From Betaproteobacteria bacterium (GTDB lineage Bacteria > Pseudomonadota > Gammaproteobacteria > Burkholderiales > CAIKXV01): a stretch of DNA of 38,289 nt. The position numbers were made by a program, and so were the translations under genes. Below, piece after piece: positions 1 through 38,289 of this stretch (position 1 is the stretch's first letter; each line of letters opens with the position of its first letter). The stretch is from NCBI GenBank assembly GCA_947458265.1, contig CANGYF010000026.1, positions 1 through 38,289 on the forward strand, written 5' to 3'. Below the pieces are notes generated by a model. The model was not told where the DNA came from, ran no database searches, and saw only the letters and a list, made by a program, of their open reading frames with translations.

Positions 1-810
1 ACCAGGCTCGGCACGCTGCTGCTGCGCGAGCCGGAAGACCGCGACCAGCTGGTCGAACTGCTGCGCAGCGCGTCCGAGCGCGAGCTGCTCGACGAAGAGG
101 CGCTGGCGATGATCGAGGGCGTGCTCGAGGTGTCCGAGCTCGACGCAGGCGGCGTCATGCTGCCGCGCGCCCAGATCGAGTTCATCGACATCGGCGACGA
201 ACCGGCGCAGATCATCCGCCAGGTGGTCGCTGCCGGGCATTCGCGCTTCCCGGTGATGGACGGCGGCAAGGACGAGGTGATCGGCATCCTGCATGCCAAG
301 GACCTGCTGCGCTTCTATGCCGAAGGCGAAGATAACCTGCGCGGCATGCTGCGCCCGGCGGTGTTCGTGCCCGAGGCCAAGCGGCTTAACGTGCTGCTGC
401 GCGAGTTCCGCCGCAGCCGCAACCACATGGCGATGGTGGTCGACGAGTACGGCGGGGTCGCCGGGCTGGTGACGATCGAGGACGTGATCGAGCAGATCGT
501 CGGCGACATCGAGGACGAGTACGACTTCGAGGACGTCGAGGGCGACATCATCGAGATCGACGGCCAGCGTCGCATCTACCGGGTGAAGGCCGCCACCGCG
601 ATCGAGGACATGAACGAGCGTATCGGCTCGTCGTTCGCCACCGAGGATTACGACACGGTGGGCGGCCTGGTGGTCAATGCGTTCGGCAGGGTACCGCGGC
701 GCAACGACCGTATCGAGCTGGGCGACTGCGAGTTCCTGGTGCTGCGTGCAGACCGCCGCCGGCTGCACCTGGTCCAGGTAATCCGCACGCCGGTCGTCGA
801 AGGACAGTGA
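1..810 (+). CDS. corC: CorC/HlyC-family CBS-domain protein, 5' partial
   Basis: The reading frame is open from the first base of the window, so the N-terminus is missing; an internal ATG at 109 is not the true start. The visible protein begins with a TRLGTLLLREPEDR-like stretch typical of the segment before the CBS domains. It continues with two CBS domains (the first includes MLPRAQIEFIDI, the second VVDEYGGVAGLVTIEDVIEQIVGD) and ends in a CorC_HlyC domain (ATAIEDMNERIG to the C-terminus). Family members of this soluble type (YbeX) are linked to magnesium/cobalt resistance and to ribosome or RNA metabolism; the biochemical role is not settled. The stop overlaps the GTG start of lnt (GTGA), so the two are translationally coupled, as in the widespread ybeX-lnt arrangement. 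Confidence 0.93.
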   Translation, partial: TRLGTLLLREPEDRDQLVELLRSASERELLDEEALAMIEGVLEVSELDAGGVMLPRAQIEFIDIGDEPAQIIRQVVAAGHSRFPVMDGGKDEVIGILHAKDLLRFYAEGEDNLRGMLRPAVFVPEAKRLNVLLREFRRSRNHMAMVVDEYGGVAGLVTIEDVIEQIVGDIEDEYDFEDVEGDIIEIDGQRRIYRVKAATAIEDMNERIGSSFATEDYDTVGGLVVNAFGRVPRRNDRIELGDCEFLVLRADRRRLHLVQVIRTPVVEGQ

Positions 811-2336
811 CCGCGTTGTTGCAGCGGCCCGCCGCGGTGCAGGGCGCGTGCCTCATCGCCGGCGCACTGGCGACACTGGCGTTCGCGCCGTTCCACCTGC
901 CCTGGTTCGCGCCGTTCCCGCTCGCGGCAGTGCTATGGTTCGCCGCCGGCGCCCGCAGCAGCCGCGCCGCCGCGGCCTGCGGCTTCGCGTTCGGGCTGGG
1001 CTACTTCCTTGGCGGGGTGTCCTGGGTCTACGTCAGCCTGAACGTCTATGGCGCGATGCCGGCGCCAATGGCGGCGATCGCCACGCTCGGCTTCTGCGCC
1101 TACCTCGCGCTGTTCCCGGCGCTGTGCTTCTGGCTGCTGCACAGGGTCCGTGCCGACGCGGCCTGGCTGGCGGCCTTCCCGGCGCTGTGGGTGCTCACCG
1201 AATGGCTGCGTGGCTGGCTGTTCACCGGCTTCGGCTGGCAGGCGATCGGCTACTCGCAGGCCGCCGGTGCCAGCCCGCTGGCCGGCTATGCCCCGGTCGG
1301 CGGCGTGCTCATGGTGTCGCTGGCGGTCGCCTTCAGCGCCGCGGGCCTCTGGTACTGCATGCCCGGCCGCTCCGTTGCGTCCGGCACGTCCGGCCAGCCG
1401 CCCCTCGCCCGGCGCGCAGTGGTACTGCTCACGGTGGTCGCCACCTGGGGCAGCGGCGCGCTGCTCACGCGCATCGAGTGGACGACCCCGGCCGGCGCAC
1501 CGATCGAGGTCGCCCTGCTGCAGGGAAACATCCCGCAGGACCTGAAGTGGCAGGAGTCGCGGGTGATGGAGACGCTCGACACCTACTGGCGTCTGGTCCA
1601 GGCAGGTGGCGATGCGCAGCTGGTCGTACTGCCCGAGACCGCGCTGCCGCTGTTCTCGGACCGGCTGCCGAACGAGTACCTCGCGCGCCTGCTCGACCAT
1701 GCACGCGCCCGCCGCGCCAACATCCTGCTCGGCATGGTCGAGCGTTCACCGGACGGGCGCGAGTACTACAACAGCCTGTTCAGCATCGGCACCGCACCGG
1801 TGCAGGTGTACCGCAAGCAGCACCTGGTGCCGTTCGGCGAGTTCGTGCCGCCGCTGTTCGGCTGGGTCATCCACTGGCTGAAGATCCCGATGCAGGACTT
1901 CAGCAGTGGCGGCAGCGACCAGCGCCCGATGGAACTGTCGGGCCAGAAGGTCGCCATCAACATCTGCTACGAGGATGCATTCGGGCGCGAGATCATCCGC
2001 CAGCTGCCCGAGGCGACGATCCTGGTCAACGTGTCCAACACCGCCTGGTTCGGCCGCTCGCTCGCCCAGCCGCAGCACCTGCAGATCGCGCGCATGCGTG
2101 CGCTCGAGACCGGGCGCCCGATGCTGCGCGCCACCAACACCGGGATGACCGCGGTGATCGATCCGCGCGGACGGGTGCTGGCGGTCGCCGATCCGTTCAG
2201 CGAGACGGTGCTGCGCAGCCGGGTGCAGGGTCACGAAGGGACCACGCCGTTCGTGCGCGTCGGCGACGGGCTGGCGGTCGGGCTGGCACTGGTGCTGGCC
2301 GCAGGCGCATTCGCTGCGGCCCGCCGCCGCCGCTGA
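807..2336 (+). CDS. lnt: Apolipoprotein N-acyltransferase Lnt
   Basis: 509 aa. This inner-membrane enzyme adds the third acyl chain to the N-terminal cysteine of lipoproteins, the last step of lipoprotein maturation. Hydrophobic segments fill roughly the first 215 residues, followed by a nitrilase-like carbon-nitrogen hydrolase domain. The catalytic triad is visible: Glu277 in VVLPETALP, Lys337 in YRKQHLVPFGEF and Cys387 in INICYEDAFG. A last hydrophobic segment closes the protein (about 483-503). The start is GTG, overlapping the corC stop by three bases. Length and motif order match the family. The gene converges on the PilU-like gene with a gap of only six bases and no visible terminator. 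Confidence 0.96.
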   Translation: MTALLQRPAAVQGACLIAGALATLAFAPFHLPWFAPFPLAAVLWFAAGARSSRAAAACGFAFGLGYFLGGVSWVYVSLNVYGAMPAPMAAIATLGFCAYLALFPALCFWLLHRVRADAAWLAAFPALWVLTEWLRGWLFTGFGWQAIGYSQAAGASPLAGYAPVGGVLMVSLAVAFSAAGLWYCMPGRSVASGTSGQPPLARRAVVLLTVVATWGSGALLTRIEWTTPAGAPIEVALLQGNIPQDLKWQESRVMETLDTYWRLVQAGGDAQLVVLPETALPLFSDRLPNEYLARLLDHARARRANILLGMVERSPDGREYYNSLFSIGTAPVQVYRKQHLVPFGEFVPPLFGWVIHWLKIPMQDFSSGGSDQRPMELSGQKVAINICYEDAFGREIIRQLPEATILVNVSNTAWFGRSLAQPQHLQIARMRALETGRPMLRATNTGMTAVIDPRGRVLAVADPFSETVLRSRVQGHEGTTPFVRVGDGLAVGLALVLAAGAFAAARRRR

Positions 2337-2342
2337 ACCCGT

Positions 2343-3458
2343 TCAGCGCGCGCCGTCCTCCGCATCGCCGGCGGCACGATCGAGCGCCGGCAGCAGGTCC
2401 TGCCGGTCGTAGCTCGCCAGCAATGCATCGGAGCGCGACACGCGCTTCGTACGCACGAGGTCGACCAGCACGTCGTTGAGCAGGCGCGACTGGCGGTCCT
2501 CGGAGCGGCGCATGAAGTCGCGCAGCGTCGACAGCCGCGACGGGTCCTCGATCGCGCGCGCCACCTGCGGGCTGTTGATCAGGATCTCGGCGGCCAGCGC
2601 GAAGCCGTCGCGCTGCAGCCGCGGCAGCAGCACCTGGCAGACGACGCCGATCAGCACGTTTTTCAGCACGTGCCGGCTCTGCGCCTGCTCGTCAGGATGG
2701 AACAGAGACACGATCTTGCTGATCACGCCGTCGGCGGAACTGGAATGCACGGTCGCCAGCACCAGGTGGCCCGACTCGGCAGCGCGCAGCATGGTGTCGG
2801 CGGTATCCCGGTCTCGCACCTCGCCGACCATGATCACATCCGGTCCCTGGCGCAGGGCCTCGCGCAGCCCGTGCGAGAAGCTGGCGGTGTCGACCCCGAC
2901 CTCGCGCTGGGTGACCACGCCGCGCGGCCGGCGCAGTACGTACTCGATCGGCTCCTCGATCGTGATGATGTGCGGTGGCGCCTCGCGCTGCTCCATGATG
3001 TGGCGCAGGGCCGCGAACAGCGTCGTGGTCTTGCCGGCGCCGGTGGCACCGGTGACGATCACCAGGCCCTTGCCGCTTTCCAGCAGCAGCCTGGGCAGGA
3101 ACGGCGGCAGCCCGGTGTCCTTCAGGGTCGGCGGGTCGCGCGGGATGCGGCGCATCACCAGCCGCAGGCTCTGCCCGGCGCTGGCCCAGTGCACGTTCAC
3201 CCGCAACCGCGTCTCGGACGGCAGTTCGACCGCGCTGTCGATCGACTGGCAGCCGGCCAGTGCGCCCTGCCAGCCAGGCAGTATCCGATCAAGGAACTGC
3301 TCGATCGCGACCCGCGGCACCGCCCCTTCGTCGTCGAGGTTACGCAGGCCGCCGGGCAGCTTCAGCGCAACCGGCGCGCCTTCGACGAGATGGATCTCGC
3401 TGAACGGCAGCTCGTCATGCGCCAGGTCGGCGATCAGTTCGAACAGGTCCTTGGCCAT
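2343..3458 (-). CDS. pilU: PilT/PilU-family type IV pilus ATPase, PilU-like
   Basis: 371 aa. Hexameric motor ATPase of the PilT/VirB11 secretion superfamily, which powers pilus retraction at the inner membrane. A PAS-like N-terminal domain (about 1-110) precedes the RecA-like core. Walker A is GATGAGKT at residues 137-144, the Asp box lies in IITIEEPIEYV, Walker B in PDVIMVGEVRDR, and the His box in LVLATVHSSSADG. The ATG start has an AGGAG ribosome site 7 nt upstream. It follows the degenerate EAL gene by 22 nt, so the two are probably one transcript. PilU is preferred over PilT because of the divergent N- and C-termini, but a PilT paralogue cannot be excluded. Confidence 0.85.
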   Translation of the reverse strand: MAKDLFELIADLAHDELPFSEIHLVEGAPVALKLPGGLRNLDDEGAVPRVAIEQFLDRILPGWQGALAGCQSIDSAVELPSETRLRVNVHWASAGQSLRLVMRRIPRDPPTLKDTGLPPFLPRLLLESGKGLVIVTGATGAGKTTTLFAALRHIMEQREAPPHIITIEEPIEYVLRRPRGVVTQREVGVDTASFSHGLREALRQGPDVIMVGEVRDRDTADTMLRAAESGHLVLATVHSSSADGVISKIVSLFHPDEQAQSRHVLKNVLIGVVCQVLLPRLQRDGFALAAEILINSPQVARAIEDPSRLSTLRDFMRRSEDRQSRLLNDVLVDLVRTKRVSRSDALLASYDRQDLLPALDRAAGDAEDGAR

Positions 3459-3480
3459 CGGGAGACTCCTGTGCGGGCAT

Positions 3481-5223
3481 TCAAATCAGGAACGGTCTGG
3501 ATTGCAGGGACGCGGCGAGCCGCTGCGGGCGTCCGAACACAGGGCCGGACAGGTGCAGTGCGCCGGCCGCAGCCGCCGCGCCGACGGCCGTACGGTCGGC
3601 AAGGCCGGCCACCAGCACCGACAGGTCGGCGGCGCGTGCACGCGCCAGCAGGTCGGACAGGCGATCTCCGGCGAACGCACGCTCGCCCAGCTCGCGCACG
3701 AGCGACCGGTGCAGTCGCAGCACACCGATGCCGGCCTGGGCCAGCTGCGGCGGCGGCAGCAGTCCACGGTAGTCATCGATGCCGAGCGTGGCGCCGAGTG
3801 CTGCGACCTCGGGCGCGGCATCGATCACGAGGTAGGCGTCGCGATGCACGGCCGCCTCGGGCAGCATCAGGCAGGGCGCGGTGCCACCGCCGGCGTCCAG
3901 CAGCGCGGCGACCACCGGCGCCAGGGAACGGATGCGCTGCAGCTGCGCCGGGGCAATGCGCAACTGCAGGCCGTGTGCGAGGGCCGGCCCAGGGGGCAGC
4001 GCGCCGCTGCGCAAGGCGGCGGCCAGCCATACGTTGAGCGCATCGGCCGCGGCATCGTCCTCGACCACGTCGGGCAGGTAGTCCACCAGGTCGGCGACCG
4101 CGAACAGCGAGCGGAACTCGGCGCGCAGGTGCAGCCCTGCCGCCAGGCCAGTAGGCGCATCGACGATCGGCTCGGCGGCGAGCCGCGCGCGCCCCGAGGC
4201 CGCCAGTTCCACCAGCGTACCGGTCAGGGCTTCGCGCCGTTCGTCAATGTCGTGTTCACGCGCACGGCTGCCGACGGCGATCGACAGCCGCGGCGTACGT
4301 GCATCCCCCGGTTCGTACACCGCGTCGAGCGCATCGAGCAGGTAGCCGAGCACCGTGCCGTCGGCCGGCATCACGCACCAGGCGGCCGCAGGGCCGACCA
4401 CCAGCCGGCAGCGGCTGCCCACCAGCGGGCTTGCGGTCATCGCAGCCAGCCAGTGTGCGCACAGCGCCGCACAACCACTGCCCTCGCGAATCCAGACGGT
4501 GAGTTCGCGCGTACCGGTACGCGCGGCGACCGCCTCGGTGCCGAGCTGCGCGGCACTGCTGGCCAGGCGTGCCAGCGCCGCCTCGATCCATGGATCGAGG
4601 TCGTCGACTGCGGGCAGCCTGGGCAGGGGCACCGGGTGCAGCGCGAAGCGGATCAGCCCGGCAGGCCGGCTCGGCTGCAACGCCACCGTCGCCGCGTACA
4701 GCGCGCTGCCGAGGCGCCAGAGGTCGGCTGCCTCGGGCCTGCCGGCCGCGACCGGCAGGGGCGCCAGCGAGGACGCCATGGCCGCAGCGGCATTCGAAGG
4801 GAGCGTCGCGGCCGACGCCGTCGGCCGCTCGATGGCGGCCGCGCGATGGAATTCGGCTGCGATGCGTACCGGGCCCGACACGGGCCAGGCAGGACGCAGG
4901 CGCAGTTCGAAGGCCGACGCGTCAGCGAAGGCCGATGCGTCCGCGAATGCCGCGGCGGGCGCCAGCTGTGCCGCCTGCGCCCATCGCGCCGTCAGGCATT
5001 GCACGCGTACGGGCTCACCCGGCGTGCCACCACCGGCAGCGGCAACGAAGCGGTCGAGTGCCTCGGGATCGCGCAACGCATCGGCCAGCCGCAGGCCGAC
5101 CTGCAGCCCAGGATGCAGCGCGTCCAGCCACCCGCCGAGCGAGACGATGCGACCCGAAGCGTCGAGACCGGCCCAGCCGAGCAGCGGATCACGCGGGGCG
5201 CCGCCCGCAGTCAGTTCATTCAC
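3481..5223 (-). CDS. Degenerate EAL-domain (c-di-GMP-related) protein
   Basis: About 580 aa from a GTG at 5223. The frame is open to 5331, but the extra N-terminal residues look unlike protein. The C-terminal ~230 residues align with an EAL phosphodiesterase fold: RLAAEPIVDAPTG matches the first strand, LGIDDYRGLLPPPQLAQAG matches the DDFGTG loop, IGVLRLHRSLVREL matches the LKIDRSFV strand, and ALHLSGPVFGRP matches the terminal GY.F..P motif. The EAL signature itself, the Asn of the metal site and the lysine of LKID are all replaced, so hydrolysis of c-di-GMP is unlikely; a binding or scaffold role fits better. The N-terminal ~350 residues are Ala-rich and unrecognised, with a short tandem repeat at 4908-4950. 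It sits 22 nt upstream of the PilU-like gene, suggesting a link to pilus control. Domain assignment is by eye. Confidence 0.7.
   Translation of the reverse strand: MNELTAGGAPRDPLLGWAGLDASGRIVSLGGWLDALHPGLQVGLRLADALRDPEALDRFVAAAGGGTPGEPVRVQCLTARWAQAAQLAPAAAFADASAFADASAFELRLRPAWPVSGPVRIAAEFHRAAAIERPTASAATLPSNAAAAMASSLAPLPVAAGRPEAADLWRLGSALYAATVALQPSRPAGLIRFALHPVPLPRLPAVDDLDPWIEAALARLASSAAQLGTEAVAARTGTRELTVWIREGSGCAALCAHWLAAMTASPLVGSRCRLVVGPAAAWCVMPADGTVLGYLLDALDAVYEPGDARTPRLSIAVGSRAREHDIDERREALTGTLVELAASGRARLAAEPIVDAPTGLAAGLHLRAEFRSLFAVADLVDYLPDVVEDDAAADALNVWLAAALRSGALPPGPALAHGLQLRIAPAQLQRIRSLAPVVAALLDAGGGTAPCLMLPEAAVHRDAYLVIDAAPEVAALGATLGIDDYRGLLPPPQLAQAGIGVLRLHRSLVRELGERAFAGDRLSDLLARARAADLSVLVAGLADRTAVGAAAAAGALHLSGPVFGRPQRLAASLQSRPFLI
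4908..4950. repeat. Short in-frame tandem repeat, 18-nt period
   Basis: Two nearly identical 18-nt copies (4908-4925 and 4926-4943) begin cgaaggccga, with a decayed third copy starting at 4944. On the coding minus strand this gives a repeated hexapeptide, FADASA, in the Ala-rich N-terminal half of the degenerate EAL protein. It is probably replication slippage in a poorly constrained linker. Confidence 0.6.
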
Positions 5224-5267
5224 GATGCGCCTATTCTCTCCAGCTACCGGCGTTCCGGCAACGCGGG

Positions 5268-5294
5268 AAAAACCGGGGGACTCGCGTCCCCCGG
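5268..5294 (-). terminator. Strong intrinsic terminator
   Basis: A perfect 9-bp stem (CCGGGGGAC / GTCCCCCGG, 5273-5281 and 5286-5294) with a 4-nt loop is followed on the minus strand by five T (5272-5268). It lies after the stop of the small gene at 5377 and before the start of the EAL-like gene at 5223. It should therefore end the transcript of the small-gene pair and separate it from the EAL-pilU unit. Confidence 0.85.
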
Positions 5295-5376
5295 CCTTGC
5301 TGCACCCACTTCGGCAAGGCAGCCGACACAACCGCTACCGTTGCCGTCCTGCTTCATCGAGCATCCCCGGCCAGGC

Positions 5377-5631
5377 TCACCGCTCGCGCGGATCCCCCGG
5401 CTCCGGCGGACGGCTGTCCGGGCAGTCGCGGTCGACCAGCCAGGCCAACAGCCTGGCCAGCCACCACCACCCGAGGACGGCCAGTGCACGCAGCGCCTCG
5501 ATGCAGCGCCGACGCCGCGTACCGTCCACCTTCCACAGCCACCACCGGATCTTCAACTGGCGCCAGCGCCAGCGGTCCTGCAGCCAGCGATCGCCCCGCC
5601 AGCGACGGTGCCAGTCGTCGAGGCGGCCCAT
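5377..5631 (-). CDS. Small Arg/Trp-rich hypothetical membrane protein
   Basis: 84 aa, family not recognised. The first ~45 residues are unusually rich in Trp and Arg (stretches such as RWLQDRWRWRQLKIRWWLWK). One hydrophobic segment follows at about 48-65 (LAVLGWWWLARLLAWLV), then a polar Pro/Asp-rich tail. It looks like a small inner-membrane protein with a basic amphipathic N-terminus. The ATG at 5631 overlaps the upstream gene's stop by one base (TGATG), so translation is coupled. A strong terminator follows the stop. That coupling is the best argument that both small frames are real. Confidence 0.6.
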   Translation of the reverse strand: MGRLDDWHRRWRGDRWLQDRWRWRQLKIRWWLWKVDGTRRRRCIEALRALAVLGWWWLARLLAWLVDRDCPDSRPPEPGDPRER

Positions 5632-5894
5632 CAGGCCACCTCGTCGGCATCGTCCACCGCCAGCATGGGCTTGAAGCCAGCCACCGCCCGCCGGCGCCGC
5701 ACGCGGCGCATACGCGCCACCTGCTCGCGGGCATCGACCTCCTCGCTGATCAGGCCGAACAGCAGCCTGCTCAGCTCGGTGTCGATACCGGCCTGCAGCA
5801 ACGCGATCGCGACCGCATCCTTCCGTTCGATCAGCTCCGCGTCACTCGCCTGCCCCAGCCACCGCAGGTACGACTCCATGAACCACTGATCCAT
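5631..5894 (-). CDS. Small hypothetical protein, coupled to its downstream neighbour
   Basis: 87 aa from the ATG at 5894, chosen because GGAGG lies just upstream; the frame stays open further 5' but without protein-like sequence. It starts MDQWFMESYLRWLGQ, looks mostly helical, and has an Arg-rich stretch (MRRVRRRR) before an acidic C-terminus. I do not recognise a family. No membrane segment is evident. It is the first gene of a two-gene unit; its stop overlaps the next start (TGATG). A palindrome lies 41-60 nt upstream at 5935-5954. Confidence 0.6.
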   Translation of the reverse strand: MDQWFMESYLRWLGQASDAELIERKDAVAIALLQAGIDTELSRLLFGLISEEVDAREQVARMRRVRRRRAVAGFKPMLAVDDADEVA

Positions 5895-6303
5895 GCGTCC
5901 TCCGAACGAAAACGGGGACGCACGGATCCCCCGCCGGGGACGTGAACGTCCCCGAGGGGTTGACACCGCAGGACCGCGACGGCGCCGGAAATGGACCGGC
6001 GTCGGCATGGCACCGCGGCTTGCGCGCGAAATGCGCGAGGCACCAGAGGCAATCCCCGGTGGCGAGCGAGGCCAATCCCCGCATCCGCAGCCGCCAGACT
6101 AGGCGCGGACGGGCTGCAGGTCGCGGCCGGGAAACGGCCGATGGCAAGCGATAGGTGGCACCGGCCGGCCCGCGTGGAGCCACCTGCGCGCCGTCAGCGG
6201 CGCAGGGTCTGTGATGCCGTTCTGAGCCGCACGGGGTCAGAAGTCGTGTGGACAGCTGTCCACATTTTGTGGAGGTCCGTGGCGCAGGGTGTGCCGCGCG
6301 GGG
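5895..6303. other. Non-coding interval of about 409 bp
   Basis: No convincing reading frame. Candidate frames here are short, Arg-rich and lack ribosome sites. The interval holds two palindromes (5935-5954 and 6247-6264), a GC-rich hairpin GCGCCG-TCAG-CGGCGC at 6188-6203, and a 17-nt direct repeat (6226-6242 and 6293-6309). It separates the small-gene pair from the 3' end of msrP, both on the minus strand, so it should hold the promoter of the small-gene pair and the end of the msrP transcript. Confidence 0.6.
5935..5954. promoter_or_regulatory. Perfect 9-bp inverted repeat upstream of the small-gene pair
   Basis: CGGGGACGT and ACGTCCCCG are separated by GA. Its near edge is 41 nt upstream of the ATG at 5894, where either an operator or a 5'-leader hairpin would sit. 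The half-sequence cggggacg recurs at 5913-5920, inside the leader. No T-run follows on either strand, so a terminator is unlikely. The regulator is unknown. Confidence 0.45.
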
Positions 6304-6309
6304 TCAGAA
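6226..6309. repeat. 17-nt direct repeats around an 18-bp perfect palindrome
   Basis: The sequence gccgcRcggggtcagaa occurs at 6226-6242 and 6293-6309 with one difference. Between them lies the perfect palindrome TGTGGACAGCTGTCCACA (6247-6264). The second repeat contains the stop codon of msrP (TCA at 6304-6306, minus strand). The ggggtcagaa core resembles the core of the REP-like family elsewhere in this window, but the flanking arms differ, so membership is only possible. Confidence 0.55.
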
Positions 6310-7257
6310 ATGCTTGCGCAGGTCCATGCCGGTGTACAGCGAGGCAACCTGCTCGGCATAGCCGTTGAACATCAGGGTCTCGCGCTTGAGGAACTCGCCG
6401 ATGCGCCGCTCTCGCGCCTGGCTCCAGCGCGGATGGTCGACCTTCGGGTTCACGTTCGAGTAGAAGCCGTACTCGTTCGGCGCCGAACGCACCCAGGCGG
6501 TGGTCGGCATCTGCTCGACGAAGCGGATGCGCACGATCGACTTGCCGCTCTTGAAGCCGTACTTCCACGGCACCACCAGCCGCACCGGCGCGCCGTTCGG
6601 GTTGGGCATCAGTTCCCCGTACAGGCCCAGGCCGAGCAGGGTCAGCGGATGCATCGCCTCGTCGATGCGCAGGCCCTCGACATAGGGCCATTGCAGCACC
6701 GGATCCTTCTGGCCGGGCATCTGCTTCGGATCGAGAAGGGTATGGAACTCGACGAACTTCGCGTTCGCGGTCGGCTCGACCTGCTTGATGAGTTCGGACA
6801 GCGAATAGCCGGCCCACGGCACGATCATCGACCAGGCCTCGACACAGCGCAGCCGGTATATGCGTTCCTCGATCGGGGCGAGTTTGAGCAGTTCCTCGAT
6901 GCCGAAGGTGCGCGGCTTGCGCACCTCACCCTCGACCGCGACCGTCCACGGACGGGTGCGGAAGTTCTTCGAGTTGCGCAGCGGATCGGACTTGTCGGTG
7001 CCGAACTCGTAGAAGTTCGTGTACGAGGTGATCTGCTCGTAGGTGTTGAGCGGATCCTTTACCGTGTAGGCGGCCGGCGCCGGACGCAGCCCGGCGATCT
7101 TCTCGCGCGTCTGGGCATGGGCTTCGCCCGGCAGTGCACCGGTGCCGGCCAGCGCCAGCGCACCGGCGGCGCCGAACATGAACTGGCGACGGTCCTCGTA
7201 AACCGACCGGGAGGTGATCTCTGACGGACGGATGTCGTCGGGGCGCTTGATCAGCAT
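6304..7257 (-). CDS. msrP: Protein-methionine-sulfoxide reductase catalytic subunit MsrP
   Basis: 317 aa. Periplasmic molybdopterin enzyme that repairs oxidised methionines in exported proteins. The start at 7257 has GGAG 7 nt upstream; a longer start at 7275 is less likely. A Tat-type signal is visible ([20 protein letters not shown], with a twin Arg at 23-24). The molybdenum-ligating cysteine is Cys138 in [12 protein letters not shown], and the family blocks [12 protein letters not shown] and [17 protein letters not shown] follow. The usual membrane heme partner MsrQ is not encoded next to it: upstream is a COG4315-type lipoprotein and downstream a non-coding interval. It may rely on an MsrQ elsewhere or on another electron donor. 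Confidence 0.95.
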
Positions 7258-7395
7258 CGGGAGTCTCCAGGACACGCTGCGGGTTGTTGCCGCATTCTAC
7301 GGGACGGATACCGCGGGGCGCCTCAGGATGCGATCTGCCGGTGCCTGCGGGTGGCGATAGACAGAAGTCCGCCGCGAACGGGGTGGAGAACGGGA

Positions 7396-7794
7396 TCAGG
7401 GGCGGGCCAGACTCCATACCTTGTTCCAGCCATCGCCGTTACGGTCGCCCGGCCTGGTGTCCTTGATCCAGGTATAGAGCGGCTTGCCCTTGTAAGCCCA
7501 CTGCAGGCTGCCATCGTCGCGGATGATGATCGTGTAGTCGCCTGCGGCCCGATCGGCAGCGGTGGCGCCCAGCGGCGGCCAGTTCTTCGCACAGCCAGCC
7601 ACGCAGGCACTCTTGCCACCGGCATCTTTTTCGTAGGTGTACAGGCTCATGCCCCTGCCATCGACCAGCGCACCGCTGGCGACCTTCGCAGGCGCAGCGC
7701 CGCCGAACAGCGCGCAACCGGAGAGCGTGAGGGCAAACATCGAAACGACCGCGAACAGCGCGGCACGCACGCGCAGGCTGGCGAGCAGGCTCAT
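7396..7794 (-). CDS. COG4315-type secreted-repeat lipoprotein
   Basis: 132 aa. A type II signal peptide with lipobox LSGC (around residue 27) predicts an outer-membrane or periplasmic lipoprotein. The mature part holds two copies of the secreted repeat of unknown function: GRGMSLYTYEKDAGGKSAC with CAKNWPPL, then GSLQWAYKGKPLYTWIKD. Two cysteines in CVAGC may form a disulfide. The ATG has AGGAG 9 nt upstream. Function in the family is unknown. It precedes msrP in the same direction with a 138-bp gap, so co-transcription is possible but not shown. Confidence 0.85.
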   Translation of the reverse strand: MSLLASLRVRAALFAVVSMFALTLSGCALFGGAAPAKVASGALVDGRGMSLYTYEKDAGGKSACVAGCAKNWPPLGATAADRAAGDYTIIIRDDGSLQWAYKGKPLYTWIKDTRPGDRNGDGWNKVWSLARP

Positions 7795-7827
7795 CGTTAT
7801 CAGCTCCTGGACGATTGAAGGATCGGG

Positions 7828-7951
7828 AAATCCGGGTCAGACACGGATTCTGGCGGCAGTTCTGCAAATCCGGGGCTGAAAACCCGGGTCAGACACGATT
7901 TTCCGACCGGAACGCCTGCGGGCGCTGGTAAACCGTGTCTGACCCGGATTT
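7828..7951. repeat. REP-like locus 1: three units
   Basis: Units are at 7828-7849 (+, core GGTCAGACA), 7879-7902 (+) and 7929-7951 (-). The second and third are inverted and could fold into a long hairpin with CCGGGTCAGACACG as the stem; the intervening bases contain a smaller CGCC-TGCG-GGCG hairpin. The locus lies between the mgtE stop (7977) and the lipoprotein start (7794), both on the minus strand, where it could protect or end the mgtE message. Confidence 0.85.
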
Positions 7952-7976
7952 CAGGAGACGATGCGGGGAAGGCGCA

Positions 7977-9431
7977 TCAGATGAGGAAAAGCGTCGCCAG
8001 GCCGAGGAAGATGAAGAAGCCGCCGCTGTCGGTCAGTGCGGTAATCAGTACCGAGGAGCCCATCGCCGGGTCGCGGTCCAACCAGCGCCGGCCGAGCGGG
8101 ATCAGCACGCCGGCCAGCGCCGCCAGCAGCAGGTTCAGCGTCATCGCCGCCATGATCACGATCGACAGCGGGACGCTGCTGTAGAACAGCCAGACGACGA
8201 CGCCGACGATGCTGCCCCAGACCAGGCCGTTGATCAGCGCGATGGTCATCTCCTTGATGAACAGCTTGCGCGCACTGTCGCGGCTGATCTGGCCGAGCGC
8301 GAGTGCGCGCACGATCATGGTGATCGTCTGGTTGCCGGCGTTGCCGCCGATGCCGGCGACGATCGGCATCAATGCGGCGAGCGCCACCAGCTTCTCGATC
8401 GAGCCTTCGAACGCGCCGATCACGCGCGAGGCGATGAACGCGGTCACCAGGTTCACCGCCAGCCAGGTCCAGCGGTTCTTCAAGCTGTCCCAGACCGGCG
8501 CGAAGATGTCCTCTTCCTCGCGCAGGCCGCTCGCCTTCAGCTTCTCGGCCTCGGACGCCTCGCGAATGTAGTCGACGACCACGTCGACGGTCAGCCGGCC
8601 GAGCACCTCGCCCTGATCGTCGACCACGGGCGCGGAGATCAGGTCGTAGCGTTCGAAGGCGGTCGCGGCATCGCGCGCATCGTCGTCCGGATGGAAGCTG
8701 ACCACGTTGCGGTCGACCAGCGTCGCGACCTCGATCTCCGGCTCGTTCACGAGCAGCTTCTTCAGCGGCAGCACGCCGCGCAGGAGCCCCTTGCGATCGA
8801 CCACGAACAGCTTGTCGGTGTTGCTCGGCAGCTCGTCGAGCCGGCGCAGGTAGCGCAGCACGACCTCGATCGTCACGTCCTCGCGGATGGTGACCATCTC
8901 GAAATCCATCAGGCCGCCGACGCTGTCCTCCGGGTAGGAAAGCGCCTCGCGCAGCTGCTCGCGCTCCTCGGCCGACAACGACTTGAACAGGTCGGCGATC
9001 ACCTCGTCCGGCAGGTCGCGCGCAAGGTCGGCGATCTCGTCGGTGTCGAGTTGCTCGGTCGCAGCTACCAGCTCGCCGCGGTCCATGTCCGCGATCAGCG
9101 TTTCCCGGACCGCGTCGGACACCTCGAGCAGGATCTCGCCGTCCCGATCCGCCTTGACCAGTTGCCAGACGCGCAGACGATCATCGAGCGGCAGCGCTTC
9201 CAGGATCAGCGCCACGTCGGCCGGATGCAGCGCGTCGAGGCGCGACTGCAGCTCAGCCTCGTTCTGCTTGTGCACGAGCGAATCGACCAGCGGCTGGCGA
9301 TCGGTCAGGCTGCCGCTGCGCCCCTCACCCTCGCGATGCGCCAGCGACTCGACCACGCGCTGGCGCCGCAGAAGATCCGTGATCTCCTGCAGGGATTCCT
9401 GCACGCTGCGCGGTTCGTCGACGTCGGCCAT
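7977..9431 (-). CDS. mgtE: Magnesium transporter MgtE
   Basis: 484 aa. Dimeric inner-membrane Mg2+ channel gated by cytosolic Mg2+. The order of parts is typical: a helical MgtE N domain (about 45-160, with LDALHPADVALILEALP and RDLPDEVIADLF), a CBS pair (about 165-285, including VDRKGLLRGVLPLKKLL and DDQGEVLGRLTVDVVVDYI), and a C-terminal membrane domain of about five helices, with the pore-lining family sequence GIGGNAGNQT. The ATG at 9431 has no strong ribosome site. Downstream is a three-unit REP-like locus; upstream is the RAYT element. Confidence 0.95.
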   Translation of the reverse strand: MADVDEPRSVQESLQEITDLLRRQRVVESLAHREGEGRSGSLTDRQPLVDSLVHKQNEAELQSRLDALHPADVALILEALPLDDRLRVWQLVKADRDGEILLEVSDAVRETLIADMDRGELVAATEQLDTDEIADLARDLPDEVIADLFKSLSAEEREQLREALSYPEDSVGGLMDFEMVTIREDVTIEVVLRYLRRLDELPSNTDKLFVVDRKGLLRGVLPLKKLLVNEPEIEVATLVDRNVVSFHPDDDARDAATAFERYDLISAPVVDDQGEVLGRLTVDVVVDYIREASEAEKLKASGLREEEDIFAPVWDSLKNRWTWLAVNLVTAFIASRVIGAFEGSIEKLVALAALMPIVAGIGGNAGNQTITMIVRALALGQISRDSARKLFIKEMTIALINGLVWGSIVGVVVWLFYSSVPLSIVIMAAMTLNLLLAALAGVLIPLGRRWLDRDPAMGSSVLITALTDSGGFFIFLGLATLFLI

Positions 9432-9481
9432 GGCAATGGCTCGCGGCCCGGTTCAATGGTGGCGCGATTGTATGCGCCCTT

Positions 9482-9545
9482 AATCCGGGTCAGAGACGAT
9501 TTATCGCAGAAACCTGCGTCAATAACTCGGGTCAGACACCATTTT
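9482..9545 (+). repeat. REP-like locus 2: two direct units left of the RAYT
   Basis: Unit 9482-9504 has core GGTCAGAGA (B type). Unit 9521-9545 has core GGTCAGACA (A type), with a T in place of the first C of the arm. Both are in plus orientation and lie upstream of the transposase gene and of the mgtE start (9431, minus strand). Confidence 0.88.
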
Positions 9546-9689
9546 CCAAGCGCGCCAGGGCCGATGCTGCGGAGCGCAACGCGGAGCCTCCGACGTGGCC
9601 GGACGTATGCCGGACAAGGCAGACCTATGCGCAGGCAAGTCGCGTTTCCCGGGATGGCGTCACTCTCGGTACCAGTACACCCTGCGCAG

Positions 9690-10400
9690 ATGCCCAGGCG
9701 CCCCAGACTCCACATCAGTTCGATGCCGCAGCATGTCGTCCAGCGCGGGAACAACCGGGCGACGTGCTTCCGCTCCGACGAAGATCGCCGCCACTACCTG
9801 CGATGGCTGGCAGATGCGGCAGGTCGGTGCGGCTGCCATATTCACGCCTATGTCCTGATGACCAACCATGTGCACTTGCTGCTGACAGGCGACAGCGACA
9901 CGTCCATTCCAGGGCTGATGCAATCGCTGGGCACCCGCTTTGCCCGCTATGTAAACCGACGGTACGAGCGCACCGGTACGCTCTGGGAGGGCCGGTACCA
10001 CGCAAGCCTGGTGGACAGCGAAAGCTACCTGCTCGGATGCATGCGGTACATCGAGGCGAACCCGGTGCGCGCGGCTATCGCTGCCTCGCCAGCCGCCTAT
10101 CGCTGGTCGAGCTTTCGCTGCAATGCGATGGGGGAGACGGATGAACGGATCACGCCGCACCCCGCGTACGAAAAGCTGGGCGATCGGCCGGAGGCGCGCT
10201 GTGCAGCGTATACCCTCCTGTTCGAGCAGGCCCTGCCGGCAGAGGAGCTCGCCTGCATTCGCGACTCTACCCGAGGCGGGCTGCCCACCGGGAGCGACGC
10301 CTTCCGCGAATGGGTGGCCGCCCGCCTCGGCTCGGTTGCTGTCCCGTTGAAGCGGGGGCGCCCGGTTGCTCGGCGCGGAGAAGGTATAAATCGTCTCTGA
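9690..10400 (+). CDS. REP-associated tyrosine transposase (RAYT, Y1_Tnp / TnpA_REP family)
   Basis: 236 aa from the ATG at 9690, chosen because MPRRPRLHISSMPQHVVQRG is the usual RAYT N-terminus; the frame is open far upstream across antisense mgtE, which is not real coding. Single-strand DNA endonuclease of the HUH type. The metal-binding HxH is His60-Val-His62 in MTNHVHLL, and the likely nucleophile is Tyr113 in SESYLLGCMRYIEANPVRA. Other family blocks are YERTGTLWEGRYHASL and YRWSSFRCNA. RAYTs act on REP hairpins and spread as domesticated single-copy genes. Its TGA stop (10398-10400) is inside the right-hand repeat. No clear ribosome site is visible. It appears full length and intact. Confidence 0.92.
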   Translation: MPRRPRLHISSMPQHVVQRGNNRATCFRSDEDRRHYLRWLADAAGRCGCHIHAYVLMTNHVHLLLTGDSDTSIPGLMQSLGTRFARYVNRRYERTGTLWEGRYHASLVDSESYLLGCMRYIEANPVRAAIAASPAAYRWSSFRCNAMGETDERITPHPAYEKLGDRPEARCAAYTLLFEQALPAEELACIRDSTRGGLPTGSDAFREWVAARLGSVAVPLKRGRPVARRGEGINRL

Positions 10401-10450
10401 CCCGGATTGTCGTAAATCGTCTCTGACCCGGATTTTCGCGACCCGGGTTT
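10386..10450 (-). repeat. REP-like locus 3: two direct units plus a fragment right of the RAYT
   Basis: Units at 10386-10408 and 10413-10436 are both in minus orientation with core GGTCAGAGA. A half-unit acccgggttt follows at 10441-10450 and runs directly into the mtgA stop codon (10450-10452). The first unit supplies the RAYT stop codon. Confidence 0.88.
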
Positions 10451-11145
10451 CAGGGCACGGTGGCGCGGGGCATGCGGGACTGGATGATCTCGGTGTAGCG
10501 GGCCAGCCAGCGCGAGCCGCGGTTGCGGTCGTAGAAGCGTGGGTTGGGCACCATGGCGGCGAGGCGGGCGGCCTGTGCGGGTGTCAGTTGGGCGGCCGAG
10601 ACGCCGAAGTAGTGGCGTGCGGCGGCCTCGGCGCCGAACACGCCGTTGCCCCACTCGATCACGTTCAGGTAGATCTCGAGGATGCGGCGCTTGTCCATCG
10701 TCTGTTCGAGCATCAGGGTGATCGCGGCTTCCTGCACCTTGCGCGTCCGGGTGCGCGCATCGGACAGGAAAAGGTTCTTCGCCAGCTGCTGGCTGATCGT
10801 CGAGCCGCCGCGTACCACCCGTCCCTGCTTGCGGTTCTGCTCGAGCGCCTTCTGGATCGCGTCCCAGTCGAAGCCTTCGTGGTCGACGAACTTGTCGTCC
10901 TCCGCGACAATGATCGCGCGCTTCAGGTGGATCGAGATGCGATCGTACGGTACCCACTGATGCCGCAAGCGCGCCTTCGCGTCCTTCTCCTGAAGCTGCT
11001 CCAGGCGCAGGCGCATGAACGAGGTCTCAGCCGGGTTCTCGTACTTCCAGTAGACCACGTGCCCGAACAGCCAGAGCTGCCAGGCCAGCAAGGCACCGAG
11101 CGCAAGCAGCAGCAGTCGGGCAGTCCAGCGGAAGAGCGTGCGCAC
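10450..11145 (-). CDS. mtgA: Monofunctional biosynthetic peptidoglycan transglycosylase
   Basis: 231 aa from a GTG at 11145, giving the typical short cytoplasmic start (VRTLFRWTARLL) and one membrane anchor (about 8-28). Family 51 glycosyltransferase that polymerises lipid II into glycan strands in the periplasm. Motifs are IIVAEDDKFVDHEGFD (catalytic Glu in AEDDKF), RGGSTISQQLAKNLFLS, and KRRILEIYLNVIEWGNGVFG. The frame is open upstream into aroE, but those residues look unlike protein. It is the last gene of a minus-strand row RNase II-TonB-aroE-mtgA. Its stop lies at the edge of a REP-like fragment. Confidence 0.93.
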   Translation of the reverse strand: MRTLFRWTARLLLLALGALLAWQLWLFGHVVYWKYENPAETSFMRLRLEQLQEKDAKARLRHQWVPYDRISIHLKRAIIVAEDDKFVDHEGFDWDAIQKALEQNRKQGRVVRGGSTISQQLAKNLFLSDARTRTRKVQEAAITLMLEQTMDKRRILEIYLNVIEWGNGVFGAEAAARHYFGVSAAQLTPAQAARLAAMVPNPRFYDRNRGSRWLARYTEIIQSRMPRATVP

Positions 11146-11192
11146 GGCAGGATCGGTCGCGGAGGTGGCGGTCTGTCCGTCGACGGACGCGC

Positions 11193-12026
11193 TCAGTGGC
11201 CGGCCCGGGCGCCGCGCCACGGCTGTGCCAGCCCTGCGAGCACGCCAGCCGTGGACGGCCGCACGCCGCGCCAGAGCAAGAACGACTCCGCCGCCTGCTC
11301 GACCAGCATGCCGATGCCGTCGGCGATGCGCGCGCCGTCGCGCGCCGCCGCAGCCAGGAACGCCGTCGGCTCGACCGAATACATCATGTCGTAGCACAGC
11401 CCGCCCGGCACCAGCCGCGCGCGCCCGGTGGACGGTGCCTCGGAACCAAGGCTGGCCGAAGTGGCATTGACGATGATCTCGAACTCGCCCTCGATGGCTT
11501 CGAGCGCCCCGCCGGTGACCGGCGTACCGGCATGGCGTGCCGCCAGTGCCTCGGCGCGCGCAGCCGTGCGGTTGGCCACGTGCAGCAGCCGCACGCCGGC
11601 GTCGAGCAAGGGCAGCACCACCCCGGCCGCTGCGCCGCCCGCCCCGAGCATCAGCACCCGCGCGCCGGCCAGTGGCTGCCCGAGGTTGACCTCGATGTCG
11701 CGCACCAGTCCGACGCCATCGGTGTTGTCACCGAAGACCGTGCCATCGGGTTCGAAGCGCAGTGTATTGACCGCCTCTGCCGAAGCAGCTCGCGCACTGC
11801 AGGTCGTCGCGAGCAACCAGGCCTCGCGCTTGAACGGCAACGTGACGTTCGCCCCGCGTCCGCCATCACGGCGGAACGCCTCCACCGTCTCGGCAAAGCC
11901 GTCGATCGGCGCCAGGATGCGCTCGTAGACGATGTCCTGCCCGGTCTCGGCCGCGAACGCCGTGTGGATCGCGGGCGAGCGGCTGTGCGCAACGGGATTG
12001 CCGAACACGGCGTAGCGATCGCTCAT
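11193..12026 (-). CDS. aroE: Shikimate dehydrogenase
   Basis: 277 aa. NADP-dependent reduction of 3-dehydroshikimate in aromatic amino-acid synthesis, cytosolic. The shikimate-binding N-terminal block is FGNPVAHSRSPAIHTAFA; the catalytic Lys is in NVTLPFKREAW and the Asp in FGDNTDGVGLVRD. The Rossmann motif is MLGAGGAAAGVVLPL, followed by the NADP-selective NRTAARAEALA. The ATG has GAGGAA upstream. It starts 13 nt after the TonB-family gene and ends 47 nt before mtgA, consistent with one operon. Confidence 0.96.
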   Translation of the reverse strand: MSDRYAVFGNPVAHSRSPAIHTAFAAETGQDIVYERILAPIDGFAETVEAFRRDGGRGANVTLPFKREAWLLATTCSARAASAEAVNTLRFEPDGTVFGDNTDGVGLVRDIEVNLGQPLAGARVLMLGAGGAAAGVVLPLLDAGVRLLHVANRTAARAEALAARHAGTPVTGGALEAIEGEFEIIVNATSASLGSEAPSTGRARLVPGGLCYDMMYSVEPTAFLAAAARDGARIADGIGMLVEQAAESFLLWRGVRPSTAGVLAGLAQPWRGARAGH

Positions 12027-12039
12027 CGGTTCCTCTGCC

Positions 12040-12987
12040 TCACTGCCCCATGAACTGCTCGCCCGTGGTGAAGCTCCACGTGCGGGTGATCGCCAGGATG
12101 TCGGTGTCCTTCGCGATGTCGGGCGGGAATCTGGAAAACGGCGCTGCCAGTTCGACGATGCGGATCGCCGCCTGGTCGAGCAGCCTGAAGCCGGACGAAC
12201 GATTGACTTCGATGCTGTCTACCGATCCGTCCCGCCGCACCGACACCGTGAGCACCAGCGTGCCGTACAGCTTCTGTCGCCGCGCCTCGTCCGGATAGTT
12301 CAGATTGCCGACGCGTTCGATCTTGCCACGCCAGTCCTCGACATAGCGCGCGAATCGGTCCTCCTGCGCACGCGCACCGACGAACTGCTTGCGCGGCCGC
12401 TCCTGGTAGGCGCTGAACTCCTTCGACAGTTCCGCCCGCAGGCGCGCCATCTCGAGGCTGCGCGAAGCAAGGTCGGCCGAACTCGGCGTGGCCGCAGGCT
12501 GCGACTGCGGCACCGGCTGCGGGCCCGGAGTGGTGTCGCGGTTGTCGATCGGCACCGCGGACTTGATGCGCGCCATCACGCGCTGCGTCTCGGCCTCGAG
12601 TTCCGCCACCCGCGCGCGGGCAGCCGCAGCCGGATCAGGCACGTCGGCGCCAGTTGGCGACTGCGGCAGCGGCGTCTTCGCACGCACCTTCGCATCGGTG
12701 TTACCGCCGCCGTCGAGGTTGGACTGCGCGCGCACATCGGCGTTCAGCGGCGCCTGAAGGGTACGCGCGTTGACCAGCACCACCTCGATAGGCGCCGGCG
12801 CGGCCGACCGGCCGCTGCTGTCGGGCAGCGTGAAGTGCGTCGCAAGCAGCGTGGCATGCACCAGTACCGACACGATGACCGTCAGCATCAGCGTACGGTT
12901 CGCAGGTGCCACGTAGGAGAACGGCGGCGCCAGGAACAGCGCCTCAGGCGCCGGGTAGCGGTTGGGCAACCGGATCAGCGAGGCCAC
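12040..12987 (-). CDS. TonB-family energy-transducing protein
   Basis: 315 aa from a GTG at 12987. A cytoplasmic segment of about 30 residues precedes one membrane helix (about 33-51, LMLTVIVSVLVHATLLATHF). A Pro/Gln/Ala-rich periplasmic region with a short coiled coil (VAELEAETQRVMARIK) follows, then a C-terminal TonB domain (about 220-310, with NYPDEARRQKLYGTLVLTV and the RRDGSVDSIEVNRSSG block). Such proteins pass proton-motive force to outer-membrane receptors. No ExbB/ExbD genes are adjacent. The position beside aroE and the RNase II gene is common in betaproteobacteria. Confidence 0.9.
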   Translation of the reverse strand: MASLIRLPNRYPAPEALFLAPPFSYVAPANRTLMLTVIVSVLVHATLLATHFTLPDSSGRSAAPAPIEVVLVNARTLQAPLNADVRAQSNLDGGGNTDAKVRAKTPLPQSPTGADVPDPAAAARARVAELEAETQRVMARIKSAVPIDNRDTTPGPQPVPQSQPAATPSSADLASRSLEMARLRAELSKEFSAYQERPRKQFVGARAQEDRFARYVEDWRGKIERVGNLNYPDEARRQKLYGTLVLTVSVRRDGSVDSIEVNRSSGFRLLDQAAIRIVELAAPFSRFPPDIAKDTDILAITRTWSFTTGEQFMGQ

Positions 12988-13084
12988 GGCATCGGCTGCG
13001 GGAGCGGGCAGGTCACCATGGCGCGGATTCTAGGCGAGCAGCCGCGGGCTGTCATGCGTTATCGGGACGCGGGACGGCCCCCGT

Positions 13085-14977
13085 TCAGGCCAACGCTTCG
13101 GCGAAGGTCAGGTCGAGCAGCAGGTCGTACAGGTCGATGCGATCGACCACCAGCCGGACCCGGGTACCCGCCGCCAGTTCCGGCACCGAAGGCACCCTGG
13201 CCACGATCGGCACGCCGGACAGGCGCACGAGGTTGTCGCGGATCACCTCGCCGTCGATCGACGTCAGCCCCTGCTGCCCGATCCACACCAGCGACCAGTA
13301 GCGCTCGAGCGTGCGCTGCGCCTCGGCATAGGCTTCATAGGCGAGTTCGAAAGAGCGCATCGCGGCCAGCATCGCCTCGCTGCCGGCCGGATATGGCGGC
13401 ACCTCGCCACGCACCCAGCTCGCGATCTGCCGCTGGTTGATCAGGTCGACCATCCGGCGCAGCGGTGAGCTGGCCCAGGTGTAGTGCGCGACACCCAGCC
13501 CCTGGTGCGGGGAGGCGACGGTGGTCATGAACACCTTGCCGCTCGACTGTGCACGGTAGATCGCCGGCACCTGCGCGCGCGCGAGCTCGCCGCCCCACTG
13601 GCTGTTGGCGAAGATCATCAGTTCGGCCACCAGCGTGTCGAGCGGCGCGCCGCGTGCGCGCGGCCGCAGCGTGATCGTCTCGCCCTCGACGATGAACGTG
13701 TACTCGACCCGTCCGCTGCCGGTCTCGGCCTGCTTGCCGCGCATCGACTGCAGCTTCTGCGCGAAACCCCAGAGCGTCCACAGCTCGCGTCCGCGTGCAT
13801 GGTCCAGGCGCGGATCGGGCAACGCAGCCGCCTTCGCCAGCGCGTCCGTGGTGAAGCAGGGTTCGAGGTGCTCCAGCCGCAGGTTGTCGGCCACCTGCAC
13901 CCGTTCGACCGCAGAACGGGTCGAGCGCACGGTGAAGTCGGCGTCGACATCGACATAGAGCGACACCGCGGGCACGGTGCGCCCTTCGGCCAGCGTGAAG
14001 CGCTCGACCACCGCATCGGGCAGCATCGTGATCTTGCGTCCGGGGAAGTAGGCAGTCGACAGGCGCGACAGCGCGACCTCGTCCAGCGCCGAGCCGGCCG
14101 CGATGCCGAGCGAGGGCGCGGCGATGTGCACGCCGATACGCCAGCCGCTGCCCAGCGGCTGCACCGAGAAGGCGTCGTCGATCTCGGTGGTGGCGGTGTC
14201 GTCGATCGAGAAAGCCGCCACGTCCGCGGTCTCGAGCGCAGGCAGCGGCGCGAGCAGCGCGTCGAGCCCCCCGGACCCTGCACCATCCAGCGCGAAGCCG
14301 GTGCCGGCACGGAAGTGCTCGAACAGGAAGCGGCCGAAGTGGAAATCGTGCGCCGAGGCGATCGCCCCGCAGTGCTGCATCAGGTGCGGCACGCTCAGGC
14401 CCGACTCGGCACACGCCGCCTCGACCGCCTTCCAGGCGATCGTCTGCTTCTCGGGCGCGTACAGCAGCGACGGCACCAGCGGCCGTATCGCCTCGGGCAG
14501 CTCGCCCGCCACCAGCGCGACCGTCCACTGCGCCTGCTGCTCGGCCTCGCGCTTGCGCCGCTCGACACCGGCCAGCGCGGCCTTGAGCGACTCGGCAGGC
14601 GCCCGCTTGTACAGGCCCTTGCCGCGCTTGTAGAAGTACATCGGGTTGGCATGCAGCCGTAGCAGCATCGCCGCGCGCTCGATTGGGGATGCGGTCTTGC
14701 CGGCGGCCGCGCCGAAGTACTCGCTCGCGGCATCGTCGAACCCGAACTCGTCGGCGGTGATCGCCTCCCACAGGAAACCGGGGTCGAGCGTGTCGGCCAG
14801 CGCCTTCGCATCGTCCAGCAGCGACTTCGGTGCCGGCGCCTCGAAGCGGAACAGCACGTTGGAAGCCTTCACCTTCGAGCGCTTGCCGTGCGGCGCCTCG
14901 ACCTGCAGCGAGGTGGTGTTGTCGGCGAGCACGCTGCCAGCCCGCAGCTCGCCTTCTTCCTCGTAAAAAACGTTCAT
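13085..14977 (-). CDS. RNase II/RNase R-family exoribonuclease
   Basis: 630 aa from the ATG at 14977 (MNVFYEEEGELRAGSVLADN), the standard start of this betaproteobacterial family; the frame is open to 15031. Processive 3'-5' RNA exonuclease. A cold-shock-like N-terminal region leads to the RNB catalytic domain, whose metal-binding aspartates lie in FSIDDTATTEIDDAFSV (about 274-290). The conserved substrate-channel motif is SSPLRRMVDLINQRQIA near 525-540. The C-terminus (about 585-630) looks like an S1-type fold. Two tandem hairpins and a TATACT box lie upstream (15032-15091). Confidence 0.92.
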   Translation of the reverse strand: MNVFYEEEGELRAGSVLADNTTSLQVEAPHGKRSKVKASNVLFRFEAPAPKSLLDDAKALADTLDPGFLWEAITADEFGFDDAASEYFGAAAGKTASPIERAAMLLRLHANPMYFYKRGKGLYKRAPAESLKAALAGVERRKREAEQQAQWTVALVAGELPEAIRPLVPSLLYAPEKQTIAWKAVEAACAESGLSVPHLMQHCGAIASAHDFHFGRFLFEHFRAGTGFALDGAGSGGLDALLAPLPALETADVAAFSIDDTATTEIDDAFSVQPLGSGWRIGVHIAAPSLGIAAGSALDEVALSRLSTAYFPGRKITMLPDAVVERFTLAEGRTVPAVSLYVDVDADFTVRSTRSAVERVQVADNLRLEHLEPCFTTDALAKAAALPDPRLDHARGRELWTLWGFAQKLQSMRGKQAETGSGRVEYTFIVEGETITLRPRARGAPLDTLVAELMIFANSQWGGELARAQVPAIYRAQSSGKVFMTTVASPHQGLGVAHYTWASSPLRRMVDLINQRQIASWVRGEVPPYPAGSEAMLAAMRSFELAYEAYAEAQRTLERYWSLVWIGQQGLTSIDGEVIRDNLVRLSGVPIVARVPSVPELAAGTRVRLVVDRIDLYDLLLDLTFAEALA

Positions 14978-15031
14978 CAGGGCCGCAGTCGGTGAAGCGC
15001 GCATGAAGGCCGCATTGCAAACGTACGGCAT

Positions 15032-15091
15032 CGGGCAGCCCAGCTGCCCGGACGGACGCGCAGTGCGTCCATGCGCCGGGCGCGCAGTATA
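15032..15091 (-). promoter_or_regulatory. Putative -10 box and tandem hairpins in the RNase II leader
   Basis: On the minus strand a TATACT hexamer (15091-15086) has no good -35 partner. Downstream come two perfect hairpins: GGACGC-loop-GCGTCC (15054-15070) and CGGGCAG-loop-CTGCCCG (15032-15050). If transcription starts near 15079, the RNase II message would have a structured leader of about 100 nt. Alternatively the hairpins could end the upstream esterase transcript, though no T-run follows. Confidence 0.35.
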
Positions 15092-15143
15092 CCGGAGCGA
15101 CCTGCTTCCGCCGCCCGCCCGGGCAGGCCGGCGACCGCTACGC

Positions 15144-15761
15144 TCAGCCGGCGCGAGTCCGCGGCCGTCGGGCGCGCGCCATCGGGTCAGGCGGCGCCAG
15201 CATGCCGGCGAAGCGCAGTACGTCGTCGATGTGGTCGGTGAAGCTGGAGAACCCGTGATCGCCGCCCTCGACGATCACCTGCCGGGCACCAGCATACTTC
15301 GCGACGGCCTGGCGCCAGTCGAGCACTTCGTCGCCGGTCTCGACCAGCAGCAGGTAGCGCTCCGGACGGGTCACCGGCTCGACCTCCAGCGCCGCAAGCT
15401 CCGCGATGTGTGCCGGTGTCAGCGCCCACTTCTCGCCGGAATGAAGGTTCTGCTGCTCGCCGACGAACGGCGCCAGCAGCACATGCGGCTGCACAGCAGG
15501 GTTCACCAGTACCGCCCTCGCACCATGCTTCTCGGCCAGGTGGGTGGCATAGAAGCCGCCGAGCGAACTGCCGATGAAGGTGACGCCGGAGGCATCGGCC
15601 GGCAGCAGCACGTCGATCGAGGCGATCGCCTCTTTCGGGGAGTGCGGCAGCGCAGGACAGGCGAGCTGGTCGAGCAGGTCGAGGTCGGCCATGCGCGCTT
15701 CGACCAGGCGGGCCTTGAGCGACTGCGGAGAACTGTTGAAGCCGTGCAGGTAGACGATCAT
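15144..15761 (-). CDS. YqiA/UPF0227-family alpha/beta-hydrolase (esterase)
   Basis: 205 aa. Small cytosolic esterase fold. It opens with MIVYLHGFNSSPQSLKA, the family's oxyanion region. The nucleophile elbow is GSSLGG (Ser in TFIGSSLGGFYA), the acid lies near LLLVETGDEVLDW, and the His is in VEGGDHGFSSF. YqiA of E. coli hydrolyses short acyl esters; the natural substrate is unknown. It starts the minus-strand row leading to the RNase II gene (gap 166 bp, with hairpins). The kelch operon diverges upstream. Confidence 0.9.
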   Translation of the reverse strand: MIVYLHGFNSSPQSLKARLVEARMADLDLLDQLACPALPHSPKEAIASIDVLLPADASGVTFIGSSLGGFYATHLAEKHGARAVLVNPAVQPHVLLAPFVGEQQNLHSGEKWALTPAHIAELAALEVEPVTRPERYLLLVETGDEVLDWRQAVAKYAGARQVIVEGGDHGFSSFTDHIDDVLRFAGMLAPPDPMARARRPRTRAG

Positions 15762-15946
15762 CTTGGGTGTCGGGTAGGACGCACGGCGGACTGCCGGCCG
15801 GCCCCAAGGATAGCTGGTCAGCCGGCCGGTACGCGTTTACGATGGCGTTGAAGCGGGCAGCATGCAGGCGCCGCTCCCGGGCCGGGCATCCCCGTCCGAC
15901 GGGGGCGCAGGCAAGACCCGCACCGTCCGACCCTGGAGGAGTACCC

Positions 15947-17035
15947 ATGCAAGCCATCATCCGACGCTGCCTGACCCGTTCTGCAGCGCGCCTCGCGCTG
16001 GCCACCGCGCTCGCCCTGTCCGTCCTGCTGGGCGCTGCACTGCCGGACGCAGCCCATGCGCAGAAGTGGTCCAGCGCTGCCCCGATCCCGGTCGGCGCCG
16101 AAGAGGTCTACGGCATCGCCGCCGGCGGCAAGCTCTACGTGTTCGGCGGCCTCGCGCCAGGCTGGAAGCCGATGGGCATGGTGTTCGAATACGACCCGGC
16201 AGGCGACCGCTGGACGCGCAAGCGCGACATGCCGGCCTTCCTGCACCACGTCGCGCTGGCCACGGTGAACGGGAAAATCTACATGTTCGGTGGCTTCGAA
16301 CTGCCGGCCAAGGGTGCGCCGGCCTGGGCGCCGGTGCGCACCACCTGGGAATTCGACCCGGCCACCGACACCTGGCGCCAGATGGCACCGGCCCCGATGG
16401 CGCGCGGTGCGCACAACGCGGTGGTGATCGACAACCGCATTCACCTGGTCGGCGGCGCCGGCCTGCATCCCGGCTCGAAGGAGACCGCGCTGCATCCGGC
16501 GCGTCCGCACCGGGCGCTGGGCACGCACGAGGTGTTCGATCCGGCGACCAATGCCTGGTCGACCCGCGCCGACATGCCGACCGCGCGCAACCATGCCGCC
16601 GCGGGCGTGGTGGATGGCCGCATCTACGTGATCGGCGGGCGCCTCGGCTCGGTGTTCATCACCACCGCGACCAATACCGACCTCGTCGAGGAATACGACC
16701 CGGCCACCGACAGCTGGGGACGGCTGCTCGCGCCGATGCCCAACCCGCGCAGCGCGGTGGCCTGGGGCGTACATGGCGGACGCATCTACGTGATCGGTGG
16801 CGAGGTGCGGCATCGCGACTACTGGGCGACGTTCGCGGCGGTCGATGCGTTCGACCCGAAGTCCAACAGCTGGACGCGCATGCCGCCGCTGCCGATGCCG
16901 CGGCACGGGCTCGCAGCGGACTTCATCGGCAACCGGCTGCACGTGGTGAGCGGACAGGTGCAATCGGGCACCAACACGCCGGGGCTGGTCGCGAACACCG
17001 ACCGACATGATGTACTGACGCTGGGCGGCAACTGA
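15947..17035 (+). CDS. Exported kelch-repeat beta-propeller protein
   Basis: 362 aa from the ATG at 15947, which has GGAGG 8 nt upstream; the frame is open to 15767 without a signal. A Sec signal peptide spans about 1-34 (LALATALALSVLLGAALP, ending at AHA-Q). The rest is about six kelch repeats with the GG and spaced Tyr/Trp pattern: GKLYVFGGLAPGW, GKIYMFGGFELP, NRIHLVGGAGL, GRIYVIGGRLGS and GRIYVIGGEVRH, each followed by a FDPATDTW-like strand. It probably folds into a periplasmic propeller that binds a protein or a metal centre. Its stop overlaps the next ATG (TGATG). A small CCCCGT-CCG-ACGGGG hairpin lies in the leader at 15890-15904. Confidence 0.88.
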   Translation: MQAIIRRCLTRSAARLALATALALSVLLGAALPDAAHAQKWSSAAPIPVGAEEVYGIAAGGKLYVFGGLAPGWKPMGMVFEYDPAGDRWTRKRDMPAFLHHVALATVNGKIYMFGGFELPAKGAPAWAPVRTTWEFDPATDTWRQMAPAPMARGAHNAVVIDNRIHLVGGAGLHPGSKETALHPARPHRALGTHEVFDPATNAWSTRADMPTARNHAAAGVVDGRIYVIGGRLGSVFITTATNTDLVEEYDPATDSWGRLLAPMPNPRSAVAWGVHGGRIYVIGGEVRHRDYWATFAAVDAFDPKSNSWTRMPPLPMPRHGLAADFIGNRLHVVSGQVQSGTNTPGLVANTDRHDVLTLGGN

Positions 17036-17604
17036 TGCATACGGGCGAGCGGCGGGCGGTGCTTGAGCGCGCTCGTACGGCGGAGGCACGCGCGGCAGCG
17101 GGGAGGACCCCTGCGGCCGTTCTGCTGCTCGTGCTGGCGTCCGTGATGCCGTCCGCTGCGTCCGCGCAGCCAGCCTCGCCGCCAGCGGGTGCCGCGGCGC
17201 CTGCTTCCAGGGCGATCGAGTGCGCCAGCGGCTTCCCCGGCGGATCGCGTGCCACGTCGGCCGGATACACGATCGCCTGGCGCGCCGATCCGCAGAAGAT
17301 CCCGGTCGGCCGCCACTTCGCCATCGACCTGCTGGTCTGCCCGAAGGCCGGGCCTGCCGGGGCTGCCGGGACTGGCACGGCGCCGGGTTCACCGGCCGCC
17401 GTGCCGGTAGCGGTAGCGGTCGATGCGCGCATGCCATCGCATGGCCATGGCATGAACTACAAGCCGACCCTGAAGCTGGTCGGCGAGAACCGCTACCGCG
17501 CCGAGGGGCTGATGTTCCACATGCCGGGGCAGTGGGAGCTGGTGTTCGACCTGCGCACCGGGGATAAGGTCGAGCGGGCCACCCAGGCGGTGACGGTCCG
17601 CTGA
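17035..17604 (+). CDS. Exported YtkA-like domain protein
   Basis: 189 aa. After a charged N-terminus, a hydrophobic segment (about 27-43, AAVLLLVLASVMPSAASA) acts as a signal peptide or anchor. The mature part holds a YtkA/FixH-like immunoglobulin-type fold: IPVGRHFAIDLLVCPK, then DARMPSHGHGMNYKP and GLMFHMPGQWELVFDLR. The Met/His cluster MPSHGHGM suggests copper or another metal, but this is inference. It is coupled on both sides by TGATG overlaps with the kelch and cytochrome peroxidase genes. The annotated ATG gives a long N-region; an internal start is possible. Confidence 0.75.
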   Translation: MHTGERRAVLERARTAEARAAAGRTPAAVLLLVLASVMPSAASAQPASPPAGAAAPASRAIECASGFPGGSRATSAGYTIAWRADPQKIPVGRHFAIDLLVCPKAGPAGAAGTGTAPGSPAAVPVAVAVDARMPSHGHGMNYKPTLKLVGENRYRAEGLMFHMPGQWELVFDLRTGDKVERATQAVTVR

Positions 17605-18929
17605 TGCGGGCCGTCGGCGCGAGCGCGATGCGGCTGCGCAGGCTCGCGCTCGCTGCGGCGCTGGGCGCCACCTGCGCCGCAGCGGGCTGGCCGCCCGGGG
17701 CGGTATCCGCGGCGGCCCTGGCGCCAGGGGCGCGGTCGTCGCCTGAATCGTCGCCCCTATCGTCGACCATCGCGTCGACCGCAGCCGACCCACGCCGGCC
17801 AGGGCGGATGGATGCCGACGTCCGGGACGCGATCCTCGGCCATGGCCCGTGGCCACCACCGCCGGTACGCGATCCGAGCAACCGGGTGGCTGCATCGGCT
17901 GCGGCGGCCGTGTTCGGCCGCACGCTGTTCTTCGATCCGCGGCTGTCGACCGACGGCACGATCGCCTGCTCCACCTGCCATCTGCCCGAGTTCGGCTACA
18001 CCGACCGGCGACCGGTCGGCATTGGACTGGCAACGACCGATCGCAACACCAAGTCGGTCGTCGATGCCCGCTTCAACCGCTGGTACGGCTGGTCCGGGGC
18101 GACCGACAGCCTGTGGGCGGCGAGCCTGCGGCCGCTGCTCGATCCGCGCGAGATGGGCAGCGCCGAGCGCCATGTGGTCGAGCGGCTGCGAAACGAGCCC
18201 GATCTCGCCGCCGGCTACCGGCGCGTGTTCCGCGAAAGCCCCGACCGCGTCGACGACGGCCGCCTGTTCGCGGATGTCGGCAAGGCCCTGGCCGCCTTCC
18301 AGAACACGCTGATCAGCCGCCGCAGCGCGTTCGACGACTATCGCGATGCACTCGCCCGCGGCGACCAGCGCGCGCAGTCACGCTACCCTGCCGACGCGCT
18401 GCGCGGCCTGCAACTGTTCGTCGGCCGCGCCCAGTGCAACCTCTGCCACCTCGGGCCGCAGTTCAGCAACGGCGAGTTCGACCGCGTCGGCATCAGCGTG
18501 CGTCGGCCGGACGGACGCATCGACTGGGGCCGGCACGACGGCATCAAGGCGCTGCAGTCGAGCCGTTTCTCGCTGCTCGGCCGGTTCAACGACGACCCGT
18601 CACGCTCGACTGCCGGCAGCACACGGCATGTCGCGCTGACTGCGGAAAACTACGGACAGTTCCGCGTTCCCAGCCTGCGCAACGTCGCCCGCACCGCGCC
18701 GTACATGCACGACGGCTCACTCGCCACCCTGACCGAGGTCGTTCGCCACTACTCCACGATCGACGCCGTGAAGCTGCACCTGGCGATGCCGCATGCACAC
18801 GGCGAACCGGGCGACGACCTGCCATCGCGCCCGATCGAGACCTTCCCGCGCACGCTCGACCTGACCGAACGCGAGATCGCCGACCTCGTCGCCTTCCTCG
18901 AGTCCCTCACCGAACGCCCGCGCCGCTGA
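17604..18929 (+). CDS. Di-heme cytochrome c peroxidase / MauG-family protein
   Basis: 441 aa. Periplasmic enzyme with an N-terminal signal (LRRLALAAALGATCAAAG). Two c-type heme sites are present: CSTCH at 122-126 and CNLCH at 278-282. Typical family blocks are LFFDPRLSTDGTIACSTCH, FRVPSLRNVARTAPYMHDG and LVAFLESL. Known members reduce hydrogen peroxide or modify partner proteins (MauG). The third gene of a fully overlapping operon with the kelch and YtkA-like genes, so the three likely act as one periplasmic module. The transcript ends at a REP-like inverted pair (18934-18984). Confidence 0.93.
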   Translation: MRAVGASAMRLRRLALAAALGATCAAAGWPPGAVSAAALAPGARSSPESSPLSSTIASTAADPRRPGRMDADVRDAILGHGPWPPPPVRDPSNRVAASAAAAVFGRTLFFDPRLSTDGTIACSTCHLPEFGYTDRRPVGIGLATTDRNTKSVVDARFNRWYGWSGATDSLWAASLRPLLDPREMGSAERHVVERLRNEPDLAAGYRRVFRESPDRVDDGRLFADVGKALAAFQNTLISRRSAFDDYRDALARGDQRAQSRYPADALRGLQLFVGRAQCNLCHLGPQFSNGEFDRVGISVRRPDGRIDWGRHDGIKALQSSRFSLLGRFNDDPSRSTAGSTRHVALTAENYGQFRVPSLRNVARTAPYMHDGSLATLTEVVRHYSTIDAVKLHLAMPHAHGEPGDDLPSRPIETFPRTLDLTEREIADLVAFLESLTERPRR

Positions 18930-18933
18930 CCAG

Positions 18934-19024
18934 AAAAACCGTGTCTGACCCGGGTTTCCTAAAATCCGGGTCAGACACGGTTTTCCGGAAAATCGTCTCT
19001 GACCCGGATTTTCGACCCGGATTA
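18934..19024. repeat. REP-like locus 4: three alternating units, possible bidirectional terminator
   Basis: Units are at 18934-18957 (-), 18961-18984 (+) and 18988-19012 (-), with a fragment gacccggatta at 19014-19024. The first two form a hairpin of about 23 bp with a 3-nt loop and one mismatch, followed on the plus strand by TTTT; the second and third form an alternative hairpin. The third unit carries the GAGACGA variant. The locus lies between convergent genes (the peroxidase ends at 18929, the amidase at 19037), so it can serve as a terminator for both. Confidence 0.9.
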
Positions 19025-19036
19025 TCGCGGCAGGGG

Positions 19037-20221
19037 CTAGGCGAGCTTGCGGGCGAGGTCGAGCAGGAGGGTGTCGTTGCCGCGCCCGGCGATCAGCGAC
19101 AGGCCGAGCGGACAGCCGTCGAGCGTGGCCATCGGCAGGCTGACCTGAGGCAGGCGAGCGAGACCGGCGATGCAGAGGATCGCCAGCGCACGCGCGCGGA
19201 AGTCGTCGATCTCGGCCGAGGGCGCGCCGATCTTCGGGGCGATGCCGGGCGAGGTCGGCAGCACCAGCACGGCATTGCCGGCGAGCAGGCGTTCCATCCG
19301 GCGTGCGATCTCTTCGCGCTTGGACGCTGCGGCGAGCAGCATGCCGCGGTCGACGGTCGATGCCCAGGCAAAACGTTCCTTCACGCCCGGGCCGATCTGC
19401 GGCTTGTGTTCGGTGATCCAGGCCCCGAGCGACTGCCAGGCCTCGTGCGCCTGGACCACGCGGAAGACGTTCATGCCCCAGTCATCGAGTCCTTCGGCTG
19501 CGAGGGTCACGGCCTCGGCCTTGCCGAGCATCGACTCGACCTTGGCAACCGCCGCCTGCAGCGCGGCACCGACCGGCGCGCCCGCCCGCTCGAACGCGTC
19601 GGACGCCAGCAGCAGCCGGCCCGGCGTGGCGGCCGGCGCCGTGTCGCCAAGCAGCACCCGCCCGACCTTCTCCAGCGCGGCGGCATCGCGGGCGAACCAG
19701 CCAGCGGTGTCGAACGACGGCCCAAGCGGACAGGCGCCGTCGAGCGACACGCGCCCATGCGACGGACGCATGCCATACAGGCCACAGAAGCTCGCCGGCA
19801 GGCGCACCGAACCACCGGTGTCGCTGCCCAGCGCGAAGTCGACCAGCCCAGCGGCAGTGGCCGCGGCCGATCCGCTCGACGAGCCACCGGTGTCGCGTCC
19901 CGGCGCGTTCGGGTTGAGCACCGATCCGTAATGGACATTCTCGCCGTTCAGACTGTAGGTGAGCTCGGCGGTCTGGGTCTTGCCGGCCAGTGACGCACCC
20001 GAATCGACCAGCTGCTGGACCGCCACCGCGGTGCGCGCAGCCGGGCCATGCGTCTCGAGCCAGGTCGGGCTGCCGAAGGTCACCCGGTGTCCGGCGACGT
20101 CGTAGATGTCTTTCGCACCGAAGGTCAGCCCGGCGAGCGGACCGGACGTCGCACCGGCGAGCTCGGCATGGGTTTCGCGGACGAAGGCATTGAAGGTATC
20201 GCGGTCGAGGATCGAGGGCAT
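19037..20221 (-). CDS. Amidase-signature family amidase
   Basis: 394 aa. Cytosolic amidohydrolase of the GatA/AS superfamily, which cleaves amides to acid and ammonia. The Ser-cisSer-Lys triad is visible: Lys37 in LTFGAKDIYDVAG, Ser114 in DTGGSSSGSAAA and Ser138 in GSDTGGSVRLPAS. The C-terminal motif PQVSLPMATLDGCPLGLSLI is typical of shorter amidases. No ribosome site is obvious at the ATG. It starts 25 nt after the amidohydrolase gene, so they probably share a transcript. The substrate is unknown. Confidence 0.9.
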   Translation of the reverse strand: MPSILDRDTFNAFVRETHAELAGATSGPLAGLTFGAKDIYDVAGHRVTFGSPTWLETHGPAARTAVAVQQLVDSGASLAGKTQTAELTYSLNGENVHYGSVLNPNAPGRDTGGSSSGSAAATAAGLVDFALGSDTGGSVRLPASFCGLYGMRPSHGRVSLDGACPLGPSFDTAGWFARDAAALEKVGRVLLGDTAPAATPGRLLLASDAFERAGAPVGAALQAAVAKVESMLGKAEAVTLAAEGLDDWGMNVFRVVQAHEAWQSLGAWITEHKPQIGPGVKERFAWASTVDRGMLLAAASKREEIARRMERLLAGNAVLVLPTSPGIAPKIGAPSAEIDDFRARALAILCIAGLARLPQVSLPMATLDGCPLGLSLIAGRGNDTLLLDLARKLA

Positions 20222-20246
20222 GGCAGTCGCGGTAGTGGACGGGAAC

Positions 20247-21482
20247 TCAGGGACGATGGAGGGTAACCGGCTGCCGGGAAAAGGTCATCCGCCCGCGCTT
20301 GAAGCCCATCAGCACCGGCGGCAGCTCGGCGACCGCATGCTCCGGTGCGGTGGTGTCGATCACGACGAGGTCCGCGGAGAGGCCCACCTCCACACCGTAG
20401 TCGGCCCGGCGCAACAGCCTGGCCGAGCGGCGGGTGACCATGTCGAAGCACTCGCGGATGTCATCTCGCCGGCCGACATGGCAGACGTTCGCGTACAGGT
20501 TGGCCATGCGCAGCAACGAGCAGTCGCCGAACGGCGTGAACGGATTCAGGATGTTGTTGCTCGACAGGTTGCCGTTGACCCCGTGCGCCAGCAGCTCGTG
20601 CACCGGCAACACGCAGCGCAGCTTCTGGTATGCGCGGTCGCGGCCCATCAGGTAGAGGTCGGTGGCCGGCAGCACCGTGACCGCCACGCCGGAATCGGCC
20701 AGCCGCTGCGCGATGCGCGCGAAGCGTTCCGGCTCGACCATCGCCAGCTTGGTCACGTGCCCGATCGCCACCCGGCCGCCGTAGCGGTGCTTCTCGGTCA
20801 TGTCGCACACGTACTCGATGTCCATGTGGTCGGTGGCCATGCCGAAGTCCAGGTGCATGTCGATGTCCGCGTCGAACTCGCGTGCGATCTCGAAGATGCG
20901 ATCGATCTGCGCATGCGGGTCGGAGTCGCAGTAGGGTGCCGCCCCGATCACGCTCGCGCCCTGCTTCATGGCGGCCACGAGCAGTTCATCGGTCCCCGGG
21001 TTGCTGATAAGCCCCTCCTGGGGGAACACGCAGACCTCGATTTCGATCGCCCAGCGATACTCCTGCACCAGCGCGAGCACGCCCTCGAATCCGCGCAGCC
21101 CGACCACTGGGTCGACCTCGACATGGGTGCGCATCACGCCGGTGCCCTGCGCGATCGCCTTCTCAAGCGTACGCCGTGCGCGTTCGGTCACGTCCTGTTC
21201 GGTGAACGCCTTCTTCTGCAGCGCCACCTGCGCGATCGCCTCGTCGAGCGTGCCCTGCTCGGACGTGCAGCGGTCCAGGATGCAGCTCTTGTCGAGGTGG
21301 ATGTGGGTTTCCACGAAGCTCGGCGAGACCAGCCTGCCCTCGACGTCGATCGACTGCGCCGCCGGCGTGCCGATCGCGCCCGGAGGTTCGATCGCGACGA
21401 TGCGCCCCGCCTCGATGCCGATGTCGAAGGTCGCCTCATAGTCACGTCCGAGGACGCGTGCGTTGCGCAGCAGGGTATCCAT
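20247..21482 (-). CDS. Cytosine-deaminase-like amidohydrolase
   Basis: 411 aa from the ATG at 21482, with AAGGA 9 nt upstream; the frame is open to 21884 but crosses the REP-like repeats. Metal-dependent amidohydrolase of the CodA/TrzA type. Metal ligands are visible in ETHIHLDKSC, RTHVEVDP and AIGHVTKL, with the late Asp region HGVNGNLSSNNILNPF close to the family's usual GxDN motif. Members deaminate cytosine, isoguanine and similar rings, or hydrolyse cyclic amides. The neighbouring amidase fits a pathway that releases ammonia from an N-containing compound. An inverted REP-like pair forms most of its 5' leader. Confidence 0.85.
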   Translation of the reverse strand: MDTLLRNARVLGRDYEATFDIGIEAGRIVAIEPPGAIGTPAAQSIDVEGRLVSPSFVETHIHLDKSCILDRCTSEQGTLDEAIAQVALQKKAFTEQDVTERARRTLEKAIAQGTGVMRTHVEVDPVVGLRGFEGVLALVQEYRWAIEIEVCVFPQEGLISNPGTDELLVAAMKQGASVIGAAPYCDSDPHAQIDRIFEIAREFDADIDMHLDFGMATDHMDIEYVCDMTEKHRYGGRVAIGHVTKLAMVEPERFARIAQRLADSGVAVTVLPATDLYLMGRDRAYQKLRCVLPVHELLAHGVNGNLSSNNILNPFTPFGDCSLLRMANLYANVCHVGRRDDIRECFDMVTRRSARLLRRADYGVEVGLSADLVVIDTTAPEHAVAELPPVLMGFKRGRMTFSRQPVTLHRP

Positions 21483-21498
21483 CTCGCCATTCCTTCCG

Positions 21499-21566
21499 AA
21501 AATCCGGGTCAGAGACGGATTTTCCGGGAAAATCCGTCTCTGACCCGGATTAAGACCCGATTTTCG
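21499..21566. repeat. REP-like locus 5: inverted pair between divergent genes
   Basis: Units 21499-21523 (+) and 21529-21552 (-) pair over about 23 bp around the loop CCGGG. Each unit is also a palindrome: the first has perfect arms AAAATCCG and CGGATTTT around GGTCAGAGA. A fragment gacccgattttcg follows at 21554-21566. The locus is the gap between the amidohydrolase (start 21482, -) and the gamma-glutamyltransferase-like gene (start 21614, +), so it lies in the promoter or leader of one or both. Confidence 0.92.
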
Positions 21567-21613
21567 TTTGACGGTAAGCTCGGGGCAGGCTTCATCCACT
21601 GCGGAGCGGCATC

Positions 21614-23215
21614 TTGGCGATCCAGACTTCCCGCGCGACGCGCGGCATGGCGACTGCGCCCCATTCCCTCGCGAGCGAGTCGGCCATCGCGGTGATGCGC
21701 GAAGGCGGCAATGCGGTCGAGGCGATGATCGCGGCGGCTGCGACCATCTCGGTGGTCTACCCGCACATGAACGGCATCGGCGGGGACGCGTTCTGGCTGG
21801 TGCACGAGCCGGGCAAGCCGGTGACGACGATCGATGCCTGCGGTCCTGCCGCGATGGCCGCGAGCCGGGACTGGTACGCCGCACGCGGCGTGCAGTCGAT
21901 CCCGTTTCGCGGGCCGATCGCTGCGAACACGGTCGCCGGGACGATTGCTGGCTGGGGACTGGCGCAGCAGTTGTCGGCGCAGCGCTTCGGCGGCCGCCTG
22001 CCGCTGTCGCGGCTGCTCGCAGATGCGATCCACTACGCGGCGCATGGCCATGCAGTCACCCACAGCTACACCAACACCACGCGCACCAAGCTCGCAGAGA
22101 TCCGCGACCAGCCCGGGTTCGCCAGCCGCTTCATGCCGGGCGGCGAGATACCGCAGCCGGGCACGCTGATGGTGCAGTCGAAGATCGCGGCGACGCTGTC
22201 GCGCATCGCGCAGGCTGGCACCGACGACTTCTATCGCGGCGAACTGGCGGCCAGCATCGCCGCCGACCTGAAGGCGCTCGGCAGTCCGGTCGCCGCCACC
22301 GACCTCGCAGCCTATCGCGCCACCGAGCGGCCGCCGGTCCACCTCGCCCACTCGCGCGGCACGCTGTACAACATGGCCCCGCCGACGCAGGGCATGGTGT
22401 CGCTGGCGATCCTCGGCATCGCAGATCGCCTCGGGCTGGAGACTGTACCCGCCGACAGCGCCGACTACCTGCACCGGATGGTCGAGGCGACCAAGCAGGC
22501 GTTCTTCATGCGCGACCGGCATGTCACCGATCCGAAGTACATGACGGTGGACCCGCAGTCGCTGCTCACGCCGGACGAGATGGATCGCCGCGCCTCACGC
22601 ATCGACCTCGCCCGCGCACTGCCGTGGCCGGCACCGCAGCCGCCCGCCGATACGGTCTGGATGGGCGTGATCGACGGCTCGGGCCGCGCGGTCAGCTTCA
22701 TCCAGAGCATCTACCACGAGTTCGGCAGCGGCATCGTCCTCGACGGCACCGGCATCAACTGGCAGAACCGCGGCGCGTCGTTCTCGCTCGATCCGTCCGC
22801 ACTGAACACCCTGGAGCCGGGCCGCAAGCCGTTCCACACGCTGAACCCGGCGATGGCCCACCTGTCCGACGGCCGGGTGATGGTCTACGGCACGATGGGT
22901 GGCGAGGGCCAGCCGCAGACCCAGGCAGCGGTGTTCACCCGGCACGTGGTGTACGGCCAGGACCTGCAGGCGGCGATCAGCGCACCGCGCTGGCTGCTCG
23001 GACGCACCTGGGGCCAGGCCACGCAGTCGCTGAAGGTCGAGTCACGCTTCGATCCGGCGCTGGTCGATGCATTGCGCGCGATGGGCCACGAGGTCGAGGT
23101 GTACGGCGCGTTCGACGAGACCATGGGCCATGCGGGCGCGATCGTCGCGCACCCGGGCGGGGTGCTCGAGGGGGCGAGCGACCCTCGCAGCGACGGGGCG
23201 GCAATCGGCTGGTAG
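21614..23215 (+). CDS. Gamma-glutamyltransferase-family protein
   Basis: 533 aa from a TTG at 21614 (GGAG about 8 nt upstream); an ATG at 21647 is an alternative. N-terminal nucleophile hydrolase that is normally self-cleaved to expose a threonine; here Thr347 in PADTVWMGVIDGSGRAVS is the likely nucleophile. Other blocks are REGGNAVEAMIAAAATISV, GIGGDAFWLV and TMGGEGQPQTQAAVF. No signal peptide is seen, so it is probably cytosolic, like the YwrD-type members. Proteins of this branch often act on acylated amines or cephalosporin-like amides rather than glutathione. It is divergent from the amidohydrolase-amidase pair. Confidence 0.9.
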   Translation: MAIQTSRATRGMATAPHSLASESAIAVMREGGNAVEAMIAAAATISVVYPHMNGIGGDAFWLVHEPGKPVTTIDACGPAAMAASRDWYAARGVQSIPFRGPIAANTVAGTIAGWGLAQQLSAQRFGGRLPLSRLLADAIHYAAHGHAVTHSYTNTTRTKLAEIRDQPGFASRFMPGGEIPQPGTLMVQSKIAATLSRIAQAGTDDFYRGELAASIAADLKALGSPVAATDLAAYRATERPPVHLAHSRGTLYNMAPPTQGMVSLAILGIADRLGLETVPADSADYLHRMVEATKQAFFMRDRHVTDPKYMTVDPQSLLTPDEMDRRASRIDLARALPWPAPQPPADTVWMGVIDGSGRAVSFIQSIYHEFGSGIVLDGTGINWQNRGASFSLDPSALNTLEPGRKPFHTLNPAMAHLSDGRVMVYGTMGGEGQPQTQAAVFTRHVVYGQDLQAAISAPRWLLGRTWGQATQSLKVESRFDPALVDALRAMGHEVEVYGAFDETMGHAGAIVAHPGGVLEGASDPRSDGAAIGW

Positions 23216-23221
23216 GGCTGG

Positions 23222-23256
23222 GGGCTGACCCCAGGGTCAAACCCCAACGTCAGCCC
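23222..23256. terminator. Hairpin between convergent genes
   Basis: GGGCTGAC (23222-23229) pairs with GTCAGCCC (23249-23256); the 19-nt loop could add CCCC/GGGT pairing. It sits between the gamma-glutamyltransferase-like stop (23215, +) and the Bug stop (23283, -). No T-run follows, so it is a weak or Rho-assisted terminator at best. Confidence 0.45.
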
Positions 23257-23282
23257 TGCGGCGCGGGCTGGTTGTGCGAAGG

Positions 23283-24293
23283 CTATTCGACCCGCGCGCC
23301 CGAGGCCTTGACGATCTTCGCAATGCGATCGACCTCGCTTCGGATGAAGCGATCGAACTCCTCCGGCGTGCTGTAGCGGGGATCGACGCCCTGCCCGAGC
23401 ATCCGCTCGCGCACCTCGGGCAGTTCAAGCACGCGTCGCACCTCGGCGCTGATCAGGTTGACCACCGGCCTGGGCGTCTTCGACGGCGCAAGAATACCCA
23501 GCCAGAGGTCGAACTCGAAGCCAGGAAGTCCGGCCTCAGCCACGGTCGGCAGTTCCGGCAGCGCGGGCGCCCGCCGCTGCGTGCTCACCGCCAGCGGCAG
23601 CACGCGCCGGTCGCGCACGAACGGTAGCGCGGGGGACAGCGGCGCGAAGAACATCTGGACACGGTTGGACGCGACGTCGTTGAGCGCCTCAGGCGTACCC
23701 TTGAACGGCACGTGCACGATGTCGATGCTGGCGGCAAGCTTGAACTGCTCGCCGTTCAGGTGCGTGCCCGTGCCGATGCCGGCAGAGGCGAAATTGAGCT
23801 GGCCGGGCCTGGACTTCGCCAGCGCGATCAGGTCGCGCAGGTTCTTCGCGGGCACCTCCGGCGACACGACCAGCACGTTGGGCGTGCTGCCCACCTGGGC
23901 CACGCCCGCGAAGTCCTTCAGCGTATCGAATGGCAGCTTCGCGTAGAGCGACGCGTTGACCGCATGCGAGATCGAGTTGAGCATCAGCGTGTGCCCGTCG
24001 GGCTGCGCCGACACCAGCATGTTACCGGCCACTGTGCCACCCGCGCCGGGGCGGTTGTCCACCAGCACCTGCTGGCCCCAGTTCTCGCTCATGCGCTGGC
24101 CAAGCAGCCGCGCGACGATGTCGGTCTGGCTGCCCGCCGAAACGGGGATCAGCACGCGCACCGGGCGCTGCGGAAAAACGGCTGATGCCGGCTGCGCAAG
24201 GACCGGCATCGCAGCGGCGAGACCGGCACCCAGACCCATGAACAGCACCGACGCGCGTGCACGCCGCGGGCGTGCGGGCAGAAGCCCTTCCAT
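23283..24293 (-). CDS. Bug/TctC-family periplasmic substrate-binding protein
   Basis: 336 aa. Signal peptide over about 1-38 (VLFMGLGAGLAAAMPVLAQ), then the tripartite-tricarboxylate receptor domain: FPQRPVRVLIPVSAGSQTDI, VDNRPGAGGTVAGN, and FKGTPEALNDVASNRVQMFF. Bug proteins bind small carboxylates or amides for TTT transporters; many are orphans, and no TctA/TctB genes are adjacent here. The ATG has GGAGGAGG upstream. It is the last gene of the row starting with the dehydrogenase at 26418, so its ligand is probably the substrate of that cluster. Confidence 0.93.
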   Translation of the reverse strand: MEGLLPARPRRARASVLFMGLGAGLAAAMPVLAQPASAVFPQRPVRVLIPVSAGSQTDIVARLLGQRMSENWGQQVLVDNRPGAGGTVAGNMLVSAQPDGHTLMLNSISHAVNASLYAKLPFDTLKDFAGVAQVGSTPNVLVVSPEVPAKNLRDLIALAKSRPGQLNFASAGIGTGTHLNGEQFKLAASIDIVHVPFKGTPEALNDVASNRVQMFFAPLSPALPFVRDRRVLPLAVSTQRRAPALPELPTVAEAGLPGFEFDLWLGILAPSKTPRPVVNLISAEVRRVLELPEVRERMLGQGVDPRYSTPEEFDRFIRSEVDRIAKIVKASGARVE

Positions 24294-24344
24294 GATCTTC
24301 CTCCTCCGTTTACCGATGACCCGGTGGATCCGGGTTCCTCTGGT

Positions 24345-25082
24345 TCAGCCGAGCGTCACCGTCACGCTGCCGGCAGGGTCCAGCGTGTAGCGCACCATGT
24401 CTCCGGCGACGCCGAGCACCGGCGGCACGATCGACCCGGTGATCACGACTTCCCCCGCACGCAGCCGCCGTCCGCAGCCGGCAAGCACCTTCGCGACATG
24501 CCGGACGATGTCGACCGGATCGCCGGTCAGTGCATGCAGCCGGTCGGGTACCGCCAAGCTGGATTCGACCGGCGACCCACACTGCACGCCCCGGTGCCAC
24601 ACGGACGCGGCCAGAGCCGGATGCAGCGCCTCGCCACGGTCGTCCGGCCGCGGGACGATGGCAGGACCGAACACCACATGGCGCTGGTAGATGTTCGCCG
24701 CGACGATACGCTCGACATCGTCGGGCGCGAACGCGAGGTCGGCCAGCTCGAGCGCAGGCGCAATCGTACCGATCGCCGCCAGCGCAGCGGCTCGGTCTTC
24801 GCTGCCGTCCAGGTCGCGGGCCAGCGTCACCGCGACCTCTGGCTCGACCACCGGCTTCACCCAGCCGCGCACGTCGACGAGCGCGCCGTCGGCCAGCCGA
24901 GCGCTGGCGAGCAAGTGCCCGATCACTGGCGCCTCCAGCCCCAGCTTCGCCATCGCGGCCGGGGCGCCGAAACCCACCTTCCAACCGAGCACCGCCTCGC
25001 CGCGGGCCTGCGCCTCGTCCAGGGCGACCATCTGCCTGGCGAACCCGCGCATCGCCCGATCATCGCTCCAGCCGACATGCAT
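24345..25082 (-). CDS. 2-keto-4-pentenoate-hydratase-like protein (FAH superfamily)
   Basis: 245 aa. Resembles MhpD/DmpE-type hydratases and 4-oxalocrotonate decarboxylases, which act at the end of meta-cleavage pathways. Seen: AVLGWKVGFGAPAAMAKLG at the N-terminus, VVEPEVAVTLARDLDG (metal-binding Glu pair), PALELADL, and the late block GEVVITGSIVPPVLGVAGD. Family length is about 260 aa, so this is near full length. The AGGAGG ribosome site is held in a GCAGG/CCTGC hairpin (25085-25097). It lies 17 nt after the cupin gene. Substrate is not known; the ITGS block favours a hydratase or decarboxylase. Confidence 0.85.
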   Translation of the reverse strand: MHVGWSDDRAMRGFARQMVALDEAQARGEAVLGWKVGFGAPAAMAKLGLEAPVIGHLLASARLADGALVDVRGWVKPVVEPEVAVTLARDLDGSEDRAAALAAIGTIAPALELADLAFAPDDVERIVAANIYQRHVVFGPAIVPRPDDRGEALHPALAASVWHRGVQCGSPVESSLAVPDRLHALTGDPVDIVRHVAKVLAGCGRRLRAGEVVITGSIVPPVLGVAGDMVRYTLDPAGSVTVTLG

Positions 25083-25099
25083 GTGCAGGCCTCCTGCGG

Positions 25100-25537
25100 T
25101 CAGTGCGTGCGACCGCCTTCGATGGACTCGTACCCGGCCGCCTCAAGCGACCCGGCGCCGCTCCATCCCCAAACCAGCACGACGTCCTTGTCCGACGTGT
25201 TCTTGAAGCCGTGCCAGTGGCCGCGCGGCGTGAACACAACGTCGCCCTCGCAGGACTCCCGCTCGGTGCCATCCTCGAGGTACATCACGCCGCGGCCGCT
25301 CACCACGATCCAGAACTCGTCGCAGTTGAAGTGCCGGTGCCGATCGTGCTGGGCACCGGGCGGGAGTACCGTCCAGCCCACCAGCAACTTGTCGCTGTTG
25401 CAGTTCTGGGCGTTGATCAGGAACTGGACCTGCATGTCGACCCAGCCATCCTTGGCCTTGAGGCCGCCGACCTTCGGGACGTCGGCAAGGCGGGTCATGA
25501 AGGGCTTCGCGCCCTGCGTGAACTCATCAGGTTTCAT
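25100..25537 (-). CDS. Cupin-domain protein
   Basis: 145 aa, single cupin barrel. Motif 1 is GAQHDRHRHFNCDEFWIVVSG, with His, His and Glu metal ligands (HRHFNCDEF); motif 2 is GDVVFTPRGHWHGFKN, with the fourth His. It is likely a metal-dependent isomerase, hydrolase or dioxygenase, or a binding protein of the pathway; the reaction cannot be read from sequence. Its ATG overlaps the stop of the dehydrogenase (ATGA), giving tight translational coupling. Confidence 0.88.
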   Translation of the reverse strand: MKPDEFTQGAKPFMTRLADVPKVGGLKAKDGWVDMQVQFLINAQNCNSDKLLVGWTVLPPGAQHDRHRHFNCDEFWIVVSGRGVMYLEDGTERESCEGDVVFTPRGHWHGFKNTSDKDVVLVWGWSGAGSLEAAGYESIEGGRTH

Positions 25538-26418
25538 CGGCTCATGCCTCCAAGTCGCCGGTAGGCTTCGTGCGCGACCACGAAGTCGTGGTGGTCGATG
25601 CCGAAGCCCCGGCAGGCGTTCATCATCTCGTTGGCCGCGGCAGCCAGCGGCGCGGGCATGCCCAGCTTGCGCGCCAGTTCAAGCACCATGGTCATGTCCT
25701 TCTGCTGCAGCGTAACGTCGGCCAGCGGCACGGCGGGCATCTTCCCTTCGAGGATGAACGGCCCGCGATAGCCGAGCACTGGTGAAGCCACCACGCTCGC
25801 GAGCATCGCCTCGACCGCAACCTCGCGGTCGACACCGCCCTTCTCCGCCAGCGCGACGCCCTCGCAGAAGGCGATCACCTCGACCATCAGCACGAGGTTG
25901 ATCGCGAGCTTGAGTTGCACCGCGAGCCCGCGCTCGCCGATGTAGGTCGCCTTAGCACCAATGGCCAGCAGCACCGGCTTGACCTTCTCGAACGCCGCGC
26001 GGTCGCCACCGACCATCACCGAAGCCTTGCCCTGCACCACGGTGACCGGGCTGCCGGAGATCGGCGCATCGAGCATCGTGCGTCCGGCCGCCACGAAGGC
26101 CGCCGATACCTCGCGGCTCGACTCAGGCGTGATCGTGCTCATATCGAGGTAGACCGCATCCTCGCGCAGCCCGGACAGGATGCCGTCCGGTCCGAGCGCC
26201 ACCGCGCGCACCGCTGCAGCATCGGTGAGGATCGAGAAAACGATGTCGCTGCCTGCGGCGAGCGCGGCCGGCGTGTCCGCCCAGCCCATGCCCTGCGCGA
26301 GCAGCGGCTCGGCCTTGTCCCGGCTCCGGTTCCAGCCGGTGACCTCGTGCCCCGCAGCCAGCAGTCGCGGCACGATGCACTGGCCCATGGCGCCCAGCCC
26401 TGCGAATCCGATGCGCAT
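25534..26418 (-). CDS. 3-hydroxyisobutyrate dehydrogenase-family NAD(P)-dependent oxidoreductase
   Basis: 294 aa from the ATG at 26418, chosen for the GGAGGAGG just upstream; the frame opens at 26436. Beta-hydroxyacid dehydrogenase family (HIBADH, tartronate semialdehyde reductase, GLYR). N-terminal Rossmann motif is RIGFAGLGAMG; the substrate-binding block is DAPISGSPVTVVQGKASVMVGG; the catalytic Lys is in VQLKLAINLVL. The C-terminal all-helical domain ends in DHHDFVVAHEAYRRLGG. It oxidises or reduces a small hydroxyacid or semialdehyde. First gene after the promoter at 26460-26489, followed by the cupin, hydratase and Bug genes. Confidence 0.93.
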   Translation of the reverse strand: MRIGFAGLGAMGQCIVPRLLAAGHEVTGWNRSRDKAEPLLAQGMGWADTPAALAAGSDIVFSILTDAAAVRAVALGPDGILSGLREDAVYLDMSTITPESSREVSAAFVAAGRTMLDAPISGSPVTVVQGKASVMVGGDRAAFEKVKPVLLAIGAKATYIGERGLAVQLKLAINLVLMVEVIAFCEGVALAEKGGVDREVAVEAMLASVVASPVLGYRGPFILEGKMPAVPLADVTLQQKDMTMVLELARKLGMPAPLAAAANEMMNACRGFGIDHHDFVVAHEAYRRLGGMSR

Positions 26419-26459
26419 TGACCTCCTCCACGGCACTCCGGCCGTCTTCGTTGGCCGAC

Positions 26460-26489
26460 AGTATAGGATCGGCGTTAAGTGGCAGTCAA
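26460..26489 (-). promoter_or_regulatory. Sigma70-type promoter of the dehydrogenase-cupin-hydratase-Bug operon
   Basis: On the minus strand TTGACT (26489-26484) and TATACT (26465-26460) are separated by 18 nt. Transcription would start near 26453, leaving a leader of about 35 nt with a GGAGGAGG site before the ATG at 26418. The match to consensus is the best in the window. Confidence 0.75.
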
Positions 26490-26511
26490 CGGCTGTCGCT
26501 TGTCACTTAAC
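26474..26511. promoter_or_regulatory. Putative operator: inverted repeat GTTAAGTG / CACTTAAC
   Basis: Perfect 8-bp half-sites at 26474-26481 and 26504-26511 have centres 30 bp apart, about three DNA turns. One half-site lies in the spacer of the promoter, the other just upstream of its -35 box, so binding would block or modulate RNA polymerase. The distal half overlaps the last codons of the XRE-cupin gene (TGA at 26505-26503), making that regulator the natural candidate. Confidence 0.6.
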
Positions 26512-27210
26512 ACGCCGCGCCGCACGCCTGCGCGGCGCATCCAAGCCGCCGCCGCGCATCACAAGCCAGACCGCCACGGCGGGCTGGTCACCGATCGCCC
26601 ACAACCGGTGCGGCCGCTGTGAATCGAAGCTCACCGCGTCGCCGGGGCCGAGTTCGTACTCGTCGAAGCCCACGGCCACGCCGAGCCGACCGCTCACCAG
26701 GTAGCCATACTCGCGTCCGTGGTGGCGCAGCATCTCGCCGGATTCAGAAGACGAGGCCCCGACGGCATAGGTGACGAGCACGAAGTCGGCGTCCGGGTCG
26801 CTGCCCGCCGTGAGCTGCTGCCACTCGACACCGCGGGCAAGGCCGATCTTCTTGCCGGCACTGGCTCGCACCACCGGCAAGGGCACCGCCGCAGCGGCCT
26901 GCGCAGCCACGCTGGGCTCGCGCGAACCAAACAGGTCGTCGAGCGAGATCGACAGTTCGCGCACGATGGCCCACAGGGTATCGACCGACGGCTTGACGTT
27001 GCCGCGTTCGATCTGCGAAAGCAGGCTCGCCGATACGCCGACTGCACGCGCCAGCTCCCGCATACCAGTCCCAGCCCGTTCGCGCGCATCCCGGATGCGC
27101 GCGCCGAGCGCCACGGTCATCGCCTCGGACAACCGGGGCGATTCCGCCTGCACGGAGGGACGCGGGCGGGTCGCAGGCCTCGCCACGACCCGCTTTGCCG
27201 GTGCAGCCAA
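26503..27210 (-). CDS. XRE-family regulator with C-terminal cupin sensor domain
   Basis: About 235 aa from a TTG at 27210, immediately after the hydrolase stop; an ATG at 27120 (205 aa) is an alternative. The codons between the two keep the GC-rich third positions typical of coding DNA. A basic N-terminal tail precedes an HTH_3 domain (ALGARIRDARERAG, then ASLLSQIERGNVKPSVDTLW) and a C-terminal cupin (HHGREYGYLVSGRLGVAV, ELGPGDAVSFDSQRPHRL). This layout is found in repressors of catabolic genes, such as PuuR, that sense a small metabolite. It sits between the hydrolase and the promoter of the dehydrogenase operon. Confidence 0.88.
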   Translation of the reverse strand: MAAPAKRVVARPATRPRPSVQAESPRLSEAMTVALGARIRDARERAGTGMRELARAVGVSASLLSQIERGNVKPSVDTLWAIVRELSISLDDLFGSREPSVAAQAAAAVPLPVVRASAGKKIGLARGVEWQQLTAGSDPDADFVLVTYAVGASSSESGEMLRHHGREYGYLVSGRLGVAVGFDEYELGPGDAVSFDSQRPHRLWAIGDQPAVAVWLVMRGGGLDAPRRRAARRVK

Positions 27211-27211
27211 C

Positions 27212-28441
27212 TCAGAAATACGCCTGCCCCGGCTTGACCGTCGGCTCCCACTCGCACGCCGACCACGGTCCGTCGCCCTGCTCGCCGACATAGGCGATGC
27301 GGCCTGCCTTCTTCGGCACGCGCTTGCCGCTGAACAGGCCCTGCAGCCAGTCCATCACGTAGTCATGGCAGTCCATGCCGCCCAGGTTGGGGATGCCCCA
27401 GAGCGGGTGGTACTGGTTCTCCATGATCCACATCTCCTTCGGCACCTTCAGGTCGCCGTAGGCTTCGATGGCTTCCTCGAGCGGACAGAGTGGATCGAAC
27501 TCGCCAGTGACCAGCAGCGTCGGGCACTTCACCTTGTCGAGGTAGCCGCGCACAGTCATCGGCTGCGCCACCTCGATGTCGAACTTGGCCTCGTCGTCGT
27601 AGCCGGCCATGTACATGAACATCTGCTTGAAGCGCGGCGAGGACTGCGTGAAGATCGTGTTGTTCGGGTTGAAGCAGGCCACCGAACTCACCACTGCGGC
27701 GGCGCGATGGTCGTAGCTCGACAGGCGCAGGCACCAGTAGCTGCCCATGCTGATGCCGTAGATCGCGATCTTGTTCTTGTCCACTTCCGGGCGCTTCATC
27801 AGCCAGCTGATCACCGCAGCCCCGGCACGCTCGTAGTTGTCGCCGACCGCACGGATCTTCTGCATGTTCGAATTGCCCTGCCCCGGGCCATCGATCGCGA
27901 TCACGTGGAAGCCACGCGCCAGTGCGATGTTGTGCGAGACCTTGGGGAAAACTTCCTTGCTCTGGTCCATACCCGGCACGTAGATGACGACCGGCGCCTT
28001 CGGCTTGCCAGGCAGCATGTGGTACAGGCACGAGATGGTCTTGCCATCGTCGAACGGCACCTCGACGCGCTCGATCGGGTACGACGCCGTCTCGATGCGA
28101 CGGTCAACCATCTCGCTCAGCTTCTTGTACAGCGCCTTCTTCACCGGATGGTTGTCGAAGAAGATCGGGTGCTGCGCCATGCGATAACCCTCGACCGCAT
28201 GGTCGTAGTGGTGCGTCGCGGTCGCATTCGCGCCCATCGCCTGCGCCTTCTTCGCGAGGCGCTCATGGCGCTCGGCCGACTTGCGCCAGACCTTCGGCAG
28301 CATCCGGTAGTTGCGTGCGCGCGTGCCGGCTGGCACCTCGATGTCGTCGCGTTCGAAGTTCTGCACGCGGCCGCGCATGTTCAGCGCGAGGTCGAGCATC
28401 CACTGTTGGTCATCGCGCTGGGTGCGCAGCTTGCGGATCAT
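27212..28441 (-). CDS. Alpha/beta-hydrolase (FrsA / dihydroxypseudooxynicotine-hydrolase-like)
   Basis: 409 aa from the ATG at 28441, about 10 nt after AGGAGG; an ATG at 28450 is too close to that site. A helical N-terminal cap region (about 1-130) precedes the hydrolase core: APVVIYVPGMDQSKEVF, AIDGPGQGNSN, the nucleophile elbow YGISMGSYWCLR, the acid in LLVTGEFDPLCPLEEA, and a late His in QYHPLWG. This cap plus GxSxGS layout matches the 2,6-dihydroxypseudooxynicotine hydrolase/FrsA-like group, which cleaves C-C, ester or amide bonds. The substrate is unknown. REP-like units lie directly upstream. Confidence 0.85.
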   Translation of the reverse strand: MIRKLRTQRDDQQWMLDLALNMRGRVQNFERDDIEVPAGTRARNYRMLPKVWRKSAERHERLAKKAQAMGANATATHHYDHAVEGYRMAQHPIFFDNHPVKKALYKKLSEMVDRRIETASYPIERVEVPFDDGKTISCLYHMLPGKPKAPVVIYVPGMDQSKEVFPKVSHNIALARGFHVIAIDGPGQGNSNMQKIRAVGDNYERAGAAVISWLMKRPEVDKNKIAIYGISMGSYWCLRLSSYDHRAAAVVSSVACFNPNNTIFTQSSPRFKQMFMYMAGYDDEAKFDIEVAQPMTVRGYLDKVKCPTLLVTGEFDPLCPLEEAIEAYGDLKVPKEMWIMENQYHPLWGIPNLGGMDCHDYVMDWLQGLFSGKRVPKKAGRIAYVGEQGDGPWSACEWEPTVKPGQAYF

Positions 28442-28493
28442 CGGTGTCATTCCTCCTAGTATGGAAAACAGCCCCACGAATATAGCCGAACCC

Positions 28494-28588
28494 GAAACCC
28501 GGGTCAGACACGGTTTACCGGGAAAACCCGTGTCTGACCCGAGTTCAGAAAAACCGTGTCTGACCCGGGTTTCGGGCGGCGCGGGTTT
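28494..28588. repeat. REP-like locus 6: three units plus a fragment
   Basis: Units are at 28494-28517 (+), 28523-28545 (-) and 28549-28572 (-), all with the GGTCAGACA core. The first two form an inverted pair with a short loop. A fragment gcgggttt (28581-28588) runs into the TGA stop of the AAA ATPase gene, as at the mtgA stop. The locus lies between that stop and the hydrolase start, both on the minus strand. Confidence 0.88.
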
Positions 28589-30063
28589 CAGGCGGGGACG
28601 CAGCGCTCGCGGGCCCAGGCGCGCAGGTCTTCGACCTTCTCGGCCATCATGACCGACAGCGGACGGGTACGGCCGATCTCGTCGAGCAGGTGCCGGGTCG
28701 ACAGCGGCACCTTGTGCGCATGGGCTTCATACATCGAAGCCACGATCGCCTGCTCGATCTCCGCGCCGGAGAAGCCCTCGGTGGCGGCAGACAGCCCTGA
28801 CAGGTCAAAGTCGACCGGATCGAGCTTGCGCCGCTTCAGGTGGATGCACAGGATGTCGCTGCGCGTCGTGGCATCCGGCAGGTCGACGAAGAAGATCTCG
28901 TCGAACCGCCCCTTGCGCAGCAGCTCGGGCGGCAGCCGCGAGATGTCGTTCGCGGTGGCGACCAGGAACACCGGCTCCTTGCGCTCCGACATCCAGGTGA
29001 GCAGCGTGCCCAGGATGCGCTTCGATACCCCGCCGTCGCCGCCCGATTCGTCGGAGGCCAGCCCCTTCTCGATCTCGTCGATCCACAGCACGCAGGGCGA
29101 CATGCGCGCCGCCCCCTTCAGCGCCTCACGCAGGTTGCGCTCGGTCTCGCCGGTGAACTTGTTGTACAGCGTCGCGAAATCGAGCCGCAGCAGCGGCAGC
29201 TTCCACGCCCCGGCGACCGACTTCGCCGCCAGGCTCTTGCCGCTGCCCTGCACCCCGAGCAGCAGGATGCCCCTGGGCGGCGGCAGTCCCTCGGTACCCT
29301 GCTCGCCGGCGAAGACTGCCCTTCGCAGGTTGAGCCAGCGCTTGAGGTTGGGCAGGCCACCGACCTGCCCGAAGCTGCCGGTATCCAGCTCGACATCGAG
29401 TACGCCCGCCGCCGACAGGCTCTCGCTCTTGAACTGCACGATGCGATCGACATCGGCCATGTTCAGCGCCCCGTCCTCCTCCAGCCCCTGGCGGATCAGA
29501 CGGCGCGCATCCTCGACCGGGATCCCGGTCAGGTGTTGCGTCAGCAGCGCGATGGCCGCCGGATCGCCCTTCGGCTTGGCACCGTTGCGCGACTCCCAGA
29601 GCTGCGCCTCCTCGCGCACGATCTGCCGGATGCGCGCCGCATCGGGCAGCGCGAACTCGAAGCGTGCGGTCAGGTGGTGCAGCTCCGGCGGCAGCTCCAG
29701 CTGTGGGCTGACGAACACCAGCGTACGCGCGCACTGGGCATAGCCCTGCGCGATCTCGCGGATCAGCCGCACGTTGCCCGGATCTTCCATGTACGGATGC
29801 GCATCGAGCAGCGTGTACACCCCGTTCTGCGGCGTCTTGTCGATGTGGCGCAGCGCATCGACCAGGTTCTGGGTTCCGGCAACGCGGTCGGTGCGCGTCG
29901 TGCGCCGCAGCCCGTCCACTACCGACCACGAAAACGAAGCCCACCCCAGCAGGTTCGCGCTCTTCTCGATCACGCCGAGCATCCGCGCTTCCTCGGTGGT
30001 CTCGATCGTCACCAGCGGAAAGCGCGACTCCAGAATGATCGAGAGGTCCTTCGAATCGTTCAA
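28588..30063 (-). CDS. Ycf46-like AAA-family ATPase
   Basis: 491 aa from a TTG at 30063 that overlaps the mpl stop (TTGA); an upstream in-frame extension would lie inside mpl. The N-terminal ~200 residues (SIILESRFPLVTIETTEEAR onward) are a family-specific, degenerate ATPase-like region. The AAA core has Walker A GVQGSGKS at 270-277, Walker B CVLWIDEIEKG at 324-334, sensor VATANDISRLPPELLRKGRFDE with the arginine finger, and a C-terminal lid with GFSGAEIEQAI. Ycf46 of cyanobacteria affects inorganic-carbon use; the bacterial role in general is unknown. The tight overlap ties its expression to mpl. Confidence 0.88.
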   Translation of the reverse strand: MNDSKDLSIILESRFPLVTIETTEEARMLGVIEKSANLLGWASFSWSVVDGLRRTTRTDRVAGTQNLVDALRHIDKTPQNGVYTLLDAHPYMEDPGNVRLIREIAQGYAQCARTLVFVSPQLELPPELHHLTARFEFALPDAARIRQIVREEAQLWESRNGAKPKGDPAAIALLTQHLTGIPVEDARRLIRQGLEEDGALNMADVDRIVQFKSESLSAAGVLDVELDTGSFGQVGGLPNLKRWLNLRRAVFAGEQGTEGLPPPRGILLLGVQGSGKSLAAKSVAGAWKLPLLRLDFATLYNKFTGETERNLREALKGAARMSPCVLWIDEIEKGLASDESGGDGGVSKRILGTLLTWMSERKEPVFLVATANDISRLPPELLRKGRFDEIFFVDLPDATTRSDILCIHLKRRKLDPVDFDLSGLSAATEGFSGAEIEQAIVASMYEAHAHKVPLSTRHLLDEIGRTRPLSVMMAEKVEDLRAWARERCVPA

Positions 30064-31436
30064 GCCGGTGCCCCGCCCGCGCCCTCGAGCACATCCTCCA
30101 GCCGCCCGAGCAGCTTCTCGTGGATGCCGCCGAAGCCGCCGTTGCTCATGACCAGCACATGGTCGCCGCTGCGCGCCTCGGCCACGATCGCCTCGATCAG
30201 CGACGGCAGGTGGTCGTACGTTGCGAGCTTCGGCCCGAGCGAGGCAAGGGCACCATCCGCATCCCATCCGAGGTTCGCGGTGTAGCAGAACACCCGATCG
30301 GCCTCGGCCAAGCTGGTCGGCAGGGCATCCTTCAGCATGCCCATGCGCATCGTGTTCGAGCGCGGCTCGAGCACTGCCAGCAGGCGTGCCCCGCCAATAC
30401 GCGCACGCAGTCCCTTCAGCGTGGTCTCGATCGCGGTCGGATGGTGTGCGAAGTCGTCGTACACGGTGACGCCACCGACCACCCCGCGCGTCTCGAGCCG
30501 CCGCTTGACCCCCCGGAACTTCGCCAGGGCTGCGAGGCTGATGCCGGGCGAGATGCCCGCATGCCGCGCTGCAGCGATCGCCGCCAGCGCATTCTGAACG
30601 TTATGCTCGCCGGCAAGAGACCAGCGCAGGTGCCCGCACGACTCCCCACGGAAGCCGATCTCGACCGCACCATCGGCCGCAGCCTCGCCAGCATGCCAGC
30701 CACCCGGGCTGTTGAACGACTCGCCCGGCGTCCAGCAGCCGCGCTCCAGCACCCGCTCGAGCGCCTCCGCCCGCGCATTCCAGATGATTCGCCCCGCTCC
30801 CGGCACGATGCGCACCAGGTGGTGGAACTGCTGCTCGATCGCAGCCAGGTTGGGGAAAATGTCCCCGTGGTCAAACTCGAGGTTGTTCAGCACGACGGTG
30901 CGCGGCCGGTAGTGGACGAACTTGGACCGCTTGTCGAAGAACGCAGTGTCGTACTCGTCGGCCTCGATCACGAAGAACTGGGAATTGGCCAGCCGCGCCG
31001 ACACCGGGAAATCGTGCGCGACGCCACCGACCAGGAAGCCGGGGTTCAGGCCCGCCTGCTCGAGGATGAACGCCAGCATCGCGGTGGTCGTGGTCTTGCC
31101 GTGGGTGCCGGCGATCGCCTGCACCCACTTGCCGCGCAGCACCTGCTCGGACAGCCACTGCGGCCCGGACACGTACGGCAGCCCGCGGTTGAGGATCTCC
31201 TCCATCAGCACGTTGCCGCGCGACACCACGTTGCCGACCACGAACACATCCGGCTTCAGCCGCACCTGCGACGGCTCGTAGCCCTCGATCAGCTCGATGC
31301 CCTGTTCGGCGAGCTGGGTGCTCATCGGCGGGTAGACGTTGGCGTCGCAGCCGGTGACCCGGTGGCCGGCCTGGCGGGCAAGAACGGCAACCCCGCCCAT
31401 GAAGGTGCCGCAGACGCCGAGAACATGAATATGCAT
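30060..31436 (-). CDS. mpl: UDP-N-acetylmuramate:L-alanyl-gamma-D-glutamyl-meso-diaminopimelate ligase
   Basis: 458 aa from the ATG at 31436 (MHIHVLGVCGTFMGGVAVLA). Cytosolic Mur-family ligase that reattaches recycled tripeptide to UDP-MurNAc, saving peptidoglycan. The P-loop is GTHGKTT at 110-116; further family blocks are FVIEADEYDTAFFDKRSKF, LNNLEFDHGDIF and VYDDFAHHPTAIETTLKGL. Length matches Mpl. Its stop overlaps the TTG start of the Ycf46-like gene. A 100-bp AT-richer gap separates it from the divergent diguanylate cyclase gene. Confidence 0.96.
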   Translation of the reverse strand: MHIHVLGVCGTFMGGVAVLARQAGHRVTGCDANVYPPMSTQLAEQGIELIEGYEPSQVRLKPDVFVVGNVVSRGNVLMEEILNRGLPYVSGPQWLSEQVLRGKWVQAIAGTHGKTTTTAMLAFILEQAGLNPGFLVGGVAHDFPVSARLANSQFFVIEADEYDTAFFDKRSKFVHYRPRTVVLNNLEFDHGDIFPNLAAIEQQFHHLVRIVPGAGRIIWNARAEALERVLERGCWTPGESFNSPGGWHAGEAAADGAVEIGFRGESCGHLRWSLAGEHNVQNALAAIAAARHAGISPGISLAALAKFRGVKRRLETRGVVGGVTVYDDFAHHPTAIETTLKGLRARIGGARLLAVLEPRSNTMRMGMLKDALPTSLAEADRVFCYTANLGWDADGALASLGPKLATYDHLPSLIEAIVAEARSGDHVLVMSNGGFGGIHEKLLGRLEDVLEGAGGAPA

Positions 31437-31536
31437 GGCACGGAGAGTGTAGACGAACCCTAAAGAAATCGGCGCATCTACCGAAGAAGAACAGTAGAGA
31501 CGCCAACCCGGCGCCGTCAACCACCTCCCAGCGACC

Positions 31537-32505
31537 TTGACCTCCCCGACCGACGCAGCCCGAACCGCGCTCCGGCGCCTGTCCGAGCTCGGACTACCGC
31601 CCACGCCCGACAACTTCCAGCGCTTCTACGCGGAGGCTGGCGGCGAAGGTTCGACCGCGGCTGACGCCCCGGCAGCACCGGCAGCCCCGGCAGAACCGCC
31701 CGTCGCCAATAGCGAGGCCGAGGTCCTGATGGACGCCGTACGCCAGTTCGCCGAGGAACTGGCAGAGACCACCGGAAGCCTCGCCGAGGACATCGGCCAG
31801 CACAACGCAGACCTGCTGAAGACGATGGCAGCGGCAACACCCCCACCATCGTCGCTCACGCCACAGGTGGCCACGCTGCTCTCCAGCGTGCTGTCGATCA
31901 CCTCCACCATTCATTCTACCGTACAGGCCTCGCATGCCGAACTGATGCGGGCACGCGAGGAAATCGACGACCTGCGCCGCGACCTGAAACAGAGCCGAGA
32001 CTGGCTGCTGCAGGACCCGCTGACCGGCATGCAGAACCGGCGCGGGATGGACTCGACGCTCTTTCACGAGGTCGCGCGCGCGCGCCGCAGCGGTACGCCG
32101 CTGTCGATCGCCATGCTCGACATCGACCACTTCAAGCAGCTCAACGACAGCCACGGCCACCACGCCGGCGACCGCGCGCTGATGCACCTGTCAGAGGTCG
32201 TCCGCTCGGTGCTGCGCGACAGCGACACGACGGTACGCTACGGCGGCGAGGAGTTCGTGATGATCCTGCCCGAGACCGACCTCAACGGCGCCCGCTTCGT
32301 GGTGGACCGGCTGCGGCTGGTGGTACGCAAGTCACCCCTCATCCACGAAGGCCAGCGGATCCCGCTCAGCCTGTCGGCGGGCATTGCCCAGCTTCAACCG
32401 GCCGAGAACGGGTCGGCGCTGCTGCTGCGCGCCGACCGGGCGACGCTCCAGGCCAAGAGCGAAGGACGGGACCGGGTGGTGGAGTCTGTAGCTGACATGG
32501 GCTGA
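31537..32505 (+). CDS. Diguanylate cyclase (GGDEF domain)
   Basis: 322 aa from a TTG at 31537; no good ribosome site is seen, so the start is uncertain. The N-terminal ~140 residues (PPTPDNFQRFYAEAGG, then a helical Ala-rich region) are like the non-membrane sensory half of other betaproteobacterial cyclases. A coiled coil (HAELMRAREEIDDLRRDLKQ) leads to the GGDEF domain from residue 160 (DPLTGMQNRRGMD). The active site is GGEEF at 236-240, and the inhibitory I-site RDSD is at 227-230, five residues before it. It should make c-di-GMP in the cytosol with product inhibition. Confidence 0.93.
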   Translation: MTSPTDAARTALRRLSELGLPPTPDNFQRFYAEAGGEGSTAADAPAAPAAPAEPPVANSEAEVLMDAVRQFAEELAETTGSLAEDIGQHNADLLKTMAAATPPPSSLTPQVATLLSSVLSITSTIHSTVQASHAELMRAREEIDDLRRDLKQSRDWLLQDPLTGMQNRRGMDSTLFHEVARARRSGTPLSIAMLDIDHFKQLNDSHGHHAGDRALMHLSEVVRSVLRDSDTTVRYGGEEFVMILPETDLNGARFVVDRLRLVVRKSPLIHEGQRIPLSLSAGIAQLQPAENGSALLLRADRATLQAKSEGRDRVVESVADMG

Positions 32506-32543
32506 TCCTTAGTTTCAGTGCCGATCGAAGCTACAGTCACGGC

Positions 32544-33626
32544 ATGCGCACACGCTGCAACCTGATCACCGGCTTCCTTGGCGCCGGCAAGACAACGCTG
32601 ATCCGGCACCTGCTGTCGCAGCGCCCAGAGGGGGAGCGCTGGGCGGTGATCGTGAACGAGTTCGGGGTGGTGGGCATCGACGGCACAACGCTGGCCTCCA
32701 CCGGCGCTGCGGCCTCCGGCATCGAGGTGCGCGAAGTCGCCGGCGGCTGCATCTGCTGCGCGGCCAACGTCCCGCTGAGGGTGGCGATCACCGACGTGCT
32801 GCGCAGGATCCGGCCAGGCAGGCTGCTGGTCGAGCCGTCCGGCCTCGGCCATCCGGCGGCAATCCTGTCTACGCTGGCCGAACCGGGGCTCGCCAGTGCG
32901 CTCTCGATCGGCCCTGTCGTCTGCGTCGTCGATCCGCGCCATGCGCTGCCCGGCGAAGGACCACAGGACCCGCTGGACGACACCTGGCTCGACCAGGTCG
33001 CTCTGGCAGATGTCATCGTGGCCAACAAGCGCGACCTGGTGGACGACGCTCGCCATCGAACGTTCATCGACTGGCTCGACACCCTGTACCCGCCAAGGCA
33101 GGCCGTCGTGTCCACCGTGGAGGGCCAGATGCTGGTGGACCTGCTGGACGCGCCCCGCGCTCCATGGCGGCCAGTGCTTGCAGGCGGCCACGATGCGGGC
33201 ACCGCCGCGGCCCTCGAGCCGCCGGTCGCCGTACGCGGCCTCGGCACCCGCCACGCTGCGACCTCGGGCAACAGCAGCAGCATCGGATGGCTGTTCGACG
33301 ACCCGTCGTGCGAGCGTGCGGTCTTCGATGCCGATCGCATCGACAGACTGATGGTCGGTCTGTCCACGCGGGTAGCTTCGACCGGCGGCAGGTTGCTGCG
33401 CGCGAAGGCGGCCCTGCGCACCGACCATGGCACACGGCTGATCGAGTGGTCTTCAGGGCAGGTACGCAGCAGCCCCCTCTCGTTCACCGGCCCAGCCCGC
33501 TTCGAACTGCTGTTCGACGCGGGCGACAGCGCCAGCAGCCTCCTGCCTGCCGGGATCGCCACGACGCTCGTCAGGCAGATCGAGACAATGCTCGTCGAGG
33601 CCCTCGCCCGCCAAGGGGAGCACTGA
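32544..33626 (+). CDS. CobW/P47K-family GTP-dependent metallochaperone
   Basis: 360 aa. G3E GTPase. The P-loop is GFLGAGKT at 10-17; the metal-binding CxCC is Cys69-Ile-Cys71-Cys72 in VAGGCICCAA; the guanine-specificity motif is VANKRDLVDD. The C-terminal CobW domain (about 235-355) is divergent and lacks a His-rich tail. Members load Zn or Co into client proteins; which metal is not evident, and no zinc-responsive operator is visible in the 38-bp gap before the start. Its stop lies in the hairpin at 33623-33650. Confidence 0.92.
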   Translation: MRTRCNLITGFLGAGKTTLIRHLLSQRPEGERWAVIVNEFGVVGIDGTTLASTGAAASGIEVREVAGGCICCAANVPLRVAITDVLRRIRPGRLLVEPSGLGHPAAILSTLAEPGLASALSIGPVVCVVDPRHALPGEGPQDPLDDTWLDQVALADVIVANKRDLVDDARHRTFIDWLDTLYPPRQAVVSTVEGQMLVDLLDAPRAPWRPVLAGGHDAGTAAALEPPVAVRGLGTRHAATSGNSSSIGWLFDDPSCERAVFDADRIDRLMVGLSTRVASTGGRLLRAKAALRTDHGTRLIEWSSGQVRSSPLSFTGPARFELLFDAGDSASSLLPAGIATTLVRQIETMLVEALARQGEH

Positions 33627-33650
33627 CCGGGGCGCAGCTACCCCGGTCAG
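33623..33650. terminator. Perfect 10-bp hairpin between convergent genes
   Basis: CTGACCGGGG (33623-33632) pairs with CCCCGGTCAG (33641-33650) around an 8-nt loop. It lies between the CobW stop, which is inside the stem (33624-33626), and the TPR gene stop (33659, minus). There is no T-run on either side, so it may work with Rho or as a message-protecting hairpin. Confidence 0.65.
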
Positions 33651-33658
33651 CGAAGGGA

Positions 33659-36049
33659 TCAACCCTTCCCGAGCAGCTTGCGGGCCTCCTCGATGCCGGG
33701 GAACGGCACCTTCGACTCCACCGCCCGCTGCAGCACTTCACGCGCCTCGCGCTCGTCGCCCTTCTTCATGAGCGCCAGGCCCAGGTGGTACTTGTGCAGG
33801 CCTGCAGTCGGATCGCGCTCGACCGCGCGCCGCAGCACACGGATCGCCTGGTCGAGCTGGCCGTTCTTGAAATACACCCAGCCCAGCGTATCGAGGAAGG
33901 CCGCGTTGTCCGAGGTCTCGAACCGGTTGGCGAGGGTCAACGCACGCTTGTGGCTCTCCGGGTCGGTGCGATGGTCGACCAGCAGCGCAGCGAGGTTGTT
34001 CGCCGCAATCTGGTTGTCCGGGCTGCGGCGCAGCACGCCCTCGTAGACCTTGACCGCAGGTTCCCATTCGGCGAACGCCATATGAAACTCGGCCAGCGCC
34101 AGTTGCATGCCGATGTTGTCCGGTACCGCGGCCATGCCGTCCTGCAGCCACTTGATCGCTGCCGGACGCTGGCCCTGCACCGCAGCCAGGCGTGCCAGGT
34201 TCAGGTAAGCCGCCGGCGCCTTGGGGTCGAGCGTGTTGGCCTTGCGGAAGGTGACCTCGGCCTCCTTGAGCATCTTTCGCTGGATCTGCAGCTCACCCTG
34301 CGCGACCAGCAGCGGCACCGACTCCGGCCGAGCGACGACGGCTGCATCCATGCGCGCCGCCGCGGCCGACGGATCGCCCTTCGCCAACAGCGTATTCACG
34401 ACGAGCAGCACCGGCTCGGGCGCGTTCGGCACGATCTTGCCCGCTTCCTCGAACTCGGCGATCGCCCGGTCGAACTGCCTGCGCGCCACGTAGAACTGGC
34501 CAAGGCGGATCAGCACCTGGGGCTGTTTCGGCGCGAGCTGCTTCATCTGGCGCAAGGTCTCTTCCGCACCAGCCTCATTCTTCTGCGCGATCTGGATGCG
34601 CACCTTCAGGTCGCGCGCCTCCAGGCTGTTGGCGTTGACCTTGATCACCTCGTCTACCTGGCGCAGCGCGGCTGGGAAGTCCCCGGAGGATCCCAGGTAT
34701 TCCGCGTATACGAAGCGCAGCTGCGGACGGTTCGGGAACATCTCGACCGCGCGGCCGATGGTGTCACGCGCGAGTTCCGGCTCTTTGTTGATCAAGTGGA
34801 CCCGCGCCAGCGCACCGACGATCGCCGGCGAATCCGGCTGGTCGCGCAGCACTGCGCGCAGGTCGGTGATCGCCGATACCGGGTCGCCACGATCGACTGC
34901 GAACTGAGCGCGCATCAGCAGCGCCTGGTTGTCGCGCGCGTTCTCCTTCAGTACCTCGTCGACCAGCTTCTGCGATTCGTCGCGCTGCCCTGAGGCAAGC
35001 AGCATGCCGGCCAGCTCGACGCGCGCCCGGATGCCGTTAGGCTGCAGCTTGTCGCGCTCGATCACACCTCGATAGACCTTGATCGCTTCGTCGGCCTTGC
35101 CGTTGGTGCGCAGAAAGCGCGCGAGCTGGAACTGCAGCTCGTAGGCACGCGCGTCTTCTGCCACCTGGGCGCGCGCTTCCTTCTCGGCGATCTCCATCGA
35201 CCGGAAGGTCGACATGAACTCGAGCAGCGCGAGCCGCCGCTTCACATCCTTCCTGTCGGCCGCGATCGAATCGCGCAGCACGGCCTCACCTTTGTCCAGC
35301 TCCTTGCCGCGCGCATGGAACGCGGCCAGGTTGTTGCGGTGTTCGGTACGCGCCGGCTCGAGCACGACCACTTCACGCAACTGCCTCTCGGCCGACTCGC
35401 GGTCGTTCATGCGGGTGGCGATGGCCGCACGTACGATGCGCAGCGCGGTGTTCTTCGGCGTCGCCGCGATCGCCTTCTCGAGCACCGCGATTGCCTGCTC
35501 GTTGCTCTGGGTGGCGACATACAGCCCGGCCAGGAAGTTGGCGGTCTCGACCTGGCCCGGGTCCTTGTTCAGGATGGCGGTCGCCTCGGCGATTGCACCT
35601 GGGATGTCCTTCTTCGCCGCGAGCACGGCCGCTTTCAGGTTGCGGGTCTCGAGGTTGTCGGGCGCGAGCTTGGTGATCTCGGCCAGGGTTTCGTCAGCCT
35701 TCGCGATATCGCCGCCGAGCAGGTAGTAGCGGCCGACTCGGGCACGGGCGGCAATGTTGTTCTCGTCGAGTTCGGCGGCGCGCATGAAGTGCTGGAATGC
35801 GCGACGGTAGTCCTCGCCGCCCTTTTCGACGATCAATCCCGCGACGAACATCGCCTCTGAATTCTTCGGGTCGATCTGCATGGCATTGCGGGCCTCGACG
35901 CCGGCGGTGTCGAGCTTGCCAGCCTCGAGCATCGAGCGGCTCTTCTCGAGGTGCGACTGCAGCCGCTCTTCCTTGCCACCGCAGCCAGACATCGACAGCA
36001 CGAGAGCGGCCATGCCTGCCGCCGTTGCGATCTTCAACCGTCCGTCCAT
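33659..36049 (-). CDS. Large TPR-repeat lipoprotein (PrsT-like)
   Basis: 796 aa from the ATG at 36049 (GGAG 7 nt upstream). A lipoprotein signal with lipobox LSMSGC (about residues 18-23) is followed by at least a dozen tetratricopeptide repeats to the C-terminus, for example AYLNLARLAAVQGQRPAAIKW and AAFLDTLGWVYFKNGQLDQA. It resembles the PEP-CTERM/EPS-associated TPR proteins (PrsT) found near exopolysaccharide loci, and it lies next to GDP-fucose genes here. It probably acts as a periplasmic scaffold in polysaccharide export or surface-protein sorting. No exosortase gene is in view, so the PrsT name is tentative. Confidence 0.82.
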   Translation of the reverse strand: MDGRLKIATAAGMAALVLSMSGCGGKEERLQSHLEKSRSMLEAGKLDTAGVEARNAMQIDPKNSEAMFVAGLIVEKGGEDYRRAFQHFMRAAELDENNIAARARVGRYYLLGGDIAKADETLAEITKLAPDNLETRNLKAAVLAAKKDIPGAIAEATAILNKDPGQVETANFLAGLYVATQSNEQAIAVLEKAIAATPKNTALRIVRAAIATRMNDRESAERQLREVVVLEPARTEHRNNLAAFHARGKELDKGEAVLRDSIAADRKDVKRRLALLEFMSTFRSMEIAEKEARAQVAEDARAYELQFQLARFLRTNGKADEAIKVYRGVIERDKLQPNGIRARVELAGMLLASGQRDESQKLVDEVLKENARDNQALLMRAQFAVDRGDPVSAITDLRAVLRDQPDSPAIVGALARVHLINKEPELARDTIGRAVEMFPNRPQLRFVYAEYLGSSGDFPAALRQVDEVIKVNANSLEARDLKVRIQIAQKNEAGAEETLRQMKQLAPKQPQVLIRLGQFYVARRQFDRAIAEFEEAGKIVPNAPEPVLLVVNTLLAKGDPSAAAARMDAAVVARPESVPLLVAQGELQIQRKMLKEAEVTFRKANTLDPKAPAAYLNLARLAAVQGQRPAAIKWLQDGMAAVPDNIGMQLALAEFHMAFAEWEPAVKVYEGVLRRSPDNQIAANNLAALLVDHRTDPESHKRALTLANRFETSDNAAFLDTLGWVYFKNGQLDQAIRVLRRAVERDPTAGLHKYHLGLALMKKGDEREAREVLQRAVESKVPFPGIEEARKLLGKG

Positions 36050-36126
36050 GAGTGACTCCGTAGCGCAATGCGCGTCTGGTGGACCGGCCCACCCGTTGGC
36101 GGCCACAGCCCGAATGCTTCGACTAC

Positions 36127-37089
36127 CTACCGACTGGCACCGGCGAAGCGACCAAGGAAATCCTGGTACGCCAGCCCGATGCCTGCTTCGAGCGACACCC
36201 TGGGTGACCAGCCTGTCGCACGGATCCTGGACACATCCATCAGTTTCCTCGGTGTTCCGTCCGGCTTCGAACGGTCATAGACAAGCTGCCCCCTGAAACC
36301 CACTACCCTGGCTGCGAGTTCGGCCAGCTCACTGATCGTCACATCCTCGCCGCATCCGACGTTGACGAACTCACCCAGCGTCGATGCGGACGCGTTCTCC
36401 AGCAGGAACACGCAGGCGTCGGCCAGGTCGTCGCTGTACAGGAACTCCCTGCGCGGCTGGCCTGAGCCCCAGATTTCGACCGTCGGGAGCCCCGCGACCT
36501 TCGCGTCGTGCATCTTCCGGATCAGGGCCGGGAGCACGTGCGAGTTCTGCAGATCGTAGTTGTCGCCAGGGCCGTACATGTTCGTCGGCATGGCGGCAAT
36601 GTAATCGGTGCCGTACTGGCTGTTGTAGGCCGCGCACAACTTGATCCCGGCGATCTTCGCGATCGCATAGGGTTCGTTCGTCGGCTCGAGCAGGCCGGTG
36701 AGAAGGTGCTCTTCCTTCAGCGGCTGCGGCGCAAGCTTCGGGTAGATGCAGCTCGACCCGAGGAACAGCAGCCGCTGCACGCCGCTGAGGTAGGCGCCAT
36801 GGATCACGTTGTTCTGGATCGCCAGGTTCTCGTAGATGAACTGCGCCCGGTAGGTGTTGTTCGCGACGATTCCACCGACCTTGGCTGCAGCCAGCACCAC
36901 GGCATCCGGCTTCTCGGCCTCGAAGAACGCCTTGACGGCCGCCTGGTCCAGCAGGTCGAGCTCGGCATGGGAGCGCACCACCAGGTTCCGGTACCCGCCC
37001 GCCTCCAGCCGCCGCAGGATGGCCGACCCGACCAGCCCGCGATGGCCGGCGACGTAGATCCGATCCCCGATGGAAAGCAGCTTATTCAT
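36127..37089 (-). CDS. fcl: GDP-L-fucose synthase
   Basis: 320 aa from the ATG at 37089, which overlaps the gmd stop (ATGAATAA). Epimerase/reductase of the SDR family that turns GDP-4-keto-6-deoxymannose into GDP-L-fucose. NADP-binding motif is [17 protein letters not shown]; the catalytic block is [15 protein letters not shown] with the YxxxK in [14 protein letters not shown]; substrate-binding blocks are [19 protein letters not shown] and [17 protein letters not shown]. Length is normal. It is co-transcribed with gmd; the TPR gene lies 77 bp downstream. Confidence 0.96.
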
Positions 37090-38185
37090 TGAACGTGAAC
37101 GCCTTGTAGCCATGCTTCTTGATCAGCTCGTCACGCTCTGCCGAGCGGAGGTCTTCGTGCACCATTTCCTTCACCAGTTCGGCGAACGTGGTGCGCGGCG
37201 TCCAGCCGAGCTTCTCGCGGGCCTTGGTCGCATCGCCGAGCAGCGTTTCCACTTCCGCCGGCCGGAAATACCTGGGATCGACCGCGACGATCCTGCGGCC
37301 CGACCCGTCTAACCCGACCTCGTCGGCGCCCGTGCCCTTCCAGCTGACGGCGATGCCGAGTTCGGCTGCTGCGATCTCGACGAACTCGCGCACGCTGTAC
37401 TGCACGCCGGTCGCGATCACGAAGTCCTCCGCGTTCGGCTGCTGCAGCATCAGCCACTGCATCTCGACGTAGTCACGGGCATGGCCCCAATCCCGCTTCG
37501 AATCCATGTTGCCCAGGTAGAGGCAGTCCTGCAGCCCGAGCTTGATGCGCGCCAGCGCCCGGGTGATCTTGCGCGTGACGAAGGTCTCGCCGCGGATCGG
37601 GGACTCATGGTTGAACAGGATGCCGTTGCAGGCATACATGCCATAGGACTCGCGGTAGTTCACCGTGATCCAGTAGGCGTACAGCTTGGCGACCGCGTAG
37701 GGCGAACGGGGATAGAACGGGGTGGTTTCCTTCTGGGGAATCTCCTGCACCAGGCCATAGAGTTCCGAGGTCGACGCCTGGTAGAAGCGGGTCTTCTTCT
37801 CGAGGCCCAGGATGCGGATCGCCTCGAGCAGGCGCAACGCGCCCAGCGCATCGGAATTCGCCGTGTACTCGGGCTCTTCGAAGGACACGGCCACATGGCT
37901 CTGTGCAGCCAGGTTGTAGAGCTCGTCTGGCTGCACCTGCTGCACGATACGGATCAGACTGGTGGAGTCGGTCAGGTCTCCGTAATGGAGGATGAAGCGG
38001 CGGCTCTCCACGTGCGGATCTTCGTACAGATGGTCGATCCGGTTCGTATTGAACAGGGACGAGCGACGCTTGATGCCGTGGACCGTGTAGCCCTTGTTCA
38101 AGAGAAACTCGGCGAGGTAGGCGCCGTCCTGTCCGGTCACGCCGGTGATCAGCGCGACTTTCCCATTATTCGCTTGCGTAGCCAT
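37082..38185 (-). CDS. gmd: GDP-mannose 4,6-dehydratase
   Basis: 367 aa from the ATG at 38185 (GGGAG upstream); an upstream ATG at 38203 would precede the ribosome site. First step of GDP-L-fucose (and GDP-rhamnose) synthesis from GDP-mannose. Motifs are [36 protein letters not shown], the catalytic Thr/Glu in [10 protein letters not shown], and [15 protein letters not shown] with YxxxK. The C-terminal block is [16 protein letters not shown]. Forms a coupled pair with fcl and probably belongs to an exopolysaccharide or LPS cluster that continues beyond the right edge. Confidence 0.97.
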
Positions 38186-38236
38186 CAATTCTCCCGGGGA
38201 CAATTCATCAATACGGTTGCGCGACTCGGCGCGGCA

Positions 38237-38289
38237 CTAGCCGGCGGTTCGCAATGCTATCAACAGGACACTGAGCGCAGCAGCGGCCG
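38237..38289 (-). CDS. Possible 3' end of an upstream gene, partial
   Basis: On the minus strand a frame open from the window edge reads AAAALSVLLIALRTAG and then stops (TAG at 38239-38237). The composition resembles the end of a membrane segment. Only 16 codons are visible, so this could be chance. If real, it is a membrane protein upstream of gmd in the same direction. Confidence 0.3.
   Translation of the reverse strand, partial: AAAALSVLLIALRTAG

Follow-up and report, generated by a model that had tools for sequence, protein, structure and literature searches.

A TIRtron-like locus with a syntenic RAYT and a matching population of dispersed inverted repeats in a betaproteobacterial genus

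Described RAYT systems and the locus in the window

Several systems in which a transposase of the RAYT type is accompanied by repeats have been described, and they are summarized here as given in the accessible parts of the papers cited. First, TIRtrons consist of a RAYT-like gene (TIRYT) with terminal inverted repeats (TIRs), some of which carry a GGGGWSAS motif; the TIRs overlap the gene ends in some cases, and dispersed TIR families, arranged as dimers or clusters, are present in some species (PMC3733652). Second, subclass 2.1 of the TnpA-Y1 transposases, equivalent to RAYT group 1, has a median length of 238 aa, the motifs NHVH, W(E/Q) and a YIELNP-like motif, and an extra C-terminal domain resembling HTH / DnaA-C; 20 of 26 TIRYTs have been placed in this subclass, and no REP-like sequences were found near its genes (Quentin et al. 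2018, PMC6006769). Third, in REPtron orthogroups, syntenic RAYTs of related strains are associated with different repeat classes (Nunvar et al. 2013, PMC3686654). In addition, the repeats of REPINs move in pairs as one unit that is linked to a RAYT (Bertels and Rainey 2011, PMC3116915; the link is also given in PMC8049555), and TnpA-REP of E. coli cuts single-stranded REPs (PMC8266576).

In the present study, a RAYT locus was analysed in a stretch of 38,289 nt (the window; contig CANGYF010000026.1) from the 4.01-Mb genome of a Betaproteobacteria bacterium (GCA_947458265.1, herein G000). The gene lies between mgtE and a transglycosylase gene, as identified from the Pfam matches of the window genes, and is bracketed by two repeat units per side; units of the same family occur at four dispersed sites.

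7826-7950, no strand: dispersed site S1, three units (+ + -), pattern match
9482-9504, + strand: outer left repeat unit, GAGACGA type, 23-nt inverted match
9523-9546, + strand: inner left repeat unit, GACACCA type, pattern match
9690-10400, + strand: Y1/HUH transposase gene (RAYT; subclass 2.1-like), 236 aa, Y1_Tnp E 2.9e-16
9864-9875, + strand: HUH motif NHVH, residues 59-62, from an alignment of 16
10047-10064, + strand: tyrosine motif YIEANP, residues 120-125, from an alignment of 16
10386-10408, - strand: inner right repeat unit, GAGACGA type, overlapping the stop codon, 23-nt inverted match
10411-10434, - strand: outer right repeat unit, GAGACGA type, pattern match
18933-19010, no strand: dispersed site S3, three units (- + -), of which the + - pair folds as one hairpin
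21498-21551, no strand: dispersed inverted pair S4 (+ -), one long palindrome, -29.3 kcal/mol, z -9.6
28495-28571, no strand: dispersed site, three units (+ - -), 26-nt outer arms fully complementary, z -11.2

The original prediction that an identical 23-nt inverted repeat flanks the RAYT, with the same variant in both units, was borne out: 9482-9504 is the reverse complement of 10386-10408 over all 23 nt (AATCCGGGTCAGAGACGATTTAT), GAGACGATTTAT is present in each, and a de novo search returned this repeat as the best inverted repeat at the locus (score 23; top of three shuffles 9). The TGA stop codon of the RAYT lies within the inner right unit. The locus also resembles a TIRtron in that CGGGTCAG agrees with GGGGWSAS at 7 of 8 positions, with one mismatch, while GGGGTCAG, the repeat of the ortholog in G006, agrees at 8 of 8. 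Since the repeat is thus a one-base variant of a published motif, elements of this kind (TIRtron/TIRYT) are already known; as to whether the repeat itself had been described, no paper on its exact sequence was found among the matches listed in the open-licence literature. Separately, automatic annotation could call a false long gene at 7935-10400 (+), where an 821-aa open frame extends antisense to mgtE and on into the RAYT frame.

Comparison with the motifs and lengths in Table 1 of PMC6006769 (accessible part) suggests that the RAYT fits TnpA-Y1 subclass 2.1 (RAYT group 1, TIRYT), with its 236 aa, NHVH, W99 E100 (a WE/WQ-type motif), YIEANP and an extra C-terminal domain. Among 16 aligned relatives, N59, V61 and H62 are invariant and H60 is present in at least 90%; Y120, I121, E122 and P125 are invariant in 16/16, and Y120 is, by homology, the presumed catalytic residue. 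The NCBIfam model REP_Tyr_transpos gave 74.8 bits, just below its cut-off of 80. A profile of the 16 relatives matched solved structures of Y1-fold transposases weakly (best E 1.4e-4), and TnpA-REP (4er8) was likewise matched weakly (E 2.8e-3). In the AlphaFold2 model (mean pLDDT 88.3; residues 222-236 under 50), the extra C-terminal domain comprises helices 167-177, 184-196 and 203-217 beyond the core; no C-terminal HTH was found among the Pfam families matched by the 16 members at E <= 1. The protein fits this subclass and not the classical GTAG RAYTs, and a classical REPtron (a GTAG REP with a RAYT of groups 2/3) was ruled out, as the unit consensus has no GTAG. The RAYTs associated with REPINs presumably belong to a different group from the RAYT of G000.

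Dispersed units, inverted pairs and palindromes

A search of the whole genome, as suggested by the original prediction, returned 83 exact matches to the pattern CGGGTCAGASACSR (44 forward, 39 reverse; 0 in the backward-read control), with a unit consensus of about RAAATCCGGGTCAGASACGRWTTTCC and the subtypes GAGACGA (43), GACACGG (25), GAGACGG (5), GACACCA (5), GACACGA (4) and GACACCG (1). Two further predictions agree with the data. First, the four dispersed window sites all lie between genes, as judged with a crude GC3 gene caller; by the same caller 73 of the 83 units are intergenic while 86% of the fetched DNA was called coding, a count in which the unit overlapping the 3' end of the RAYT figures as intergenic because the caller missed the RAYT. 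Only 4 of the 73 intergenic units lie between divergent genes. Second, the repeat differs from classical enterobacterial REPs: the unit lacks a GT(A/G)G tag, and the two single window units that were folded are no stabler than shuffles (z 0.20 and 1.24), so that the idea of each unit as a stable hairpin was ruled out for these two. In this the repeat also departs from the REPtron orthogroups, whose GT(A/G)G REPs have a palindromic unit (PMC3686654, accessible part). As for the classical REP types individually, GTAG was ruled out by the unit consensus, and CGTC, which is seen on the other strand of the GAGACGA subtype, by its absence from the GACACGG units.

The units are arranged mainly as inverted pairs. 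Among 41 neighbouring units less than 200 nt apart in G000, 24 face inward (+ -), the ++ and -- arrangements account for 7 each, and -+ for 3; the commonest arrangement is also that of the repeats bracketing the RAYT gene. Many dispersed inverted pairs also liken this system to REPINs as described in the accessible parts of PMC3116915 and PMC8049555, which have a different repeat. Five pair-containing stretches formed hairpins upon DNA folding, with z from -6.5 to -13.8. Such stable folding of pairs, together with the intergenic location of the units and their rarity between divergent genes, would favour a reading in which the palindromes serve the host as regulatory or structural sites under selection (terminators, gyrase or nucleoid protein sites) and the gene merely lies among them. 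We regard this as very improbable, since no terminator-like site was found between 9430 and 10460, where the RAYT lies; the pattern is no commoner than its control across 49 genomes from other genera of the same order (1 or 2 matches in 5/49; 1 or 2 for the backward control in 8/49); and inside the genus a different RAYT lineage comes with a different repeat class, as described below. In the window, Rfam gave no match at the gathering threshold.

The two arms of a pair tend to vary together. Agreement within pairs exceeded that between pairs in four of six sets, namely G000, G007, G010 and the type-B set of G006 (private variants), and it reached into flanks that are not common to different pairs; the 15 pairs of G009 and the 5 pairs of G003 showed no significant excess. 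The pairs were drawn from match-bearing fetched stretches (all 37 in G000; 20 each in G007, G010 and G006; 13 in G009; 7 in G003). With regard to the age of the subtypes, outer symmetry in G000 looked higher for GAGACGA pairs (0.88, n 13) than for GACACGG pairs (0.66, n 4), but the pairs are too few to carry weight. As a separate observation, 17 of 20 type-B pairs of G006 have a spacing of 35-39 nt, and their two arms carry matched changes. In G009, four pairs have a common spacer (identity 0.80-0.96) and outer flanks judged different on visual inspection, and a second spacer is common to another two (0.89); the highest shuffled comparison was 0.73. To us, a shared spacer with differing flanks suggests that the pair was copied as a whole; two of the four pairs, separated by 254 bases, may instead stem from a local duplication. 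Pairs of this kind were seen in G009 and not within G000.

Locus history and covariation of gene and repeat in the genus

The region 6600-23400 of the window was compared across 11 genomes of the genus, G000 among them. An orthologous RAYT is present at one syntenic locus in 6/11 genomes, with one copy per genome and with three different flanking repeats among them; the gene has the same neighbours, mgtE and the transglycosylase gene, in G000, G007, G010, G003, G004 and G006. The dN/dS ratio among the six orthologs is 0.14-0.25, and the gene is under purifying selection, syntenic and probably vertically inherited. At the same locus, neither gene nor repeat is present in G005, G001 and G009, a gene-less repeat pair (scar) is found in G008, and the contigs of G002 end there. 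The dispersed sites are also variable. S1 is absent in 7/7 relatives anchored on both sides. G002 and G003 have related units at the place of S3; there G006 and G008 have 49 bases of unrelated sequence, and G009 has another palindrome. The S4 place holds changed unit forms in G002, G003, G004, G006, G008 and G010, and no unit was seen there in G009. The G009 palindrome, AAAAGGGGCCAGGCCCCTTTT, has three copies at the intergenic place of 18933-19010 (L101, G009:C26:1-10200), as if this place were a hot spot.

These data bear on two alternatives. The first is an ordinary insertion sequence with terminal inverted repeats, the dispersed pairs being its internally deleted (MITE-like) descendants; it differs from a TIRtron reading mainly in whether the gene itself moves. 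The predominance of inward pairs oriented as around the gene, and the fact that gene and repeats are missing as a block in relatives, would suit it, but the single ortholog at the same locus in each of six genomes and the low dN/dS do not. Moreover, a search of the whole genome with Y1_Tnp at E <= 0.01 gave one match, the RAYT itself, and hence no recognisable partly deleted gene copies. We consider this alternative improbable. Slightly more improbable still, in our judgement, is a domesticated former transposase that no longer moves repeats, with pair symmetry arising from template-switch correction in replication. Purifying selection, synteny and an arm symmetry that runs into flanks private to each pair are in keeping with domestication; the presence of S1 in G000 but in none of the seven anchored relatives, and a dominant repeat class that varies with the resident gene from species to species, argue against it.

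The latter point is seen in the numbers of exact matches to four repeat classes per genome, given as GAGACGA / other CGGGTCAGASACSR / GGGGTCAGACCC / GGGGTCAGGGTCGATTT (gene-flanking copies included; assemblies mostly fragmented).

G000: 43/40/5/0
G007: 49/5/10/0
G010: 73/6/12/0
G003: 6/56/8/0
G004: 0/56/1/0
G006: 0/4/92/0
G009: 0/0/0/54
G002: 0/7/39/0
G008: 1/2/22/0
G001: 0/1/1/0
G005: 0/0/0/0

The flanking class of the resident RAYT is the largest of the four classes in 7/7 genomes, six with the ortholog and a seventh with another RAYT, although the margin in G000 is thin (43 GAGACGA units against 40 units of several other subtypes together). Only 1 of 420 label arrangements is as good as the observed one, which is not a clean probability because close species share repeats through kinship. 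A second type of RAYT (type B) shows the same tendency: its repeat, which belongs to its own RAYT and was for that reason not counted among the four classes, has 16-75 copies in the 5 genomes with the gene and 0-12 in the 6 without, and the two groups are still separated (29-75 against 0-16) when G010, whose B label comes from the flank only, is moved. The comparison of copy number with and without the RAYT, proposed at the outset, favours the predicted tie. Type-B RAYTs (L037 and L040; G006:C24, G004:C20) are about 295 aa long and have their own repeat, and sub-threshold C-terminal HTH matches were seen in two of them. A further RAYT of G009 (L042) has flanks too short and stands outside the flank judgement.

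The prediction had named many copies of the unit in relatives lacking a RAYT of this clade as evidence against it. A mild case exists: G002 and G008 hold a sister repeat type at 39 and 22 copies, and no matching gene was found in them; G008 carries the scar, and the contigs of G002 end at the locus.

RAYT repeats across the class and the proposed explanation

The wider family was surveyed with a protein-profile search of 369 genomes of the class, 139 of which had a match at E <= 1e-40. Flank analysis started from 116 loci (13 from the genus, 14 of 21 from another search and 89 among the class-wide matches listed), of which 114 gave an ORF and 109 had long enough flanks. GGGTCAG lies within the best de novo inverted repeat at 61/109 loci, that of G000 included, and the best repeat lacks exact GGGTCAG at 48/109. 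The inverted-repeat score was at least 14 at 82/109 loci and below 14 at 27/109; 76 of the 82 contain a GG(T/A)C(A/G)(G/A) box. Stems of at least 5 flank the box at 29 of these 76 loci (shuffled mean 9.5, maximum 19), so single-unit hairpins may hold for some lineages. The RAYT stop is the TGA of CTGACCC at 21/114 loci, a 3' overlap like those in the figure legends of Di Nocera et al. 2013 (PMC3733652, accessible part). Protein distance correlates with distance of the 10-nt extension over 72 loci (Mantel r 0.49; 0/2000 permutations as high), and ten repeat types, named after inspection and covering 54 of the 72 rows, can be mapped onto the protein tree with 10 changes, where shuffled types take 39.4 on average. 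No clear region was found in a column scan of the 72 proteins for specificity residues.

Copy number varies among these types. The ACTCG type, GGGGTCAGACTCG, is present in 8/8 genomes with a matching RAYT (1, 3, 3, 3, 4, 8, 30 and 33 copies) and in 26/361 other genomes of the class at no more than 8 copies, and AAGGGGTCARAGCCCTTT is present in 34/369 at no more than 11. These two class-wide types are mostly low-copy, so that the presence of a RAYT of this group does not by itself imply a large repeat population. The counts of 33 and 30 belong to G178 and G254, the other six genomes having 1-8. In another genome, a stretch of 42 kb (G382:C1:48569-90557) holds five RAYT matches whose scores are identical, which looks like a recent gene amplification.

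Taken with the genus data, the co-inheritance of repeat type and protein clade upholds the predicted tie between enzyme and repeat, which is well supported by covariation, and points to the RAYT as the enzyme that would spread the dispersed repeats. The predicted recognition core GGTCAGA(C/G)A fared less evenly: GGGTCAG is a shared box, but A(C/G)A and the following bases vary between lineages and look like the specificity part.

Herein, we propose that the locus is probably a TIR-type REPtron (TIRtron), in which a single vertically inherited transposase is accompanied by non-autonomous inverted pairs built from its flanking repeat. First, the enzyme would read a two-part site on single-stranded DNA, composed of the shared outer box GGGTCAG, perhaps bound by an invariant part of the protein, and a lineage-specific 3' extension, AGACGATTT in G000. 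Second, two inward-facing units would fold into one long hairpin, which the catalytic tyrosine would cut and rejoin. Third, the pair would be copied as a unit into new intergenic sites. The single-stranded substrate, the cleavage and the RAYT protein as the source of the activity are what we infer from these patterns. Beyond what the accessible part of PMC3733652 gives for TIRtrons, the repeat type changes here between orthologs at a single syntenic locus, pairs share spacers and arms have private symmetry; the within-genus series of genes and repeats and the shared-spacer pairs are useful additions. Tentatively, and with rather more doubt than assent, we also suggest that the orthologs form a natural allelic series, which would record at least two joint shifts of enzyme and repeat specificity in the genus and expose a two-part code (GGGTCAG and an evolvable 3' extension) and a step from low-copy group-1 TIRs to large populations of palindromic pairs.

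These results bear on the choice of repeat by a RAYT and on the question why only some RAYTs have large repeat populations. Orthologs at one locus have three repeat types with matching populations, and some species lack both gene and repeats; this series offers ready-made swaps for binding and cleavage tests. In contrast to subclass 2.1 in the accessible part of PMC6006769, where the group is reported without REP-like sequences, the matching class reaches 43-92 copies per genome in the six ortholog-bearing genomes; a group-1 RAYT can thus accompany a large matching repeat population.
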